Assembly: GCA_039801085.1 (NCBI GenBank)
Contig: JBDRTY010000002.1
Location: 319,339-383,338 of the forward strand
From: a candidate division WOR-3 bacterium
GTDB taxonomy: Bacteria; Hydrothermota; Tepidihabitantia; Tepidihabitantales; Tepidihabitantaceae
Length of the DNA stretch: 64,000 bases
Direction of reading: 5' to 3'
The notes under the pieces were generated by a model that was not told the DNA's origin, searched no databases, and saw only the letters and a program-made list of their open reading frames with translations. Every line of letters begins with the position of its first letter. Position 1 is the first letter of the stretch. This document shows positions 1-64,000 of the stretch, in pieces. Made by a program: the position numbers and the translations under genes.

Positions 1-752
1 TGGTTTATCAGGGGGTGTTGAGCGTGGGGGGCGAGGGCAACCGGCTGTTCCCGGTTTTTCTAGTGGCAGCAATGTTTGGCAGTGTGCTAACCCTAGCATC
101 CTTTTTGAAACTCTTGCATGCCCTGTTTCTTGGTCAGCGGCCCGCACAGCTGGAACGGGTCCGGGAGGTGCCGCTGACGATGTGGCTGCCGCCGTTTCTC
201 TTGGCGCTTACCTGCGTGATTTTCGGGGTTTTTGCATATCAGCTGCCACTGCGCGGGCTGATCATTCCCGGTTTCAATTTTTACGAGCTGAATCTGTCCG
301 GGGTCTGGAGTCCGGTTTCAGCAACCCTCCTGCTGCTGGCAGCGCTCGGTCTGGGAGCAGGTGTCTATCTGCTGAGTACGGCTGTCAGGCCGGTGACGGG
401 CAGGACATTTGTCGGCGGGGAACAGATTGGTTATTCTGAGGAGAGCCGGGTTCCGGGAACGGCATTTTACTCTTCGGTGAAGCATATGCCGATTATCGGC
501 GAGCTGCTGATCTTTGGTGAACGCGGCGCATTTGATCTCTATAACTGGCTTGTGGGTGTCTTCCGGGTGATCGGTTATGTATTTCGGGAAGGGGTGGACC
601 GGGCACTCAGAGCACTGGTTGAGTTTATCGGCAGGCTGATTTACTACTTTGGCATTGGTCTTTCTCGGATTCACACCGGAAATCTCCCCCTTTATCTCTC
701 GTGGGTTTTTTTGGGAGCGGTAATATTTTATCTGCTGCTGTTTTTGAGGTAA
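1..752 (+). CDS. NuoL/MrpA-like proton-translocating membrane subunit, C-terminal part (partial)
   Basis: The frame is open to the left edge of the window, so only about the last 249 residues are seen. The visible part is hydrophobic, with several membrane helices separated by a loop containing a TFVGGEQ-like segment and a long amphipathic region, and it ends in a final helix. This matches the C-terminal part of NuoL/HyfB/MrpA-type antiporter-like subunits, which move protons or sodium in complex I-like enzymes. The next gene starts 4 bp after its stop, followed by MbhD/MnhB/C/D/E/F/G homologues, so it belongs to a multisubunit membrane complex. The catalytic subunits, if any, lie left of the window, so hydrogenase, dehydrogenase or pure antiporter cannot be told apart. 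Confidence 0.75.
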   Translation, partial: VYQGVLSVGGEGNRLFPVFLVAAMFGSVLTLASFLKLLHALFLGQRPAQLERVREVPLTMWLPPFLLALTCVIFGVFAYQLPLRGLIIPGFNFYELNLSGVWSPVSATLLLLAALGLGAGVYLLSTAVRPVTGRTFVGGEQIGYSEESRVPGTAFYSSVKHMPIIGELLIFGERGAFDLYNWLVGVFRVIGYVFREGVDRALRALVEFIGRLIYYFGIGLSRIHTGNLPLYLSWVFLGAVIFYLLLFLR

Positions 753-755
753 GTT

Positions 756-1301
756 ATGCTTGAACTTTATTTGCTGCTTGCGGTGATGCTGGCTGCAGCG
801 CTGGTAGCCAGTGAGACGAGGAATCTTTTGGCGGCGGCGGTGGCGCTCGGGCTGGTCGGTTTCAGCGTGGCGATAATGTTCATTCTGGTGCAGGCGCCGG
901 ATCTGGCGATTGTGCAGATTGTGGTTGAAACGCTGACGGTGGTGTTCTTTACTGCAGTAATTCTGCGCACGACCGATGTTGATACTACTGTTACTCAGGG
1001 GCTGAAAATGGAGACGGCGATGTTTGTTGCCGCATTTCTGGCTTTCGGCGGACTTTTTCTGTCGCTGATTATCGGTGTGCTGCAGGAGATACCGAGGTTT
1101 GGAGAACCGGTGATGCGAATTGCCCAGGAGTATGTTCAGCTGGGCTTGGAGCGGACCGGCGCGGCCAATATTGTGTCGGCAATTATTCTTGATTTCCGGG
1201 GTTATGATACCCTCGGCGAGGCAACAGTGCTGTTTACCGCGGTGGTTGGAGTTCTAACGGTAATGCGGCTAGCGAGCCGGAAAAAGCCCGGGGAGTTCTG
1301 A
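756..1301 (+). CDS. MbhD/MbhE-like membrane subunit of Mrp/Mbh-type complex
   Basis: This 181-residue membrane protein has an N-terminal part with the pattern of the MbhD/DUF4040 domain (helices with VQAPDLAIVQIVVETL around residues 45-60). Its C-terminal part resembles MbhE or the N-terminal half of MnhB (DFRGYDTLGEATVLFTAVVG near residues 147-166). It is therefore a fusion of two subunits that are separate in archaeal Mbh hydrogenases. In this family such subunits form the sodium/proton antiporter module. The ATG lies 4 bp after the NuoL-like gene, and the MnhB gene follows after 1 bp, which indicates one transcript. The fold assignment is fairly certain; the substrate ion cannot be read from the sequence. 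Confidence 0.8.
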   Translation: MLELYLLLAVMLAAALVASETRNLLAAAVALGLVGFSVAIMFILVQAPDLAIVQIVVETLTVVFFTAVILRTTDVDTTVTQGLKMETAMFVAAFLAFGGLFLSLIIGVLQEIPRFGEPVMRIAQEYVQLGLERTGAANIVSAIILDFRGYDTLGEATVLFTAVVGVLTVMRLASRKKPGEF

Positions 1302-1302
1302 T

Positions 1303-1743
1303 ATGCGTGGAATGTCACTGATCGTGCAGGTAATGACCGGATTGCTTGCCGGCATCCTGCTGCTCTATGGGTGGTATGTTATTCTGCACGGACATTTGAC
1401 TCCTGGTGGTGGCTTTGCCGGCGGTGTACTGGTGGCAGCGGCATTGATCCTAGTTTCGCTGGCATTCGGGGCAGTTGAGCAGGTGGAGCGCAGGGAGTAT
1501 ATTCTGTCATCGATTTTTGAAAGTTCCGGCGGAGTGCTGTTCCTCGGGCTGGCGCTTGCCGGCTATTTTGCTGCCGACTACTTCTTCCGGAATGCCGGGC
1601 TATTTTATATCGGCAGACCGCTGGAACTGGTGAGTGGTGGAATAATACCGCTGGCGAACATTGCAATCGGGCTCAAGGTTGGTGCCGGGCTGTTTGCCAT
1701 CTTTCTGGCGCTTGGTGCCTCAAGATTTGTGATGAAGGAGTAG
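1303..1743 (+). CDS. MnhB-domain subunit of Mrp/Mbh-type antiporter
   Basis: This is a 146-residue, four-helix membrane protein. The motif HGHLTPGGGFAGGVLVAAA (residues 29-47) is the hallmark of the MnhB/MrpB domain, and of MbhF in hydrogenases. In Mrp antiporters this subunit is part of the membrane ion-translocation module. It starts 1 bp after the upstream gene and lies 5 bp before the MnhC homologue. Length is normal for the family. The identification of the domain is secure; which type of complex it serves is not. Confidence 0.88.
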   Translation: MRGMSLIVQVMTGLLAGILLLYGWYVILHGHLTPGGGFAGGVLVAAALILVSLAFGAVEQVERREYILSSIFESSGGVLFLGLALAGYFAADYFFRNAGLFYIGRPLELVSGGIIPLANIAIGLKVGAGLFAIFLALGASRFVMKE

Positions 1744-1748
1744 CAAGG

Positions 1749-2102
1749 ATGATTCCCTATCTTGCCTGTGTGCTTCTGTTTCTCATCGGCCTGTATGTGG
1801 TTATTTCCAAACGCAACCTGATTAAGATTGTTATCGGATTCTCGCTTATTGAATATGCAGTCAATCTGTTCTTCGCCCTCGTAGGGTTCAAGAAGGGGGC
1901 ACTGGCGCCGATTATCACTCAGCCCGAGCAGGTTCGGATGGGAGTTGCCAGGAATTTTGTTGATCCGGTACCCCAGGCGCTGGTACTGACCGCAATTGTC
2001 ATCGGACTCTCTACGACCGCTCTGATGCTTTCGCTGGCGATGCGGCTTTATGAGAAATACAAGACCTTTGATATTTCAGAAATCAGACGGCTGAAGGGAT
2101 AA
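1749..2102 (+). CDS. MnhC/NuoK-like antiporter subunit
   Basis: This 117-residue protein has three membrane helices and the NuoK/MnhC pattern: a first helix ending in ISKRNLIKIVIGF, a second with IEYAVNLFF, and a third following DPVPQALVLTAIVIGLSTTA (DPVPQALVLTAIVIG at about residues 74-88). NuoK/MnhC subunits carry conserved charged residues in the proton path; the glutamate in the second helix is present. A 5-bp gap upstream and a 2-bp gap downstream place it inside the operon. MbhG is the equivalent subunit in membrane hydrogenases. Confidence 0.88.
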   Translation: MIPYLACVLLFLIGLYVVISKRNLIKIVIGFSLIEYAVNLFFALVGFKKGALAPIITQPEQVRMGVARNFVDPVPQALVLTAIVIGLSTTALMLSLAMRLYEKYKTFDISEIRRLKG

Positions 2103-2104
2103 CG

Positions 2105-3610
2105 ATGGAAGGCAGGATACTACCACTGTTTGTTGCTGTCCCGCTTGCCGGGGCGTTTCTGGTGCCACTGCTGTCCAAGCTATGGACCAGGTTTGCAGAT
2201 CTGATTGCCAGCATTGCCAGTGCTCTGTTGCTCGGAGTTTCGGTTTATGGCTGGCTGATGGTCAATACTGGCGGCTTGCCGCTTCATTACTGGGTTGGTG
2301 GCTGGCGGATAATCGGCATCGCGATGTGGTTTGACGCCCTGACCGCACTGATTGTACTGATTATCAATATTGTTGGGTTCTGTGCTTCACTTTATTCAAT
2401 ACGGTATCTGGACCGCTATACCGGGGGGCGGTGGAAGTTCTTTACCCTGTTGCTGCTTTTGATTGCAGGATTGAACGGCTTGGCGATTTCCGGTGACCTG
2501 TTTAATATGTTTGTATTCATCGAGATTTCAGCAATCGCCAGCTATGCGCTGGTAGCGTTCGGCACTGAAGAGGAAGAGGTGGAGGCGGCGTTCAAGTACA
2601 TGGTCCTCGGTGAGGTGGGGGGGGCAGTTCTTCTGTTCGGAATTGCTCTGATTTATGCCCGCGCATCAACCCTTAATCTCGCTCATCTTTCGCAAGTACT
2701 CGCCGGGTTCGGCAGGACACCATTTTACTGGTTTGTGATTGCGACACTTTTGATCGGATTTGCGATTAAGATGGGTATGGAGCCATTCCATGCCTGGCTG
2801 GCAGATGCCCATTTCTCCGCTCCGGCGCCCATTTCAGCAATGCTGTCCGGTGTCTTTATCAAGGTCACCGGTGTTTATGCGATGAGCCGGTTGATGTTCA
2901 ATGTCTTCGGGGTCTCGCGGGCAGCGACGCCGGCGTTCTTCAATCTGCTGATTGCCTTTGGGGCAGTTTCCATGGTGCTGGGCGGGCTGCTTGCCTACAC
3001 TCAGAATGATTACAAACGGCTCCTGGCATATTCCAGTATCAGTCAGATCGGATATATTCTCGTCGCACTGGGGATTGGTAACTTCTGGGGGGTTGTCGGT
3101 GCCCTGTTTCATATTTTCGCTCATGCGCTGGGCAAGGGCACGCTGTTTCTGGCATCCGGTTCGGTGGAGCGTCAGACGGGCACAAGGGATCTTGAGCAAT
3201 TGAAGGGGCTGGAGAAGACAATGCCGGCGACCACCTGGTCACATATTCTCGCTTCATTCTCTATGGCTGGGCTGCCGCCGTTTGCCGGCTTTTTCTCGAA
3301 ACTGTTTATCATCATTGGTGCAGTTGCTGCCCGGATGTACTGGCTGGCATTTCTTGCGGCGCTGTTTTCAGCGGTGACGCTCGGCTATCTGACCAAAGTG
3401 GTCAATATGGCGTTTTTTGCCAAGAAGGATGGTCCGGTGACTTCAGCAAGGGAGGCACCGGCGCTGATGGTGCTGGCGATGCTGGTGCTGGTGGTACTTA
3501 CGGTGGTGGTTGGCGTCGGATTCCGGGGTGTGCTGGATCATCTGGTCGGTCCTGCTGCGCGGGTGCTGCTCAACGGCTTGGAATATGCCCGGCTGGTTCT
3601 GGGAGGGTAA
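2105..3610 (+). CDS. MnhD/NuoN-like proton-conducting antiporter subunit
   Basis: At 501 residues it has the usual length of MnhD/MbhH proteins and the long series of membrane helices of the proton_antipo_M family. Visible family motifs include SGDLFNMFVFIEISAIASYALVA (about residues 127-149), MGMEPFHAWLADAHFSAPAPISA (about 223-245) and the broken-helix region KRLLAYSSISQIGYI (about 304-318). The glutamate before the SAIASY segment and the lysine preceding MGMEPFHAW are typical ion-path residues. It is the main ion-pumping subunit of the complex. A G8 tract at 2617-2624 lies inside the gene without breaking the frame. It ends 1 bp before the start of the MnhE gene. Confidence 0.9.
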   Translation: MEGRILPLFVAVPLAGAFLVPLLSKLWTRFADLIASIASALLLGVSVYGWLMVNTGGLPLHYWVGGWRIIGIAMWFDALTALIVLIINIVGFCASLYSIRYLDRYTGGRWKFFTLLLLLIAGLNGLAISGDLFNMFVFIEISAIASYALVAFGTEEEEVEAAFKYMVLGEVGGAVLLFGIALIYARASTLNLAHLSQVLAGFGRTPFYWFVIATLLIGFAIKMGMEPFHAWLADAHFSAPAPISAMLSGVFIKVTGVYAMSRLMFNVFGVSRAATPAFFNLLIAFGAVSMVLGGLLAYTQNDYKRLLAYSSISQIGYILVALGIGNFWGVVGALFHIFAHALGKGTLFLASGSVERQTGTRDLEQLKGLEKTMPATTWSHILASFSMAGLPPFAGFFSKLFIIIGAVAARMYWLAFLAALFSAVTLGYLTKVVNMAFFAKKDGPVTSAREAPALMVLAMLVLVVLTVVVGVGFRGVLDHLVGPAARVLLNGLEYARLVLGG

Positions 3611-3611
3611 A

Positions 3612-4100
3612 GTGGCAAGACGATTTGCCTATTTCATTGCCGGTTGGATCATCTGGCTGCTTCTGGGCTGGACACTGAATTATCAGGAGGTTATTGCCGG
3701 TGCTGCGGTGGCACTCATTGCCGCCGGAATGTTTGGGGGCTACCTGCCGCTCCAACCCCGTAAATTGCTTAATCCGGTGCGCTGGTTCTGGCTGCTGATT
3801 TATATACCCGTATTCGGCTGGCAGTGTCTGAAGGCAAATATTGATGTGGCACTGCGGGTGCTTTCGCCAGGTCTGAATCTGAAGCCGGGGATTGTTAAAA
3901 TTAAAACGAATTTGAAGAGTGATATTGCCAAAGTTTTTCTTGCTAATTCGATTACGATGACTCCAGGGACGCTGACGGTCGAGATCAAGGATGATACGCT
4001 CTATATTCACTGGATTGAGATCAGAAGTGATAATCCGGAGGAGATGGCGAAGATGATCAAGGGTCCGTTTGAATTTTTCCTGAAGAAGATCTTTGACTGA
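3612..4100 (+). CDS. MnhE-like antiporter subunit
   Basis: I place the start at the GTG at 3612, which has a GGGAGG ribosome site at 3601-3606 and begins a normal MnhE N-terminus; a longer reading would run through the preceding gene. The protein is 162 residues. The first half has about three membrane helices, and the second half is a soluble domain with FLANSITMTPGTLTVEIKDDTLYIHWI, a clear MnhE/MbhA signature. The MnhE subunit stabilises the antiporter module in Mrp complexes. MnhF follows 9 bp later. Confidence 0.88.
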   Translation: MARRFAYFIAGWIIWLLLGWTLNYQEVIAGAAVALIAAGMFGGYLPLQPRKLLNPVRWFWLLIYIPVFGWQCLKANIDVALRVLSPGLNLKPGIVKIKTNLKSDIAKVFLANSITMTPGTLTVEIKDDTLYIHWIEIRSDNPEEMAKMIKGPFEFFLKKIFD

Positions 4101-4109
4101 GGAGGCGGA

Positions 4110-4361
4110 ATGGTGCCAATTATCATTTTAGTGCCGGCGGCGCTGTTCTGCCTGTACCGGGCGCTGGTCGGACCTTCAATTGCTGACCGGGCGATTGCGG
4201 TGGATATGATGGGGGTGGTATTTTCGGCGATTACGGCACTGGTGGCTTTACAGTACACACTGAGTTATCTGCTGGATATCTCCATTGCGCTGGCGATCAT
4301 CTCCTTCATCGGTGCTCTGGCACTGGCAAAGTTTCTGGAAAAAAGGAGTCTCGATGATTAG
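4110..4361 (+). CDS. MnhF-like antiporter subunit
   Basis: This is an 83-residue protein with three membrane helices and the MnhF motif YRALVGPSIADRAIAVDMMG (residues 17-36), in which the aspartate is characteristic of MnhF/MrpF and MbhB. A GGAGG site stands just before the ATG. Its last codons overlap the start of the MnhG gene by 8 bp, which suggests coupled translation. It is a small membrane subunit of the ion-translocating module. Confidence 0.88.
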   Translation: MVPIIILVPAALFCLYRALVGPSIADRAIAVDMMGVVFSAITALVALQYTLSYLLDISIALAIISFIGALALAKFLEKRSLDD

Positions 4362-4725
4362 CGTACTGGCGCTGATCTTTCTCTGGCTCGGGGTGGTGTT
4401 TGTGCTCCTGGGTGCACTGGGACTGGCGCGATTTCCCGATCTTTACAACCGGATGCAGGCGGCAACCAAGTGTGTTACTCTGGGGGTCTGCGGGATCATG
4501 ATTGGAATATTTCTGCGGTCGGGATTCAATCCGCTCGGGATCAAGGCACTGCTGGCAGCAGTGTTTATTCTCTTTACCGTGCCGGTCTCCAGCCATGCGC
4601 TCGTCCGCGGGTCACTGATTGCCGGGGTCAAGCTCTGGAAAGGTACGGTCCGGGATGAGTTCACTGCCGATCGGGGCGGACCTTCAATCATTGACAATTC
4701 GATGACGGATCAGGAGGGGAAATGA
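4354..4725 (+). CDS. MnhG-like antiporter subunit
   Basis: The start is the ATG at 4354, preceded by AAAAGGAG at 4341-4348; the frame is open further upstream but that part lies within MnhF. The protein is 123 residues with three helices and the MnhG/MbhC signature LGALGLARFPDLYNRMQAATK (about residues 19-39), followed by a glycine-rich second helix. The soluble tail of about 25 residues is longer than the helical core needs. The 8-bp overlap with MnhF and the 4-bp overlap with the ferredoxin gene indicate one translation unit. Confidence 0.88.
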   Translation: MISVLALIFLWLGVVFVLLGALGLARFPDLYNRMQAATKCVTLGVCGIMIGIFLRSGFNPLGIKALLAAVFILFTVPVSSHALVRGSLIAGVKLWKGTVRDEFTADRGGPSIIDNSMTDQEGK

Positions 4726-5333
4726 GAGTTCCGTTACCCAAGGTCCGAGAGCTGATTGAGGCGTTGCGGGCGGTATTTACCGGGCCATTTACAACTAAAT
4801 TCCCCAAGGCGGTGGATTCTGTCCATCCCAACTTCCGAGGGATACTGAAGTTTCGCGAAGACCGCTGCATCTGCTGTGGTGCTTGCTCACAGGTGTGTCC
4901 GACTGATGCCCGGGAGCTGATTCTGGACCGGGAGAAGAGGGTCATGCGCAACATCCATCATGCAGACCGGTGCATCTACTGTGCTCAGTGTGTCAAAGGC
5001 TGTCCAACCGAGGCAATCTACCATACTCCGGAATTTGATCTCTCCCGGACAGAACGGGGCGGCTGGGATACGATGGTGGAAAAGGAACTTATCTACTGTG
5101 AAGCCTGTGGGGAACCGTTTGCTACCCGGGAACAGTTGCTCCACATTGGGAGAAAAGTTGGAGATCTGATTAATGCCAATCCTACTCTTCTGCTGGTTCA
5201 CTACCAGCAACTGGGCTTGGCGGTTCTGGAGTCGGCACCCGCGGGTGCTCTGCCCTACCGTTCGGGAACGATGCGGATTCTCTGCCCGGACTGCCGGCGT
5301 CGGGTCTACATGACCGAGCAGTGGGGCTACTGA
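4722..5333 (+). CDS. NuoI/MbhN/HyfH-like 2[4Fe-4S] ferredoxin subunit
   Basis: The 203-residue protein has two complete ferredoxin motifs, CICCGACSQVCP and CIYCAQCVKGCP (about residues 49-60 and 85-96), which bind two [4Fe-4S] clusters. It also has a C-terminal part with two CxxC pairs (CEAC about 128-131 and CPDC about 191-194) that may form a small zinc or iron site. Such subunits pass electrons between the catalytic module and the membrane module in complex I-like hydrogenases and dehydrogenases. Its ATG overlaps the MnhG stop (ATGA), and it ends the operon. Its presence shows that the cluster is a redox-driven complex and not a plain Mrp antiporter. Confidence 0.85.
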   Translation: MRVPLPKVRELIEALRAVFTGPFTTKFPKAVDSVHPNFRGILKFREDRCICCGACSQVCPTDARELILDREKRVMRNIHHADRCIYCAQCVKGCPTEAIYHTPEFDLSRTERGGWDTMVEKELIYCEACGEPFATREQLLHIGRKVGDLINANPTLLLVHYQQLGLAVLESAPAGALPYRSGTMRILCPDCRRRVYMTEQWGY

Positions 5334-5356
5334 TAAAGTCCGCGGTGGGATTTAAC

Positions 5357-6808
5357 TTAAGTGAGGTGTGATTTTCGGATATTTAAAGAATATAGTTTTA
5401 AAAGGTGCGGGAACTTTTGCTGGATAATACGAATTCTTCTTCTTAGAGCAAACCGGTCGTTATAACCGAGTAATTTCCAAGCTTCGGACTTTATACCTCC
5501 ACATTTTTTAAGTGCTGCTTCGATGTAAGCAAGTTCCATCTTTGCCAGTTCTTCAGAAATATCGATGCCCTGTTCCAAGATTTCTACCTTTAAAGAATAG
5601 CCAGTGGTTTCGTTCTTGTTCCTTATTTCCATGGGTAAATCATCGATGTTGATGACGCTGCGTTGATTGTAATCGGCATAGATTGCCGCCCGCTCAATGC
5701 AAGATTTTAGCTCTCTAATGTTTCCTGGCCAGTGATAGTTTTGGAGATAGTCGATGGCGCTCGGGTGGATATCTTCACACCTGCTTTTCCCCTTCTGGTA
5801 ATGCTGTCTGAGGAAATATTTTGCCAGAAGCGGTATGTCATCTTTACGCTCTCGCAGAGGTGGAACATAAATTTCTACTGTTTTTAGACGGTAATATAAG
5901 TCTGGTCTAAATTTACCTGCTTTTATTGCATTCTTTAGGTCGATATTTGTCGCGGCTATAATTTGAACATCTAATTTAATTTCATCCGTTCCGCCGACAC
6001 GACAGAATTGTTTTGTATCTAGAAACCGAAGTAACTTTACCTGCACTTCCGGGTCCAAATCCCCAATTTCATCAAGGAACAAAATACCAGTGTCAGCTTT
6101 TTCTAAATAACCGATTTTTCGGCGATCTGCACCGGTGAAAGCACCTTTTTCATGGCCGAACAACTCGCTTTCAACTATGTTTTTCGTAAGAGCTGATATC
6201 GCAAGTGCTACGAAAGGTCCATTCCGTCTTGGATTTGTTTTGTGAATTGTGCGTGCGACGAGTTCTTTCCCTACGCCGGTTTCGCCGGTAATTAAGACCG
6301 AGATTTCCCCGTTGTTGGAGATCATCTGAATAATTTTCTTGATTTCTTTAATTGCTGGGGTGTTGCCAATCAGCTCGGCCGGTTCTAACTGGTGTAATTC
6401 ATCTTCTAGTATTTTTACTTTTTTCTCCAGCCTTTTCTTCTCAAGCGTTCTTTTGATTATATTTTTGAATTCCCAGACAGTAATTTTGTCTTTTTGTATA
6501 AAATCGTCGGCTCCCAGTTTTATTGCCTCAACGGCAGTTTGGATATCGCCGTATGCGGTCATGATGATCACAGGTATGTCTGGATAATAGGTTTTGGTGT
6601 ATTTTAAGAGTTCGATACCATCTTTGTTAGATGGTTTCGTATCATCTAAACGAATGTCAATTAGTGCAATATCAGGCTTTTCTTTCAGTAGTAATGTTCC
6701 TGTGTCAAATGTATGGGCTTTTAGAATGAGATATTGGCTTCCTAATACAGCTGCAAGTGAATTTAAATACTCTTCATTATCGTCAACGAGTAATATTTGC
6801 GGAATCAC
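5357..6808 (-). CDS. NtrC-family sigma-54-dependent response regulator
   Basis: This 483-residue protein has three parts. The first is an N-terminal receiver (DD at 9-10, phosphoacceptor D51, T84, K106). The second is an AAA+ domain with Walker A GETGVGKE (175-182), the sigma-54 contact loop GAFTGA (222-227), Walker B region DEIGD (246-250) and a WPGNIREL arginine-finger region (360-367). The third is a Fis-like helix-turn-helix at about 428-460. All residues needed for sigma-54 activation are present. It is the last gene of the minus-strand arm, 49 bp after the adenosine deaminase fusion. Sigma-54-like promoter elements lie in the intergenic region from which both arms start, so it probably activates its own operon and the divergent one. 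The receiver has a short insertion after D51 that is also seen in the lone receiver at 20084-20458, so both may be read by the same kinase. The role is secure; the target sites are inferred. Confidence 0.93.
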   Translation of the reverse strand: MIPQILLVDDNEEYLNSLAAVLGSQYLILKAHTFDTGTLLLKEKPDIALIDIRLDDTKPSNKDGIELLKYTKTYYPDIPVIIMTAYGDIQTAVEAIKLGADDFIQKDKITVWEFKNIIKRTLEKKRLEKKVKILEDELHQLEPAELIGNTPAIKEIKKIIQMISNNGEISVLITGETGVGKELVARTIHKTNPRRNGPFVALAISALTKNIVESELFGHEKGAFTGADRRKIGYLEKADTGILFLDEIGDLDPEVQVKLLRFLDTKQFCRVGGTDEIKLDVQIIAATNIDLKNAIKAGKFRPDLYYRLKTVEIYVPPLRERKDDIPLLAKYFLRQHYQKGKSRCEDIHPSAIDYLQNYHWPGNIRELKSCIERAAIYADYNQRSVINIDDLPMEIRNKNETTGYSLKVEILEQGIDISEELAKMELAYIEAALKKCGGIKSEAWKLLGYNDRFALRRRIRIIQQKFPHLLKLYSLNIRKSHLT

Positions 6809-6857
6809 TCCAACATGTTACATAATCATCACCAAAAAATCAAGTTAATTTGTGGGG

Positions 6858-9800
6858 TTATAAATTATAATCAATAGGGAAGTAAGGCTCCAATTCTTCC
6901 TGCCAAATGATTTTTTGATATATTTCCTCTTCAACCGCTCGGAGCAGTTCTCTTTTCTCATCTCGACTGATAAAGGCAAATTTAAAAGCGTGTTTAACTA
7001 ATCGGAGCACTTCCCATTTAGATAACCAGAGTTTGTTTTTATTATCATGGGCGTTTTGATAAAGCCGAGCCGCCTCTACAAACTCGTGGGAAAGTGTGCT
7101 GTTAGCGGAAAATATCGGATCATCAGTGTTAATCGTGCAGGGAATACCGTGCTGAATAAAATGAAACAAGGGATAATTTTCTTCGATTAATTGATTGGTG
7201 AGCAGGTTGCTTTTCGGACACAACTCAATGCAAATCTGAAGGTCCCGGGCGAGGTCCATTAAAAATTTATTGTTTCGGAGAGTTAAACCATGACCGATGC
7301 GGTTAGCATGAAGCAGATAAATTGCTTTCCAGATATTTTCCGCTGTTGCGGATTCCCCTGCATGGACAGTGATGGGAATACATAATCGAAAAAGTGGTAT
7401 AAATTCATTAATATAGCGTTCAACATCAGCAGCGGTTTCTATACCCGAAAGGTCAAATCCAACCAGGCGGCTGGGTTTCCATTCATAAAGGAAACTGCTA
7501 GGTGTCAAGGGAGTATCTAATTGATTTTCTTTGAGTAAGTGCAGGATTTCCCGTTGACGGTAGACTACGGTTGCCGCTATTTCCTGCGCAATTTGTTCTG
7601 GGGATTTATGTCTTTTGCCGGAGAATATGAAATTGGGCCAGATAAACCGATGTTGAGTGAAGTATAAATATGCGCTGAAAAGGTCGGCGCCATCAAAAAG
7701 CGCCTGAATTGATTCTTGAAGTATCAGATTTTTTTTGCAATAACCATCTGGGGCAACGCGTAGTTCAGTATAACGAACATTATCGCGCGTTGCTTTTTCC
7801 AAGAAATTGGCGACCGCGATCACAATATTCTCGTAATACTGCAGTTGGACAGAGCCGCAGAATATGTCTGGTCGTAAATAATTTTTAAGGGATCTTTTTT
7901 TGCCTTGCGCCGTTGTTCCGAGGGATAGTAATTGACTAATCAGTCCGGGTTGTTTGGGACTGTTAGCGCTAATAGAAGCGTTAATCTCTTCATAGAACTT
8001 AGTAATATGTTCTCCGTATTCTTGTAAGTTTCCGTTTCCTAGATGAGTGGAAATATTTTTTTGGGCTTTTTGCAGGTGGTCGATAATAACCGGTGGATAA
8101 TCGTTAGTGGAGAATAATAACTTTCTTGACCACTTATTCCAGAAATTTCGAATGTCTTCGCTTGTTTTACCTTCACAAACACCTAAGAAAACAATAAAAG
8201 TGCAAATAAATTCATCCCGATCAAGTTCGATACTACCTTTATTCAACTTCTGACAATACCGATAATAATGATAACTGAGAAAAAGCTCTTCAGGGGTAAA
8301 ATTATTTTCCAGTTGTTCTGGCCATTTATTCTGATTTTCATGAAGAAACTTGTTTAGCCACTTCCAATAAACATTGTTATTCTGCCCATTAGATTTTTGA
8401 GCGATTGAAATCAACTCATTTTTGAATTTTTCTAATATATCGTTTAAATTTATATTTTCACCGCACAGTTGCAGGTTTTCTTTCCAGTAATCAAGCGGGT
8501 TGATGTTTGTTGAACGAAAGCGATGAAAAAGGACATTTAAAGAGAGATGGAACACTAGGTCAACATCCATTGTACCACCCAGGTGACAGTGGAGCTCTGC
8601 TTTAGGTATTTCTTTTATCCACTGGTGCGCCAAACGGGTGGCAAGTGTATTTTTGTAATAAGATTCTGAGCTACTGACGTCTAAAAATGGTTCGGTCTGT
8701 AGTTTTCGACGCAGATAATTGGGCAGTTGATATAATTTGCTAAAATTACGCGCTTTGCCAATTGAACTTCGCTCGATTTGTGCGAGTATATGTCTACTTC
8801 GTTCCAGTTTAGCAATTAATGCCGGCAACTGGTATATTCTGTGTTTATATACATAACCTAAAGCACCTTCTTCCAGCGCCCGTTCAATGTTCTCAATATT
8901 CAGACTTAATGAAAGAACAACGACATCAAAAATTGCCGGACGATCATGTCCTTTTAAATTACGATTGACCGCGGTTCGGAATTTTATCAACTCTCTGATA
9001 ATCCTGTTCCCGTTGTTATAATTTCCCAAAAGCAAGTCAACGGCGATGAAATGGTACTGGAATTTTTTAGTCTGACTATCAAACAGGTCGATTTCTTTTT
9101 CTTCTTTAGGGGACGATGAATCATTCGAGGATGATATTTTTCTTACGCGCAACTTGCCTTGATTTTTATACATTAAAGTTAAAAATTCTCTGTCGATGAA
9201 TTTTCTCCATTCGTTTTCAGTCGTTATATGAATATTTACATTCTGCCCGAATTCGTTAACGATTTTTCTTAAGGGTTCTACTAAATTATCCGGGTTGTCA
9301 TCAATTACAAGTATGCTGAGATTTTTGATTTCACGGGAATTGACTTTAATACAATTTTGGCGGTCAAGGTTTTCAAGAAATGTCAGATATTCACGATAAC
9401 CCTTGTTCGAGGTTTCTTGTTCCATCTGTCTTAAATAATCGTGTTCAATTTTGGCTGGTGTGTTGTTGTTTATAGGTCCCCATAGCTCAGGAGGATATGA
9501 GTTAATGGCTAATCCATTTACCGGCATTTGCAGTAGCAATTCGTTAATCTTTTGTAGCAGATTGTAGGGGGAGGCGGTTGCTGCCTTACCCTTTTCCTCT
9601 AGGTATTTACGGAGGATACAGGTTCTATTATAAATTGATTGCGCATGGTCACCATGTGGTAAGGTTTCTAAGGAGAAGAAAAGTATCCGATTTCTGTCGG
9701 GTATATTTTCAATTATGTCCTTTATTTTTACTTCGTTTTCATCCCGACAGTGGTCACATAGGAAAACGATGGTAACATTAATGTCACTTTCAATTTCTAT

Positions 9801-9908
9801 CATTAAATTATTAAGAACATTATTTAATTCATCGAGCCCGAGTTTTAAGCCACAATTATTCCTATTTTGATTGCAGGGGAAAACTAATTCAAACCTAGGA
9901 TTGCTCAT
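6858..9908 (-). CDS. Receiver domain-adenosine deaminase fusion protein
   Basis: This is a 1016-residue protein. Residues 1-190 are unassigned. Residues about 197-370 read as a receiver domain: VIDD at 201-204, FIAVD with phosphoacceptor D291, S333 and K355, and a charged insertion near 250-280. The C-terminal part is an adenosine/AMP deaminase-type metal hydrolase: HxH at 440-442, HAGE at 849-852 (metal His and catalytic Glu), GHG at 872-874 and TDDP at 928-931. The metal and catalytic residues all appear intact, so it should be active. About 230 residues (470-700) are inserted after the first strand, much more than in housekeeping adenosine deaminases; from memory the RADAR defence deaminase RdrB also carries a large insertion, but homology is not shown. 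The start overlaps the preceding gene by 14 bp. I infer phosphorylation-controlled deamination of an adenine nucleoside or nucleotide; the substrate is unknown. Confidence 0.85.
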   Translation of the reverse strand: MSNPRFELVFPCNQNRNNCGLKLGLDELNNVLNNLMIEIESDINVTIVFLCDHCRDENEVKIKDIIENIPDRNRILFFSLETLPHGDHAQSIYNRTCILRKYLEEKGKAATASPYNLLQKINELLLQMPVNGLAINSYPPELWGPINNNTPAKIEHDYLRQMEQETSNKGYREYLTFLENLDRQNCIKVNSREIKNLSILVIDDNPDNLVEPLRKIVNEFGQNVNIHITTENEWRKFIDREFLTLMYKNQGKLRVRKISSSNDSSSPKEEKEIDLFDSQTKKFQYHFIAVDLLLGNYNNGNRIIRELIKFRTAVNRNLKGHDRPAIFDVVVLSLSLNIENIERALEEGALGYVYKHRIYQLPALIAKLERSRHILAQIERSSIGKARNFSKLYQLPNYLRRKLQTEPFLDVSSSESYYKNTLATRLAHQWIKEIPKAELHCHLGGTMDVDLVFHLSLNVLFHRFRSTNINPLDYWKENLQLCGENINLNDILEKFKNELISIAQKSNGQNNNVYWKWLNKFLHENQNKWPEQLENNFTPEELFLSYHYYRYCQKLNKGSIELDRDEFICTFIVFLGVCEGKTSEDIRNFWNKWSRKLLFSTNDYPPVIIDHLQKAQKNISTHLGNGNLQEYGEHITKFYEEINASISANSPKQPGLISQLLSLGTTAQGKKRSLKNYLRPDIFCGSVQLQYYENIVIAVANFLEKATRDNVRYTELRVAPDGYCKKNLILQESIQALFDGADLFSAYLYFTQHRFIWPNFIFSGKRHKSPEQIAQEIAATVVYRQREILHLLKENQLDTPLTPSSFLYEWKPSRLVGFDLSGIETAADVERYINEFIPLFRLCIPITVHAGESATAENIWKAIYLLHANRIGHGLTLRNNKFLMDLARDLQICIELCPKSNLLTNQLIEENYPLFHFIQHGIPCTINTDDPIFSANSTLSHEFVEAARLYQNAHDNKNKLWLSKWEVLRLVKHAFKFAFISRDEKRELLRAVEEEIYQKIIWQEELEPYFPIDYNL

Positions 9909-10875
9909 CTCGGGTATATTGTTTTAATTTTTCTAAAAGATCGTTGAGCAGTCGGAACCAGTCTGAGAAATTACCGATGGGGTGATTTATTATACAGGCA
10001 AGTTCATCCCAGCCGTCATAGTTAAGTATTTTTTTAACATCTTCTAATGTTGGGGTATCTGGGTGTTCAAGAATCTCCATAAATTTTGCCAGCTTGGATT
10101 CATTATCGAGGCGATATCCTCCTGAGGTTTGTTTTTCAAAACCGCACAGCAAAATGATTTTATCCCAAACGGGTTGCCATTCTTTTTGACATTCGACGAG
10201 CAATAGTTCTTCAATATTATTTAGCAATTCCCCCAATTCCTTGAGTTTTTGTTTAAATTGCGTAACCTTTATTGTTTGTTGAAGGAAAGCAATAGGATTA
10301 TCTTTTGAAATTTCCGGGTAATCATATATCTCTGCCAGTCGTTCTAAAGACAGAGCTGTCGGGGCAAAAAGGTTGATAAGTCGGTGTTTGAGCACATTGA
10401 AAGAATTAACTCTTTTTTGAAAAAAGACAGTAAAAATTGTGTCAAAATCTGCATTCGGGTTCAACTTGGTTTCCTCTCTTATTATCTTGCTAAATATTTT
10501 TTTGTTCTCTTTTACAAGTGAGTAATCACGTATAACTTTAACTTTATGTTTTAAACAATCAAATTTTTGTTTTAAAATATTGTGAGTAGCAATGAATACT
10601 TGGTGATCTTCCGAGTTTAGTTTTTGTGCCAGAGGCTCTAGATTTTTATTTAGATTTTCGATTTTCATTGTGTTTACCCATATGATGGCATTTTCTTCGA
10701 TGCGAATATCACTCGCATCGTCTGTAAAATTGATACGAAATTTATTATCGATCTTGTAAGCAAAATTTTTATTGCTATTTCTATTATCAAACCATGCCTG
10801 CCATTCTGGGATATTACCGATAAACCTGTCAGATTTTATGTCCGGTGAAGTTATTATTACCTGAATTTTAGCCAT
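9895..10875 (-). CDS. Unknown protein in the sigma-54 locus
   Basis: I do not recognise this 326-residue protein. It has no signal peptide or membrane helix. The N-terminal ~130 residues alternate short hydrophobic strands (IQVIITS, AIIWVNT, HQVFIATH, VKVIRDYS) with charged stretches, which suggests a small alpha/beta domain, perhaps a degenerate receiver or Rossmann-like fold without acidic active-site residues. The remainder is helical and rich in Leu, Lys and Glu (about 200-240), ending in a short hydrophilic tail. It sits 9 bp after the kinase ATPase gene and overlaps the deaminase fusion by 14 bp, so it is made with them and may be an adaptor or regulator of the kinase or the deaminase. 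AT-rich codon use fits its neighbours. Confidence 0.7.
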   Translation of the reverse strand: MAKIQVIITSPDIKSDRFIGNIPEWQAWFDNRNSNKNFAYKIDNKFRINFTDDASDIRIEENAIIWVNTMKIENLNKNLEPLAQKLNSEDHQVFIATHNILKQKFDCLKHKVKVIRDYSLVKENKKIFSKIIREETKLNPNADFDTIFTVFFQKRVNSFNVLKHRLINLFAPTALSLERLAEIYDYPEISKDNPIAFLQQTIKVTQFKQKLKELGELLNNIEELLLVECQKEWQPVWDKIILLCGFEKQTSGGYRLDNESKLAKFMEILEHPDTPTLEDVKKILNYDGWDELACIINHPIGNFSDWFRLLNDLLEKLKQYTRDEQS

Positions 10876-10884
10876 CGTCTGATT

Positions 10885-12984
10885 TTACTCAATTTTTGTG
10901 TTTAAGGCAACTTGGACCAGAAAGAATTTTGAAGGCTCGGTAGTCAGATACTGCTGAACGATGTTGAAGTCCAGAAACGGTGCATTGTCCGGGATATCAC
11001 CGGTAGTCTTTCCCCTTCCGGAATGAACGATGACATAGGGGATTCTAGTTTTAAACATACGGACAGTCTCTTCAAGATTTTTGCCCAACATTGCGGCGAT
11101 TTCCTTAAGTTTACTGGCGTGGATTAGAAGGATGTGAACCGGCACGTCTTTTTCTAACTCGAACCGGCTGTTATTAACATGCTGAAAATAACGCATTTCA
11201 ACATCCACCATTCTATTGCTGTCTGATTCTGCGTTATCGATCAGCCAAATTGTTTCATTGCCGTCGTCCCCCTTTTTCACACTCCGGGCTATATATATGC
11301 CCATCCAGTAGAGTTTTTCAACGAGATTAACATTCTTATCTTCTACCGCCTTTAATTTTACCGCCTCTTGTGCAATCCGTTCATCAATAACCAGCACATT
11401 CATCAAAGCCGACTCAACGAACTGACGGATGATCAGTCCTCCCAGTCTCTCAGGATCAATGTGGAAAAGGAAGTTGAAAAAAGGGTCACTGTAAGAAGCA
11501 AACTGATAAAAGTAAAGTTGGAGTTTGGTGCGGTCCATGCTCTGAAGTTGACCGAGGATGTTATGATGACGCAAGAGGAGAATCTTAAGGTATTTGTTAT
11601 TCAAAATTTCATTTATTCCCACCACTGTTTTAGGAAACTCAATTTTGATTTGATAATTTATGTTATTTATATTTTGGGTCCATTTTTTAGATCTGTCAAC
11701 GTCTTCAAAATAGATTACCATGTGATATTTTTTGTCTTTAATCAGGTCTTTAAGATGCAGGTCATACGCTTGCAGCAGAAATTTGTCGGGGTGGGTTGGC
11801 TGTAGATCCAGATTTCCTTTTATCTGTTTCTGGGGTAATTTCAGAGTTTCGGGAAGATTTACATTGGCATCAAGATAAAGGAGGCTGTAATTGGTGTCGC
11901 TGTCATTTATTATATCATCAGGGGGAATTACCCTTATCCCCTCAACTTCCCACTTGTTCCGATCTAGGATATTGTTGATTACATTTTGATTCAATATAGC
12001 GAGTAACTGTCTGGACTTTTCCAATCGGATAATGTAGCAGAATCTTTTTTTATCATCGCAGTTATTCCAGATTCCTTCCGGACATTCGCGGACTTCGATG
12101 TAATCGGGATTTTCAGTATCTACCTCCTTCAGCTGAGCATTACTTAAGAATGCGGCGCAGACTTTTATTTCCTTCAAACCCCAATTCCCCGGGGTGACTT
12201 CCCCCGTCAGGGGGTCAATTACCTTCTGGCAGATTTTATTGTTAAGAAAGTTCACAATGTTTACCAATGTTTTTTCCTCCCGCACCTTTTGAGCAGAATA
12301 GTCGGTGCTGGCACTCAGGAGAAGGTAAGCGAATCTGCTGTCGCGGGGGAAACTGCTGTCTAACAGTTCAGACGAAGGGAAAATAACGATTCGCAACTCC
12401 AACTGGTCATTTTGAGATTTATTATGGCGGTGTTTAGCAGCATTTCTGAGCAGACCTTTAACAAGGGAATGGAAAGCCTGAACTGCAAGGTCAGCACCCC
12501 GTGCCCAGACCAGAAAAGGTTTGGTATTTTCATACTCACAGCTGAATTTAATGTCCCTGCTTGGTTCCAGCAGGGCAATGGTAAAGTCAACCAGATCCGG
12601 ATCTTCGATTATCCTTTCTTGGTTGGCACTATTTTTAATTCTGATTTTGGGTAATACCCAGGTTATTCCTTTATTATTTTCCGCATAGCCGTATTTTATT
12701 TTTATTTGCGAAAGGGAGATGAAGTCGGAAAGATTGAGGAAGTGCATGACCAGAGGATTTTGGAACAGAGGCTGGATGAAGAATTGATGAAATTCAAGCC
12801 CAAGCCCCCATCCAGGCCATCTGGTTGCCATTCGGGCGATAAAATTCTCCTGTTTATGGCGTTGGATTGAGTGTTGGATATAGGCGCGTCTCAAGATTTC
12901 ATAAAGCAGCAGTTGCCGATCAGTTTTTTTTGTGCAATGGAGGTCTTGATAGTAATTTGACGTCAAATTACCTTTTACTTCCAT
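10885..12984 (-). CDS. Histidine kinase-like ATPase subunit (HATPase_c, second half of a split kinase)
   Basis: This 699-residue cytoplasmic protein begins with helices (about residues 20-95, including IARMATRWPGWG) that look like the second helix of a kinase dimerisation hairpin. A GHKL ATPase domain follows, with an N-box (LLRNAAKHR, N181 and K184), a later strand (AYLLLSAST) and a G-box-like GNWGLKEIKVCAAFL (about 266-280). The ATP-lid glycines are fewer than in classic kinases. Residues 350-699 are unassigned and contain no transmembrane helix. The start codon overlaps the stop of the preceding gene by 10 bp in the -1 frame. The phosphoacceptor histidine region is at the end of that preceding gene, so the two genes together look like one kinase. 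Confidence 0.72.
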   Translation of the reverse strand: MEVKGNLTSNYYQDLHCTKKTDRQLLLYEILRRAYIQHSIQRHKQENFIARMATRWPGWGLGLEFHQFFIQPLFQNPLVMHFLNLSDFISLSQIKIKYGYAENNKGITWVLPKIRIKNSANQERIIEDPDLVDFTIALLEPSRDIKFSCEYENTKPFLVWARGADLAVQAFHSLVKGLLRNAAKHRHNKSQNDQLELRIVIFPSSELLDSSFPRDSRFAYLLLSASTDYSAQKVREEKTLVNIVNFLNNKICQKVIDPLTGEVTPGNWGLKEIKVCAAFLSNAQLKEVDTENPDYIEVRECPEGIWNNCDDKKRFCYIIRLEKSRQLLAILNQNVINNILDRNKWEVEGIRVIPPDDIINDSDTNYSLLYLDANVNLPETLKLPQKQIKGNLDLQPTHPDKFLLQAYDLHLKDLIKDKKYHMVIYFEDVDRSKKWTQNINNINYQIKIEFPKTVVGINEILNNKYLKILLLRHHNILGQLQSMDRTKLQLYFYQFASYSDPFFNFLFHIDPERLGGLIIRQFVESALMNVLVIDERIAQEAVKLKAVEDKNVNLVEKLYWMGIYIARSVKKGDDGNETIWLIDNAESDSNRMVDVEMRYFQHVNNSRFELEKDVPVHILLIHASKLKEIAAMLGKNLEETVRMFKTRIPYVIVHSGRGKTTGDIPDNAPFLDFNIVQQYLTTEPSKFFLVQVALNTKIE

Positions 12985-13940
12985 CCCAAGCGCTTTATGA
13001 TTTCCTCACAAAATGTATCAAGGCGGTTCTGGATCCCGGTTTCAATATGAGAGTCGTAGTGAGAGAGATTCCGAGCCATAATCGCTGCGACTGCGGACCG
13101 CCGGGCATGTTTCCGGAGTTCATAGCTCAGTGTGCTGTAAAACAGTCCTAACAGTGCCTTCTGGATTACTATATGGTTAAAATTAAAAAGAAAAGACAAG
13201 AAATTCTCGTGCTCAGAAAAAGCTTCAAATTCTGTAATTATAATGATAGCAAGATAGTATACATCATAAAGATGTATAGGCAAATAGAGTAGGAGATCGA
13301 ATCCCAGTGCCATATGTATGTCAAAGATCGTTAAACAATATTTGAGCGTGTGCTCTATTTTGGTTGTTTTATAATTTTGGGATGAGTCCCCGCTTGTAAA
13401 TTTTTTCACGAAATCGGCCTCTAATTCATATTTACTAGCTAGCTGAATAATCGCACTATCTATTTGGTCCCTGTTTTGATTATTATTTATCATTCCTATT
13501 ATTTTACAGTAGAGGTCGATGTAAGTGGTTGTATTCTTATAAAAATAGATATCAATATATTTTTTGAGGAAATTCCATTTTTCGGAATTTGCTACCGCCA
13601 AGATGCTATTCTTGGGCAGAAGGAAATCGGATAGTGATGGCAAGTTTTCTAGATTTAGGACAATTCGGTTATAAAAAGAATCGATCCCTCCAAAAAAGAA
13701 TTTGTTTATTTTCGATAAATTATCTTGAAATTTATCTTTTTCAGTAGAAGGTTCAGGAACGTAATAAAACACTCTATTGAACACCGGTTCGCTGATGTTT
13801 AAGGCTTGCCGTAGATCGTCCGCTTTAATGGTTAGGACGAAATAGATCTTTTTTCCTTTATTGTAATTAATTCTATTTATGAAATCTTTCGTTGACTCGG
13901 CTATTTTTACTAGCCAGCTGGGATAGTAATCCTGATTCAT
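12975..13940 (-). CDS. Sensor/dimerisation subunit of the split histidine kinase
   Basis: I take the ATG at 13940, which overlaps the stop of the methyltransferase gene as ATGA; an in-frame ATG at 13970 with a GGGGGG stretch upstream is an alternative. The protein is 321 residues from 13940. The first ~270 residues are an unassigned, probably helical sensor-like region without clear membrane segments. Near the C-terminus is AIMARNLSHYDSHIETG (about residues 287-303), which resembles the H-box (MARNxSHNIGSH) of a group of soluble histidine kinases; the histidine in LSH is the likely phosphoacceptor. The protein stops shortly after this helix, and the second helix and ATPase domain are encoded by the overlapping next gene. 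Either a naturally split kinase or a frameshift could explain this. Confidence 0.65.
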   Translation of the reverse strand: MNQDYYPSWLVKIAESTKDFINRINYNKGKKIYFVLTIKADDLRQALNISEPVFNRVFYYVPEPSTEKDKFQDNLSKINKFFFGGIDSFYNRIVLNLENLPSLSDFLLPKNSILAVANSEKWNFLKKYIDIYFYKNTTTYIDLYCKIIGMINNNQNRDQIDSAIIQLASKYELEADFVKKFTSGDSSQNYKTTKIEHTLKYCLTIFDIHMALGFDLLLYLPIHLYDVYYLAIIIITEFEAFSEHENFLSFLFNFNHIVIQKALLGLFYSTLSYELRKHARRSAVAAIMARNLSHYDSHIETGIQNRLDTFCEEIIKRLGWK

Positions 13941-15514
13941 TTTTCCGGTTTCAGTTTTCTGTAAAGACATACCCAGTACCCCCCGGATTCGGAATCCGAT
14001 TCTTTGTAGATAAATCCATCCGGCACAAATCCATATTTGCGCAGAGTTCTGAGATAAGGATCGGGGGCGTGAAGTATGTAGTTGATTAATTCTTGACGAG
14101 TAAAGATTCTTCTTTCTTTAGGTGCGAGTCGGGTCAAGATTACGGCATAGTCAAGATTAAGTAATTTTGCCAGTTTTAACCGATAAATGAGCATGTCCTG
14201 CCACAAACCCTGCTGGCGATATTTTTGCATAACACAGGCGGAAACAAGATGTAGCGCATTGCCTCGGGGATCACTGGTGCGCGAAATATCGGCATCCGGA
14301 TAATTATCTAATTCCATCCATCTTGCCATTGCTAGCTGTCTTAATTCTCCTGTCGGTTTAAATTTGATGCGCTGGGAGGTAGCAAAACCAACCATTGTCC
14401 CATCAAGGTTGAAGGCGCCGACACAGCCGGCACTGAAATTTTGCAGCCTCGATGCCAGATTATCCCGCGAAGCCTGTAGCTGCTTGGGCCAGCAGATTTT
14501 TTCCAGTTTTAATACCGAATTCAGGTACTCCGGGCCGATGTTTTTTATTAAAAATGCTCGACGATTCTGAATTTTTCCCTTGTTGATGCCGACAATAAGA
14601 AGATTTGTAAGGAAACGGTATTTCCGGCTGAAATTTTTACAGAACTGGAGAAGCTCTCTGGTATTATACAAATTCTGTGGTAAAAGACGATAGTAATCAT
14701 CTAGGAGAATGGTGGGTTCATCAGCATAGTCGATACTGTAACCACTCCAAGCAGGCGGTAGTAACACAAAATACCGGAGGGTGTATTTATTGCTAAGCGA
14801 CCGTAACATTTTTTTATAGGAAAGATACTCCCTGCGCATCGCCGTGTTTTTTATAAATTCGGGGTTCATAGTTCCGTTTATAATTCCCCGCCGGCCTGGT
14901 TGCGAATCCCCTAATGAATATGCAAGTAAACCGAACATGGCATTTGCAGGACGGGAGTACTGACTTAGGTGTTTGAAAAACTGGAAAACCGCCGATATAC
15001 CGAGAGGGCCTCCAAAGTTAAATACTAAGCCACTGCCCGGGGGCAGGGGAACATAGGGCGGATTTGCGAGCAGAATATCAAAGGTCTGCTTGTGCAAGGT
15101 TAAACGCGGGCAGAGATATGGATTAAAGCCGGCATTAGCGTCTACCTTGCAGGGGATAATTAGATTGCGAAGTCCAAACGATTTAATTCTTTCTACTAGG
15201 TAATCATAGGTGCGCGGGTCCTTCTCTGTTGCTACGATTTTTGAAAAATAATTTTTATAATGCCTTGCAAAATATATTGCATAAGTACCTATTCCTGCAA
15301 ACAGATCAAGCATCTTCAGAGCGGCTGCCGGGGGACCAAAGTGTGCGGTTAGATACTCCTCCAAGATAAAGGCACTTTGCCAGAATTGACTGGCAAATTT
15401 CAATGGGTTACAGAACTCTGCGGGTAGTCCCGGCACGGCGGTTAATTTTCTGAGGAAAGACCGATTTTCCATCTGTCCCCGAGGGTCCGAATTTTTACGG
15501 ATAGACTTGGACAC
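13937..15514 (-). CDS. SAM methyltransferase-GNAT acetyltransferase fusion
   Basis: The GTG at 15514 has a GGAGGG site 8 bp upstream inside the preceding gene, hence this start; the protein is 525 residues. Residues 65-260 form a class I SAM-dependent methyltransferase with motif I DLFAGIG (70-76), an acidic loop (ATEKDP) and the catalytic NPPY (151-154) used by N-methyltransferases acting on DNA, RNA or glutamine side chains. Residues about 330-520 resemble a GNAT acetyltransferase (VSACVMQKYRQQGLWQDMLIYRLKLA region, with an RQQG acetyl-CoA loop). No DNA target-recognition domain is evident. It lies between the substrate-binding protein (20-bp overlap) and the kinase genes. The target is unknown: it could modify a protein of this locus, or a small molecule. 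Confidence 0.75.
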   Translation of the reverse strand: MSKSIRKNSDPRGQMENRSFLRKLTAVPGLPAEFCNPLKFASQFWQSAFILEEYLTAHFGPPAAALKMLDLFAGIGTYAIYFARHYKNYFSKIVATEKDPRTYDYLVERIKSFGLRNLIIPCKVDANAGFNPYLCPRLTLHKQTFDILLANPPYVPLPPGSGLVFNFGGPLGISAVFQFFKHLSQYSRPANAMFGLLAYSLGDSQPGRRGIINGTMNPEFIKNTAMRREYLSYKKMLRSLSNKYTLRYFVLLPPAWSGYSIDYADEPTILLDDYYRLLPQNLYNTRELLQFCKNFSRKYRFLTNLLIVGINKGKIQNRRAFLIKNIGPEYLNSVLKLEKICWPKQLQASRDNLASRLQNFSAGCVGAFNLDGTMVGFATSQRIKFKPTGELRQLAMARWMELDNYPDADISRTSDPRGNALHLVSACVMQKYRQQGLWQDMLIYRLKLAKLLNLDYAVILTRLAPKERRIFTRQELINYILHAPDPYLRTLRKYGFVPDGFIYKESDSESGGYWVCLYRKLKPEK

Positions 15515-16619
15515 CGGTTGTTCCCTCCACCTTTTTTACCACTAGGTCTATAACCCACTCACCGACCGGGTCGTACTTATAGAAACCTGCAACGCCTTGG
15601 AAATCGCTGAAATTCTCAAGTCCGGTCTTAATTTTTTGAGGAACAGTGCCGTACTTGCTGAATATTGGGGTAAGGAGGTTGAATAGTGCATCGAATTCAA
15701 TGACGGAATTCCAATTCGGGAGCGCCCCGAAGCGGGTTTCAAATTTTTTTACTATCGCTAATGTTAATGTATCAGTGACGGATGAAGCGTCAAATGCAGG
15801 GGTAGTGTAGTAAGTACCTTCCAATGCTTCCTTTGCAAGGCTGATGGTAGGTTCGACAGAAAAGTTATAGCTTCCAAGTATGTAGCCTTTGTACTGCAGT
15901 TCCTTTGTTTGCTTGAGCGCAATTCCGTTAGCTTTACCATATCCGTAGATATATATCGCTTCCGGCTTGGCAGCAATTAATCTCCTAATAGACGCCCGGA
16001 AGTCAGTTCCGTCTTTTTCAAATGCTTCGGCTTTAAGAATTTGTCCTCCCAAGCGGTGAAAATGCTGACTGAACATTTTCATTGCTGCTTCACCAAAGGC
16101 ATCGTTAATGTAAAAAATGGCGATTTTTCTTATTCCCATTTTATTAAATGCAAACTCTGCCATTTTTAAAGCCTCATGTTTACTGGTAGGAAAATTTCTG
16201 AAAACCCAGTCACTAAGAGAGGTAATTTCAGGATGGCCGCAGTTGGCGAACAGAACTACCCCTTTCTGCTCCGCTTGATTATAAATCGCCATACTTGGAG
16301 AGCTCATTACTGTAATGATCAAGGGCACACGATCAACCGTTACGAGTTTGTTGAATGCACTTACAGTTAATTTCGGTTCATTCTGATCATTTTCGTAAAT
16401 AAGCTGGAGTTTCTTACCGTTGATTCCGCCTCGTGAATTTATTTCTTCCACCGCCAAGTCAAGGCCAATTTTGTGCTGCTGTGCAATTTCAGCGGCACTC
16501 CCAGTAAGAGGTAAAATTACGCCGATCTTTATTGCTTGGGGTTCTTTCTTGCAATCTATTTGACCTAGTACCGTCAAAACTGCGGTCATAAGTATGCCAA
16601 TTTTTATTCCATTGTGCAA
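15495..16619 (-). CDS. Liv-type ABC transporter substrate-binding protein
   Basis: This 374-residue protein starts at a TTG (16619) with AGGAGG 5 bp upstream. A hydrophobic export signal (residues 5-20) is followed by a cysteine (C23) that could be lipidated, although LGQIDC is a poor lipobox. The rest is a type I periplasmic-binding fold of the leucine/isoleucine/valine family (Peripl_BP_6): IKIGVILPLTGSAAEIAQ near 31-48, GLDLAVEEINSRGGINGKKL near 52-71, and YINDAFGEAA in the middle. It faces the livHMGF-like genes across the divergent promoter region, so it is probably their binding protein. Ligand specificity cannot be read from sequence; members of this family also bind amides, aromatics and nucleobase-like compounds. 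Confidence 0.88.
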   Translation of the reverse strand: MHNGIKIGILMTAVLTVLGQIDCKKEPQAIKIGVILPLTGSAAEIAQQHKIGLDLAVEEINSRGGINGKKLQLIYENDQNEPKLTVSAFNKLVTVDRVPLIITVMSSPSMAIYNQAEQKGVVLFANCGHPEITSLSDWVFRNFPTSKHEALKMAEFAFNKMGIRKIAIFYINDAFGEAAMKMFSQHFHRLGGQILKAEAFEKDGTDFRASIRRLIAAKPEAIYIYGYGKANGIALKQTKELQYKGYILGSYNFSVEPTISLAKEALEGTYYTTPAFDASSVTDTLTLAIVKKFETRFGALPNWNSVIEFDALFNLLTPIFSKYGTVPQKIKTGLENFSDFQGVAGFYKYDPVGEWVIDLVVKKVEGTTGVQVYP

Positions 16620-16663
16620 GCTTTCCTCCTTTTATTTGTTTGGCTTCATACAATTCTATAGTA

Positions 16664-16679
16664 AGCAAATTGCGTTCCT
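16664..16679 (-). promoter_or_regulatory. Candidate sigma-54 promoter for the minus-strand arm
   Basis: On the minus strand the sequence reads AGGAACGCAATTTGCT. It has the GG and GC pairs at the -24/-12 spacing and matches the consensus TGGCACGNNNNTTGCW except at positions 1 and 4. A start of transcription about 12 bp further would leave a short leader with the AGGAGG site of the substrate-binding protein gene. An NtrC-type activator encoded in the same arm supports it. Confidence 0.55.
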
Positions 16680-16725
16680 TGTCAACAACCACACAAAAGC
16701 TTTCTGAAAAGCCAGCCGATGGGAT

Positions 16726-16758
16726 TTGATCGTCACAATCAAGTGATAACAGAATCAC
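16726..16758. promoter_or_regulatory. Two inverted repeats between divergent sigma-54 promoters (candidate activator sites)
   Basis: TTGAT-N7-ATCAA (16726-16742) and GTGAT-N6-ATCAC (16743-16758) lie directly next to each other. They sit 47-62 bp upstream of the minus promoter and 41-57 bp upstream of the plus promoter. Dyads of this size in such a place are typical of enhancer sites for NtrC-family proteins. That the activator at 5357-6808 binds here is an inference. Confidence 0.4.
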
Positions 16759-16798
16759 CTTGCGTTCATTTCTGAATCATCTTTTCCTTTGCACACGC

Positions 16799-16814
16799 TG
16801 GCACATAATTTGCA
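16799..16814 (+). promoter_or_regulatory. Sigma-54 promoter for the liv/tubulin arm
   Basis: TGGCACATAATTTGCA fits the sigma-54 consensus TGGCAC-N5-TTGCW with the exact GG/GC spacing; only the G after TGGCAC is replaced by A. Transcription would start near 16825, giving a leader of about 17 nt before the ATG of the first permease gene. It stands at the head of the nine-gene plus-strand arm. Confidence 0.75.
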
Positions 16815-16841
16815 GATGTAGTTTAAAATAGGTTGAATGTG

Positions 16842-17717
16842 ATGTTACTGCAGTTTATTGCCAATGGTTTGGTTGAGGGAGTTGTTTTAGGAATGTTTGC
16901 TTTGGGGTTTAGTATAATTTATAATTCAAGCAGAGTATTTAATTTCGCACAAGGCGGGATATTTACTGTCGCTGGGTACATAGTGTACCTCTCTTGGAAA
17001 ATTTTAAATCTGCCAATAGGCGTTGGAATAATGCTGGCGATCATAGGTGCGATTGGACTAGGGATGCTGCTTGAGAGATTGATTTTCTATCCTTTATATA
17101 GGCAACAGTCTTCACCTGCCATTGTGATTCTAAGCAGTTTAGGTAGTTATTTGGTCATTGTTAACTTGATTGTTCTTATATTAGGTAATGAGACTAGGGT
17201 TCTGAGGTCTGGGGTAGAGGAAACGTTGAAATTAGGGGGGGGCATATTAACCAAAATTCAGGTTTTTGGGGGGTGCACTGCACTGATTCTAAGTGTTCTT
17301 ACAATTATTTTGCTAAGACATACTAGGTTTGGTATAACGCTGAGGGCACTGGCAGATAACTCATCATTGATTGCAGTGCTTGGACTTGGTATTCAGCGGT
17401 TACGACTGCTGAGTTTCGCTTGGGGGTCGATGTTAGGGGGAGTGGCAGGTGTGATTGCAGCATTTGATGTCGGCATCGATCCGCACGTTGGCGGGTCAGC
17501 AGTGTTAATCGGCGCCGTGGCGACAATCCTCGGTGGTATCCGAGTCATTGAAGCAGCATTCTTTGGGGGGGTGATTATCGGAATTACTAAAAACTTGGCT
17601 GCTGGGCATATTTCGGCCCGTTGGGAGTCGGCAGTTACATTTTTTATACTGCTGATTGTGCTTTTGCTTCGGCCTCAAGGAATACTGGGAAAACGCGGTA
17701 GACTGGAGGAAATTTGA
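16842..17717 (+). CDS. livH: LivH-like ABC transporter permease
   Basis: I take the ATG at 16842, 9 bp after an AGG, over the in-frame TTG at 16833. The protein is 291 residues with about eight membrane helices. It has the branched-chain amino-acid permease pattern, for example the N-terminal GLVEGVVLGMFALGFSIIY and FNFAQGGIFTVAGYIVY segments and a cytoplasmic loop with RALADNSSLIAVLGLGIQ that contacts the ATPase. It forms the inner-membrane channel together with LivM. The stop overlaps the TTG start of the next gene. A G8 tract lies at 17235-17242. The family is certain; the gene symbol reflects family only, since the transported compound is not known. Confidence 0.88.
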   Translation: MLLQFIANGLVEGVVLGMFALGFSIIYNSSRVFNFAQGGIFTVAGYIVYLSWKILNLPIGVGIMLAIIGAIGLGMLLERLIFYPLYRQQSSPAIVILSSLGSYLVIVNLIVLILGNETRVLRSGVEETLKLGGGILTKIQVFGGCTALILSVLTIILLRHTRFGITLRALADNSSLIAVLGLGIQRLRLLSFAWGSMLGGVAGVIAAFDVGIDPHVGGSAVLIGAVATILGGIRVIEAAFFGGVIIGITKNLAAGHISARWESAVTFFILLIVLLLRPQGILGKRGRLEEI

Positions 17718-18583
17718 GTTACTTACTCCACATACTGATTATGTGTTGTATTTATCTTATTCTCGCGCAGTCACTTAATTTGCTTGTGGGGTATACTGGT
17801 TTGCTTTCAATGGCCCATGCAGCATTTTACGGGCTCGGTGCTTATATATCAGCACTGCTAATGGTCAGGGCGGGCTGGAACTTTTTCGCTACTATTCCTG
17901 TGGCAATGGTCGGAGCAATGATACTGGCAGTGATTGTGGCATTACCGTCACTTCGGTTGCGGGGAGATTATTTTTTACTTGCGACGTTGGCTTTTCAGAG
18001 TATCATCTTTTACCTTCTCTATAACTGGATATCATTTACGCGGGGTCCATATGGGATTGCGGGTATCCCCAAGCCAGAATTTCTCGGTTTTAAGATCACT
18101 AATGTACCGGAATATTTTCTGATGAGTGCACTGATCACGGGTTTAATTTTTCTGATAGTAGGTACACTTTGTTCGTCTCCTTTTGGTCGGGTGCTTAAAT
18201 CAATCAGGGAGGATGAGTTTGTCGTTGAGGCGCTGGGTAAGAACACAAGAGTTTTTAAAATTCAGGCGTTTATGACTGCTGGTGGTCTGGCAGCGGTTGC
18301 CGGTTCGCTATATGCTGCCTATGTGGCTTATATTGATCCTACCAGCTTTACTTTTGATGAATCGGTATTCATCCTTTCGATAATAATAATTGGTGGGACC
18401 GGTAATCTGAAAGGTCCAGTAGTTGGGACGCTACTGATGCTCTTTTTGCCTGAACTTCTGAGATTTTTAAGGGTTTCTGATCCCGTAGCGGCAAATGTCC
18501 GGCAAATTATTTACGGAGCTCTCCTTGTCGTGCTGATGCGAATTCGACCTCAGGGGATTTTAGGTGACTACCAGTTCGACTAA
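17714..18583 (+). CDS. livM: LivM-like ABC transporter permease
   Basis: This 289-residue membrane protein starts at a TTG overlapping the LivH stop, with GGAGGA upstream at 17705-17710. It carries the LivM pattern: SLNLLVGYTGLLSMAHAAFYGLGAY near residues 20-44, SLRLRGDYFLLATLAFQ near 80-96, and the ATPase-contact loop SIREDEFVVEALGKNT near 163-178, followed by the GGTGNLKGPVVGT segment. It pairs with LivH to form the permease. A frame overlap with the LivG gene (GTG start at 18564) shows coupled translation. Confidence 0.88.
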   Translation: MSYLLHILIMCCIYLILAQSLNLLVGYTGLLSMAHAAFYGLGAYISALLMVRAGWNFFATIPVAMVGAMILAVIVALPSLRLRGDYFLLATLAFQSIIFYLLYNWISFTRGPYGIAGIPKPEFLGFKITNVPEYFLMSALITGLIFLIVGTLCSSPFGRVLKSIREDEFVVEALGKNTRVFKIQAFMTAGGLAAVAGSLYAAYVAYIDPTSFTFDESVFILSIIIIGGTGNLKGPVVGTLLMLFLPELLRFLRVSDPVAANVRQIIYGALLVVLMRIRPQGILGDYQFD

Positions 18584-19337
18584 TGAAATGATACGGACCG
18601 AAGGGCTGGTAAAGAGTTTTGGCGGGCTGAGAGTGATAGATGATGTTACCGTTACGTTTTACCGTGGCAAGATTACCGGTTTAATCGGACCCAATGGAGC
18701 GGGCAAAACTACCCTTTTTAATATTCTCAACGGTTTCATAAAACCGGATGAGGGGGTAATTTATCTAGGGGATATCAGAATTGACTGTTTAGCCCCGTTT
18801 CAGGTTGCCCAGTTGGGAGTGGGTAGGATGTTTCAGGATACGAGAATTTTTGCCCAAATGAGTGTGTTGGACAATGTGTTGGTAGCGATAAAGGGTCAGA
18901 GTGGTGAGACCCCTTTTAATTTATTTGCTAAATATCCCAAAATCCAGCAGGAAGAAAAGGAAAATCGGCAAACTGCGATTCGCTGGTTGGAATTTGTGGG
19001 GTTAAGTGATAAAATGCAAATCCGTGCCGAAAATCTTTCCTACGGGCAACAGAAACTCTTGGCGCTTGCCCGATTGCTTGCCGGGAATAGTAGCGTATTG
19101 CTACTGGATGAACCAACTGCTGGGGTGGATCCAGGGTTTATTCCTGTGCTTCTTGATTTTTTAAAAAGACTGAAGGAAGATGGTAAAACTATAATTCTAA
19201 TAGAGCATAATATGACCGCAGTGCTTGCGGCGTGTGACTGGGTATATTTCATGGATGAAGGGAAAATTACAGCGTTCGGTTTGCCAGAAGAAGTGCTATC
19301 TGATCCTACAGTCAGAAATGCCTATCTGGGTTTATGA
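18564..19337 (+). CDS. livG: LivG-like ABC transporter ATPase
   Basis: This 257-residue ABC ATPase has Walker A GPNGAGKTT (42-50), the LivG-type FQDTRIF Q-loop region (about 92-98), the signature LSYGQQKLLALARLL (about 160-174), and Walker B LLLDEPTAGVDP followed by the H-loop IEHNM. The GTG start at 18564 is favoured by an AGGGGA stretch upstream, and no ribosome site precedes the later in-frame ATG at 18588. It overlaps LivM by 20 bp and LivF by 4 bp. It energises the Liv-type transporter. Confidence 0.9.
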   Translation: MTTSSTNEMIRTEGLVKSFGGLRVIDDVTVTFYRGKITGLIGPNGAGKTTLFNILNGFIKPDEGVIYLGDIRIDCLAPFQVAQLGVGRMFQDTRIFAQMSVLDNVLVAIKGQSGETPFNLFAKYPKIQQEEKENRQTAIRWLEFVGLSDKMQIRAENLSYGQQKLLALARLLAGNSSVLLLDEPTAGVDPGFIPVLLDFLKRLKEDGKTIILIEHNMTAVLAACDWVYFMDEGKITAFGLPEEVLSDPTVRNAYLGL

Positions 19338-20053
19338 GTCAAGCATCTGATTTGATAAAGATCGATGATATTCATGCTGGTTATGGCAGAAAAAAAATTC
19401 TATTTGGAGTTAGTATGGTGATTCACGAGGGGGAGGTGGCGGTGCTTATCGGTCCTAACGGTTCGGGAAAATCGACACTTCTTAAGGTTATTGGTGGACT
19501 TCTTCAACCATGGCAGGGAAGGGTTTACTTCAAGGGTCGCGACATCACTCAGATTTCAACGGATGCAAGAGTCAGACTTGGTTTAGGTTATTTTCTTCAA
19601 GGAGGTGAAATTTTTAGGAGTTTGAGGGTGCAGGAAAATTTGGAGGTCGGGGGTATGGGTTTGAGTCGGATCGATTTCAATCGAGCGCGCAAAGAAATTT
19701 TTGATTTGTTCCCGCAGTTAAGAGCATATCAAAACCGGCGTGCCGGGGAACTTTCTGGAGGAGAAAAACAGGCACTCGCTTTAGCCATGGTTCTGCTGCG
19801 TCGGCCGCAACTGCTTTTACTTGACGAACCATCTGCTGGACTGGCGCCGGCGCTGGTGGAGGCAATGATTAAAAAGATTGAAAATGTTAGAAAGATTTTG
19901 GGCACGACGATTTTGTTAGTAGAGCAGAATGTCCGCGAGGCACTGAGAATCGCCACTACCGTTTTTATAATTAAAAAGGGGGTAATTCTAAGCCAAGAAG
20001 AACCTGATGTAGTGCTGGAAAAGGGAAAATTGGTTGAGGTTTTTTTTCGTTGA
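19334..20053 (+). CDS. livF: LivF-like ABC transporter ATPase
   Basis: This 239-residue ABC ATPase has Walker A GPNGSGKST (40-48), signature LSGGEKQALALAMVLL (about 138-153), Walker B LLLLDEPSAGLAP and H-loop VEQNV. It is the second ATPase of a Liv-type importer. The ATG overlaps the LivG stop (ATGA). In place of the usual YVPQGR segment of LivF it reads YFLQGGEIF, a small deviation at the Q-loop. The next gene, a receiver, starts 30 bp later. Confidence 0.9.
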   Translation: MSQASDLIKIDDIHAGYGRKKILFGVSMVIHEGEVAVLIGPNGSGKSTLLKVIGGLLQPWQGRVYFKGRDITQISTDARVRLGLGYFLQGGEIFRSLRVQENLEVGGMGLSRIDFNRARKEIFDLFPQLRAYQNRRAGELSGGEKQALALAMVLLRRPQLLLLDEPSAGLAPALVEAMIKKIENVRKILGTTILLVEQNVREALRIATTVFIIKKGVILSQEEPDVVLEKGKLVEVFFR

Positions 20054-20083
20054 CAACAGGAGAAATTTATTATCTAATAAATT

Positions 20084-20458
20084 ATGGAAAGAGTATTAAT
20101 CGTCGAAGACTCCATTGAGTATGCTGAGGCATTGAAAAACATTCTTAAATTTGATTATGATGTGGTTATTGCTACCAATTTAGAAGAAGCCAAGGAGAAG
20201 GCAAACGGAAATTTCGGCGTTTTTCTAGTGGATATCCGATTAAATGAGTCAGATCCAAACAACGCTGATGGTTTGTTGTTTCTCAAATGGGCTAAACACA
20301 AGTTTTGCGAAGTTCCAGTGATAATGATGAGCGCCTACCGCGAGTTTGAGGAACAGAAAGATTGTATTGCGCAAATGGGTGCAGCATTATTTCTTAAAAA
20401 ACCTATAAGCATAAAGGATTTGAAAGAAGGTCTAAGATCAGTATTACGCAAAACTTGA
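20084..20458 (+). CDS. Single-domain response regulator (lone receiver)
   Basis: This 124-residue protein is a receiver domain only: acidic E8-D9, phosphoacceptor D50 in FLVDIRL, a serine in MMSAY and a lysine in LFLKKPIS. It has no output domain, like CheY or Spo0F, so it may act by protein contact or as a phosphorelay step. After D50 it carries the insertion NESDPNNADGLLFLK, which closely parallels DDTKPSNKDGIELLK in the NtrC protein of the opposite arm; the two receivers probably share a kinase. It lies between the transporter and vWA/tubulin genes and may link them to the signal. Confidence 0.9.
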   Translation: MERVLIVEDSIEYAEALKNILKFDYDVVIATNLEEAKEKANGNFGVFLVDIRLNESDPNNADGLLFLKWAKHKFCEVPVIMMSAYREFEEQKDCIAQMGAALFLKKPISIKDLKEGLRSVLRKT

Positions 20459-20496
20459 CAGAGTAAGAATGTTTTATTAATTTTTTTTAGATTTTT

Positions 20497-21633
20497 ATGT
20501 TTTGGACAAACCGAGCCATAAAATACTTATTTCTGTATTTACTTTTGGTTCCGGGAGATGTCGCAGCTCAGAAAACTCTAATTTTTGTAATCGATGTTTC
20601 TGGTAGTATGCGCTACGATAACCTTTACCAGCGGGTAACGGGTTCGTTAGTTGATTTTATTCGTCGCGAGTTTAAAGAGGGGGATAATATTGTTTTGTGT
20701 TCGTTCGGGAATGATTTCTATATCAACAAAGAGCTTAATGAAGTGAAGAACTTGTGGTCGAGTAATATCTTGCAAGAAATTGAGCGCTTAGCTTTTAACG
20801 ATCAATGGACTTATATGACGCTTGCCTTTGCTCGAGTAGCAGAGATCGCCGAACGCTATCGACTACGCTCACCAAGCAACCCGATCTACATTTATCTTTT
20901 CACTGATGGTAAAAATGAGCCACCGCCCAAGGTTAAGAATCCACTGAGTTTTAAGCAGATTCTTGAGTGGTATTTTAGCAGCTATCAAGCCGAAAATACC
21001 TACCTTTATGTTGTTACTTTAGGGACTCAACCTCAGGATAGCCTTACAATGTTTGTGGAATCTACGGGAGGAGAGATTGTTTCAGTGCCGCGAGAAATTA
21101 AAATGAAGAACCTTTCTTCAGAGATTCCATCGGCCCAGACCCCCCCCCCCAAGAAAGGCGAACAAGATGTTGCTCGGCAGAAATCGAGGGTAGAATCCCA
21201 TTCGCAAAAGAGAGATGGAAGATACTGGCTGATTTTAGTGATTGGTGGAGGGATTTTGCTGCTGGCACTGGTTTTTGTGATCGTTAAGTATAAGTTTAGA
21301 TTGGCTGAATTTCCGCCAGATGCTCAGCTGTTATGGCTTGATGATGTTGGACATACGATCGATCGGTTTAATTTGAGACAGCATCAGAAAGTTGGTAAAA
21401 ATAAATTGCTGATTTCAGGTGATATCGATATTCCAGGCATCGCAATCGGTGAACTGGAGTTATCAGTGCACAGAGACGGGAATGTCTTTTTGAACGTCAA
21501 ACAGCCCGATAAATCAGTTAAAATAATGGGGGAAGTCGGGGGAGAAATTAAGGCTGGAGAAAGATATCTTTTAACTTCAAATATCGAATTTGAATACAAC
21601 AGCGTTAAACTGAAATACGAGAAAGGAGATTAA
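20497..21633 (+). CDS. Membrane-anchored von Willebrand factor A (vWA) protein
   Basis: The 378-residue protein has a signal or anchor sequence (residues 8-24) followed at once by a vWA domain with the MIDAS motif DVSGS (33-37), a later threonine in the QWTYMT region, and FTDGKNEP (about residue 136). A proline-rich linker near residues 214-220 is coded by a C11 tract (21140-21150). One membrane helix follows (about 243-265), then a C-terminal beta-rich domain of about 110 residues, perhaps FHA-like but not certain. By topology the vWA domain is outside the inner membrane and the C-terminal domain inside. vWA proteins commonly act as metal-dependent adhesion partners in large assemblies; here the partner is likely the tubulin-like GTPase encoded 2 bp downstream. 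Confidence 0.82.
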   Translation: MFWTNRAIKYLFLYLLLVPGDVAAQKTLIFVIDVSGSMRYDNLYQRVTGSLVDFIRREFKEGDNIVLCSFGNDFYINKELNEVKNLWSSNILQEIERLAFNDQWTYMTLAFARVAEIAERYRLRSPSNPIYIYLFTDGKNEPPPKVKNPLSFKQILEWYFSSYQAENTYLYVVTLGTQPQDSLTMFVESTGGEIVSVPREIKMKNLSSEIPSAQTPPPKKGEQDVARQKSRVESHSQKRDGRYWLILVIGGGILLLALVFVIVKYKFRLAEFPPDAQLLWLDDVGHTIDRFNLRQHQKVGKNKLLISGDIDIPGIAIGELELSVHRDGNVFLNVKQPDKSVKIMGEVGGEIKAGERYLLTSNIEFEYNSVKLKYEKGD

Positions 21634-21635
21634 AT

Positions 21636-24600
21636 ATGGCTTCAATTCTAATTGGTTTGGGCGGTTTTGGGACTGGGGTTGTGCGCAGGGTTAAGCGTTT
21701 GTTTGAAGAAAATCCCGCTTATCACGGATTGATCAATCAAACCGTCTTTTTTTCCTCCATTGATATTGACCCTGATTTTGAGTCGGAGATTGCTTCTATC
21801 GATCAGATTTATTGGGAAGGATTCCGTGTCAGTAGGCCCAAACATGAAATTGATAAGCTGTTTAAAGAAGATGCAAATTTTAAGTATTGGTGGATTCCTG
21901 GTTTTACTTTAGAATCAGAGATAAAGGGAACAAGGGGGGCAGGTCAAATTAGAATTGCTGGCCGACTGGCTTTTTATTTGCATTTTCCCCGAATTAAATC
22001 AGCAATTAAAGAACGTATCGATCAGGCCAATGAACTGCGAGCCAAGTTACAGAAAGATCAGGGTATGGCAGCAGTAAATACTCCCAATGTTGTATTTTTG
22101 GTAAGTTCGCTTGCCGGGGGGACAGGTTCCGGCATACTGATCGACACAGCGATGTTAGTTAGGAGTTTGGTTGATGAGTCATACAAGATTTACGGCGTGT
22201 TCTGCGATGGGTCGGTAGTTGAAAAATTTGCGGGAGGTAATACCAAGTTATACGGGTTTGCTACATTGACCGAAATTGAACGATGGATGGAAAAGGGTGA
22301 TACTTTTGAATTTCATTATGGTAATATAAACGCAACGGTAAAAGGGCAAAATAGATTATTTGATATTGTGTTTCTTATACAGTCAGACAATTTACAGGGT
22401 CGGACATTTTACGTGCGAGGGGGTGGTGACCGAGAAATCAGAAACAATTATCAAGAATTGCTTGCTTCTTTTTTGGGGACGCTCCTTACATCTATTGACT
22501 TCGATGAGACGCTAGCCGCAAATTCTTGGAACAGATTTGATGCTTTGCCTCTCACTTCCAATGGGCGAAGCCGTAATTATTCCACCTTCGGTATTAGTCA
22601 TATATCGTTTCCAGTGCACAAGGTAACAAATTATTGCTATTCCCGTTTGATTAGCGAAGTATTGAAATTAGGATTTGATTTTTCCAATCCTGACTTGCAA
22701 AAATTTGAAAGAGATAATTCAATTTGCGAACGTGATGGAAATCAGTTGACAAATTATTTGCGCGATAAATGCCGGTCGGCGAGGTCTTATAAGGCAAAGA
22801 GAGACCGGGAGTTAATACGTTTTAGTGCTCCCCGGATTAAAAATACAGCGAGCTTTGTGAATTTGTTAGCACCGCACGGAATAGAAAAACTCATACTTGA
22901 TTATTCAGATTTGATAGAGGGTTATAAAAAAGAGTTATCTCAGGAATTGGAAGATCTGAAGAAAGTAATAACGAAAAACTTTGAGCGCACAATTTTTGAA
23001 TTGGTTGCGAGTCTTAGGTTTGACGAACTGAATAAGATCTTAGAGGAATTCATTGGAGTGATGCAAGCTAATATAGAACACACTAACCGGTCAAAACCAT
23101 TATGGGATAAAGCTGACGCACTTCGCGAACAATTAAGTGCTCGATACGATGCAGTGCTAAAGTGTAAAAGGGGTTTTATGGGTATTGGTGATGAGTTTCC
23201 CTCTCGAAAAGGAGAATTTGTTGCTACCCTGAAACAATGGACTGATGCCGAAATACAATCAGCTGAACGTAAAATAATGGAAAAGTTCTACAAAGAAATA
23301 ATTGAAACTACGAAACACATCAAATGGGTAATTCAATATCTTGGCGGTATTCTTAACGACTATGTTGCTCAGTGTGCTCGACAAACTGGAGCGTATGTGC
23401 AGCACGACTGGATTGTTGATCCTGAACGTTTTAGTTCTGGTGAATATCTTTTAAATTTAGAACTTTCGACATCGAAGTCTGATGTAGATGAATATATTTA
23501 CCCCGATATTAAAAAGATCTTTAAAGACGAGGGGGTTAGACAAGAAATCATCAATGGTTGTGAAAAAAAATACGATGGCATCGGGACTATTATAAGAGAA
23601 TTGTATGATAAGTATATTCAAGATCCCAATAAAATGGCAAAGTCGCTTAATAATAGCAGGAATGAATATGCCGCAAAGTTAGAGCAGACTTTTACCGGGG
23701 CAATTAAATCAAAAGTTTATGACTTGGTAAAAAGAATTCGGGTAGATGATGCGATGACGTGGTTTTTGCAGCGGACTTACAATGAGGTAAAGAACGTAAT
23801 GACTAATGGAAGCGGTGCTGAACAAGAGGGGGTTAAAAATCGCCTCAGCATGGTTTTTGGTACTGCTACGGCAAATCTGCTTATGAACAAAGATTATAAT
23901 GAGGATAGGTGGATGCGAGAGGCAGCACGGGGAATTCTAAAGCAGATGTCAGAATTGACGCAGCCTTTTATAAAAATTGAGGAGAACGACATAATAAGAG
24001 ATAATCAAGGGGAAGATCAGGTAGAGCACATCAAGATTCAGGTGGTATTTGCCCCAGAAAATTTTAAGTTCGCTAAAGAAATACCAGTTTCCTCTTGCAT
24101 TTATACAAAAATGACAGATAGAATTACTTTTTACACCCAACTGTCTTTCTTTCCTCTGTATCGAGTATTGTCATTTAAAGAAATAGCCGAGGCGTATAAT
24201 AAACATGTGGAAACTATTTTATCTGCCGTGGATAAAGGGCGTAAAACTGGAATTCCAGCGCATGCAGATTACAGGTTTTATACGATATGGCGCGATAATA
24301 TTTTGCACCCGGTGGCTAAAGAAGAGGAACGAATGAAGGACGTTATTTTATTGATACTTCTTGGAATGGCAATGGGATTTATCAAACGCGATAAACAAAT
24401 ATTCCGTATCTATTCCCCACGAGGAGAGGAGATTGGAAATCCTATCCGGGGGGTTGAGGCACTTTATAATCAGCTACTTAACGATCAAATTACTCGAAGG
24501 CAGCTTGGCACTTTGGTATGCGAGAAATTCATGAATGAATATTATGGTGATGATAAGCTTAAAGCGGTACAGAATCTCTTCAAAATAGCACAGCAGGAAT

Positions 24601-24755
24601 TGAAAAAGATCAAAACAGATAAAAACAGTAGCAGTTATAAGATCCTAAGCTTGCTGATTAAATTATCCTCAATAATGGATAAGAGCACTGTGATTCCAAA
24701 CTCAAATAAAGAATTAGAGGAATTGGCTAAAAGGTTGCAACAGTTAAGGCAATAA
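21636..24755 (+). CDS. Tubulin/FtsZ-superfamily GTPase-like protein (Tubulin_2 type)
   Basis: At 1039 residues it is far longer than FtsZ. The N-terminal part reads as a tubulin-like nucleotide-binding fold: the T1 loop GLGGFGTG (7-14), RGAGQIRIAGR (100-110) as a possible T3 region, and the signature T4 loop SLAGGTGSG (158-166). A hydrophobic strand FDIVFLIQSDN follows near 242-252. The remainder (about 350-1039) is largely helical and charged, with long segments that may be coiled coil, and no membrane helix. I recall that Makarova and Koonin (2010) described FtsZ-like families that occur with vWA proteins and were proposed to act in membrane remodelling; this gene fits that class in general. 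The gene lies 2 bp after the vWA gene and before a membrane protein gene. Polymerisation is inferred, not shown. Confidence 0.8.
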   Translation: MASILIGLGGFGTGVVRRVKRLFEENPAYHGLINQTVFFSSIDIDPDFESEIASIDQIYWEGFRVSRPKHEIDKLFKEDANFKYWWIPGFTLESEIKGTRGAGQIRIAGRLAFYLHFPRIKSAIKERIDQANELRAKLQKDQGMAAVNTPNVVFLVSSLAGGTGSGILIDTAMLVRSLVDESYKIYGVFCDGSVVEKFAGGNTKLYGFATLTEIERWMEKGDTFEFHYGNINATVKGQNRLFDIVFLIQSDNLQGRTFYVRGGGDREIRNNYQELLASFLGTLLTSIDFDETLAANSWNRFDALPLTSNGRSRNYSTFGISHISFPVHKVTNYCYSRLISEVLKLGFDFSNPDLQKFERDNSICERDGNQLTNYLRDKCRSARSYKAKRDRELIRFSAPRIKNTASFVNLLAPHGIEKLILDYSDLIEGYKKELSQELEDLKKVITKNFERTIFELVASLRFDELNKILEEFIGVMQANIEHTNRSKPLWDKADALREQLSARYDAVLKCKRGFMGIGDEFPSRKGEFVATLKQWTDAEIQSAERKIMEKFYKEIIETTKHIKWVIQYLGGILNDYVAQCARQTGAYVQHDWIVDPERFSSGEYLLNLELSTSKSDVDEYIYPDIKKIFKDEGVRQEIINGCEKKYDGIGTIIRELYDKYIQDPNKMAKSLNNSRNEYAAKLEQTFTGAIKSKVYDLVKRIRVDDAMTWFLQRTYNEVKNVMTNGSGAEQEGVKNRLSMVFGTATANLLMNKDYNEDRWMREAARGILKQMSELTQPFIKIEENDIIRDNQGEDQVEHIKIQVVFAPENFKFAKEIPVSSCIYTKMTDRITFYTQLSFFPLYRVLSFKEIAEAYNKHVETILSAVDKGRKTGIPAHADYRFYTIWRDNILHPVAKEEERMKDVILLILLGMAMGFIKRDKQIFRIYSPRGEEIGNPIRGVEALYNQLLNDQITRRQLGTLVCEKFMNEYYGDDKLKAVQNLFKIAQQELKKIKTDKNSSSYKILSLLIKLSSIMDKSTVIPNSNKELEELAKRLQQLRQ

Positions 24756-24771
24756 AAGCACTGTTCACTTA

Positions 24772-26799
24772 ATGTCTTTATCAGCCGCCACTTGTTTACT
24801 CTATTTAGTTAAAAGTGGTGATGGCATGTGGGATTTATTCAAATCTTTTGCTAATGATTTTTATAACCAGGTTAAACCGGAATCGCCAAGTATTAAAGTT
24901 AAAATTGGGGCGGTTGCTGACATCGAATCCACAATGAATGAAATCAACAAAGAAATCACACCTAGGGAGGTTATTTTTTTCCCCTTGATCGATGTTCAAT
25001 CGGCTTCCCAGGAGATTTATCACAGCCTCAACATACTCGGTGATAAGTACCCTAATATCATAATTTACACTTATCCGATTTTATTTTTGCCGTCCAATGC
25101 AGTTGTTGATTTTCTAAGGGAATTCCCAGATAAATTCTCTAATTACTCTAATTTTGAGTTTTGCTTTTTTTTCTCTGATAAAGATACGAGCAACCGCGCT
25201 GTTAAACCGGTTGATTGGATTGTGTTACTTAATCATTTTATGGCGCTGGTTCATGCAATAATATCAAATGGCGAATTGCGGTACTGGTTAGAAAAATTTA
25301 GCAACAGAGGTAAAGATGAAAAAGGCATTGCTAGCTTTGGGGCAACTTTGTTTCAGCTTCCGATTCGAAGGTTGATCGACGATAAATTAAGCACTAAATT
25401 TAAGGAATTCAGCGAAAATCACCTTAAAAAAATTAATAATAGGTTTGAAGTTAATCCTGAGGAACTGGTAAAAGAAGTTGTTGAAAAGGGTGTTGATCAA
25501 ATATTTTCCCGTTATTCGAATCCTCCGATTGATAGTCCCTTTACCCATATGCATGATGTTACTGACTATCCCTGTCTGCTGAAAACTAACTGCGAAGTGG
25601 ATAAGTCCCGAATTAAAGAAGAATCTCAAAGGATAACCGCCGAAGTTTTGAATACTGTTTACAACTCTCTTTATGATCATGTTAAAAAACATACTGTTGA
25701 AATTAATGAAGGGCTGAAAGAGATTAGAAAAACATCGGTACAAAAACTTCAAGAAGCGATTCCGGGATTTTTAAGAGGGGGCGGTACATTGATCGCCTTA
25801 GAAGAATGGTTGGAAAAAAGGGAAAAGGAAGCAAACGTTATTAATTCTAAAATGGATTACTTTCCTGAAGAGCAGAGATACATTTTTATTCCAGCACTTA
25901 ATAAAGTAGCCGAAATTTTAAAAAAGTTGTATTATTGGCAATCAAAGTTTCGATATATGGTTATCTTTTTTTTAGTTGGCTATGTTATTTTTTTATTGAC
26001 TGTGATTGCGTTATTTTCATTGGGGGGGGGAAACTTCCGGAACTTTATGCGATCAATTTTAGTGGGGGGAGGGGTCTTTTTTTTAATATTAGTTGTTCGT
26101 TATTTGAAATTGAACGCGATAAAAAATAAGGGGGCTACAGTTTTGAAAGAACTAAAAGATCAATATGACAGTTTTATAAAGAATACGACACATGATATTA
26201 AAGAGTGGTTCAAGAGATGGTTAGTAAAGCATTTGTCTACTAAACTGATAATTAGTTTTGAAAATGTTCTTGACGAAATAAGAGAGATATGCTTTATTTG
26301 GCGCCGGACTTTACAAAACTTTGAGTTCTGTAAAAATTCTGATACGCCGTCCCAGTTTGTTCAGGAAATAAATTCCCACGGGAATTTATTAGATGATTTG
26401 ATTGACAAGGAAGTTCAAAAAAAGGAAGTTTTTCAAAATCTATCTGTGATATTTGATCATTTCTTGGAGAGTGTTTCTTATCATAATCTGTCTAAAAATA
26501 TACAAACCACCTTAATCCAATTAAGAGAAGAAATTTTTCAAATAATCGAACAAGAAATTCCGCCTCCCTTGATAGGGTTGGGCGCAAATAAATTAAATGA
26601 TTACATTAGAGTAACCGATAATAATATTGTGACGGGTTGTTCGTCCTTAATTAAACCTGAAACACCCAAGTTGTATTTTGTTGTTAAACCCCAGAGTCTC
26701 ACTTTGGAATTTAGCGTTGAAAAAACCTTTAATTGGAACCATAAAGAAGCTCTGTTAATAACCGTAATATACAAGCTAATTCCAACTAAATATGATTGA
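24772..26799 (+). CDS. Two-TM, coiled-coil-rich membrane protein of unknown function
   Basis: The protein is 675 residues. Residues 1-390 are soluble and rich in Lys, Glu and Asn with probable coiled coils. Two membrane helices lie at about 395-450 (VIFFLVGYVIFLLTVIALF and ILVGGGVFFLILVV). The C-terminal 220 residues are again soluble and helical. Both large domains would thus be on the same side, probably the cytoplasm, as no signal peptide is seen. A G9 tract (26022-26030) falls in the loop between the helices. No family is recognised. Position right after the tubulin-like gene suggests a membrane tether for that protein. No good ribosome site precedes the ATG; a start at a later methionine (residue 19) is possible. 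It overlaps the next gene by 8 bp. Confidence 0.72.
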   Translation: MSLSAATCLLYLVKSGDGMWDLFKSFANDFYNQVKPESPSIKVKIGAVADIESTMNEINKEITPREVIFFPLIDVQSASQEIYHSLNILGDKYPNIIIYTYPILFLPSNAVVDFLREFPDKFSNYSNFEFCFFFSDKDTSNRAVKPVDWIVLLNHFMALVHAIISNGELRYWLEKFSNRGKDEKGIASFGATLFQLPIRRLIDDKLSTKFKEFSENHLKKINNRFEVNPEELVKEVVEKGVDQIFSRYSNPPIDSPFTHMHDVTDYPCLLKTNCEVDKSRIKEESQRITAEVLNTVYNSLYDHVKKHTVEINEGLKEIRKTSVQKLQEAIPGFLRGGGTLIALEEWLEKREKEANVINSKMDYFPEEQRYIFIPALNKVAEILKKLYYWQSKFRYMVIFFLVGYVIFLLTVIALFSLGGGNFRNFMRSILVGGGVFFLILVVRYLKLNAIKNKGATVLKELKDQYDSFIKNTTHDIKEWFKRWLVKHLSTKLIISFENVLDEIREICFIWRRTLQNFEFCKNSDTPSQFVQEINSHGNLLDDLIDKEVQKKEVFQNLSVIFDHFLESVSYHNLSKNIQTTLIQLREEIFQIIEQEIPPPLIGLGANKLNDYIRVTDNNIVTGCSSLIKPETPKLYFVVKPQSLTLEFSVEKTFNWNHKEALLITVIYKLIPTKYD

Positions 26800-29593
26800 C
26801 ATTAAGGCAATTATTGAAAAGCCTGAAAATCTAAGGTATTATAAAGGTCAGGTTTATGAGGTTGATGAGGTAGGGATAGTTGAACCCAAATACTACGATA
26901 TAGAGAAGATAGGTATTCCATATAAAAATATCCTGAAGGTTTTATTGAGCAATTTGCAACTTTCCCATTTATACCAACACCAAGGGTTATTCATTAAGGA
27001 GATAGCTGATGGAAAGGATGCTTATTTATGTTTAGCACCAGGAAGTGGTAGTTCAATGGCGGTGGACTTAGCGGTAGTTGCGACAATACTTACTAAACAT
27101 CGGACTGCGTTGTACCTCCGCCCGTCAACTTATGATTTGCGGTCGCGGCTGGCAGTAGTTAATGATCGCATAAAACAAATGAGGTGGGATTGGTTGGTGA
27201 AAGCCGAAAAGGCAGACTGTATTGAGGAATTCTGTTCGGCACTCGGGAGGGAGCCGGATATAATCATAACAGCACCGGAAGTTTTTAAGGAGTATTTTTT
27301 AACTAAATTCTCGGTTGAGGAGGGATCCACTTGGATGGATGCGTTACTGCATGTTGTGATTGAGGAAATCACAATGTTTCACCCGGAGGAGTTATTTCAT
27401 CTCAGCAATCTTATTTCTTCCTTAATAATTGAGAGAAATAACTCAATTCAATTTTTACTCACAAGTGCACCAGTTGGGTCACCAGAAAAATTTGCCCGTA
27501 ATTTAACCCACCGGAACTGCTCGGTTATAACAAGTAGCTATAGCGGCAACAATAGATTCAAAATTTTATATTGGATTCCCCAGATTGTAGCCAAGGTTGA
27601 TGACGACACTGGAGAAATTCAAGTTTTTCGGGAAAATTTTTTCGAAGAATTAAAAGGTTGCTTCAAAATTTTTTGTCGTTCAGAAGATAACATTCTGGTT
27701 TGGAATTTAATTCAAAGTTTTAGTTCCGCAGATTACCGTTTACTTAAAGAAGATTTGTTGCGTTCGGTGCAGTTAGAAATCCCCAAGTTGGAAATAACAA
27801 TATGTGGCGATATTTCCGAAATACCTCGTGACAAATTTAAAAAGTTTAATCGAGTATTTGTTTTAGGAACGGCACCAATCTACAAAAATATCAAGCAGAT
27901 ACTCAGTAATTTAATTACCGAAAATGGCTTGGCAATAATAATTGCCAACGAAGATCCATTATCGTTTTTCTTTGTACGCAGGTTGGATATGGTTGATAAG
28001 CTTCGTTTACCAGACATTATAATTCCTCAAAATAAAAGTGTAACGGAGTTTTATTTTTTTAGAACTCTTGCTAGTAAAAGAATAAATTCTTTAGGTTATG
28101 AACAATTGATTTCTGTTTGGGGTAAAGAACTAACAGAAGAGATTCTCAGCCAACTTGTACAGGAAAAGTTAATTGAAAAAGGTGACGGTAGGGTTTACGT
28201 ATTAGACCGAGATAAAATTTATGACAAGCAGAAAGATATTCCATGGGGCATCATGGATAAAAACTTTTATGAGCTTTCAACGAGTAGCCAAGAAATTTAC
28301 TCAATAAGAAAGTTTGTAACAGAATCACTTTTCCCATATATTGTCTACCCTGAAGCAGTTATTTATAACGGGCTGGAAAAATACCAAATATCTTCCAGTT
28401 TTGACGGCAGTTTTGACGGTGATAAATGTAAGCTTAATTACGCAACAGAGCATACCCCGGTGTTGACTGTCCCGATAATTAATCACTTATTTTCAAGCAA
28501 GCACACCGAACCAATTGCTTATAAAGAAATTAAAGGATTAGGAAGATTGGAATTATTACCCGAACAAACGATTGAAATTCAATTCTGCGGGTTTAAATAT
28601 TTTTTAGATTTTAAGTTTCAGAATACGGGGGAGGTAAAGGTTAAACCAATTAGTCGTATAAGAAAAACATCGCTGATTAAATTTAACACAGATAGCTCCG
28701 CAGGCATTGCTCAGATTTGGAATATCTTTCTTCCCTATTTTTTCCACAATTTTGAACGGCTGATTGCTGTTTTCTCTGACGAATCCGCTGTTTATATTAT
28801 TCCTCTGGTCGACAGTGGTAATGAAGTGTTGAAGGAGATTTATGAGGGTATGGTAGAATTACTTAATTTACTTTATGAGTACGGGTATGAATTGCTAATT
28901 TCTTGCCCTTGTTCTGATGGTTGTCCACTATGTATAGAATACAAAAAAACAAATGTAACGCTCAAAGGGAAAAAACACGATATCTTGCTAACAATAGGGC
29001 AGGCTTTGGGCAAAGAATCAGAAACCAAGAAATTCCTTATCTATAAATCTGAGGGGCTTGATGCTGATTCAGCCCAAAAACAATACGAGGCAGAACAAAA
29101 AAGAATCATCGGACTTTTTCGCAACAAATTAGGTCTGGAAATTCAAAAGCCAGCGAGAATCACGGTTGATAACTTAGATAAAAAACTATTAGGTTTTTGT
29201 TCTTCCGAAGGTGGAGTAAAGGTGATTCCTAAGATTCCTCAAGCATTGGCAATTCAAGTCATTGCTCACGAATATGCTCATAACTGGGAATTTGAACAGA
29301 CCAACAGCAATGTTTTGAAAGAAAAAATAATTAGTGAAGGGTTTGCTGAATGGGTTGCATTTAAAATTTTGGAGTTTTATGGTTTGTTGGATTATATTGG
29401 AAAGATCAAACTACGGGACTATGACGAATATGGTAAAGGGTTTAATTTATGTAAAAGAATCGAAGATGAAATAGCTGGTTTTCTAGGGGTGATCGAGTTT
29501 GTTAAAACAGGTATAGTTAGAAATCCATTAAATAATGAGGAATACGATTTAGCCCGATTAATGGAGGAAGGCTGGGTATATTATAACAAATAA
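26792..29593 (+). CDS. Degenerate MrfA/Hrq1-type helicase fused to HExxH metallopeptidase
   Basis: This is a 933-residue protein. The first ~700 residues follow the layout of superfamily-2 helicases of the MrfA/Hrq1 (DUF1998) group: a Q-motif-like YQHQ (61-64), and a Walker A position that reads APGSGSSMA (82-90) in place of APTGSGKT. The DExH position reads EEIT (191-194), and a cysteine cluster CPCSDGCPLC near 704-713 corresponds to the zinc site of MrfA. Loss of the catalytic Lys and Asp suggests no ATP-driven helicase activity. The last ~130 residues contain HEYAH (about 825-829) and a downstream EGFAEW glutamate about 20 residues later, the pattern of a gluzincin-type zinc metallopeptidase. 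I infer a nucleic-acid- or nucleotide-sensing scaffold that controls a protease. It ends the plus-strand arm. Confidence 0.75.
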   Translation: MIDIKAIIEKPENLRYYKGQVYEVDEVGIVEPKYYDIEKIGIPYKNILKVLLSNLQLSHLYQHQGLFIKEIADGKDAYLCLAPGSGSSMAVDLAVVATILTKHRTALYLRPSTYDLRSRLAVVNDRIKQMRWDWLVKAEKADCIEEFCSALGREPDIIITAPEVFKEYFLTKFSVEEGSTWMDALLHVVIEEITMFHPEELFHLSNLISSLIIERNNSIQFLLTSAPVGSPEKFARNLTHRNCSVITSSYSGNNRFKILYWIPQIVAKVDDDTGEIQVFRENFFEELKGCFKIFCRSEDNILVWNLIQSFSSADYRLLKEDLLRSVQLEIPKLEITICGDISEIPRDKFKKFNRVFVLGTAPIYKNIKQILSNLITENGLAIIIANEDPLSFFFVRRLDMVDKLRLPDIIIPQNKSVTEFYFFRTLASKRINSLGYEQLISVWGKELTEEILSQLVQEKLIEKGDGRVYVLDRDKIYDKQKDIPWGIMDKNFYELSTSSQEIYSIRKFVTESLFPYIVYPEAVIYNGLEKYQISSSFDGSFDGDKCKLNYATEHTPVLTVPIINHLFSSKHTEPIAYKEIKGLGRLELLPEQTIEIQFCGFKYFLDFKFQNTGEVKVKPISRIRKTSLIKFNTDSSAGIAQIWNIFLPYFFHNFERLIAVFSDESAVYIIPLVDSGNEVLKEIYEGMVELLNLLYEYGYELLISCPCSDGCPLCIEYKKTNVTLKGKKHDILLTIGQALGKESETKKFLIYKSEGLDADSAQKQYEAEQKRIIGLFRNKLGLEIQKPARITVDNLDKKLLGFCSSEGGVKVIPKIPQALAIQVIAHEYAHNWEFEQTNSNVLKEKIISEGFAEWVAFKILEFYGLLDYIGKIKLRDYDEYGKGFNLCKRIEDEIAGFLGVIEFVKTGIVRNPLNNEEYDLARLMEEGWVYYNK

Positions 29594-29626
29594 ATGACCA
29601 ATATATACCGAAGAATTGATTTTGGG

Positions 29627-30634
29627 TTATGTTCTAACCGCATGCCCTAATGCCCCGACCAGGTCAATCGCCTTGACCGGGCAGACAAGGACACACTGGC
29701 CACAGCCGATGCACTTTTCGGGGATGACCCGGTGCTGTTTTCCGGGGTCACCTTCAATCGCCTTGAACTGACAAACTTTGACACATTCACCGCAGCCGGT
29801 ACAGCGGGGATTGATAGATGCTTTGGGTCGGCCTGGTGCCCGGTCGATAAATGATTTGGTCGGACATTTGTGAACGCAGATGCCGCAGTCAATGCACTTT
29901 TGAAAGTCCATGACTGGCAGGTTGTTTTCCATTCTCAGGGCGCCAACCGGGCAGACCCGCGTACACAGTCCGCAGGCGATGCAGCCGACCGAGCAAACCT
30001 CTTTAACCGCCCGCCCGCGGTCGTGAGAAACACAGGCGAGGTAGACCAGTTTCGAACGGGGAATCAGGCTCAGCGTTCCCTTCGGGCATTCGGCTACGCA
30101 CTTGCCACAGCCGATGCATTTTCTTTCGTCGATAATTGGCAGCCGGTTTTCGCCCATTCTGATCGCCTTGACCGGGCAGACAGTGACGCAGTGTCCAAAG
30201 CCCACACAGCCGTAGATGCAGGCTTTGGGTCCGCCGAGCAGAAGAGCTGCCTGACGGCAGTTTTCGGCCCCCTTATATTGGAAGCGTTGGGGTGCCTGAT
30301 CCTTGCCTCCGCGGCAGATGAGAACCGCCACTTTCGGTTCAGCTGCGGTTACCTCCTGCCCCATGATTTCGCCGATTTTCTTGGCTACTTCAGGTCCGCC
30401 GACTGAGCAGGCGTTCAACGGTGCCTTGCCCGCGGCAATCGCAGCGGCATAACCGTCGCAACCGGGATAGCCGCAGGCACCGCAGTTGGCGCCAGGCAGG
30501 ACCGAGCGGATGCGGGCTTCCCGTTCATCAACCTTGACCGCCAGTTTGATGGAGGCGAGCAGCAGAATCACGCCCAGAATCAGTCCCAGTCCTCCCAGGG
30601 TGATGAGCGATTTGATAACCAGTGACCAGTCCAT
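29627..30634 (-). CDS. rnfB: Rnf complex subunit B (polyferredoxin)
   Basis: The 335-residue protein begins with one membrane helix (residues 8-28). Next comes the RnfB-type Fe4S domain with cysteines in NCGACGYPGCDGYAAAI (about 50-66), and then several CxxCxxCxxxCP ferredoxin motifs, more than the two of the shortest RnfB proteins (for example CVGFGHCVTVCP, CIGCGKCVAECP, CIACGLCTRVCP, CIDCGICVHKCP, CTGCGECVKVCQ, CIGCGQCVLVCP). It is the likely entry point for electrons from ferredoxin. It is the last gene of the operon, 2 bp after rnfA, and its stop lies 33 bp from the end of the AT-rich locus. Confidence 0.93.
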   Translation of the reverse strand: MDWSLVIKSLITLGGLGLILGVILLLASIKLAVKVDEREARIRSVLPGANCGACGYPGCDGYAAAIAAGKAPLNACSVGGPEVAKKIGEIMGQEVTAAEPKVAVLICRGGKDQAPQRFQYKGAENCRQAALLLGGPKACIYGCVGFGHCVTVCPVKAIRMGENRLPIIDERKCIGCGKCVAECPKGTLSLIPRSKLVYLACVSHDRGRAVKEVCSVGCIACGLCTRVCPVGALRMENNLPVMDFQKCIDCGICVHKCPTKSFIDRAPGRPKASINPRCTGCGECVKVCQFKAIEGDPGKQHRVIPEKCIGCGQCVLVCPVKAIDLVGALGHAVRT

Positions 30635-30636
30635 AG

Positions 30637-31224
30637 TTACGATATACCGAATAAGGCGGTAAATCCCATAAATGCCAGCGAGACGAGTGCGGCACCGATG
30701 AAGGCGATCGGGTAACCACGGAATGCCGGGCTGATCGGTGCATCCTCAAGCCGTTCGCGAATAGCGGCAAAGAGAATGATTGCCAATGCAAAGCCGCCGG
30801 CGGTGCCGAGTGCAAAGATGGTTGCCTGCAGCAGATTGAAGTTATAGTTGATGTTAAAGAAGGTGACTGCCAGGATGGCGCAGTTGGTGGTAATCAGGGG
30901 CAAATAGATGCCCATTGCCGAGTAGAGGTTGCGGATGTAGCGCTTGAGAAACATTTCCACAAACTGAACAAGTGCGGCGATTACCAAGATAAAAACTGCG
31001 GTGCGCAGAAATACCAGCCCGAGCGGCAAAAGCAGGGCATGGTACAGGACCCAGGAAACCCATGATGCGAGCAGCATTACAAACAGCACTGCCGCGCTCA
31101 TGCCGATTGATGTGGAGACCGAGGTGGAGACACCGAAGAAGGGGCACAGTCCGATGAAGCGCATGAGAATGATGTTGTTGACCAGGAATGCGGCAAGGAA
31201 AATCTGTCCGGGGTTCAGTTTCAT
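30637..31224 (-). CDS. rnfA: Rnf complex subunit A
   Basis: This is a 195-residue, six-helix membrane protein of the RnfA/NqrE family. The motifs AFLVNNIILMRFIGLCPFFGVS (residues 13-34) and LPLITTNCAILAV (about 106-118) are characteristic; cysteines in these two half-helices are reported to hold an iron-sulfur centre at the RnfA/RnfE interface. The start codon ATG stands 1 bp after rnfE, with a GGAGG-like site (from the complement of cctccc). It forms part of the membrane core that couples electron flow to sodium or proton export. Confidence 0.94.
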   Translation of the reverse strand: MKLNPGQIFLAAFLVNNIILMRFIGLCPFFGVSTSVSTSIGMSAAVLFVMLLASWVSWVLYHALLLPLGLVFLRTAVFILVIAALVQFVEMFLKRYIRNLYSAMGIYLPLITTNCAILAVTFFNINYNFNLLQATIFALGTAGGFALAIILFAAIRERLEDAPISPAFRGYPIAFIGAALVSLAFMGFTALFGIS

Positions 31225-31225
31225 T

Positions 31226-31834
31226 TTACCTCCCCCACCCCAGTTTGTTGACCAGCGCCTTGAGCAGTCCGATCAAGAGAAATGCACCAGGCGGGAAGAT
31301 GGCAAAGAGCATGGGAGCGGAGCGATATGCTGCGGGCAGGAGTGGACTGCCAAAGAAGGTTCCGGCACCGAACAGCTCGCGCAAGCTTCCCATAATGAAG
31401 AGCACGAGCGTAAACCCAATTGATTTACCCAGACCATCAAGGAACGAATCAAAAATGCCGTGGTGGTAGGCAAAGGCTTCTGCCCGGCCGAGGATGATAC
31501 AGTTGACCACAATCAGCGGTACAAAGACCCCGAGTACCCGGTAAAGGTCAGGCTGGTATGCCTGCATCACATAGTCGATGATGGTGACAAAAGTGGAGAT
31601 GATAATGATGAAGATCGGAATCCGGACTGAATCGGGGACAAGTTTGCGAATAGCAGAAATGGCAATGTTCGAGCAGATGAGCACAAAAGAGGCAGCAGCT
31701 GCCATGCCGAGGGCATCGCGGGCGGTGACCGTAGTTGCCAGGGTTGGACACAGACCGATCATCAGAATCAGCGTCGGATTTTCCCTGATGATTCCTGAAG
31801 TCAGATAGGAGAGGCGGGACGGGTTACGGTTCAT
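31226..31834 (-). CDS. rnfE: Rnf complex subunit E
   Basis: This is a 202-residue membrane protein with the RnfE/NqrD pattern: NPTLILMIGLCPTLATTVTARDALGM (residues 19-44) with the conserved GLCPTLA, and FVPLIVVNCIILGRAEAFA (about 108-126). It is the pseudo-symmetric partner of RnfA. Its start overlaps the end of rnfG by 11 bp, and rnfA follows after 1 bp, so the genes are translated together. Confidence 0.94.
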   Translation of the reverse strand: MNRNPSRLSYLTSGIIRENPTLILMIGLCPTLATTVTARDALGMAAAASFVLICSNIAISAIRKLVPDSVRIPIFIIIISTFVTIIDYVMQAYQPDLYRVLGVFVPLIVVNCIILGRAEAFAYHHGIFDSFLDGLGKSIGFTLVLFIMGSLRELFGAGTFFGSPLLPAAYRSAPMLFAIFPPGAFLLIGLLKALVNKLGWGR

Positions 31835-32393
31835 GGTCCGGTTCCTCCTGGGGAATCAGAATTGTTCTGTATTTTACCAGCGCTTCGTGCAAGCCGTCCG
31901 CGACCGCCCGCGAGGTGATGGTGGCGCCGGTGATGGCCTGAATCGTGCCGCCATCTTTGGTCAGCCGGATTTCTGCGGCTGTTTTGCCCTGGAACTGATT
32001 GCGGAATTCCGGTTCAGTTGCCTTCAGTCCGAGCCCGGGTGTTTCCTTCAACCCTTCAGCGGCAGAGGCAACTCTGATTGCGACAATTCTGCCCTGCAGG
32101 TCTACCCCCGCCGTGACCGGCACCGGTCCGCCATAACCCTGTTTGGCGGCTTTAATGATCGAGCCGATCCTGGTTTCCCCCTTGAATGCCAGCCAGATGC
32201 TTGAATCCGGGGTCGCGGGTTCAAAACGATCTGCTTCGGGCATCACCGCACCAAATGCTGCTTTGAGTCCGGCGACATTCCGCTGATACTCAATCCGGGG
32301 CAGAGTCAGATTGTAGATCTGAGAAAGGGCGAAGGCGGAAATCAGGCAGGTGATCAGGAGCGACAGCACCATCCAAGCCCGACTGTCCTTCAT
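31824..32393 (-). CDS. rnfG: Rnf complex subunit G (covalent flavoprotein)
   Basis: The 189-residue protein has one N-terminal membrane helix (residues 8-28) and an FMN-binding domain on the outer side. The motif AITGATITSRAV (about 154-165) contains the threonine that is covalently linked to FMN by a phosphoester bond in RnfG/NqrC proteins. It overlaps rnfD by 4 bp and rnfE by 11 bp. The length is slightly shorter than many RnfG proteins but complete. Confidence 0.92.
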   Translation of the reverse strand: MKDSRAWMVLSLLITCLISAFALSQIYNLTLPRIEYQRNVAGLKAAFGAVMPEADRFEPATPDSSIWLAFKGETRIGSIIKAAKQGYGGPVPVTAGVDLQGRIVAIRVASAAEGLKETPGLGLKATEPEFRNQFQGKTAAEIRLTKDGGTIQAITGATITSRAVADGLHEALVKYRTILIPQEEPDHEP

Positions 32394-33442
32394 TTCTTTC
32401 TCCTTGTTCCGAAAAGCCGCGGCGGAGTGAGCCGGTCGATGAGAGGGGTGGCGACATTCATCAGCAGGATCGAATAGCAGACCCCCTCCGGATAGCCGCC
32501 CCAGAGTCTGATGAGGACGGTCAGAACGCCGCAGCCGACACCGAAAATCACTCTGCCCTTTGCAGTCAGGGGAGAGGTCACATAGTCAGTCGCCATATAA
32601 AATGCTCCCAGCATCAGACCACCGGAGAGGAGATGGAAAATGGTATAGTTCAGCAGGCCGGCTTTGTGTCCGGGCAGGATGAGGACGAGTGCGGTAACAG
32701 TGAGCAGATAGGAGAGCGGAATGCGCCAGTCAATGACCCGGATGATGATGAGCGCCAGCCCGCCGATCAAAAGCAGCAAGGCGGATGTTTCTCCGATGCA
32801 CCCGCCGGTGTTGCCCCAAAAAAGGTTTTTCAGGGTTGTCCAGGACTGCAACTGTTCGTAAAGGGCATGCGGGTTACACCCGGGCAGCACCAGTTTTGCC
32901 CCCTGCTTCAGGACATTAAGTGGTGTCGCGGTGGTAACCGCATCGGTGCAGAGATTCAGAGCGTTCGCGGGCAGTCCGGAAATGATACCCCCGCGCGGGG
33001 CGAGCCAGCTGGTGGTCATCTGCGTGGGCCAGGAAGCAACGAGGAACGCCCTGCCGGCGAGCGCCGGGTTGATGAAGTTATGCCCCAGACCACCAAAAAA
33101 CTGCTTGGCTACCAGCATGGCAAAGGCGCTGCCTGCAACCGGTATCCACCACGAGACATTGGGCGGAAGATTGAACCCGAGCAGGATGCCAGTCAGGACC
33201 GCACTGCCGTCAAGGAGAGTAATCTTTCTGCCGAAAAGCCGCTGGCCCAGGGCATCAAACAGCAGAGCCGAAGCAACGCTCAGCAAAGTGATGATGAGTG
33301 CCCGCAGACCGAAGAAGTAGATTGAGCCGGCAAAGGCGGGCAGAAGGGCAATTATCACCGCCCACATCAGTTTGTTCACGGTGACTGGTCCGGTGATATG
33401 GGGTGAGGCGGTAACCTGCAGGATTGGACGATTTTCACTCAT
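32390..33442 (-). CDS. rnfD: Rnf complex subunit D
   Basis: I take the ATG at 33442 (MSENRPIL), since the longer in-frame reading to 33541 begins inside rnfC. The protein is 350 residues with about nine or ten membrane helices. Family motifs are SPHITGPVTVNKLMW near the N-terminus, GLGHNFINPALAGRAFLVASWP in the middle and DAVTTATPL, the region of the covalently bound FMN threonine. Usual RnfD proteins read (D/S)GAT here, so the TTAT variant is slightly unusual. It lies 5 bp after rnfC and overlaps rnfG by 4 bp. Confidence 0.92.
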   Translation of the reverse strand: MSENRPILQVTASPHITGPVTVNKLMWAVIIALLPAFAGSIYFFGLRALIITLLSVASALLFDALGQRLFGRKITLLDGSAVLTGILLGFNLPPNVSWWIPVAGSAFAMLVAKQFFGGLGHNFINPALAGRAFLVASWPTQMTTSWLAPRGGIISGLPANALNLCTDAVTTATPLNVLKQGAKLVLPGCNPHALYEQLQSWTTLKNLFWGNTGGCIGETSALLLLIGGLALIIIRVIDWRIPLSYLLTVTALVLILPGHKAGLLNYTIFHLLSGGLMLGAFYMATDYVTSPLTAKGRVIFGVGCGVLTVLIRLWGGYPEGVCYSILLMNVATPLIDRLTPPRLFGTRRKK

Positions 33443-33447
33443 ATTTT

Positions 33448-34749
33448 TTACACCTTGAGCCGGGCGATCTCTGCCTTGCCGAATTTGAAGGTATGCACGA
33501 GCCGGATTTTTGCCGGACAGACATAGGCACAGCAGCCGCATTCAATGCAGTCCAGGAGGTGTTCCGATTTGGCAGCAGCAAACCTTTTGGCGCGGATATG
33601 GTAATTGAGCCGGGTGGGCGAAAGTCCCATCGGGCATACCTGAATGCAGCGGGCGCAGCGGATGCAGTCCTGTTCCGGTGTTTCCGGCACCCGATTGAAC
33701 ACGAGGATGCCCGAAGTACCCTTGAGTACGGGCAGTTCGTCACTGCTCAGCGCAATACCCATCATCGGCCCGCCGTTAATAATTTTCTTCGGTTCGCCGT
33801 TATAGCCACCACAGAAGTCAATCAGGGTTTTCACCGGAGTACCGATCCGGACCCAGAGGTTTTTCGGTTCCTTGACCCCATTACCGGTAACCGTTACTAC
33901 TCGCTCATAAAGTGGGCGGCGGAACCGGACCGCATTGCGGACTGCAAAGGCAGTACCCACATTCTGGACAATACAGCCGACATCGGCGGGCAGACCGCCG
34001 GAGGGAACCTCCCGGTTGAGACATGCCTTGATTAACTGTTTTTCTGCTCCCTGCGGGTATTTCGTTTTCAGCTGGACAACCCGGAAATTCCTTCCTGCTA
34101 CTGCTTCTCTCATTGCCTGAATCGCATCCGGTTTGTTATCCTCAATGGCGATGATCACATTGCTTACCCCAAGCGCCAGCGCCAGATAACTGGTGCCCTC
34201 AACGATCTCTTCAGTTTTTTCGAGCATCAGCCGGTGGTCGGCGGTGAGGAATGGTTCGCACTCACAGCCGTTGATGAGCAGAGTATCAACCGGCTTATCA
34301 GCTGGCGGGGAGATCTTGAAAAATGTCGGAAAGGCAGCACCACCCAAGCCCACAATGCCGGCATTCTTTACCGCCTCAATAATCTGCTGGGGGGTAAGTT
34401 CCCCCGGATTCTGTTCCTGAATGGAAGGATCAAGGGTGTCGTTGCCGTCCGAATCGATGATTATCGTGGTTACAAGTCTGCCGGTTAGTGGATGGGGAAG
34501 TTCGGCAATCTCAGCAACAGTACCTGAAACCGGGGCGTGGGTCGGGACTGAAATCCTTCCGCCGGGCTCACCAATCACCGAACCGGTAAATACTTTATCC
34601 CCCTTTTTCACCACCGGTTTGGAGGGTGCACCGAGGTGCTGGGAAAGGGGAACAAGTACTCGCGAAGGGAGAGGCAGAGTCTCAATCGGCTTATGCTCAG
34701 TTGCCTCTTTACCTTCTGGAGGGTGAACACCGCCACGAAATTTCAACAT
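33448..34749 (-). CDS. rnfC: Rnf complex subunit C (NADH-binding, FeS)
   Basis: The 433-residue protein begins with an RnfC barrel-sandwich domain (FRGGVHPPEGK near residues 4-14). It then has the NuoF-like nucleotide/FMN-binding region GIVGLGGAAFPTFFKI (about 133-148) and INGCECEPFLTADHRLM (about 159-175). It ends with two ferredoxin motifs, CIRCARCIQVCPMG (about 364-377) and CIECGCCAYVCP (about 404-415). It is the soluble subunit that reacts with NAD+/NADH in Rnf complexes. It heads the operon, behind the promoter at 34777-34804. Confidence 0.94.
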   Translation of the reverse strand: MLKFRGGVHPPEGKEATEHKPIETLPLPSRVLVPLSQHLGAPSKPVVKKGDKVFTGSVIGEPGGRISVPTHAPVSGTVAEIAELPHPLTGRLVTTIIIDSDGNDTLDPSIQEQNPGELTPQQIIEAVKNAGIVGLGGAAFPTFFKISPPADKPVDTLLINGCECEPFLTADHRLMLEKTEEIVEGTSYLALALGVSNVIIAIEDNKPDAIQAMREAVAGRNFRVVQLKTKYPQGAEKQLIKACLNREVPSGGLPADVGCIVQNVGTAFAVRNAVRFRRPLYERVVTVTGNGVKEPKNLWVRIGTPVKTLIDFCGGYNGEPKKIINGGPMMGIALSSDELPVLKGTSGILVFNRVPETPEQDCIRCARCIQVCPMGLSPTRLNYHIRAKRFAAAKSEHLLDCIECGCCAYVCPAKIRLVHTFKFGKAEIARLKV

Positions 34750-34776
34750 AGTTTAAAATTATTAATTAAAGGTAAA

Positions 34777-34804
34777 ATTTTATTTTCAGCTTAACCGATG
34801 TCAA
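34777..34804 (-). promoter_or_regulatory. Sigma-70-like promoter of the rnf operon
   Basis: On the minus strand TTGACA (34804-34799), a 16-bp spacer and TAAAAT (34782-34777) lie about 30 bp before the ATG of rnfC. The surrounding DNA is AT-rich. No other gene lies between it and rnfC. Confidence 0.7.
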
Positions 34805-35109
34805 GAAAAAAGAGTAGTGGATAGAAAACTGATCTACTTTGAGCGAGACAATAACTTGGGGAAACAGGGCTAGAAAGTTATCCTGTTGAAAAATAATATC
34901 TTAAGTACAAGGGGGCTAGGGGTGGGCAGTATCCGGGACAGTGGTCGTGATTGTGCGCTCCCGAGCCGACCTGACTGCTTTGGAACCGGATGGGTGCAGA
35001 ATCAGGATAGAAGTCTTACGGACATCAATGGTGATGGTTGTGCCGATGATTTTCTGCGGCTATCTGTCAGGTATCGTCGACACGCAACGGTTGTGATTTC
35101 CAGCTGGGT
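34805..35109. other. Gene-poor spacer with a possible FG-GAP relic
   Basis: No convincing gene is present. A plus-strand frame from 34886 contains LTDINGDGCADDFLRLSV (about 35018-35071), similar in style to the calcium-binding loops of the FG-GAP protein at 41046-42725. It has no signal peptide and runs into the antisense of the downstream gene. It may be the remains of a lost secreted-protein gene, or chance. Confidence 0.3.
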
Positions 35110-35994
35110 TTATTCACCGGTTTTGGGTCCGTTCTGGTCTGAAACCGGAACTGGATGCCGGGTGTAAAGCCGGCAGCGGTTCGCCTCGAGAAGCAGCGGT
35201 TCTTTTTTCTGCCACTGAGCAGCAGAGATTGTGCGGGTGCCGGTTGTTTTCTCGATCCGGTTCAGCCATTCAGGCCCGGATGGGCTGCGCAGCAGGTGGT
35301 GGTCAATGATCAGTGTGCCGGTATTAATCGCCAGCCGGACGGCGTTTTTCAGTGCCTGCTGGTTCAATTCTGGGGCAAGAGCATTCAGGTAAAATGGTGG
35401 TCCATCAACAAATACGATGTCCGGCTGCCAGCTGATAATGAGGTCGACCGCTGCGCTATCAAGAAGCTGAATATCAGACGCATGGACAAAGGTGGTTTCG
35501 CCATCACTGATTCTGGTCATCATTACCGTGCCTCTGCCCGGCTGGCCATGGAGGACCGGTGGGGAAAAATCAAGTCCAGGTTCGGTGTGTCCGTCTGCCA
35601 TCATTACAAGGTTGCCCAGTTCGGAGATGAACTGCCCGTGCCGGTGTTGCATCAGCCGGGTGTTACCGGCAGTGCTTTTGAGCCAGATACGGGTTTTGCC
35701 GAGTCGGGTCTTGAATTCGGAGAGCGGAATCTGGGATGAATCAGGCTCAAGAAGCGGGGCGTGGTCACCGTGAAAATGGCTGATGACGATATCGGTGGTT
35801 TCCGGCAGCAGACTGAGAACTTGGTGCCTTATTTCTTCTGCCCTTTTGAATTCCAGCGGATGGGGCGGCAGACTGAACCGGAGCGGAGCAAGGGCAACAC
35901 CGGGATCGATCAGAATCAGCCGGTCCCGGGTTTTCACCAGCGTGCACATGCTGCGCACACCCAGTGATTCGGCGCCGATAAAGATGATTTCCAT
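35110..35994 (-). CDS. UPF0282-type metallo-beta-lactamase-fold hydrolase
   Basis: The 294-residue protein shows an MBL-fold metal site HFHGDH (about residues 74-79) after an aspartate in LILIDPGVALAP (about 27-38). The N-terminal ESLGVRSMCTLVKT and the PGVALAP stretch are the pattern of the archaeal UPF0282 family, as I recall it. Further metal ligands appear as HASD (about 170) and DHHLL (about 233). No function is assigned to the family; hydrolysis of a phosphoester or thioester is possible. It is transcribed away from the aminotransferase gene, from a promoter at 36007-36035. Confidence 0.75.
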   Translation of the reverse strand: MEIIFIGAESLGVRSMCTLVKTRDRLILIDPGVALAPLRFSLPPHPLEFKRAEEIRHQVLSLLPETTDIVISHFHGDHAPLLEPDSSQIPLSEFKTRLGKTRIWLKSTAGNTRLMQHRHGQFISELGNLVMMADGHTEPGLDFSPPVLHGQPGRGTVMMTRISDGETTFVHASDIQLLDSAAVDLIISWQPDIVFVDGPPFYLNALAPELNQQALKNAVRLAINTGTLIIDHHLLRSPSGPEWLNRIEKTTGTRTISAAQWQKKEPLLLEANRCRLYTRHPVPVSDQNGPKTGE

Positions 35995-36006
35995 CGTGGC
36001 AGTTTC

Positions 36007-36035
36007 AGATTAGCCGGAACAGGGAAAAATTTCAA
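36007..36035 (-). promoter_or_regulatory. Promoter of the UPF0282-type gene
   Basis: On the minus strand TTGAAA (36035-36030), a 17-bp spacer and TAATCT (36012-36007) end 12 bp before the ATG. The mRNA leader would be only about 6 nt, too short for a ribosome site. Confidence 0.5.
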
Positions 36036-36038
36036 TCG

Positions 36039-36066
36039 TTGACTTCAGGACGGTCGGGCATATCTT
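36039..36066 (+). promoter_or_regulatory. Promoter of the aminotransferase gene
   Basis: TTGACT (36039-36044), a 16-bp spacer and TATCTT (36061-36066). Transcription starting 7 bp downstream would begin exactly at the ATG at 36073, suggesting a leaderless transcript. The -35 elements of this and the divergent promoter lie only 3 bp apart. Confidence 0.5.
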
Positions 36067-36072
36067 ATGGTG

Positions 36073-36972
36073 ATGAGTCAAGTTCCAGATTACTGTTATA
36101 TCCGTTCGGCAGAAGTTCCGGAAGGTGCTATTATGCCTAAACGGCAGGCACGGATTTCGCCTGATGACCGAGGTTTCTATTTTGCCGACGGTGTATATGA
36201 GGTGATGCGCACCTACCAGGGCAGGATTTTCCGGCTCCGGGAACATCTGAACCGGTTCCGGAATAGTCTGCGGGCGGTGCAGATTGACCTGCCGGATGTT
36301 GATCGTCTGGGCGAGATCTGTGTCGAGCTGATGGAGCGTAACGGGTTCTCTGGTCGGGATGTGTTTTTCTACATTCAGGCGACACGCGGGGTGTGGCAGC
36401 GCAACCTGCTTTTCCCACCTAGGGAGGTGCTGCCGACGCTGTATATATCGGTGACCGAAATTGTGCCGCCGGTCCGGGAGCGGGAGCAGGGTATTAGGGT
36501 GATTACCGTGGAGGATATCCGGTGGCAGCGGTGCGACATCAAGGCGATCGGTCTTCTGGCGAGTGTGCTGGCGCGTAATCAGGCGCAGGCGGCTGGTGCC
36601 GAGGAGGCGATTTTTGTCCGTAACGGGATTCTGACCGAGGGTACCCATACCAATCTGTTTCTGGTAAAAAATGGCAGGGTGTTCACCCATCCGCTCAACC
36701 GGCACATTTTGCCTGGTGTAACCAGAACGGTGGTTCTGGAGCTGTGTGCCCGGCTCGGGATTGAAGTTGTGGAGAGCGGGGTACGAGAGGACGAGGTTTT
36801 TGCAATGGATGAGGTTTTTGTCACCAGCACCACCTGGGAGGTGGTGCCGGTCGTGATGGTTAACGGTCGGCCGGTGGGCGCGGGTGTGCCAGGAGCAATC
36901 AGCCATGCCCTTCAGACAGAGTTTAGAAATTATGTGATAAAACAGTCCGGGGCCGGAATGAAAAATTTGTAA
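36073..36972 (+). CDS. Class IV PLP aminotransferase (D-amino-acid or branched-chain type)
   Basis: The 299-residue protein is a fold-type IV pyridoxal-phosphate aminotransferase. The PLP lysine lies in CDIKAIGLLASVLARNQA (K at about residue 157), and it is followed by AEEAIFVRNGILTEGTHTNLF, where the glutamate and the threonine-rich loop bind PLP. The spacing and the CDIK context are closest to D-alanine aminotransferase; branched-chain or aminodeoxychorismate lyase activity cannot be excluded. I choose the ATG at 36073 because no ribosome site precedes either this or the upstream ATG at 36067 and the promoter position fits a leaderless start at 36073. Confidence 0.82.
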   Translation: MSQVPDYCYIRSAEVPEGAIMPKRQARISPDDRGFYFADGVYEVMRTYQGRIFRLREHLNRFRNSLRAVQIDLPDVDRLGEICVELMERNGFSGRDVFFYIQATRGVWQRNLLFPPREVLPTLYISVTEIVPPVREREQGIRVITVEDIRWQRCDIKAIGLLASVLARNQAQAAGAEEAIFVRNGILTEGTHTNLFLVKNGRVFTHPLNRHILPGVTRTVVLELCARLGIEVVESGVREDEVFAMDEVFVTSTTWEVVPVVMVNGRPVGAGVPGAISHALQTEFRNYVIKQSGAGMKNL

Positions 36973-36975
36973 AAC

Positions 36976-37005
36976 TTGACAAGATAAATTCATATGTGAT
37001 ACAAT
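36976..37005 (+). promoter_or_regulatory. Sigma-70-like promoter of the secreted-protein gene
   Basis: TTGACA (36976-36981), an 18-bp spacer and TACAAT (37000-37005) lie 42 bp before the ATG at 37048, which has an AAAGGAG ribosome site. Confidence 0.65.
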
Positions 37006-37047
37006 ATGATGCGGCATGGTGCCTCCTTATTGGAAAGGAGAAAGGAG

Positions 37048-38452
37048 ATGAAGCACTTAATCAGCACTCCGGTATTTTTAATCATTTTACTATCGCCCAG
37101 CTTTGCTGGTGACTGGGCGCTGTTCAATACCCCCCCCGCCATTTGATAGAACTCTACCCGGCACTTCTCTGACCTATGGGCACAACCCGGACGAGCCGTA
37201 TAGCAAGCTCTTTTTAATCATCCCATCAAATGTTTCTTCGGAATACGGTTTCTTTCAGACCTGGGCTGGATTCGGTGGTTCGCTGGAGTGGGAGCAGCTG
37301 CCAGTGCCTGCGGGTGTAACACCGGCTCGGGATGCCTCCATCTGCTACGTTTATAACCCGTTCCGTATACCGCCGGAGGAAAAGGTGCTGGCGGTATTTG
37401 GTAACCGTCGTGATATCTGGTCCTATGATGTGCAGAGCCGGTCCTGGACCAGGGAAAGGGACATCTGGGGAGCCTCACCGGCAGGTAGAGGTGTCAGTCT
37501 CAGATTTGGTGGGTTTGGCACGGTATGTGGTCAGCCGGTAACAAGGTTTTATCTCATCAAGGGTGAAGGCAGTTCTGAATTCATGGTTTATAACCGGTTG
37601 TATGGAAACGGTGATGAGATCAAGGCACCCTTTCCTTACTGGGAGTTTCTGGCACCGTTTGGCAAGGGCATGATCCTCGATACTTTTTTCTATGCCGGTG
37701 CGGATATGGCGCTTTGGCCCCCGGTGCCGTTTATGACATTAATACCCACCTACATTTATGCGATGCAGGGAATGTCCTATCGAACTGGCATTAGTGATTT
37801 TTTCTACAGGTACTACATCCCGGGCAACTACTGGGAAAGACGCGATGACATTTTACACGGCGGGGTATTGGAAGGTGCTGCCATTGTTTCCCATGACACC
37901 TGGGGAAACCTGTATCCACATCAGACCGATGAGGTGAATTCAATTATGCACTGCGCTATTGGTGGAGGCACGAGACATTTTGATTGTTACGATGTGCCTG
38001 ACAGATGGAATACCGACGCCCCTAATCCGGATAGAACTTTTGGTCCTGGTTCGGATCTGGTGTTTGGTGCTTACTGGTGGAGCCGGAATGTTGCCGATTC
38101 GCTTCCCGGCATCTGGGTATCGTTTGGAAACGGGCATAATGTCATTGCCTTTTATTCTAATTTTCCAAGAGATTACTCCGGTGAACAGTCCCAGCCCGGG
38201 TTTAAATATGAACCGAGCAGAGTTACAGTGAGTCCAAACCCGATAGAAAACAGTGCAACTTTCCGAATCAGAGATCGCTCAGGACCGGTGAGATTGCGGA
38301 TTTATTCCGGAGCTGGCAGACTGGTCTGGGATGGAGAGGTTGCTGATGGCGTGGCGGTCTGGAATCGCTGCGACTTTAAAGGCAACAATGTCCCGCCCGG
38401 TGTTTATTTCTATCATGCCGGGCTGGAGACAGGTAAGCTGGTTGTAAGGTAA
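37048..38452 (+). CDS. Secreted T9SS-sorted protein with apparent frameshift in a C8 tract
   Basis: The ATG at 37048 with AAAGGAG upstream encodes a clear signal peptide (residues 1-20, ending LLSPSFAG). This frame stops at 37145-37147, just after a run of eight C (37130-37137). The rest of the protein reads in the +1 frame through to 38452; removing one C joins them as GDWALFNTPPPFDRTLPG and gives about 467 residues. The body looks like a beta-rich extracellular protein with an ExxxP-free kelch/propeller-like start, without a recognised enzyme motif. The C-terminal ~75 residues (VSPNPIENSATFRI ... VPPGVYFYHAG ... KLVVR) are a T9SS type A sorting domain. The frameshift may be a sequencing error, slippage or a real pseudogene. 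If the stretch from 37103 is taken alone, the protein would lack an export signal. Confidence 0.75.
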
Positions 38453-38471
38453 AAAATAAACAGGAGACACC

Positions 38472-40973
38472 ATGCCGTGGGTTTTAATATTGAGAAATGC
38501 CGGACGGGCAATGGTGTTGGTTCTTTTTTTGTCAGTGGTGCTCGCACAGCCGGTCCGGACGCTTTATATTCCGGACAGTCTTGGCGGTAATTCTTACCTG
38601 CGTTCGCTGGTTTATAATCCGGTGCTGGACCGGATTTACATCTACAGTTCCAAATCAGAGAATATCGTAACGCTGGACTGCGGGACAAATCAGCGGCTTA
38701 TACCCCACCACGACATCAGTCCCAATTTTGTTTTCAACCCCGGCAACAACCGTCTTTATCATGCCCGTCTGGTTGATGATTCCTCCGCGGTGACGGTCTA
38801 TGGCGTTGATGCCGTTACCGGGCTGACAGTTGACAGTGTAGTTATCGCTCCCGGTACCCGGTTCTGGCCAATGCTGAAACTGGACCTCAGTATTCCGGCA
38901 CAGAAGGTTTACTGCACCACTTTTTCGCTGGCAGGAGATACGGTAACCCATGTGATTGACTGCCGGACCAGCCATATTATCCGGCAGATTCCGGGCTTGC
39001 ACTGGCTGACGGTCTTTGATACAGTGCGCAGTTATGCCTACATCTGCACGCCGGCGGCGATTTATACCCTTGACTGTGAACAGGACCAGATTACCGATTC
39101 AATCGCCGCACCGCCCGATTTTCAGTACCTGGACCTTTATCTTTTCCCGGAGCGGGAACTGCTGACCGCAACCCTTTATTCTCCAACTGCACCAGGAAGG
39201 GTGCAGCTGATTGACTGTCGGAACCGCCGGGTAAGGGGTGAGCTGGAGATGCCGGTTTCCGGACTGGGCATTGCCCGCCAGGTTCTCAATACCGTCAATA
39301 ACAAATTATATGTCCTTGCACCATACACCAATACGGTTGCAATGATCTATGTGATCCCGGTGGACAGTCTGGTGATCAGCGATTCAATGCTGTTTCCACT
39401 TTACCAGATTCCCTACTGGCTTCTCTATAACCCGCAGAGCAATCATTTGTATGCCGCTTCCGGTTCAAGGTATGATATATTATTTTATGTCTTTGATGCC
39501 GGCGCCGACAGTCTGCTTGATGTTTTTGAGCTCTGGTTTCATTTTGAAGACGGGCTGGTGCATCCGGCGCTTAACAGGCTGTATTGTATTGATCAGAGCT
39601 GTGTCCATATTTTTGACTGTGCCCGGCGGAAGTTTGAAACCGCGATCAAGGCTGGATATCTGAATGAGCGGATAATGTGGCAGCCGGTTACAAACCGGCT
39701 TTATGTCAATGATGTGACTGTGGACACCTTTTCCACTCTGCTTATCGTCTACGATGGTCACACAAATGAATACCTGAAGACGGTGGATCTGTCTCATCAA
39801 CTGCAACCGGCTGAGTGGTTCTTCCATTTTACCACGGCAACTGCAGAGAACAAGATTTATCTTGCCTCGGGCCAATCACTTGGGATCTATGTGCTGGACG
39901 GGGCAACCGATTCACTGGTCAACTTCATTCCCGGTCCGATTGGCGGTCATTATCTGCTTTACAATCCGGTGGTAAACAAGCTGTATGCCATTCCCTTTTC
40001 CGATTTTCTGCGCCGTTATTTTCCGCTTTATATCATTGACTGTGCGACTGATCGGGTTCTTAATGTTATTGATGTCGGTCAGTCGGGCGATGGTTACTGC
40101 AACCCCCATACCGGCAGGGTTTATGCGGCGATTACTTATCCACCTTCGGATTTGAAGACTTTCGTTATCTGTGGCAATGGTGATACGGTAATCCGGGTGC
40201 TGGATTCAATCGGCAGACCGCTTGCCTTCCGCAATAAGGGCAATATCCATCAGGTGTATGCGGGCTGTCCCTATCGGGACCGGATTTATGTTCTGGATCC
40301 GTATTCGGACAGTATCATTGATTCGGTTATTAATGTTTACTATACGAGCGAACCATTCTTTTATTACGATTCGATTGATGACCGGCTCTACTTTCCGCAC
40401 GGTTCGGGCAATATTCTTGTCATTGACTGTGCCACCAACCGGCTCAGTGATACGATCAGCAACTGCGGCATCCGCCATGATGACTTTCGGGAAAACTCGG
40501 TCTGGAACGTCCGCAGTAACCGGCTTTATGTTGCCAATTACGACACCGCATCCCTGTTTTCCCGAGAGCCGAAAATCATGGTGATTGACTGCCGGACGAA
40601 TACGGTGATTGACTCATTTACCGGACCGGCAAAGCCGGGATATATGCAATGGAATTACATTGATAACATGGTCTATATCAACGACCACGATCGTGCCAGG
40701 GTATTCGCATTCGCGGATGACCTGATCGGGTTGCAGCAGTCACCGGCAAGGAGTGGTAAGACTGCTTTGGGTCTTTTTATGCCTTCGGTCGGCATCCGGT
40801 TTGTGCGTCAAGCCGGGATTGGACAGGAGATAAACATTGCCGACATCAGCGGTCGGGTCGTCAGAGTCCTCGGAGCGAAGGAACTGATCTTTGATGCCGG
40901 CCGAATGGTACCGGGCGTTTATTTTGCATTCATTCGTGGCTTCAAGCCTCAGCGACTTGTAATAGTTAAATAA
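38472..40973 (+). CDS. Secreted YncE-like beta-propeller protein with T9SS-type tail
   Basis: The 833-residue protein has a signal peptide (about residues 1-26) and AGGAGA before the ATG. The body is a long array of propeller-type repeats with recurring VIDC(R/A)T and NRLY(V/I) motifs about 45 residues apart (for example LTLDCEQ, IIDCATDRV, VIDCATNRL, VIDCRTNTV), as in YncE/NHL-like surface proteins. The last ~75 residues (INIADISGRVVRVLGAK ... MVPGVYFAFIRG ... LVIVK) form a short sorting-domain-like tail. A role on the cell surface or as a secreted protein is likely; no ligand can be named. It follows the preceding gene by 19 bp. Confidence 0.8.
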   Translation: MPWVLILRNAGRAMVLVLFLSVVLAQPVRTLYIPDSLGGNSYLRSLVYNPVLDRIYIYSSKSENIVTLDCGTNQRLIPHHDISPNFVFNPGNNRLYHARLVDDSSAVTVYGVDAVTGLTVDSVVIAPGTRFWPMLKLDLSIPAQKVYCTTFSLAGDTVTHVIDCRTSHIIRQIPGLHWLTVFDTVRSYAYICTPAAIYTLDCEQDQITDSIAAPPDFQYLDLYLFPERELLTATLYSPTAPGRVQLIDCRNRRVRGELEMPVSGLGIARQVLNTVNNKLYVLAPYTNTVAMIYVIPVDSLVISDSMLFPLYQIPYWLLYNPQSNHLYAASGSRYDILFYVFDAGADSLLDVFELWFHFEDGLVHPALNRLYCIDQSCVHIFDCARRKFETAIKAGYLNERIMWQPVTNRLYVNDVTVDTFSTLLIVYDGHTNEYLKTVDLSHQLQPAEWFFHFTTATAENKIYLASGQSLGIYVLDGATDSLVNFIPGPIGGHYLLYNPVVNKLYAIPFSDFLRRYFPLYIIDCATDRVLNVIDVGQSGDGYCNPHTGRVYAAITYPPSDLKTFVICGNGDTVIRVLDSIGRPLAFRNKGNIHQVYAGCPYRDRIYVLDPYSDSIIDSVINVYYTSEPFFYYDSIDDRLYFPHGSGNILVIDCATNRLSDTISNCGIRHDDFRENSVWNVRSNRLYVANYDTASLFSREPKIMVIDCRTNTVIDSFTGPAKPGYMQWNYIDNMVYINDHDRARVFAFADDLIGLQQSPARSGKTALGLFMPSVGIRFVRQAGIGQEINIADISGRVVRVLGAKELIFDAGRMVPGVYFAFIRGFKPQRLVIVK

Positions 40974-41006
40974 CTGCCACGCCAGTCGATTGAACGCAAC
41001 ACCATA

Positions 41007-41026
41007 AAGGCTTGACCAGAAGCCTT
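41007..41026. promoter_or_regulatory. Inverted repeat over the -35 region
   Basis: AAGGCTT-gaccag-AAGCCTT, a perfect 7-bp dyad, overlaps the -35 box of the promoter at 41012-41039. It could be an operator or a hairpin ending the preceding transcript; no T-run follows. Confidence 0.35.
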
Positions 41027-41039
41027 AATAGGCTAAACT
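41012..41039 (+). promoter_or_regulatory. Promoter of the FG-GAP protein gene
   Basis: TTGACC (41012-41017), a 16-bp spacer and TAAACT (41034-41039), followed by 6 bp and the ATG. A start 7 bp after the -10 box would be the A of the ATG, again a leaderless arrangement. Confidence 0.45.
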
Positions 41040-41045
41040 CAGTTG

Positions 41046-42725
41046 ATGAGCAGACAGGCTGTAATGCCTTTTTTGGTAATTTTTTGTCTTACGGGTTACG
41101 CCCAGATCCCGCTGCCGGCTGCGCCGGACTGGAGTTCGGTGGATAATGACTATTCAACCGGTGGCGCCTTTGCTGATATTGATGGCAACGGGTTTGTGGA
41201 TTTCTGTATCAGTAACGGTAATGACATGGCTTACAATTACAATTCGGTTTATTTCAATACCGGCGGTGTGCTGGAGACCAGGGCATCCTGGCGTTCGAAT
41301 GACAGCGGTTATTTTGGCCATTGTTATGCCGGTGATGTGAATAATGACGGACTGCCGGATCTGGCGGTCGGTTATCTGGGCAGTGGGACAAGCGGTGATT
41401 TCCGGGCACGAATCTACTTAAACACCGGCTCGGGACTCAGTCCATTACCATGGTGGCGTTCCGCAGACCGGCATGCCTCGTTTGACTGCTGTCTGGGCGA
41501 CTTTGATCTGGATGGAGATCTGGATCTGGCAATTTCTGCCGGTGATGCCTATGCGCCCGATGGTGATTCTGTCCGGATCTACCGGAACAACGGTGGTGTC
41601 TTTGACAGTCTGCCCTGCTGGACTGCTGAGGACAGCATACCCTCCGATGCGATCCGGTTCTGTGATATTGATAATGACGGAGATCTTGATCTTTTTGTCG
41701 GTTGCCGGCGCAAGGTGGTAATGTATGAAAATCGTGCCGGGGTGCTTGATACCCGTCCCTCGTGGGTTGCCCGGCAGGGAATCGGCTGGGTCCTGCGCCT
41801 GGAGTTCGGTGACTATGACCGGGACGGCTTTCTGGATCTGGCAGTAGCATCCAATGATCAGCTGGGCGATCCGAACAGCATCAAGGTCTTTCATAATAAC
41901 AATGGGGTGCTGGATACGATTGCCAGTTTTAATATGCAGCGCCGGGGGACTCAGAACTATTCATCCTGTGTTGCCTGGGGTGATGTGAATGGTGACGGGT
42001 ATCCGGAGCTGGCAGCCGGCGGCTGGTGGAAACCGGTCCGGGTTTATGCCAATAATGCCGGTGTACTCGATACCCTGCCTTCCTGGCAGTGGCAGCCGGC
42101 AAATCCGAATAATCTGGTGTGTGAGGCGCTGGTCTGGACTGATGTGCGCAACCGGCAGCTGGTCGCGGTTGTCGAGAGCAGTAGTGGGGATGGTTACCGC
42201 AAGCTGTTTTACCTCGGGCACCGGCCGGTTCAGTTTCTGGACAGTATTAAAGTAAATGGCGGGGCAGTAACTCCGGCTGATTACTGTTTTGATCAGACCG
42301 CAGGTTGGGTAAGTTTCGCCGACGCGCCGGATTCGGGAAACGGTAATGTGATCTTTTATTACCGTTATCCGGAATATCCGGACCTGGCGGTGACCAACTG
42401 GGACCGGGGTAATGGTAATCATCTGTTTCTGAATACTACGCAGGTGGGCGTTGCTGAGGCAGGCAGTACCAGCCGATTGAGTGTTGCGATTATGCCCAAC
42501 CCTGCGGCTGGACCGATGACAATCAGGTTTGATAAAATTTTATTCCGAGAAATACCGGTCAGCATCTACAGCCAGGATGGCAGGCTGGTGCGCCGGCTCA
42601 TTATCAAAAACGGGGTTATTGTATGGGACGGAAGTCTGGATGATGGCAGACCGGCAGTTCCCGGAGTTTATATGATCCGGGCCGAAGGGGCAGTACCGGT
42701 AAAGCTGGTGTGGCTCGGAAGATAA
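41046..42725 (+). CDS. Secreted FG-GAP/VCBS-repeat protein with T9SS sorting domain
   Basis: The 559-residue protein has a short signal peptide (residues 1-19) and about seven repeats built around calcium-type loops D(I/V)(D/N)xDG (DIDGNGFVD, DVNNDGLPD, DLDGDLDL, DIDNDGDLD, DYDRDGFLD, DVNGDGYPE), as in integrin-like FG-GAP propellers. The C-terminal ~80 residues (IMPNPAAGPMTIRF ... VPGVYMIRAEG) are a T9SS type A sorting domain. It is therefore probably carried across the outer membrane and bound to the surface. Its three neighbours upstream and the protein at 46527 have the same kind of tail. Confidence 0.85.
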   Translation: MSRQAVMPFLVIFCLTGYAQIPLPAAPDWSSVDNDYSTGGAFADIDGNGFVDFCISNGNDMAYNYNSVYFNTGGVLETRASWRSNDSGYFGHCYAGDVNNDGLPDLAVGYLGSGTSGDFRARIYLNTGSGLSPLPWWRSADRHASFDCCLGDFDLDGDLDLAISAGDAYAPDGDSVRIYRNNGGVFDSLPCWTAEDSIPSDAIRFCDIDNDGDLDLFVGCRRKVVMYENRAGVLDTRPSWVARQGIGWVLRLEFGDYDRDGFLDLAVASNDQLGDPNSIKVFHNNNGVLDTIASFNMQRRGTQNYSSCVAWGDVNGDGYPELAAGGWWKPVRVYANNAGVLDTLPSWQWQPANPNNLVCEALVWTDVRNRQLVAVVESSSGDGYRKLFYLGHRPVQFLDSIKVNGGAVTPADYCFDQTAGWVSFADAPDSGNGNVIFYYRYPEYPDLAVTNWDRGNGNHLFLNTTQVGVAEAGSTSRLSVAIMPNPAAGPMTIRFDKILFREIPVSIYSQDGRLVRRLIIKNGVIVWDGSLDDGRPAVPGVYMIRAEGAVPVKLVWLGR

Positions 42726-42735
42726 GGGGTGTAAT

Positions 42736-43500
42736 TTGGCAGCGGAGCAGACAATTGCCGGAGAACTGCTTGCACGGCTTACGCGTTTCGGCCGGGTGTA
42801 TCTGCTGGATACGGTTGGTTCGACAAATGATTATGCGTTCAGTCTGGCGGCGCGGAAAGAGCCAGCGGTGGTTGTTGCCCGGCGGCAGACAAAAGGCAGG
42901 GGCAGGTTTCGCCGGCGCTGGTTCGCCGATGAGGACAGTCTGATCTTTTCGCTTTTGCTGTTCACTGAGTCCGGTTTCCCGCAGCCGGCTGCTGTCACCC
43001 AGATTGCCGGACTCGCGCTCTGTCGGGCAATTGAACTGGGTATTCAGACCGCAAAACCGCCAGCGATGCTGCGCTGGCCTAATGATGTGGTGATCAGTAA
43101 TAAAAAGGTTGCCGGTATCCTGTGCGAACAAAGGGGACAGGCAGTGGTGGTTGGTGTTGGGGTGAATGTTAATCAGCACCAGCTGCCGGAAAATCTGCCG
43201 GAAGCGGGTTCACTGTTTAGCGTTTACGGGCAGGCATGTGACAAGATGCGATTGCTGGATCTGTTTCTGGAGGAGTTTTCCCAGCTCCTGACCCAGATGA
43301 AGAAGGGAAATTCCCAGCCGGTCTGGGAAGAGATTCGGCAGCGGAGTGCGGTTATAAATCACCGGGTTGAGGTGAAAACGCTCTTGCGCCGGCACCTGGG
43401 CACAGTGATTGATATTGATGATGAGGGCAGGATTGTGCTGCGGAGTGATTCCGGCAGGCTGGTGGTGCTGAGCTCGGGACAGGTGAGACAGTTGAGATGA
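42736..43500 (+). CDS. birA: Biotin-[acetyl-CoA-carboxylase] ligase
   Basis: The TTG at 42736 is preceded by AAGGGG (42724-42729) at normal spacing. The 254-residue protein has the catalytic domain of BirA: TVGSTNDYA (about 26-34), the biotinyl-AMP loop KGRGRFRRRW (about 53-62), RWPNDVVISNKKVAGILCE (about 115-133), and a C-terminal SH3-like domain. No N-terminal DNA-binding domain is present, so it is a non-repressor type ligase. It attaches biotin to carboxyl carrier proteins. The stop overlaps the next ATG (ATGA). Confidence 0.93.
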   Translation: MAAEQTIAGELLARLTRFGRVYLLDTVGSTNDYAFSLAARKEPAVVVARRQTKGRGRFRRRWFADEDSLIFSLLLFTESGFPQPAAVTQIAGLALCRAIELGIQTAKPPAMLRWPNDVVISNKKVAGILCEQRGQAVVVGVGVNVNQHQLPENLPEAGSLFSVYGQACDKMRLLDLFLEEFSQLLTQMKKGNSQPVWEEIRQRSAVINHRVEVKTLLRRHLGTVIDIDDEGRIVLRSDSGRLVVLSSGQVRQLR

Positions 43501-44237
43501 TATTGACGGTAATTATCGGTAATACCAACAGCCGGCTGGCGTTTTTTGAAGGACAGTGTCTGGTCCGGTCTAGGGTTGTGCCGACGAGCCGGCTTGAGCA
43601 GGTGCTGGCAAACTTGAGGTTGAGCTCAAAAATTACCGGTGCTGCAGTGGCTTCGGTAGTGCCCAAGAAGACGCTCGCGGTCTACCGGGCTTTGAGCCGG
43701 CAGGTGCGGACCATGCTTTTTAATTCCCGGACTGGTGTACCGATCCGGGTGCATTACAACCGGAGGCTCGTGGGAGCAGACCGGCTCTGCGCCGCAGCCG
43801 GTGCGTTCAGTTGTTACCATCAGGACCTGATTGTAATTGATTTTGGCACTGCCATTACCTTCAATGTGGTTAAAATGCCCGGCGTTTTTCTTGGCGGTCC
43901 GATTCTGCCCGGTGCCCAGCTGATGCTGAACGGACTGGCAGCAGGAACCGGCAGACTGCCCCGGATCGATTTTTATCCCCGATCCCGGGTTCTGTCCCGG
44001 CAGACCGGACCGGCAATGCAGTCGGGCGTGTTTTTCCTGCTGGTTGGAGGGATCAAATTGATTCTGTCCCGGATCACCAGTGAAGCGGGACTGCAGTCAC
44101 CACTAGTGATCGGGACCGGGGGCGGTATACGGCATTTTGTGCGGCATTTCAGAGAGATAATAAGTATTGTGGATCAAAATCTGGCAAGCCGTGGTCTTGC
44201 CGAAATATATTATTACAACAGGAGGCAGAATGAATAA
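43497..44237 (+). CDS. coaX: Type III pantothenate kinase
   Basis: The 246-residue protein has the ASKHA phosphate loop GNTNSRLAFFEG near the N-terminus, the VGADRLCAAAGA segment (about 92-103), and the second phosphate motif VIDFGTAITFNVV (about 113-125), followed by GGPILPGAQL. These are the CoaX signature; the enzyme carries out the first step of coenzyme A synthesis. It overlaps birA by 4 bp and the following NYN gene by 8 bp, a common pairing of cofactor genes. Confidence 0.93.
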   Translation: MILTVIIGNTNSRLAFFEGQCLVRSRVVPTSRLEQVLANLRLSSKITGAAVASVVPKKTLAVYRALSRQVRTMLFNSRTGVPIRVHYNRRLVGADRLCAAAGAFSCYHQDLIVIDFGTAITFNVVKMPGVFLGGPILPGAQLMLNGLAAGTGRLPRIDFYPRSRVLSRQTGPAMQSGVFFLLVGGIKLILSRITSEAGLQSPLVIGTGGGIRHFVRHFREIISIVDQNLASRGLAEIYYYNRRQNE

Positions 44238-44766
44238 GACCGGAGTGTTTGTTGATGTCCAGAATATTCAGGAGACTTTTGAACGGCAGGGGAAGGAAGT
44301 GCGGTATGATGCGATTATCCGTCATGTAATTACTACCGGCAACCGGGAGCGGGAGAATTGCAAGTTTGTTGCCTTTGTGCCTTATCGTCGGGACGATGAG
44401 CGACGGCAGCGGCTCATTGATGCCCTTTCCTTTCAGGGATACCGGGTGGTTTCCAAGCCGGTACGGGAGCGGCCGGACGGCACGATCAAAGCGAACATGG
44501 ATATTGAGATCACGCTGGAGATTCTCTCGATGAGCGACTGGCTGGATGAGATTGTGCTTGTTACCGGTGATGGTGACTTTGTGGCGCTGGTGGACTGGCT
44601 GTCCAAGCGGGGGAAGAAGGTGATTACAATCGGACTCGGCCGGGGGTATACTTCAGTTGAGCTGATCCGGGCGTGTGACGAATATATCAATCTGGAGGAG
44701 ATTGAAGGGGCGGTCAAGACACAGACGCAGAATCGGGAATGGGAGACACCGCCGACGGTCGCGTGA
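44230..44766 (+). CDS. LabA/DUF88-like NYN-domain protein (putative RNase)
   Basis: I take the ATG at 44230 behind GGAGGCAG; earlier in-frame codons lie inside coaX. The 178-residue protein has the PIN-like NYN fold: VFVDVQNIQ with the first acidic residue (about 6-14), the middle MDIEITLEIL, and LVTGDGDFVALVDWLSKRGKKVITIG (about 117-142) with two conserved aspartates. NYN proteins of the LabA type are predicted metal-dependent RNases, but few have been tested. It overlaps coaX by 8 bp, and its stop overlaps the start of tsaB. Confidence 0.85.
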   Translation: MNKTGVFVDVQNIQETFERQGKEVRYDAIIRHVITTGNRERENCKFVAFVPYRRDDERRQRLIDALSFQGYRVVSKPVRERPDGTIKANMDIEITLEILSMSDWLDEIVLVTGDGDFVALVDWLSKRGKKVITIGLGRGYTSVELIRACDEYINLEEIEGAVKTQTQNREWETPPTVA

Positions 44767-45464
44767 AGGATATTTTTCTGGGACTGGATACCAGCGGGTT
44801 TCAGACCGGCCTGGCGCTGGTCAGCGGAGGTGCGGTTTTATATGAAACCCGGAGTTCCGCCGGGACTTCCCATAATGAGTCGCTGTTACTTTTAATCAGG
44901 AGGGCACTGGACGCTGCCGGATTGCAGCTGGATCAACTCAGCGGTATCTGTCTGACCATCGGTCCGGGAATGTGGACCGGTTTGAGAGTGGGGTTGAGCA
45001 CCGTCAAGGGTCTGGCACTGCCGAAGGGGATTGCGGTCAAGGGGGTGAATACGCTTCAGGTGATCGCTGCCAGCGCAGGTGCCGGCAGCGGTGCGGTGCT
45101 GGCGGTGATGGATGCGCGCCGGAATGAGCTCTACGCTGCCCTGTATCATGGAACTCAGGTTCTGATTTCACCTCAGGCAGGGGCAGCCCTTTTTTGGGGG
45201 AGGCTTGTTGCCGAAAGGCAGCCCCCAGGTGAGCTGGTCCTTGCTGGTGAGGGCAGTGAACTTATAAAGCCGGTTCTCTCGGCAATGGGAATCAGGTTTG
45301 TGGATTCCGGGGTGCGTTTGCCAGAGCCGGCGGTAATAGTCCGGCTCGGGGTTGAGTTATTAAAAAGTGAGGGTCCGGACCGGCTGTCCGAACTGGAACC
45401 GGTTTACCTGCGGCGCACTGATGCCGAGATTAATCTTGAAGGACGATTAAAGGGCAGCTTGTAA
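44763..45464 (+). CDS. tsaB: tRNA threonylcarbamoyladenosine modification protein TsaB
   Basis: I prefer the GTG at 44763, which overlaps the preceding stop (GTGA) and gives the usual TsaB N-terminus leading to FLGLDTSGFQTGLAL; an in-frame ATG at 44739 is possible. The 233-residue protein shows GPGMWTGLRVGLSTVKGLAL (about 75-94), the TsaB signature, and AVMDARRNELYAALY (about 119-133). It is the non-catalytic partner of TsaD in t6A formation on ANN-decoding tRNAs. The 3' end overlaps the convergent porin-like gene by 18 bp. Confidence 0.92.
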   Translation: MKDIFLGLDTSGFQTGLALVSGGAVLYETRSSAGTSHNESLLLLIRRALDAAGLQLDQLSGICLTIGPGMWTGLRVGLSTVKGLALPKGIAVKGVNTLQVIAASAGAGSGAVLAVMDARRNELYAALYHGTQVLISPQAGAALFWGRLVAERQPPGELVLAGEGSELIKPVLSAMGIRFVDSGVRLPEPAVIVRLGVELLKSEGPDRLSELEPVYLRRTDAEINLEGRLKGSL

Positions 45465-46394
45465 TTTAATTACCAGCGCCTGATATTCCCAGATGTCCGT
45501 CAGGCTGTGATACTGAAAGCCGATGAGTATTTTCAGCCGGTCGTGGGGCAGGATGTTGATTCCGGGCAGAACCCGCCACTGGATTTTAGCATCTTCCCAG
45601 CGGATGATTTCAAAAGAGAGTGCCGGGGCAACAGGATTGAAGCGGGCTTCAACCTTCACATCACCGGCGAGGACATTGACATTCTGGTACCGGCGCAGGG
45701 CGATTTCCGGCGAAATCAGGAACGGTCCCTGATTTAGCTGGAGTTCTGCACCCAGTCCGAGCCATGGGACCGCTTCAGCCTGAGTCCAGCCGTAATAGAT
45801 ACGAGTGCCAAGTGCGAGGCTGGAGCTATGCCAGGGTTTTAATACCAGCCGGAGAAATATATCCTTGGCGCTGTTATTATCCCCGGTGTTCGGGCCGGTG
45901 CCATTGACTACTCCGGCGATTGCCCGGATCGCAGCAGCAGCTGTGCTGTCAGAACGATACCAGCAGAGCACACCGATATCCCGGGGGTTTTCGGGTTTAA
46001 GGATATTCGTGTAACAGAGAAGCGAATATTCCTCCAGGTTCAGCTGCTCTTCAGGAATTTCGCTGTTGAAACTTAATGGCAGAAGCATCTGGCCCACCTT
46101 CAGACCCATCCCACTGTGCCAGGTGAATTCCACCGCGAGGTCGCGCAGCGTCAGCCGGCTGAAGTCAAATTCCAGCCGGCTGGAAACAAGGGGTGCAATT
46201 TTGCCGGTGAGTCCCACAGTTGCCTGCCGGTGTCGGAATTCAAACGCATTTTTGAACCAGCCTCTGGCGCCGCCCCGCGAGAATGTGCCATAACACCAGA
46301 GTAAGCCGTCGACCGACAGCCGGTCCGGAATAATCGGAACTTCGGCAATCAAGATTGTATTGAGGATTAGAATGATGAGGAGAGGGCGGTGCAT
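45447..46394 (-). CDS. Porin-like outer-membrane beta-barrel protein
   Basis: The 315-residue protein starts with a signal peptide (about residues 1-17). It continues with alternating strands ending in aromatic residues and a C-terminal IKLQAAL strand. Segments such as GLTGKIAPLVSSRLEFDFSRLTLRDLAVEFTW and GLKVGQMLLPLSFNSEIPEEQLNLEEYSLL resemble the phosphate-selective porin O/P family. This is a tentative call. The length is shorter than typical OprP-like porins (about 400). AGGTGG lies 6 bp before the ATG; the tRNA-Sec gene is immediately upstream on the same strand. Confidence 0.65.
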   Translation of the reverse strand: MHRPLLIILILNTILIAEVPIIPDRLSVDGLLWCYGTFSRGGARGWFKNAFEFRHRQATVGLTGKIAPLVSSRLEFDFSRLTLRDLAVEFTWHSGMGLKVGQMLLPLSFNSEIPEEQLNLEEYSLLCYTNILKPENPRDIGVLCWYRSDSTAAAAIRAIAGVVNGTGPNTGDNNSAKDIFLRLVLKPWHSSSLALGTRIYYGWTQAEAVPWLGLGAELQLNQGPFLISPEIALRRYQNVNVLAGDVKVEARFNPVAPALSFEIIRWEDAKIQWRVLPGINILPHDRLKILIGFQYHSLTDIWEYQALVIKLQAAL

Positions 46395-46421
46395 TTAAAA
46401 CCACCTGCAGGTAAAATAATA

Positions 46422-46516
46422 TGGCGGAGGCGGGTAGGAATCGAACCTACCGGTCAGCTTAACGCCGACCATACGGATTTGAAGTCCGCCAGGCACACCA
46501 GCACCCATCCGCCTCC
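46422..46516 (-). tRNA. selC: Selenocysteine tRNA (anticodon UCA)
   Basis: On the minus strand the sequence folds as a 95-nt tRNA-Sec: an 8-bp acceptor stem (GGAGGCGG with CCGCCTCC), discriminator G and an encoded CCA end. The anticodon arm GCGGACTTCAAATCCGT has UCA in the loop. A long extra arm (GGTCGGCG...GCTGACC) is present, with the T-loop GGTTCGATTCC. The length equals that of E. coli selC. The organism therefore should read some UGA codons as selenocysteine. The 3' end lies 28 bp before the porin-like gene, so the two may share a transcript. Confidence 0.95.
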
Positions 46517-46526
46517 GCATATCTGT

Positions 46527-48479
46527 TCAGTGCTGAATAACCACTTTGGCATTCAGCGGGACATCGACGCGGTCAGCCTTGAGAAAATATACACCTGCGG
46601 GCAGGTTTTTCAAATCCAGCCGGAAGCGGGTTTTGCCGTTGACCGTCTGAATCGGGAACTGCTGGACAAGGGCACCGGTGCGGTCAAAGAGCCGGAGTGT
46701 CACTGCCGGTTCGGGAGGCAGATTGAAGTTTATCTGTGCCTGGGCCCGGACCGGGTTCGGGGTGATGGTAACCACCAGACGGGTGTTTGCGGGACGGTTT
46801 TCAGCCAGGCCGGTCGTTTCCTGCCAGACGACTGCGGTCCGGATCAGAGTGTCATTAAACCGGCGTTCATCGGCAGCGAGATTAACCCAGCAGGTTACGG
46901 TGATGACGCCGGCGGTTTCGGCAAGGAATGGGGCAAAGCGCACGGTATCAAATGCGCCCGGGGTCAGGACCAGCCAGCTGCTGTCCATATAGGTTCCCGG
47001 CTGGATCTTCAGGTAGGCACGGCAGCTGTCAGGGTTGATTGCCAGGTTGCTGATTATTGCTTTGGGGTAAAGGGTGTCGGAGATATACAGTGATTCGGGA
47101 GTGAGCAGTGTCCGGACGGCAAAGTCATGGAGAACTTCATAAAGTTTCATCACCACCAGATCCTGATTGGCGGTGTCGTCTGTCGTTGTGCCGGCAGCAA
47201 AAATATATTTCGGACCCCGTACCACAATACGGTAGCCCCAGTCTTCACGGTGAGCTGCCGGGTTGTCCCAGGACCAGACATAGAGCGGAGTGCCGGCATT
47301 ATCATATTTCAGAATCGTCATATCCATCCGGTTGATTCTTGATTCGCCGGTGCCGAGGACGAAAATTTGATTAAGCGAGTCAATAGCAATGTCAGCACCG
47401 GTGTCTTCAAATCCGTCCGCATCATAACGCTGAGTCCAGCGGGGCATTCCCGAGGCAGTGTAGGATACGGTGGCGATGTCATAGTCAGTGACATCGTCAA
47501 AGCTGGTGCCGGTGACAAAGACATTACCTGCAGGGTCCAGAGCGAGTGCGGTCAGGAGATCTTCATTATTCGCCGGATAACGGTTGTAGGTGCGGTACCA
47601 GAGCGAGTCACCACTGGTCGCACGGTACTTCATGGTAAAATAGTTGTAGTCCTGATTGTCATCCCAGACCGTACCGGCGACCAGCACGGAGCGGGTAACG
47701 GGGTCAAAGACAATTTTCATTCCATAGTCATCGCCGACCCAGGGCCAGTTGTTTTTGCGCCGGAGCCAGGTCTGCGTTCCATTGGGACGATAGCGGATGG
47801 TGGCAATGTCGTAGTCGGTGCCGTCATCGTAGCTGGTGCCGGTGACATAGATGTTATTGGAATCGTCAACGCAGATGGCGTAGGCTATATCCTCGTCATT
47901 TTCCGGAACCCGGTTGTAATAGCGGACCCAGAAGGTGTCACCGGTCTGGGCGTTATAACAGACAGTGCAGTAGTCGATGTTATAGCTGGCATCCGAGCAG
48001 AAGCCCGTGACGATCACCCGCCCGAGCCGGTCAAGGACCAGGGCATGGGCGGCATCGTCGCGGTTAACGGCACGGAACCAGCGTTTTGCCCAGAGCAGTT
48101 GTCCCGCCGGGCTGTATTTGATGGTGATCATATCCATGTCCATCAGGGTATCCATGGTCCAGCCGCAGACGAACACATTGCCGATGCTGTCGACCACGAG
48201 CGCCGATGCCGAATCATCCTGATTTGCCCGGCCGTTATAGGTCGCGGTCCAGACTACGGTGCCATCAGGGCGGTATTTCTGGACAAAGATGTCAGTCGTG
48301 AGTGAAGCGTTGGCGGTCTGACCGGTGATATAAACATACCCGGAATCATCAACTGCCATATCAGAGAAGACATCTTCGAGTCCGGGACCACCGTCAATTT
48401 TTCGCAGCCAGAAGGTATCCAGTTGAGCCAGGACAAGTGCCGGGAGCAGCATAACGAGGAACAGTACTGGGCGGGTCAT
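46527..48479 (-). CDS. Secreted SBBP-type beta-propeller protein with T9SS sorting domain
   Basis: The 650-residue protein has a signal peptide (about 1-18, ending LVLAQ). Nine or so repeats of about 50 residues follow, with the core ALDxxGNVFVTGTSxD ... DYDIATVxY, as in SBBP bacterial propeller repeats. A beta-sandwich region follows (about 440-560), and a T9SS type A sorting domain ends the protein (TITPNPVRAQAQINFNL ... LPAGVYFLKADR ... VVIQH). The start has a GGAGGAAA ribosome site and the promoter at 48518-48546. It is the only feature of its kind on the minus strand here, directly downstream of which lies tRNA-Sec. Confidence 0.85.
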   Translation of the reverse strand: MTRPVLFLVMLLPALVLAQLDTFWLRKIDGGPGLEDVFSDMAVDDSGYVYITGQTANASLTTDIFVQKYRPDGTVVWTATYNGRANQDDSASALVVDSIGNVFVCGWTMDTLMDMDMITIKYSPAGQLLWAKRWFRAVNRDDAAHALVLDRLGRVIVTGFCSDASYNIDYCTVCYNAQTGDTFWVRYYNRVPENDEDIAYAICVDDSNNIYVTGTSYDDGTDYDIATIRYRPNGTQTWLRRKNNWPWVGDDYGMKIVFDPVTRSVLVAGTVWDDNQDYNYFTMKYRATSGDSLWYRTYNRYPANNEDLLTALALDPAGNVFVTGTSFDDVTDYDIATVSYTASGMPRWTQRYDADGFEDTGADIAIDSLNQIFVLGTGESRINRMDMTILKYDNAGTPLYVWSWDNPAAHREDWGYRIVVRGPKYIFAAGTTTDDTANQDLVVMKLYEVLHDFAVRTLLTPESLYISDTLYPKAIISNLAINPDSCRAYLKIQPGTYMDSSWLVLTPGAFDTVRFAPFLAETAGVITVTCWVNLAADERRFNDTLIRTAVVWQETTGLAENRPANTRLVVTITPNPVRAQAQINFNLPPEPAVTLRLFDRTGALVQQFPIQTVNGKTRFRLDLKNLPAGVYFLKADRVDVPLNAKVVIQH

Positions 48480-48517
48480 TTTTCCTCCTTTTTCAAATTT
48501 TATGGTGCATACATAAA

Positions 48518-48546
48518 ACTTTAGCCTGCATTCTGCCGGATGTCAA
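48518..48546 (-). promoter_or_regulatory. Promoter of the SBBP propeller gene
   Basis: On the minus strand TTGACA (48546-48541), a 17-bp spacer and TAAAGT (48523-48518) lie 38 bp before the start codon. Confidence 0.65.
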
Positions 48547-48563
48547 TTAAAGCCATAAATAAC

Positions 48564-48591
48564 TTGAAACCTGCCGTGTTTATGTTAAAAT
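48564..48591 (+). promoter_or_regulatory. Promoter of the TPR-protein gene cluster
   Basis: TTGAAA (48564-48569), a 16-bp spacer and TAAAAT (48586-48591), 46 bp before the ATG at 48638. It is divergent from the promoter at 48518-48546. Confidence 0.55.
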
Positions 48592-48637
48592 GCCCAGTAA
48601 AAGAAATTTGGTGCAGGGTATTTAAAGAAGATAGCGC

Positions 48638-50314
48638 ATGGAAAACGGTATCGGGTTAGATGTGCTCCAGGAGGCAATCCGGACTGTCGATTTTCTATTG
48701 AGTCAGAACCGGGGACGTTATCCTGGGGATCTGCAGCCAATACATCCGCTTAGGCTGTCCGCCTGGCGCGAGGGCAGGACCGGAATGGAAAGCGAGGGTC
48801 CCTTTTTTGAGTTTCCGAGGCCTTCAGTTTCCGATCCGCTGGACGAGACGCTGGAATTGAACCGGGCGTATGCGGAGGCGCTGCTGATTCATGAGCAGCT
48901 CCATCAGGTGAAATTTGAACCCCGGATGCGGGAAGAACTGATTCAGCGGGCGCTGGGAATTCTGCCGGCATCGGAGCTCGGGCGGTTTCTGGAAATTCAT
49001 TCCTGTCCCGCCGCGCTGCCCCGAAACATCGCCGATTCCAATGAGCGGCTGCTGGAGGCATTCAACCTGATCGCCCGCCGGTTCGGTGAGGCATCGGCAC
49101 TGGCATACATTATGCTGATCGTTGCCGGTTTGCGCGCGAGGACCGAATTTGAAAATTACGGCAGAAAGATTGATCTGCTGTTTCAGAAGGTTGTGGAGGG
49201 ACCGGCAGTTGCTCAGACACTGGAAATGGTGACATTGAATGGCCGGCGAGCCGGATTTGAACCGCAGTTCCGGCTCCTGGTGGCATTGAGGGAGCGGTTG
49301 TGGCAGCTGAAGCCGTCCCGGCTGGCACCAACCGGATTTTTGCTGTCCAAGGTGGTTGATGCCTACCTGTCTACCCGGCCCGGTGCCGGCAATGTGCTCG
49401 GTCTGGCAGTGCTGGACAGTATCATGATTGGCAAACTGGGTTTTGAGGTGCGCTATGTTTTCAATGCCGGGGTGATCATTCTTGAGGTCATCGTTGACAA
49501 CCGGAGTGTTTACTGGGACCCCACCCGGCAGACACCCCTCTCCTTTGAGCCGCTGACCGCGGGTAAGCGGCTGAAAGTTTCGGATCTGGTGGGGCTGACC
49601 TATGCGAGTATCGCCCAGCAGTATTTTGCCCAGACCTACTGGGACCGGGCGATTGAGAATTTTCAGCGGGTCCTGGAGCTGATGCCGGATTCGGTTGAGA
49701 CCTATATGGACCTCGCACTCTGCTATATGCGCAAGAATCAGCCGGAACGGGCGATCCGGATCGTGAATGAAGGGTTGAAGATCTGTCCGAATTCACCGGC
49801 ACTGCACCATCTTGCCGGAAATGCCTATGCACAGGCGAATCAGTGGCGGAATGCGATTCTGGCTTACAAGAAGGCGGTGCAGCTGGCGCCCAAACTTCCT
49901 GAGGTGTGGTATAATATGGGTCTTGCCTATGAGAAGATGGAGGCATGGGGTCAGGCAGAGGCAGCATTTCAGATGGCGATCGAGCTGAAATCGGATTACT
50001 GCGCAGCCTATCTGGCACTGGGCAATCTCTATCTCGAACAGCAGAAGCCCGACAAGGCGATCGGATGCTACCGGGAGGCATTAAAACATGAGCCGAACCT
50101 GGTGGCAGCCTATTACAACCTCGGGCGTGCCTATTATGAGCGGAAGGAACTGGATAATGCGATCAATGCCTATCAGAAGGCGGTAAAACTTAACCCCAAG
50201 CATGCCGGTGCCTGGCATAATCTGGGAATTGCCTACCGGGATAAGGGGTTGAAGGACAAGGCGGTGGAAGCCCTGGAGCGGGCGGTTTCGCTGAACCCTA
50301 ATCTGTTGAGGTGA
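48638..50314 (+). CDS. TPR protein with SirB1/transglutaminase-like domain
   Basis: The 558-residue protein has no signal peptide. Residues about 90-320 are helical and include FLLSKVVDAYLSTRPGAGNVLGLAVLDSIMIGKLGFEVR, which recalls the SirB1/transglutaminase-like fold, but the position of the catalytic cysteine (GNC in active members) reads GNV, so it is probably inactive. From about residue 325 to the end there are seven tetratricopeptide repeats (for example VWYNMGLAYEKMEAWGQAEAAF). These serve as a protein-binding scaffold. The gene overlaps the next by a few bases, suggesting that they work together. Confidence 0.75.
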   Translation: MENGIGLDVLQEAIRTVDFLLSQNRGRYPGDLQPIHPLRLSAWREGRTGMESEGPFFEFPRPSVSDPLDETLELNRAYAEALLIHEQLHQVKFEPRMREELIQRALGILPASELGRFLEIHSCPAALPRNIADSNERLLEAFNLIARRFGEASALAYIMLIVAGLRARTEFENYGRKIDLLFQKVVEGPAVAQTLEMVTLNGRRAGFEPQFRLLVALRERLWQLKPSRLAPTGFLLSKVVDAYLSTRPGAGNVLGLAVLDSIMIGKLGFEVRYVFNAGVIILEVIVDNRSVYWDPTRQTPLSFEPLTAGKRLKVSDLVGLTYASIAQQYFAQTYWDRAIENFQRVLELMPDSVETYMDLALCYMRKNQPERAIRIVNEGLKICPNSPALHHLAGNAYAQANQWRNAILAYKKAVQLAPKLPEVWYNMGLAYEKMEAWGQAEAAFQMAIELKSDYCAAYLALGNLYLEQQKPDKAIGCYREALKHEPNLVAAYYNLGRAYYERKELDNAINAYQKAVKLNPKHAGAWHNLGIAYRDKGLKDKAVEALERAVSLNPNLLR

Positions 50315-50316
50315 AT

Positions 50317-51156
50317 ATGGGACTGGGTGATTTACCGATTATCCGGGCAATTGGCGATTTTTTCCGGTCGGCGTTTATCCGGGAGAAGCCGTTTGTCTGG
50401 GAGCCGGGGAGAATCGGGCCAAAATTTGACTGGCTGGATCATACTCATATCCTGATCCGTGAAGGTCCGCTGGCAAATAAGGAGATGGAGATCATTACCG
50501 AAATTTTCCCGAATAAGGCGAATGTGTTTGTTTCCATGGATGGCGAGAAGATCGGCCGGGCCTATATCGAGCGGGATCCACCCGGGGTTGGCGTGATCCT
50601 CTGGGACATTGCGGTCAAGGAAGGCTACCGGCGCAAGGGAATCGCCTCAATCATGACCTATGTGATCTTCCGGGAGCTGCTTTCAATTCAGAAGTCCGCA
50701 TTCTTCAAAATCCGGATGATGCGGCTGATGAAGCCGGCGGAGAAAAACATTGAGCTGCAGAATGTTGGGATCGGGGTAATCGGCAACCGGCTGGGTTTCA
50801 CCCCGGAGTTCAATCTTGACCGGCTGCTGAGGCCGGACAACATCGTCAGCCTGGAGGTGCTGCCGGCAAAGGGTGAATTCCCCCCCAGTTTCAAGATTGT
50901 AATCAAGACCTTTCCGCTCGTGCTGATCGCATTTGTTCTGGACACGGATACGCTGAAACCGGTGGACGATTTCCGGACCTATGTTCAGCTGACCAAGGAT
51001 GAGTCAACAATTTACAACTGGGTGCGCCGGGGACTGATTGTCGTCGGCAACGGCAACTACTGGTTGCGCCGTAACGGCATCGACCAGTTTGTGAATCACC
51101 TGGCGACCGATGAGTGGGAAGCCCGGGATTTCCGGCGCAAGGTCCGGCCGGTATGA
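50317..51156 (+). CDS. GNAT acetyltransferase-like protein with C-terminal DNA-binding-like region
   Basis: The ATG at 50317 lies 5 bp after GAGG (50308-50311); the GTG at 50311 overlapping the TPR stop is an alternative. The 279-residue protein has a GNAT core with WDIAVKEGYRRKGIASIM (about 91-108), the acetyl-CoA loop RRKGIA, and an N-terminal region with IIREG. The last ~60 residues (STIYNWVRRGLIVVGNGNYWLRR) resemble a small winged-helix/MerR-like unit. The acceptor is unknown. It is placed between the TPR gene and a gene of unknown function. Confidence 0.7.
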   Translation: MGLGDLPIIRAIGDFFRSAFIREKPFVWEPGRIGPKFDWLDHTHILIREGPLANKEMEIITEIFPNKANVFVSMDGEKIGRAYIERDPPGVGVILWDIAVKEGYRRKGIASIMTYVIFRELLSIQKSAFFKIRMMRLMKPAEKNIELQNVGIGVIGNRLGFTPEFNLDRLLRPDNIVSLEVLPAKGEFPPSFKIVIKTFPLVLIAFVLDTDTLKPVDDFRTYVQLTKDESTIYNWVRRGLIVVGNGNYWLRRNGIDQFVNHLATDEWEARDFRRKVRPV

Positions 51157-51168
51157 AGGGAGGAGGTC

Positions 51169-51834
51169 ATTCCTGAAAAACTGCGGCTGGAGGTAAACCG
51201 TTCTCTGGAGATTGATTTCCGTCGGCTCAGCCCGAAAATCGGGTGCGGGCTGATGCTGGATAAGCTTCCCCGTTTCACGGGTTCTGATCCGCTGAATGCG
51301 GTGATGGCAAATTACGGCTATCAGCGGATTGCTGCTGATGTTCCGGCGCAGAAGATACTGACCAACCCCGGACTGCTGAAGAACTTCTATGACAATGCCT
51401 TTGCGAACAAAACGCCACTGCCGCAGAATTTCCGCTCCGTATATGGCACACAGGAGATTTATCTGGCGTATGATCCCGGGCTCAAGGGTGCCTGGTTTAT
51501 TTCCGAGCCCCAGAACCGGATTGCACTGTTGAACTATTTCCGGGATGCGGTTTCCCTCGGTCTGAAGGCGGATGGAATTCTGCTGGTCGGTTCCACGCCC
51601 AAGCTGACCCCGGTCGGCTGGCAGAATCTGTATGATCTGCTTGATGAGGATTTTCTCAAGCAGTACCGGCCGATTGAGCGAGTGGAGATCATGAGCATCC
51701 TGTCCGGTGTCCGCTGGCGTCCGCCAACGCTCGGTCTGGGGGTGACATTTCTCAATATGAAGGAGCTCAAGGAAATCCGGGCGACGGTGGCGGCGGCGAT
51801 CCGGGGAGGAACTGAGGGGGAGATTCATCAGTGA
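51169..51834 (+). CDS. Unknown protein, weak CheR-like resemblance; possible ATT start
   Basis: The frame is open from 51157. The first ATG is at 51253 (193 residues), without a ribosome site. The preceding in-frame stretch (IPEKLRLEVNRSLEIDF...) reads like real coding sequence and begins at an ATT at 51169, 5 bp after GGGAGG (51158-51163). This may be a rare ATT start, or the site of a sequence error; I give the longer form (221 residues) with that warning. The C-terminal part (AWFISEPQNRIALLNYFRDAVSLGLKADGILLVGSTPKL) has a faint resemblance to the end of CheR methyltransferases, with no SAM motif recognised. It is probably cotranscribed with the upstream GNAT gene. Confidence 0.55.
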   Translation: MPEKLRLEVNRSLEIDFRRLSPKIGCGLMLDKLPRFTGSDPLNAVMANYGYQRIAADVPAQKILTNPGLLKNFYDNAFANKTPLPQNFRSVYGTQEIYLAYDPGLKGAWFISEPQNRIALLNYFRDAVSLGLKADGILLVGSTPKLTPVGWQNLYDLLDEDFLKQYRPIERVEIMSILSGVRWRPPTLGLGVTFLNMKELKEIRATVAAAIRGGTEGEIHQ

Positions 51835-51916
51835 GCGCGGGGAATTGTAATCCTGAGATTCACGGGGCTGGTGTTACCAGCCTTGGCTGTTTCGGCCGGG
51901 GGTAATCATTCAATCA

Positions 51917-52498
51917 ATGTCCGAACCTGATGTAATAATTCAAAAGTTAAATCAGGCGGTGCAGCTGATTGAGGACTGTGCTGAGTTTGTTCCGCTTATT
52001 CCGGAAGTCCGGACGAATATCGTTTTTGCCCGGGCTGATGCCAGCACCCCAGCTGATGTTGCAGCGGTTGATGGCAGAATTACCGTGGTCAACAGTCGCC
52101 CGAAGGCAGCCGGTCCGGTCCGGTTTGGGGCTTCGGATCATCTTGCCCGTTTTGTCCTGGAGCTGCGCCGTTTTGACCCTGAAGTGCGTTCAGCAGTGAA
52201 TTTCCGCTGGAACGAGCGGATCAGAATGCTGGTGGAAAAATGGGCAGGAGAGCACGGGTTCAGAATCGGGGTAATTGACCGGACGAGAGAGCCGGAGGAG
52301 CTTCTGGGCAAAGATCGGATGTCCGCACCCTGGAAGGTGGAGCAGGTTCTGCAGTCAACCGGCGGTATCGTGCCGGAAATTGTGAGTGAGACCGCCGGGT
52401 GGGGCAAGGAGCCGATGTTCATTCTGCTGGGACCCGAGCCGGTCGTTGTTGCCCGGCGGCTCGTGGATATCGCCCGGATTTACCATCAGTCGGTATAA
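51917..52498 (+). CDS. ThiN-type thiamine-phosphate synthase domain protein
   Basis: The 193-residue protein matches the ThiN domain: VPLIPEVRTNIVFARADASTPADVAAVDGRIT (about 24-55), FGASDHLARFVLELRRFDPEVRSAVNFRW (about 69-97), and the C-terminal GWGKEPMFILLGPEP (about 160-174). ThiN forms thiamine phosphate from HMP-PP and HET-P and is best known from archaea and some bacteria, where it is usually fused to ThiD or to a DNA-binding domain. Here it stands alone. A regulatory role like that of the fused ThiR proteins is possible. The next gene starts 1 bp after its stop. Confidence 0.85.
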   Translation: MSEPDVIIQKLNQAVQLIEDCAEFVPLIPEVRTNIVFARADASTPADVAAVDGRITVVNSRPKAAGPVRFGASDHLARFVLELRRFDPEVRSAVNFRWNERIRMLVEKWAGEHGFRIGVIDRTREPEELLGKDRMSAPWKVEQVLQSTGGIVPEIVSETAGWGKEPMFILLGPEPVVVARRLVDIARIYHQSV

Positions 52499-52499
52499 T

Positions 52500-54200
52500 A
52501 TGAGGTTCAGGTTTCGCATATTGCTCTTACTGGTAATGGCTTGCCGAGCTGTTTATCCGGCACTGCCGATCATGCCGGTGGATTCGCTCAAGCCGGGAAT
52601 GAAGGGTACAGGGTATTCAGTGTTTTCCGGTACCAAGCCCGAGCCGTTTCAGGTGGAGATTATTGATGTCATGCACCGGACTACGCCCCGGGGTGATATC
52701 ATTCTTGCCCGGCTTTCCGGTGCCGGGCTGGAGCAGACCGGTGTGATTGCCGGCATGTCGGGCAGTCCGGTGTATATCGACGGCCGGCTGGTGGGGGCGG
52801 TTGCCTATGCCTGGGCGTTTGCCAAGGAGCCGATTGCCGGTATTACCCCGGCGGGCGAGATGCTGAAGATCTGGGAACTGCCGGATACGGTGAAAACCGG
52901 TGCGGTCCGACCGCTCGGTTCCGGTTACCGTTCAGAGCTGAATCTGCCTGCGGTACCGCTTGCACTCTCGGGTTTTTCTTCCCGGCTGGAGGCACTGGTG
53001 GCACCAGTGCTCAGCCGGCATGGACTGGTGCCGGTTGCCGGCGGGATTGCCGGCGGTGATGATACTGCGGAGCTGGTGCCGGGCGGAGCGGTGGGGGTGG
53101 CGCTGATTGATGGTGATGTCCGGGCAGCAGCGATCGGCACAATCACCGCCCGGGATGGCAACCGGATCTTAGCCTTCGGTCATCCGATGTTTCTTGCCGG
53201 TGCGGTCCGACTGCCGCTGACCGGTGGCAGAATTCATTCGGTTCTGCCTTCACTGAACATTTCCGCAAAGCTGTTTTCGCCGTCAAAACCGGTAGGTGTA
53301 GTCAATCAGGACCGGCTGACCGGAATCAGCGGTATCATCGGACCGGAAGCACCGATGATTCCAGTGCGGGTACATATTCAATCTCCGGTTACCGATGACT
53401 CCTACCGGTTCCGGGTTGCGGACCATGAGCAGCTCACCCCGGATTTTCTGCCGGTCGGGCTGATTCAGACGGTGCTGCAGACTGAGGGCATGATGGAGGA
53501 TTATGCGCTTGAGACCCGGGTGCAGCTGGTTTTCGAGCGGCAGGGCAGAAACCGGGTGGAAGTCCGCCATCTGTTCAGCGGGACCGAACCGCTTTCCCAG
53601 ATGATGGAAAAGTTCAGTGCCGAGCTGGCACTGCTGTTCGGAAATCCGATTGAGCCGGTAAGTCTGCGCGCGGTTGAAGCAGAACTTAAATTTCACCCGG
53701 GCCGGCGCATCTGCCAGCTGATTTCCGCCCGGTCGGAGCGGAGCCGGGTGCAGCCAGGCGATACATTCGGCATCCTTCTCCGGCTGCGTGACTACCGCGG
53801 CGAGGAGACGGAAAAAAGGGTGACGCTGACAGTACCACCCGCAGCATCGCCGGGTCCGCTCACGCTGACGCTCACCAGCCGGGACGATTTTCTGAATCAG
53901 GAGCTGGGTGATGCGGGTGAGTTAGCCCAGCCGAAAACTCTCGACGGACTGCTGAGGCTATTGGGGGAATCGGGACGGGAGGATGAGCTGGTGATTGCCG
54001 GCTATGTCCGGAAACCGGGTTTGAGACTTGATAATCAGGCGGAGCTGCCGCAGGCGCCGCCGTCAATTCAGCGGGTGCTCGGTGTGCCCCGTTCGCTCGG
54101 CGAGGTCCGGCCTGTTCCGGCAAGCCGGCTGTTCAAAACGATCGTGCCGCTGGAACGGGTGGTCATCGGTTCGGCAACCATCGAAGTGGAGGTCAAATGA
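52500..54200 (+). CDS. SpoIVB-like S55-family serine peptidase domain protein
   Basis: I take the ATG at 52500 (MRFRFRILLLL), where an export signal starts; longer in-frame readings overlap ThiN. The 566-residue protein carries the S55 domain: IMPVDSLKPGMKGTGYSVFSG (residues about 24-44), the catalytic serine region GMSGSP (85-90) and FGHPMF (about 219-224) with the histidine. SpoIVB itself is a sporulation protease, but S55 domains also occur in non-spore-forming bacteria. Residues 350-566 are beta-rich and unassigned. The stop overlaps the next start by 4 bp. Confidence 0.8.
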   Translation: MRFRFRILLLLVMACRAVYPALPIMPVDSLKPGMKGTGYSVFSGTKPEPFQVEIIDVMHRTTPRGDIILARLSGAGLEQTGVIAGMSGSPVYIDGRLVGAVAYAWAFAKEPIAGITPAGEMLKIWELPDTVKTGAVRPLGSGYRSELNLPAVPLALSGFSSRLEALVAPVLSRHGLVPVAGGIAGGDDTAELVPGGAVGVALIDGDVRAAAIGTITARDGNRILAFGHPMFLAGAVRLPLTGGRIHSVLPSLNISAKLFSPSKPVGVVNQDRLTGISGIIGPEAPMIPVRVHIQSPVTDDSYRFRVADHEQLTPDFLPVGLIQTVLQTEGMMEDYALETRVQLVFERQGRNRVEVRHLFSGTEPLSQMMEKFSAELALLFGNPIEPVSLRAVEAELKFHPGRRICQLISARSERSRVQPGDTFGILLRLRDYRGEETEKRVTLTVPPAASPGPLTLTLTSRDDFLNQELGDAGELAQPKTLDGLLRLLGESGREDELVIAGYVRKPGLRLDNQAELPQAPPSIQRVLGVPRSLGEVRPVPASRLFKTIVPLERVVIGSATIEVEVK

Positions 54201-56128
54201 AACCGGTTGGGCTGATGGTATTATTTTACACGCAGTTAATGGCTGCGGTCTGGACATTTATGCCGGATGAGAGTCTGTTTCCGCGGATAGACGAGATTGA
54301 GTTGCAAAATGTCTATCTGCCGGCTGAAGGTGAGATTCGCTTAAGCAGTGCGGTGGAGCCGCTTACTCAGCTGGAGGATGCGGTTATCTGGAGTATCGCT
54401 CCGGACCGCAGCGGTAATCTGTATATCGGCACCGGTAACCAGAGCCGGCTTTACCGGTTCAATCTCCAGCGGCGCCAGCTGGTGCCGGTTTTCTCCGGTG
54501 AGGAGGGGCAGATATTGGCAGTGCTGGTGCAGGATAATCAGGTGTACTTTGGCACTTCACCGCAGGGAATCGTCTGGCGCCTGCTTCCGGATGGCAAAAG
54601 TGATACCTTCGTCAATACCGGTGAGGTTTATATTCACAGCCTGATCTCCGGTCCCGGGAGAGCAATTCTCTGCGCTACCGGTCCGAACGGCCGGCTTTAC
54701 CTGATCGGGCCCGAGGGAAGAACGAAAACGGTGTTTACCGCACCATCCGCTCACATCACCACCCTCAGCTGGCTCAGGCCCGGAGAGGAGCTGCTCGCCG
54801 GCACCGCACCCGCCGGCACACTTTACCGGTTGCGACTGGCACCGGATGGCAGCCTCACCAGCGCCGCGGTGCTCTACGACACGCCGCTGGAGGAGGTCCG
54901 GGCGGTGACGGTCAGGGGCAGACAGATTTATCTGGCAGCAAACCCCGGAACTGAGAGTCAGAGCGGTGGTCAGCCCACAGTTTATGCGCTCAATTCCGAG
55001 GGGCTGGTCCGGTGGCAGTGGCAGTGTCCGGAGTCAACCATATTCAGCCTGGTGAGCTTTGGCGACCGGCTGCTGGTTTTCACCGGTAACCGCGGGCTGA
55101 TTTATGCACTGGACACACTGGGCAGAGCAGGGGTCCTTGCCCGGATGGAGGAGCCCCAGCTGCTGGTGACTGCGGTCCGCGATCGGGAACTTTACTTCGG
55201 CACCGGCAATCCGGCGGCAGTTTACCGGTTAACTTCCAGCTATGCCGATTCCGGTTATTTCACCAGTCCGGTATATGACTGTCAGACGGTGGCGCGGTTC
55301 GGCAGAATGGTGCCGCGGCTGCACACCCCGGCTGGAACCGAAGTCGGCTTCGAGACCCGTTCCGGGAATGCCGAAGAGCCGGATTCACTCTGGAGCAGCT
55401 GGATGCCGGTGCGGGAACGGGTAGTTTCGCCACCGGCGCGGTTCATCCAGTGGCGGGCAAAATTTGCTACCAGTTACCGCGCGGCAACACCGGCGCTGGA
55501 GCGGGTTGATCTTTATTATCAACCGGTCAACCGGACACCGGTCATCAGCCGGCTTGATATCAGCACACCGGCAGAAAATGAGGTCCGGCGTGGTAACGCT
55601 CAGCCGAGACGGCAGATCACCTTTGATGTTTCCGATCCGGATGGCGATTCACTGCTTTATCAATTGCTGCTCAGACCGGAAGGCGGAGCGGACTGGCTGG
55701 TTTTGAAGGGAGAGTTGACCGAGAGTCGTTATGAGCTTGACACCAGGACGCTGCCCGACGGCTGGTACCGGATTAAGGTTATTGTCTCGGATGCACCGGA
55801 TCACGGTGCTGATGAGGCGCAGACAGCAGAAAGGGAGAGTCCGCCGTTTCTCATTGACAATACACCGCCAGTGATTTCCGAGATCAGAATTTCCGGCAAC
55901 CGGGCGCAGTGGACCGTGACCGATGCCACATCACCGCTTGCCGCCTGCCGGATTGCGGTCAATTCCGGGTCCTGGGTACCGGTGATACCGGAGGACACGA
56001 TCTTTGACGGATTGAGCGAGCGGTTCTCGAGTGCGGTGGAGTTGAAGCCCGGATTGAATACGGTGGCGGTCTGGGCGGTTGACGGCCAGGGGAATGTTGC
56101 CGTCCGCCAGCTGACGGTCAACCGTTAA
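54197..56128 (+). CDS. Exported beta-propeller protein of unknown function
   Basis: The 643-residue protein starts with a short hydrophobic signal (residues 3-18) and has no sorting tail. Residues about 50-350 show propeller-like repeats (NLYIGTGNQSRLYRF, VYFGTSPQGIVWRL, RLYLIGPEGRTKTVF, ELLAGTAPAGTLYRL, ELYFGTGNPAAVYRL). The C-terminal half has Ig/fibronectin-like beta-sandwich segments (about 440-640; ITFDVSDPDGDSLLYQLLLR). It overlaps the S55 peptidase gene by 4 bp (ATGA), so the two are made together and may be a peptidase-substrate or peptidase-adaptor pair in the periplasm. The 3' end overlaps surE by 11 bp. Confidence 0.75.
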   Translation: MKPVGLMVLFYTQLMAAVWTFMPDESLFPRIDEIELQNVYLPAEGEIRLSSAVEPLTQLEDAVIWSIAPDRSGNLYIGTGNQSRLYRFNLQRRQLVPVFSGEEGQILAVLVQDNQVYFGTSPQGIVWRLLPDGKSDTFVNTGEVYIHSLISGPGRAILCATGPNGRLYLIGPEGRTKTVFTAPSAHITTLSWLRPGEELLAGTAPAGTLYRLRLAPDGSLTSAAVLYDTPLEEVRAVTVRGRQIYLAANPGTESQSGGQPTVYALNSEGLVRWQWQCPESTIFSLVSFGDRLLVFTGNRGLIYALDTLGRAGVLARMEEPQLLVTAVRDRELYFGTGNPAAVYRLTSSYADSGYFTSPVYDCQTVARFGRMVPRLHTPAGTEVGFETRSGNAEEPDSLWSSWMPVRERVVSPPARFIQWRAKFATSYRAATPALERVDLYYQPVNRTPVISRLDISTPAENEVRRGNAQPRRQITFDVSDPDGDSLLYQLLLRPEGGADWLVLKGELTESRYELDTRTLPDGWYRIKVIVSDAPDHGADEAQTAERESPPFLIDNTPPVISEIRISGNRAQWTVTDATSPLAACRIAVNSGSWVPVIPEDTIFDGLSERFSSAVELKPGLNTVAVWAVDGQGNVAVRQLTVNR

Positions 56129-56873
56129 ACCAGTCCAGCTTCTTGAATGCCCGCTCCAGCCGGCGGACCTCGTAATGATGGGTCATGTCAAGATGGAGCG
56201 GGGTTACGGAGATAAACCCGGCATAGACCGCTTCAAAATCTGAGCCCCGGGTCGCCTTGAAGTCCATTTCACCGTCAATCGTGTAGCACAGGCCGCCATC
56301 GGGCAGTCGCTTGCGAATTGCCATATCACGGTAAATCCGGTGTCCCAGGCGTGTCACCCTGATCCCCCTGATCTCTCCTGCCGGAATGTTGATATTGAGC
56401 AGGCACTTATGAGGCAGAAGTCCGTCAAGTAAAAGCGGTACCAGGACAAAAAGCAGCCGGCGGATGGCGGGCAGGTTCTCGCCGGTACGGAGATAGGACA
56501 GGGCGATTGCCGGAATGCCGAGCAGGGCAGCCTCGATGGCAGCGGCAACTGTGCCGGAATAGAGGACATCATCACCGAGGTTCGGGCTGTCGTTGATTCC
56601 GGAGACTACCAGGTCAATCGACCTCCGGAAGATGCCGTGGTGGGCGATGAGGACGCAGTCGGTCGGAGTGCCGGCAACCGCATACCAGCCGGGTTTGCGC
56701 CGCTGGACCACGAGCGGTTTGCGCAGGCTGAAGGAGTGGCTGGCAGCCGACTGGTTGGTTGCCGGTGCGACCACAAACCTTCTGCCCAGACCCCGGGTGG
56801 CGGTAAAAAGGTCCTTTATTCCCGGGGCATCAATGCCGTCGTCATTGGTCAGGACGAGAAGCGGTCTTTCCAT
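56118..56873 (-). CDS. surE: 5'/3'-nucleotidase SurE
   Basis: The 251-residue protein starts with VLTNDDGIDAPGI (about 7-19), where N10, D11 and D12 are metal ligands. It has SGINDSPNLGDDVLYSGTVAAAIEAALLGIPAIALS (about 90-125) with the SurE-specific NxGxDxxYSGTV pattern, and the C-terminal FISVTPLHLDMT. SurE removes phosphate from nucleoside monophosphates and polyphosphates. The length is normal. The gene is convergent to the propeller gene. Confidence 0.95.
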   Translation of the reverse strand: MERPLLVLTNDDGIDAPGIKDLFTATRGLGRRFVVAPATNQSAASHSFSLRKPLVVQRRKPGWYAVAGTPTDCVLIAHHGIFRRSIDLVVSGINDSPNLGDDVLYSGTVAAAIEAALLGIPAIALSYLRTGENLPAIRRLLFVLVPLLLDGLLPHKCLLNINIPAGEIRGIRVTRLGHRIYRDMAIRKRLPDGGLCYTIDGEMDFKATRGSDFEAVYAGFISVTPLHLDMTHHYEVRRLERAFKKLDWFNG

Positions 56874-56930
56874 TGACGGTGAGATTTTAATGGCACGACA
56901 GCGAAGGTCAACCTGATGTCTTGTTGAAAA

Positions 56931-56959
56931 TTGACAGATAGAATAAAAATTAGTATCGT
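56931..56959 (+). promoter_or_regulatory. Promoter-like site before a T9SS gene relic
   Basis: TTGACA (56931-56936), a 17-bp spacer and TATCGT (56954-56959), a good -35 with a weaker -10. No full gene follows, only the sorting-domain fragment at 57022-57330. Confidence 0.4.
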
Positions 56960-57021
56960 TAAAGGTTTGGATTCGTCGCTTAAGGTCTGAATTGCGGGTT
57001 TCAGGGTAAAAAACATAATAA

Positions 57022-57330
57022 CCACCGGTCTCCGCGCCCGAGCGTTCGGGTGTGATGGGTCAGACGGTGACGCCGGCACGGTTCGGCTTTGCGCTGACGC
57101 CCAATCCGCTGGTGAAGGGCTATGGTCTGCTCTCCTACAGTGTGCCGCAGGCGGGTGCGGCGCGGGTGAAGGTGTTTGATGTCACGGGTCGGACGGTTGC
57201 GGAGTTCGGCTTTGTGGCGCAGGGCACCGGTACCCGGAGCCTGGATCTGCGGCAGCTGTCTGCTGGCATCTACCTCGTGAAGTTCGAGGCGGCAGGACAG
57301 AGCGCAAGCCAGAAGCTCATCGTCCAGTAG
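57022..57330 (+). pseudogene. Orphan T9SS type A sorting domain (C-terminal relic of a secreted-protein gene)
   Basis: The frame is open from 57022 without a good start or ribosome site. From about 57055 it encodes a complete T9SS type A sorting domain of about 90 residues (FALTPNPLVKGYGLLSYSVP ... VKVFDVTGRTVAEFGF ... LSAGIYLVKFEAAGQSASQKLIVQ). Nothing of the secreted body remains; the promoter-like site upstream and the terminator downstream are still there. It is most simply the remainder of a gene deleted in between, though a short expressed 92-residue product from the GTG at 57052 cannot be ruled out. Confidence 0.65.
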
Positions 57331-57346
57331 CGACTGCGAACGGATT

Positions 57347-57374
57347 GCGGGGGGCGATATCGCCCCCCGCTTTT
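57347..57374 (+). terminator. Palindromic rho-independent terminator
   Basis: A perfect 24-bp palindrome GCGGGGGGCGATATCGCCCCCCGC (two 12-bp arms) is followed by TTTT. It lies 17 bp after the sorting-domain relic. Confidence 0.75.
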
Positions 57375-57383
57375 GTTTTCAAG

Positions 57384-58025
57384 GGATTTCTCCACTCCGC
57401 CCTTCGGGCTCCGGTCGAAATGACTGGAGGGGGTGCGTTCGGGTTCCGGTCGAAATGACTGAAAAAAATATGCCTCGGCGTCGTCCGGTCGAAATGACCA
57501 TTTTCCCCGTCATTCCGAGCGAGCCAAAGGCGAGTCGAGGAATCGCTCCTCCCTTCTGTCATTCTGAGCGAGGCGTAAGCCGAGCCGAGGAATCTCCTTT
57601 GAGGGATTTCTCCATTCCGCTTCGCTCCAGTCGAAATGACAGTTCCTTTAGTCATTCCGAGCTTGTCCCCCCTTCTGTCATTCCGAGCGGAGTGAAACGG
57701 AGTCGAGGAATCCCTTTTCAGAGATTTCTCGACTTCGCCCCTTCGGGGCTGCGCTCGAAATGACCCTGCGCCCCTCTGTCATTCCGAGCCTGTCGAGGAA
57801 TCTCTTTTGAGGGATTTCTCCACTCCGCCCTTCGGGCTCCGGTCGAAATGACTGAAAAAATGTGCCTCGGCGTCGTCCGGTCGAAATGACCATTTTCCCC
57901 GTCATTCCGAGCGAGGCGTAAGCCGAGTCGAGGAATCCCTTTTCAGAGATTTCTCGACTTCGCCCCTTCGGGGCTGCGCTCGAAATGACCTGCACTCTTT
58001 TGTCATTCCGGGCCTGCCGAAGGAA
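57384..58025. repeat. Cluster of GTCATTCCGAGC / GAAATGAC palindromic repeats
   Basis: About a dozen half-units form this cluster. One half reads GTCATTCCGAGC...GAGGAATC and the other GGGATTTCTCxACT...CGGTCGAAATGAC; the two are imperfect inverted copies of each other. Two longer stretches are near-identical: 57384-57520 and 57811-57910. No gene with a start and ribosome site is present, and open frames on both strands are products of the repeat. This is the type of dispersed palindromic repeat found in many bacterial genomes; no transposase is near. Confidence 0.85.
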
Positions 58026-58398
58026 TTTTTTGATCAATTGATCAATGTAATCTGCAATCAGGAAATCCGATGGCTGGGTGTTCGGTGTAAGTTAAAACTT
58101 TTCAATGTCTTGGCGAATTGGACCCTGTGGCGGTCTATCCCCCCGGCAGTTCCCCCGAGGGTGGGGTTAATACCAGCGAGGGGCGATTCCGGTCTGGGTG
58201 GTGCTGTTTTGTGGAGAACGGTTTCAGGTCCGGGGCTTCACTCGCAGTCAATAAAAACAAGTTCAGACGTTCTGGTTTTCTGGCCGATCACAATGCAGAT
58301 TTGGATATAAACAGAAACAGCTTCGTCGGATCGCTGAATCGGGCAGTCAGGTCCCGGAATGATGAGTCTGACAAAGCCGGTCGCGGTCTATCTTTTGC
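58026..58398. other. Spacer without recognisable genes
   Basis: Short plus-strand frames at 58038-58310 and 58118-58402 lack ribosome sites and resemble no family. I see no RNA gene here. Confidence 0.5.
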
Positions 58399-58426
58399 TT
58401 GACAGAGGGGTTTGACTTTTTATAAT
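58399..58426 (+). promoter_or_regulatory. Sigma-70-like promoter of the three-repeat protein gene
   Basis: TTGACA (58399-58404), a 16-bp spacer and TATAAT (58421-58426) are both perfect consensus boxes, 38 bp before the ATG at 58465 with its AAGGAGG site. Confidence 0.8.
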
Positions 58427-58464
58427 TTACCTGAAGTGGCTGCGTATGAAAAAAAGGAGGAATA

Positions 58465-59517
58465 ATGCGCAAAGAGCATGTTGCTTTTGCGGCAGCTCCC
58501 GTAATCCTGTTGACAATTCTGGTATCAGTTCTGCCGGTAACCGCAGCGGAGGTTAATCACCGTCCGTGTCTGTGCAGTCCGCAGCTGATACCACTGCAGG
58601 GCAGTTCCCGAAATGCCTATCTCGCCCGGGTGCGCTATTCCGACCCGGACAATGACCCGCCCGCCAAGGTTGAGATTTACATTGATGGCATCGCCTATCC
58701 GATGCGACTGGTCAAGGGTAAGGCTGCCAGTGGTCTCTATCAGGCGCGGCTGACACTGCCTGCCGGTGAGCACAGTTATTATTTTTATGCTGAGGACATT
58801 AACGGTTTTTATGAGCGGTATCCCCGTTACGGCGCCAAGCCCGGACCATATGTGGGCAAGGGGAAGGAAGTTTATAACAGAATACCGGTGCTGACCAATG
58901 GCGGATATCAGGAGGATTTTACTACCGGAACCGGGGTTTATACTTTCACCGTCCGGTATCAGGACAAGGATGGTGTGAAACCCAGGGCGGTCAGAGTGAA
59001 TATTGATGGCATCTGGCACGATATGGAGCTGCTGCAGGGTGAACCGGCAGATGGGATCTACTATTATCAGACAAAACTGTCCCCGGGAAACCATTTCTAT
59101 TATTTTGCCGGGGTTGATCAGTGTGGCAGTTGTCAGCTTCATCCGGCATATGGCGTGATTCACGGGCCGAAGGTGAATGAGTGTGTTAATGAGGGGCCGC
59201 GTTTGGTGTGGCAGAAGGTTGATCCCTCAGCCGGCGACCGGGGAACGGTTTTTACCTATTATGTTGAATACCGGGATCCGGACAATGACCCGCCAGCACG
59301 GGCTGAGGTGTATATCAACGGTCAGCCCCATCTGATGCAGCGGGTATTCGGCAAAAAGTACTCCGGGCTCTACCGTTTCCGGACCAGACTTTATCCCGGG
59401 GCGTTTCATAATTACTACTTCTATTTTGAAGATGGCAAGGGTGGTTTCTACCGGCTTCCGGAATCGGGCTATTTTCACGGGCCGGTGGTTACTTTCGATC
59501 GCGGCTGTGAGCTCTAA
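58465..59517 (+). CDS. Secreted protein with three repeated beta domains
   Basis: The 350-residue protein has a signal peptide (about residues 1-28). The mature part is three copies of a domain of about 100 residues: YSDPDNDPPAKVEIYIDG ... YYFYAEDINGFYERYPRYG, then YQDKDGVKPRAVRVNIDG ... and YRDPDNDPPARAEVYING .... Each ends in (S/N)xYYFY and a short proline/glycine stretch. The DPDNDPP loops look like calcium-binding or Ig-like turns. There is no sorting tail. It is followed after 21 bp by the lipoprotein gene, with AAGGAGGAG before the next ATG, so the two are likely cotranscribed. Confidence 0.8.
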   Translation: MRKEHVAFAAAPVILLTILVSVLPVTAAEVNHRPCLCSPQLIPLQGSSRNAYLARVRYSDPDNDPPAKVEIYIDGIAYPMRLVKGKAASGLYQARLTLPAGEHSYYFYAEDINGFYERYPRYGAKPGPYVGKGKEVYNRIPVLTNGGYQEDFTTGTGVYTFTVRYQDKDGVKPRAVRVNIDGIWHDMELLQGEPADGIYYYQTKLSPGNHFYYFAGVDQCGSCQLHPAYGVIHGPKVNECVNEGPRLVWQKVDPSAGDRGTVFTYYVEYRDPDNDPPARAEVYINGQPHLMQRVFGKKYSGLYRFRTRLYPGAFHNYYFYFEDGKGGFYRLPESGYFHGPVVTFDRGCEL

Positions 59518-59538
59518 AAAGAAAGAAGGAGGAGAGAA

Positions 59539-61353
59539 ATGAAGAGCAAAAACATGTTACCGCTGGTTGCCGCAGCGGTGATCTTGGCACTGCTCGGGCT
59601 CGGTTGCCCGAAGTCCAAGGCGCCATCAACGCCGGTGATTGCATCGGCACCGGAATCAACCTGGATTAATGCGACAACACCTGTCCGGGTTTTCTGTACC
59701 GCACCCGGTAACAAGGATGTCCGGTATGTGGTTGACCTCGGTCAGCCGGACAACCGGATGGACACCTCAGATGTGACGACGAGCGGTGATACCACCTATA
59801 TCTATCCGAAATGGACTCAGACCGGCACCTTCTCGTTCAAGGTGGCGGCATATCTGGATGAGGACCCAACCAAGATTTCGGAGTTTTCCGAATCGAAGTC
59901 AATCCGGGTGCTGCCGAACAGCCCGCCGCAGCTGGTCTGGTTTAGCGTTCCGCCGATGAGTGCCAAGAATGTGGAAACCGAATTCAAGGCGAGCGCAGTT
60001 GATCCGGAAAACGATTCAATTGAGTTCTATTTTGATTTTGGCGACGGCACCAAGAAGTGGTTTACTGACCAGCGGGTTGCTTCCGGTGAGACAGTGACCG
60101 TTTATCACAAATATGACCAGGTTGATACTTTCTGGGTGAAGATCAAGGCACGGGACTGGAAGCGTTCGGAGAGCGATCCGGATTCGTCCAAGATCATCAT
60201 CGGTCTTGCCGGCAGAGTGCTCTGGGCGTTTGTCGGTCCAACTGAGGATTCGGAGCCGCCGGTTGCATCCCCGGTGATTGTGGACACACTGATCTACACC
60301 TATTGCGAAGACGGGTATATCTATTCAGTGCGGATGGGCAGCGGCAGGAAGCAATCTCAGGCGAGTTCACCGCGCGGGACTGACCCGGATGACTATTACT
60401 ACAACGGCCATCCCGCATACTGTCAGTCAACGGGCCATATCATCATCGGTTCGGATGATGCCTTCCTGTATGCGCTCAATGCCTCAAATCTGAACCGGGC
60501 ATGGAGCTGGAGTCCGACCGACACCGTCAATCCGGGCTGGGGTACGCCAGCGATCAACGGTGACAAGATTTATATCGCCAGCGATGCAGATACGCTTTAC
60601 TACCTGCAGGATGCGGTCAGCTCCTGCTCGCGTCTGGGTGCCTATGCCCTGCCGGCGCCGGTGAGCGGGGCACCGGTGATTGACCGTTCGGGCAATGTGA
60701 TCGTTGCCTTGGAGAACGGTATGCTCTACCGGTTTACCCCAACTCTGGCGCTGGATACAGTGCTGACCATCCGGCAGGGCACTGCGCTGACCTCACCGGT
60801 GCTGGATGAGGCGGGGGTAATCTATGTTGGTGATGACTCGGGCTATGTAACCGCCGTGAACGAAAATGGTTCGATCCGGTGGACCCAGATGGTTGACCCG
60901 GCAGGAATTTCCGGCATGGCGGTTGGTGTTACCCGGCTGTATGTGGGCACCGGACTCGGTAAACTGGTGGCGCTGAATCTGGCTGACGGTCAGACCGCTT
61001 GGACCAACACCACCTGCCCGAACAGCGTAGTCGGTTCACCGGCACTGGCAGCCAACGGTTATCTCTACTTCATGGATGATGATGATAACCTCTACTGCAT
61101 CAGCCAGACCGATGGTGCCTGGATCTGGACCGCACAGTGCTTCCTGCAGGTTGGGGGCAGAGCCCGGCATTCCGGACCACGGCGGCTGGAGGTGGGTTCC
61201 AATCCGAGCCTGACGATTGCACCCAATGGTAATATCATTGTGGTCGGCGAGAACTATATGTACTGCGTGCTCGGTTACAGCGATGGCACACTCCATACCG
61301 GTGCACCCTGGCCCAAGTGGCAGAAGGACCTCTACAACACCGGTAAGAAATAG
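59539..61353 (+). CDS. Lipoprotein with PKD-like and PQQ-type beta-propeller domains
   Basis: The 604-residue protein has a lipoprotein signal with lipobox LGLGC (C at about residue 23). Two Ig/PKD-like domains follow (about 25-210), including YFDFGDGTKKWF and DTFWVKIKARDW. A BamB/PQQ-like propeller (about 220-600) repeats IYTYCEDGYIYSV, IIIGSDDAFLYALN, IYIASDADTLYYL, IYVGDDSGYVTAVN and LYFMDDDDNLYCI. It probably faces the periplasm or the cell surface as an anchored binding protein. A strong terminator follows at 61372. Confidence 0.85.
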   Translation: MKSKNMLPLVAAAVILALLGLGCPKSKAPSTPVIASAPESTWINATTPVRVFCTAPGNKDVRYVVDLGQPDNRMDTSDVTTSGDTTYIYPKWTQTGTFSFKVAAYLDEDPTKISEFSESKSIRVLPNSPPQLVWFSVPPMSAKNVETEFKASAVDPENDSIEFYFDFGDGTKKWFTDQRVASGETVTVYHKYDQVDTFWVKIKARDWKRSESDPDSSKIIIGLAGRVLWAFVGPTEDSEPPVASPVIVDTLIYTYCEDGYIYSVRMGSGRKQSQASSPRGTDPDDYYYNGHPAYCQSTGHIIIGSDDAFLYALNASNLNRAWSWSPTDTVNPGWGTPAINGDKIYIASDADTLYYLQDAVSSCSRLGAYALPAPVSGAPVIDRSGNVIVALENGMLYRFTPTLALDTVLTIRQGTALTSPVLDEAGVIYVGDDSGYVTAVNENGSIRWTQMVDPAGISGMAVGVTRLYVGTGLGKLVALNLADGQTAWTNTTCPNSVVGSPALAANGYLYFMDDDDNLYCISQTDGAWIWTAQCFLQVGGRARHSGPRRLEVGSNPSLTIAPNGNIIVVGENYMYCVLGYSDGTLHTGAPWPKWQKDLYNTGKK

Positions 61354-61371
61354 CACAAGGGCGAATAAGAC

Positions 61372-61405
61372 AGCGGGCAGAGGATATCCTCTGCCCGCTT
61401 TTTTT
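61372..61405 (+). terminator. Palindromic rho-independent terminator
   Basis: A perfect palindrome GCGGGCAGAGGAT/ATCCTCTGCCCGC (61373-61398) is followed by TTTTTTT (61399-61405), 19 bp after the lipoprotein gene. Confidence 0.9.
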
Positions 61406-61450
61406 ACCGCAGATTTTGACACCCGCTGAGGTTCGGGCAGGATTAATGTT

Positions 61451-63343
61451 GTGAAAACTGACCGGTCCTTGAACAAACCGGATGCGGTCGCGCTGGTGTT
61501 GGTCCTTGCCGGGCTGGTGCTCCGGATTTTGACCGCCCGTGGCACCTGGCTCAATCCCGATGAGGCGCTCAATTACCTGATTGCCAATCAGCCAAATCTG
61601 ACTGCAGTCTACCGGGCAAGCCTGACCAATCCCCATCCACCGCTTTATTTTTTTCTGCTTTACTGCTGGCGCCTGCTCGGAACATCGGAAATTTTTCTCC
61701 GTCTGTTTTCGGTGCTTGCCAGCGGTGGTGCGATCTGGTTTTTTTACCGGTGGCTGAAGCGGGCGATCAATTCAACTGCCGGTCTTGCCAGCACATTTCT
61801 TTTTGCCTTTCTGCCGGCACTGGTGGGCAACGGGACTGAGGTCCGTTCCTACAGTCTGATGCTTCTGCTTGCAACTGTCAGTCTGATGCTGCTGGAGCAG
61901 GGTGTGCAGGAAAACTGCTGGCAGGCGATGCTGTTTGCCGGTTTTTTCTCCGCACTTGCCGGCGCTGCCCATTATTCGGCACTGTGGTTTTCAATCGCTG
62001 CCGGAATTTACTTTCTGATTTATGTTTTCAGCCGGAAACTGAATTCCAGAGTGGTTGCAGCCGGGTTCACCGGTAACCTGAGCGCCGGGCTGGTGTATCT
62101 TCTGCTTTATCTGACCCACCTGAAAAATATCCGCAACAGCCCGATGACCCGGTTTGCGGTTACCGGCTGGCTCAAAGAAAATTATCTCCAGCCCGGGGAA
62201 AATCCGCTGGTCTTTATCGGCCGGAACACATTCGGTTTCTTCCGCTATCTCAGCGGCTCAGATGTCCTCGCCATTATTCTGCTTGTTCTGTTCATTTCCG
62301 GGATTACTACGCTTGCGCTCAGCCGGTCAGGCAGACGGCAGGCACTGCTGATTGTCCTGCCCTTGCTTCTGATGATCGCCGGTGCAGTTGCCGGGCTGAT
62401 GCCCTATGGCGGGACAAGACACAGCATCCTGCTCGGTCTGTTTGCCACTGCCGGTATTGCCGGTCTGGGTATGGTGGAGAAACCGGTGTTGAAACGGATG
62501 TTGCCTGCTGGCTGCGGACTGCTTGCCCTGCTGAGCAATCTCCTGCTCAGTTATCGCGGCCAGCATATCAGCCGGGCTGATAACAGGCTTGACCGCATGC
62601 ACCGCGCCATCGCCTATCTCCAGCTGAAGGTACCGCCCGGTGACACCCTGTTTACCGACTATCAGGGCAGTGCCCTGCTCAGCTATTATCTGGCAGATCG
62701 GACACAGCCGGTTGAGTTCTTCGGCAGAATGACCGGTGATTTCCGGGAGTTTGATTACGGCGGTTATCTGGTGACAAGCATTCAGGACTGGGACTTCAAT
62801 CAGCACCGGCACCGGTTCGGGGCGCTGGTTGACAGGCTTTATCAGCATTACGGCTGGCAGACGGACCGGGTGCTCTGGGTCTTTGACGGCGGCTGGGGAA
62901 TGCCGCTGATGCCGCGGGAGGAGTTCGGGAGAAATCTCTCGGTGTTTGCGGTGGTGCCGGAGCTGATCCTGCCGCAAGCCAGGGCGGAAAGTCTGCTGTT
63001 TGGAGCTGCCGAGCAGGCAAAGGAGCTGGGTTATCATCAGTTGCGCACCTGGCTCATTCCCTCCCGCTACACCTCGGTCCGGCTGGTTGAAAAGCTTCGT
63101 GGTTTCGGAGTAGAGGTGCTGACCTATGATTCTCTCTACCGGCTTGTCCGGCAGGAGCGGGCGCAGTTTGATCTCCGGCTGCCGGCGCTGGCATTCTGGC
63201 TGTTCAACTGCTATGAACCTCATCCCGAATTCATGTCCTATATGGCGGACGGCGAAAGCTACATCGCCGGTGATTACCGGTTTACCCTGCTCTTGATGGA
63301 TTCAAACCGGGAGATTGCGGTTTACCGGCTGGAACGAAATTAG
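61451..63343 (+). CDS. GT39/ArnT-like membrane glycosyltransferase
   Basis: The 630-residue protein starts at a GTG (61451). It has about ten membrane helices in the first two thirds, with the catalytic acidic motif NPDEALNYL (about residues 35-43) after the first helix, as in GT39/GT-C enzymes of the ArnT/PMT class, followed by NPHPPLYFFLLYCW. The C-terminal ~230 residues are soluble (about 400-630). Such enzymes transfer sugars from polyprenyl-phosphate donors to proteins or lipids outside the inner membrane. The substrate is not known. A weak TTGACA (61416-61421) precedes, with a 17-bp spacer to a poor -10 box. Confidence 0.78.
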   Translation: MKTDRSLNKPDAVALVLVLAGLVLRILTARGTWLNPDEALNYLIANQPNLTAVYRASLTNPHPPLYFFLLYCWRLLGTSEIFLRLFSVLASGGAIWFFYRWLKRAINSTAGLASTFLFAFLPALVGNGTEVRSYSLMLLLATVSLMLLEQGVQENCWQAMLFAGFFSALAGAAHYSALWFSIAAGIYFLIYVFSRKLNSRVVAAGFTGNLSAGLVYLLLYLTHLKNIRNSPMTRFAVTGWLKENYLQPGENPLVFIGRNTFGFFRYLSGSDVLAIILLVLFISGITTLALSRSGRRQALLIVLPLLLMIAGAVAGLMPYGGTRHSILLGLFATAGIAGLGMVEKPVLKRMLPAGCGLLALLSNLLLSYRGQHISRADNRLDRMHRAIAYLQLKVPPGDTLFTDYQGSALLSYYLADRTQPVEFFGRMTGDFREFDYGGYLVTSIQDWDFNQHRHRFGALVDRLYQHYGWQTDRVLWVFDGGWGMPLMPREEFGRNLSVFAVVPELILPQARAESLLFGAAEQAKELGYHQLRTWLIPSRYTSVRLVEKLRGFGVEVLTYDSLYRLVRQERAQFDLRLPALAFWLFNCYEPHPEFMSYMADGESYIAGDYRFTLLLMDSNREIAVYRLERN

Positions 63344-63412
63344 TCAACTGTTTGATTTCTGCCCTGCCGGTGTTAATATCCTTCCGAGAGTACCGATGAG
63401 CGAGGTTGAAGG

Positions 63413-64000
63413 ATGAGCTTTCTGCTGTCATTGATAATTACCACCAGTCTACCGGAACTCCGAGACATCTGCAACTCGGCACCGGATTCGGCGGTAACCG
63501 TCAATGTTGACTGCGTCGTTACGGATGAGGCGTTTACCAGTGTGCAACTGTTTTACTCGATCGACAACCAGCAGTCCTGGACTGGACTGGCGATGTCCCG
63601 GCTCGGCACTCCGGGTTATGAAAGCACCTGGTATGCCCGGTTTCCTCTGCCGGCTTCAGGCACGGTTTACTACTACCTCCGGGCAGAGATACCTGAGGGT
63701 GCTGCAACCCTTGCTCCCTATAATTCCGCAAACAGCTGGGTTCCGCCGCTCAATCTGCTGGCGCTCGGCAATTATGACCCGACCGGTGATGCCCGCTCGC
63801 CTGAGGGTAACTGGCTGGATCTGACCGGATTCCGGGTCGGTTATTCAGCCGACCGTTTCTATGCCCTGCTGACCAACAACTATAACTCCTGGCCTCTCTA
63901 CTCATTTCCTCAGCCCTGGTACATCTATTCGGTCGGGTTTGTCAATGCCGAGGCGCCCAGCGACTCCTATGTCTTTGCTCTCTGCTATGCTGATATTCCG
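63413..64000 (+). CDS. Secreted protein, N-terminal part (partial at window edge)
   Basis: The ATG at 63413 starts a frame that stays open to the end of the window (196 residues). The first ~14 residues (MSFLLSLIITTSLP) form a short export signal. The visible part is beta-rich, with an Ig-like first domain (SVQLFYSIDNQQSWTGLAM ... YYYLRAEIP) and a start of a second (FRVGYSADRFYALL). No family is recognised. A GAAGG precedes the ATG. The style suggests another surface protein. Confidence 0.7.
   Translation, partial: MSFLLSLIITTSLPELRDICNSAPDSAVTVNVDCVVTDEAFTSVQLFYSIDNQQSWTGLAMSRLGTPGYESTWYARFPLPASGTVYYYLRAEIPEGAATLAPYNSANSWVPPLNLLALGNYDPTGDARSPEGNWLDLTGFRVGYSADRFYALLTNNYNSWPLYSFPQPWYIYSVGFVNAEAPSDSYVFALCYADIP

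What the first reader, a model, noticed from the sequence alone, without database searches (positions are those of the whole stretch)
26792..29593. Dead MrfA/Hrq1-type helicase fused to a zinc metallopeptidase
The Walker A lysine is replaced (GSGSSMA) and the DExH site reads EEIT, yet the MrfA-like Cys cluster stays. A complete HEYAH plus downstream Glu protease pattern is added at the end. A pseudo-helicase sensing nucleic acid and firing a protease is an attractive defence-like architecture.
Basis: partly seen in the sequence, partly recalled or inferred. Interest (0 to 1): 0.82.

Follow-up and report, generated by a model that had tools for sequence, protein, structure and literature searches.

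The report
Broken helicase fused to a peptidase
A bacterial gene island encodes a relative of DNA helicases whose motor is broken and whose tail looks like a zinc peptidase, in an operon around a bacterial tubulin, which suggests that a nucleic-acid motor was turned into part of a protein-cutting machine.

Summary
The 933-aa protein (window 26792-29593 +) descends from YprA/MrfA helicases; Walker A, DExH, motif III and motif VI are all replaced, while the CxCxxGCPxC cluster is kept. A domain with a complete HExxH-x18-E pattern follows. The tools add: (1) the peptidase is closest to small bacterial zinc-finger/LIM proteins that weakly match Pfam DA1-like (plant DA1). (2) The gene ends an operon REC - vWA - FtsZl1 tubulin (Tubulin_2) - two-TM protein - fusion. 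(3) The operon lies in a 24.3-kb low-GC island (39% against 55%) absent from two sister species, with a gene whose deaminase domain matches Cad1-type proteins (CARF part not matched). (4) A diverged second member exists in another family of the phylum (G123, 1284 aa): same fusion, very likely same operon order, Walker A kept, motif VI lost. No third member was seen in 390 genomes, by a search that scored at most two candidates per genome. My reading: a helicase body without a motor scaffolds or gates a peptidase in a membrane-linked, defence-like FtsZl1-vWA complex. Architecture and island are shown; sensing, protease firing and defence are inferred. AlphaFold models were unusable.

The parts
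26792..29593 (+). Fusion protein P0001, 933 aa: degenerate YprA/MrfA-like helicase plus DA1-like zinc peptidase
26792..27601 (+). RecA1-like domain, residues 1-270
   Evidence: Pfam DEAD 62-228 E 3.9e-8; MrfA 6znp match 47-269
27041..27058 (+). Former Walker A, GSGSSM, residues 84-89 (Lys lost)
   Evidence: alignment with YprA homologues
27356..27373 (+). Former DExH site, VIEEIT, residues 189-194
27464..27472 (+). Former motif III, SAP, residues 225-227
27893..27925 (+). Position of motif VI (GRAGR in homologues), here KQILSNLITEN, residues 368-378
28904..28933 (+). MZB-type cluster CPCSDGCPLC, residues 705-714
   Evidence: (MZB below cut-off)
29027..29509 (+). DA1-like peptidase domain, residues 746-906
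   Evidence: hhalign 99.0%, E 4e-18; hmmsearch; profile members chosen by similarity to P0001
29267..29281 (+). HEYAH, residues 826-830
29336..29338 (+). Likely third zinc ligand, Glu849 in EGFAEW
20084..20458 (+). Stand-alone receiver domain (REC) protein
   Evidence: Pfam Response_reg 1.6e-14; homologue in the FtsZl1 locus of G012, E 4e-33
20497..21633 (+). vWA protein with one TM segment (residues 241-270); hydrophobic N-terminus seen by eye
   Evidence: Pfam VWA 1.2e-8; hydropathy; sequence
21636..24755 (+). FtsZ-like 1 / Tubulin_2 protein, 1039 aa
   Evidence: Pfam PF13809 1.1e-41
24772..26799 (+). 675-aa protein with two adjacent TM segments (393-422, 424-447); overlaps P0001 by 8 bases
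   Evidence: no family over its cut-off; hydropathy
16833..20053 (+). Branched-chain-amino-acid-type ABC transporter genes (two permeases, two ATPases) directly upstream of the operon
   Evidence: homologues in the FtsZl1 locus of G012
5337..29629 (.). Genomic island of about 24.3 kb; the empty site is seen in sister species G001 and G002

Best explanation
P0001 is the effector-type subunit of a membrane-associated FtsZl1-vWA complex carried on a horizontally acquired island. The YprA-derived part no longer works as a motor: the motifs for binding and hydrolysing ATP and coupling it to movement are altered. It remains as a zinc-stabilised body that holds the C-terminal DA1-like peptidase latent. 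I propose that a signal reaching the complex (through the receiver domain, the membrane vWA protein, FtsZl1 assembly, or a ligand such as nucleic acid in the old helicase cleft) shifts this body and frees the peptidase to cut a protein target, much as plant DA1 is a latent peptidase activated by ubiquitylation. The likeliest use is a conflict (defence-like) response. Shown: sequence architecture, motif loss, complete HExxH...E pattern, operon, island, second member. Inferred: metal binding, latency, trigger, target, defence.
For: Degenerate motor with kept Cys cluster; YprA descent; DA1-like peptidase. Second member G123, 1284 aa: phmmer from P0001 3.4e-16 (a one-target search) in three pieces, over helicase, Cys cluster and EGFAQW; YprA profile 7.4e-26; the gene before it resembles the gene that follows FtsZl1 on another G123 contig. 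Operon with FtsZl1 and vWA. Island absent in G001 and G002. Cad1-type deaminase domain in the island. dCTP-deaminase-like gene in the G012 locus. BrxL after vWA-FtsZl1-~680 aa in Thermus oshimai (Pfam) and Allomeiothermus (annotation, a transposase gene between). Transglutaminase-like protein after vWA-FtsZl1-701 aa in G091. HExxH ORF upstream of the vWA gene in G089, whose FtsZl1 is the most similar found, E 6.6e-80. DA1 latency: PMC5322733, passages. Conflict systems with tubulin, vWA and peptidases: PMC7159879, passages.
Against: Only 2 members in 390 genomes (at most two candidates scored per genome), so there is little power to infer selection. P0001 has no match to Pfam DA1-like and none above any peptidase cut-off. 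The DA1-like profile fits the G123 peptidase only weakly (whole protein 3e-4; single stretches 0.011 and 0.091), with about 45 extra residues between HEYFH and EGFAQW. No usable structure. The deaminase match covers profile positions 208-601 of 605, not the CARF part. A Liv-type ABC transporter adjoins the operon and has homologues with REC and FtsZl1 in G012, which points to transport or envelope work. In 20 other FtsZl1 neighbourhoods the YprA profile hit one distant gene and the DA1-like profile one ORF piece; none holds the fusion (several are cut by contig ends). G123 keeps the Walker A Lys and the DE pair, so loss of ATP binding is not a family trait.
Confidence: 0.4

Rival explanations
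1. The operon is an envelope or transport machine, not defence: FtsZl1 and the membrane vWA protein remodel the membrane or control the adjoining Liv-type ABC transporter, and P0001 is a processing peptidase whose helicase part is only a scaffold.
For: Liv-type transporter genes directly upstream, with homologues beside REC and FtsZl1 genes in G012; TM segments in the vWA and third proteins; FtsZl1 proposed for membrane remodelling (PMC2875224, parts 1 and 2 of 5 read); G123's fusion protein starts with hydrophobic segments, by eye.
Against: No such transporter is annotated in the Allomeiothermus or Deinococcus stretches; the sugar and iron transporter genes near the Thermus and Azospirillum tubulins are of other types; the island also carries a deaminase domain of a defence class.
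Confidence: 0.31
2. A DNA-gated protease for DNA damage, like SPRTN/Wss1 in logic (recalled): the MrfA-type cleft binds damaged or single-stranded DNA and the peptidase removes cross-linked protein.
For: MrfA acts in DNA repair (PMC11194089, abstract start seen in a search listing); the layout puts a DNA-binding-type scaffold beside a metallopeptidase pattern.
Against: Operon partners are TM proteins and a tubulin; G123's version begins with hydrophobic segments; accessory island gene.
Confidence: 0.12
3. A decaying gene: a captured helicase-peptidase fusion drifting to loss, with no present function.
For: Motor motifs altered; in 147 phylum genomes the 16 others with a match show ordinary YprA-type matches only (which also missed G123); weak conservation against G123.
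Against: 933 codons open, GC by codon position like its operon neighbours, overlap with the preceding gene, Cys cluster and HExxH-x18-E kept; a diverged second member keeps Cys cluster and HExxH.
Confidence: 0.08
4. The helicase part still binds ATP or nucleic acid by altered residues and works as a slow switch rather than a dead scaffold.
For: G123 keeps GSGKS and VVDEL while losing motif VI; a Ser-rich loop GSGSS might still bind a nucleotide (inference).
Against: In P0001 the Lys, the Asp of DE and the motif VI Arg residues are all gone.
Confidence: 0.09

Closest known systems
YprA/MrfA-family helicases and their defence branches (DISARM, Dpd, Druantia, ARMADA, BRIGADE, TALON; PMC12458937: abstract, section 7 and passages read)
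   Same: RecA1 homology, DUF1998/MZB four-Cys cluster; several branches also carry C-terminal enzymatic domains
   Different: Here the motor motifs are lost and the C-terminal domain is a peptidase, where the paper describes active or inactivated nucleases; partner genes of those systems were not recognised. 'Tubulin', 'protease' and 'peptidase' each occur 0 times in its main text.
DA1-type peptidases (plant DA1; small bacterial zinc-finger/LIM relatives)
   Same: HExxH then an EGFAEW-like Glu, zinc-binding module upstream, similarity over about 140 columns
   Different: No LIM repeats; the Cys cluster of a helicase stands in their place; ubiquitin-interacting motifs not looked for. Pfam DA1-like does not hit P0001.
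FtsZl1 (Tubulin_2)-vWA operons (PMC2875224, parts 1 and 2 of 5 read)
   Same: FtsZl1 protein of about 1000 aa beside a vWA gene and lineage-specific genes
   Different: A helicase-peptidase fusion is not mentioned in the parts read; no protein kinase, GTPase or OmpA domain was recognised in the five operon genes.
GTPase/tubulin and MoxR-vWA conflict systems (PMC7159879, passages read)
   Same: vWA, tubulin and peptidase components, membrane links
   Different: No MoxR or TRAFAC GTPase recognised in this operon. DUF1998 occurs 0 times in that paper; YprA was not searched for.
DAR4/CHS3, a plant TIR-NB-LRR protein with the DA1-family C-terminal region (PMC5322733, passage read)
   Same: A large sensor-type protein ends in a DA1 region
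   Different: Unrelated sensor; analogy only

Membership tests
YprA/MrfA helicase family (by descent) | Significant RecA1 similarity to MrfA | tested here: met
   6znp E 5.4e-10; profile 99.2%
YprA/MrfA helicase family (by descent) | Four-Cys DUF1998/MZB cluster | tested here: met
   CPCSDGCPLC in register with 13 homologues; the Pfam MZB score is below its cut-off
YprA/MrfA helicase family (by descent) | OB-CON canopy fold | tested here: inconclusive
   profile alignment reaches residue 535 only; structure model unusable
YprA/MrfA helicase (working enzyme) | Intact Walker A, DExH and motif VI | tested here: not met
   GSGSSM, VIEEIT, no GRAGR
YprA/MrfA helicase (working enzyme) | ATPase and unwinding activity | not testable with these tools
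   needs biochemistry
DA1-like peptidase | HExxH plus downstream Glu | tested here: met
   HEYAH 826-830, Glu849; metal binding itself not shown
DA1-like peptidase | Profile similarity to bacterial DA1-like proteins | tested here: met
   hhalign E 4e-18; the six profile members were chosen because they matched P0001, so this E-value is inflated; 5 of 6 match Pfam DA1-like at E 1.5e-5 to 3e-4, one at its cut-off, four below, one not at all
DA1-like peptidase | Direct match to Pfam PF12315 | tested here: not met
   not among the hits listed up to E 10; DUF2268 23.5 bits against cut-off 23.6 and Peptidase_M1 below cut-off instead
DA1-like peptidase | LIM or LIM-like zinc domains before the peptidase | tested here: not met
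   helicase-type four-Cys cluster instead; no LIM match in P0001
FtsZl1-vWA system | Tubulin_2 protein with adjacent vWA gene | tested here: met
FtsZl1-vWA system | Frequent partners: protein kinase, GTPase, OmpA | tested here: not met
   no such Pfam hit in the five operon genes
DISARM/ARMADA/Druantia-type defence | Recognised partner genes of a PADLOC system in the operon | tested here: not met
   weak matches only: BrxHI 1e-5 (P0001), PD-T4-6 8.9e-4 and SduA 0.0049 (REC), mad1 0.014 and BrxD 0.022 (FtsZl1); none for vWA and the third gene
Any anti-phage system | Protection against phage | not testable with these tools
   needs plating assays

The most novel reading that the evidence does not exclude
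A new branch of YprA-family immunity in which the helicase core has given up its motor, keeps only recognition, and uses a DA1-type peptidase instead of a nuclease as effector, assembled on a membrane-linked bacterial tubulin; that is, a prokaryotic counterpart of a sensor-DA1 immune receptor.
Probability: 0.25. Interest if true: 0.87.

Novelty: new variant of a known kind. Interest (0 to 1): 0.66.

Why it matters
The YprA-family defence branches described in PMC12458937 (abstract, section 7 and passages read) are helicases tied to nuclease domains, active or inactivated. A member with a lost motor and a peptidase would show the same scaffold being used to control protein cutting. It also gives the poorly understood FtsZl1-vWA operons a candidate enzymatic output and single residues (His826, Glu827) to test. 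Two diverged members in two families of one phylum allow a comparison: one keeps a nucleotide-binding loop, the other does not.

Tried and rejected
Structure prediction: C-terminal 197 aa alone (mean pLDDT 38.8) and full length with two viral YprA relatives (32.8). Both are useless, so no fold search was run.

Searches for close relatives: genome contigs with P0001 and with FtsZl1, viral contigs with P0001, the DA1-like alignment and FtsZl1, and plasmids with the peptidase part, the 675-aa protein or one DA1-like relative gave none. Plasmids with the whole protein gave 15 records, all within residues 4-304 (two neighbourhoods read, no tubulin annotated in them). The whole-protein search of 147 phylum genomes missed the second member G123, so such searches can miss diverged members; one search scored at most two candidates per genome and at most three in the rows shown.

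Considered and dropped: that FtsZl1 operons generally carry a peptidase. In 20 neighbourhoods the DA1-like profile hit one (G089, E 4.5e-4, a 111-aa piece at a contig end, no Pfam family) and the YprA profile one (a RecQ-annotated gene in Allomeiothermus, more than 5 kb off). Other peptidase types were looked for only in the part of those neighbours scanned by Pfam. That the third genes are one family: no sequence support between the window's 675-aa protein and those of G091, G123, Thermus/Allomeiothermus or Azospirillum; length and, in G091 and G123, TM segments in the middle agree. A split histidine kinase at 10885-13970: motif impression, no support.

Not used or hardly used: loci L023-L026 and L138; the loci and 122 other than those named.

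Full report
Observation. The ORF at 26792-29593 is open and 933 aa long. Its N-terminal part is YprA/MrfA-like: Pfam DEAD 3.9e-8, PDB MrfA 5.4e-10 with a weak second piece over the Cys cluster. Aligned with 13 full-length ordinary YprA helicases from the same phylum, P0001 has GSGSSM for the Walker A, VIEEIT for DExH, SAP at motif III and no motif VI. The 16 phylum homologues examined keep SGK[T/S], DExH and GRAGR. The four-Cys cluster is kept. Several separate motifs are changed in an open frame, so a sequencing slip is unlikely.

Peptidase. For residues 737-933 Pfam gives DUF2268 (23.5 bits, cut-off 23.6) and Peptidase_M1, both below cut-off. Searching residues 271-933 in 390 genomes gave 23 genomes, the own one included, with a match at E <= 0.01; the six strongest others match the peptidase domain at E 1e-10 to 2.2e-5. 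Their ORFs are proteins of 234-461 aa with CxxC or LIM repeats and then HE[YLI][AT]H...EG[FW]A[EQ][WY]. Five of six match Pfam DA1-like weakly, one of them at its cut-off. A profile of the six aligns to P0001 at 99.0%, E 4e-18; that value is inflated, because the six were picked for matching P0001. The same profile gives weak PDB matches to LIM proteins (best 1.6e-4) and to M1 aminopeptidases around the active site (best 0.0043). In P0001 the spacing is HExxH-x18-E.

Operon. Upstream lie a receiver-domain protein, a vWA protein, an FtsZl1/Tubulin_2 protein (1.1e-41) and a 675-aa protein with two TM segments. This is the FtsZl1-vWA arrangement of Makarova and Koonin (PMC2875224, parts 1 and 2 of 5 read). 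In Thermus oshimai and Allomeiothermus silvanus plasmids the order is vWA - tubulin-like - ~680 aa - BrxL (in Allomeiothermus a transposase gene lies before BrxL). In G091 it is vWA - FtsZl1 - 701 aa - transglutaminase-like protein.

Second member. Two weak matches fell in one ORF of G123, same phylum but another family. That ORF (L139 3888-7742 -, 1284 aa) has hydrophobic N-terminal segments (by eye), a YprA-like part (profile E 7.4e-26), CPCATGCPIC, HEYFH and EGFAQW. phmmer from P0001 gives 3.4e-16 for this one target, over three pieces. It keeps GSGKS and VVDEL but has no motif VI. About 45 extra residues lie between HEYFH and EGFAQW, so its third ligand is uncertain, and the DA1-like profile fits it only weakly (3e-4). 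The gene before it (761 aa) begins almost like the ORF that directly follows FtsZl1 on another contig of G123, so the order vWA - FtsZl1 - TM protein - fusion is very likely the same; this is inferred across two paralogous or variant copies, since no single contig held here has the four genes. A profile of the two members matched 74 of 390 genomes at E <= 1e-6; only G000 and G123 extend past the helicase part, with at most two candidates scored per genome.

Island. In sister species G001 and G002 the genes at 4722-5333 and 29627-30634 are direct neighbours. blastn places the ends at about 5333-5337 and 29630-29643; G001 has 58 bases between them. The 24.3-kb insert has 39.4% GC against 54.8% for the rest of the window. 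Its left half holds a sigma-54 regulator, a 1016-aa protein whose residues 366-1000 match positions 208-601 of PADLOC CARF5-CARF_ADA (1.8e-81) and PDB adenosine deaminases, CRISPR-associated ones among the best, unknown genes and a Liv-type transporter. In G012 a locus with FtsZl1 and vWA has homologues of REC and the transporter, plus a dCTP-deaminase-like gene (9.3e-31).

Mechanism. Shown: lost motor motifs, kept Cys cluster, complete peptidase pattern, operon, island, second member. Inferred: metal binding; that the helicase body is a gate or scaffold; that the trigger comes from the FtsZl1-vWA complex or nucleic acid; that the target is a protein; that the setting is conflict. DA1 gives a precedent for a latent HExxH peptidase whose LIM-like region is needed for activity (PMC5322733, passages). 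Whether the fusion defends against phage or serves the envelope cannot be told here.

Literature. Ten searches were allowed and nine run. I saw no YprA/DUF1998-peptidase fusion, nor one in a tubulin operon, in their listings, read by title and abstract start. Opened: PMC12458937 (abstract, section 7, passages), PMC2875224 (parts 1, 2), PMC12839542 (one passage), PMC7159879 (passages), PMC5322733 (passages). The 2011 paper on prokaryotic treble clefts is not held. The organism of the window was not identified.

Noticed in passing
window 6858-9908 (-): 1016-aa protein; residues 366-1000 match the deaminase part (positions 208-601 of 605) of PADLOC CARF5-CARF_ADA, 1.8e-81, and PDB CRISPR-associated adenosine deaminases. 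About 360 extra N-terminal residues; residues ~200-365 look to me like a receiver domain, which Pfam did not report.
   Followed up: partly
window 5337-29629: About 24.3-kb low-GC island between a Na+/H+ antiporter-subunit/4Fe-4S gene pair and rnf genes, with an empty site in two sister species. Nature of the insertion (integrase, repeats) not examined.
   Followed up: partly
window 13937-15514 (-): 525-aa methyltransferase-like protein (TRM5/TYW2 4.7e-8, partial PADLOC mad2 match 1.8e-13) in the island.
   Followed up: no
window 10885-12984 and 12975-13970 (-): Two island proteins without a Pfam family at the limits used; short stretches recall histidine-kinase boxes, unsupported by the comparison made.
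   Followed up: partly
L021 9090-9554 (-), G012: dCTP-deaminase-like gene (9.3e-31) two genes from FtsZl1, with REC and Liv-type transporter homologues of the window's genes nearby.
   Followed up: partly
L082 and L083 (Allomeiothermus, Thermus plasmids): vWA - tubulin-like - ~680 aa - BrxL order in two Thermaceae, with helicase or exonuclease genes nearby.
   Followed up: partly
L020 17347-17682 (-), G089: ORF piece at a contig end with HEIGH...EGWA, upstream of the vWA-FtsZl1 pair most similar to the window's.
   Followed up: partly
window 46422-46516 (-): Selenocysteine tRNA.
   Followed up: no
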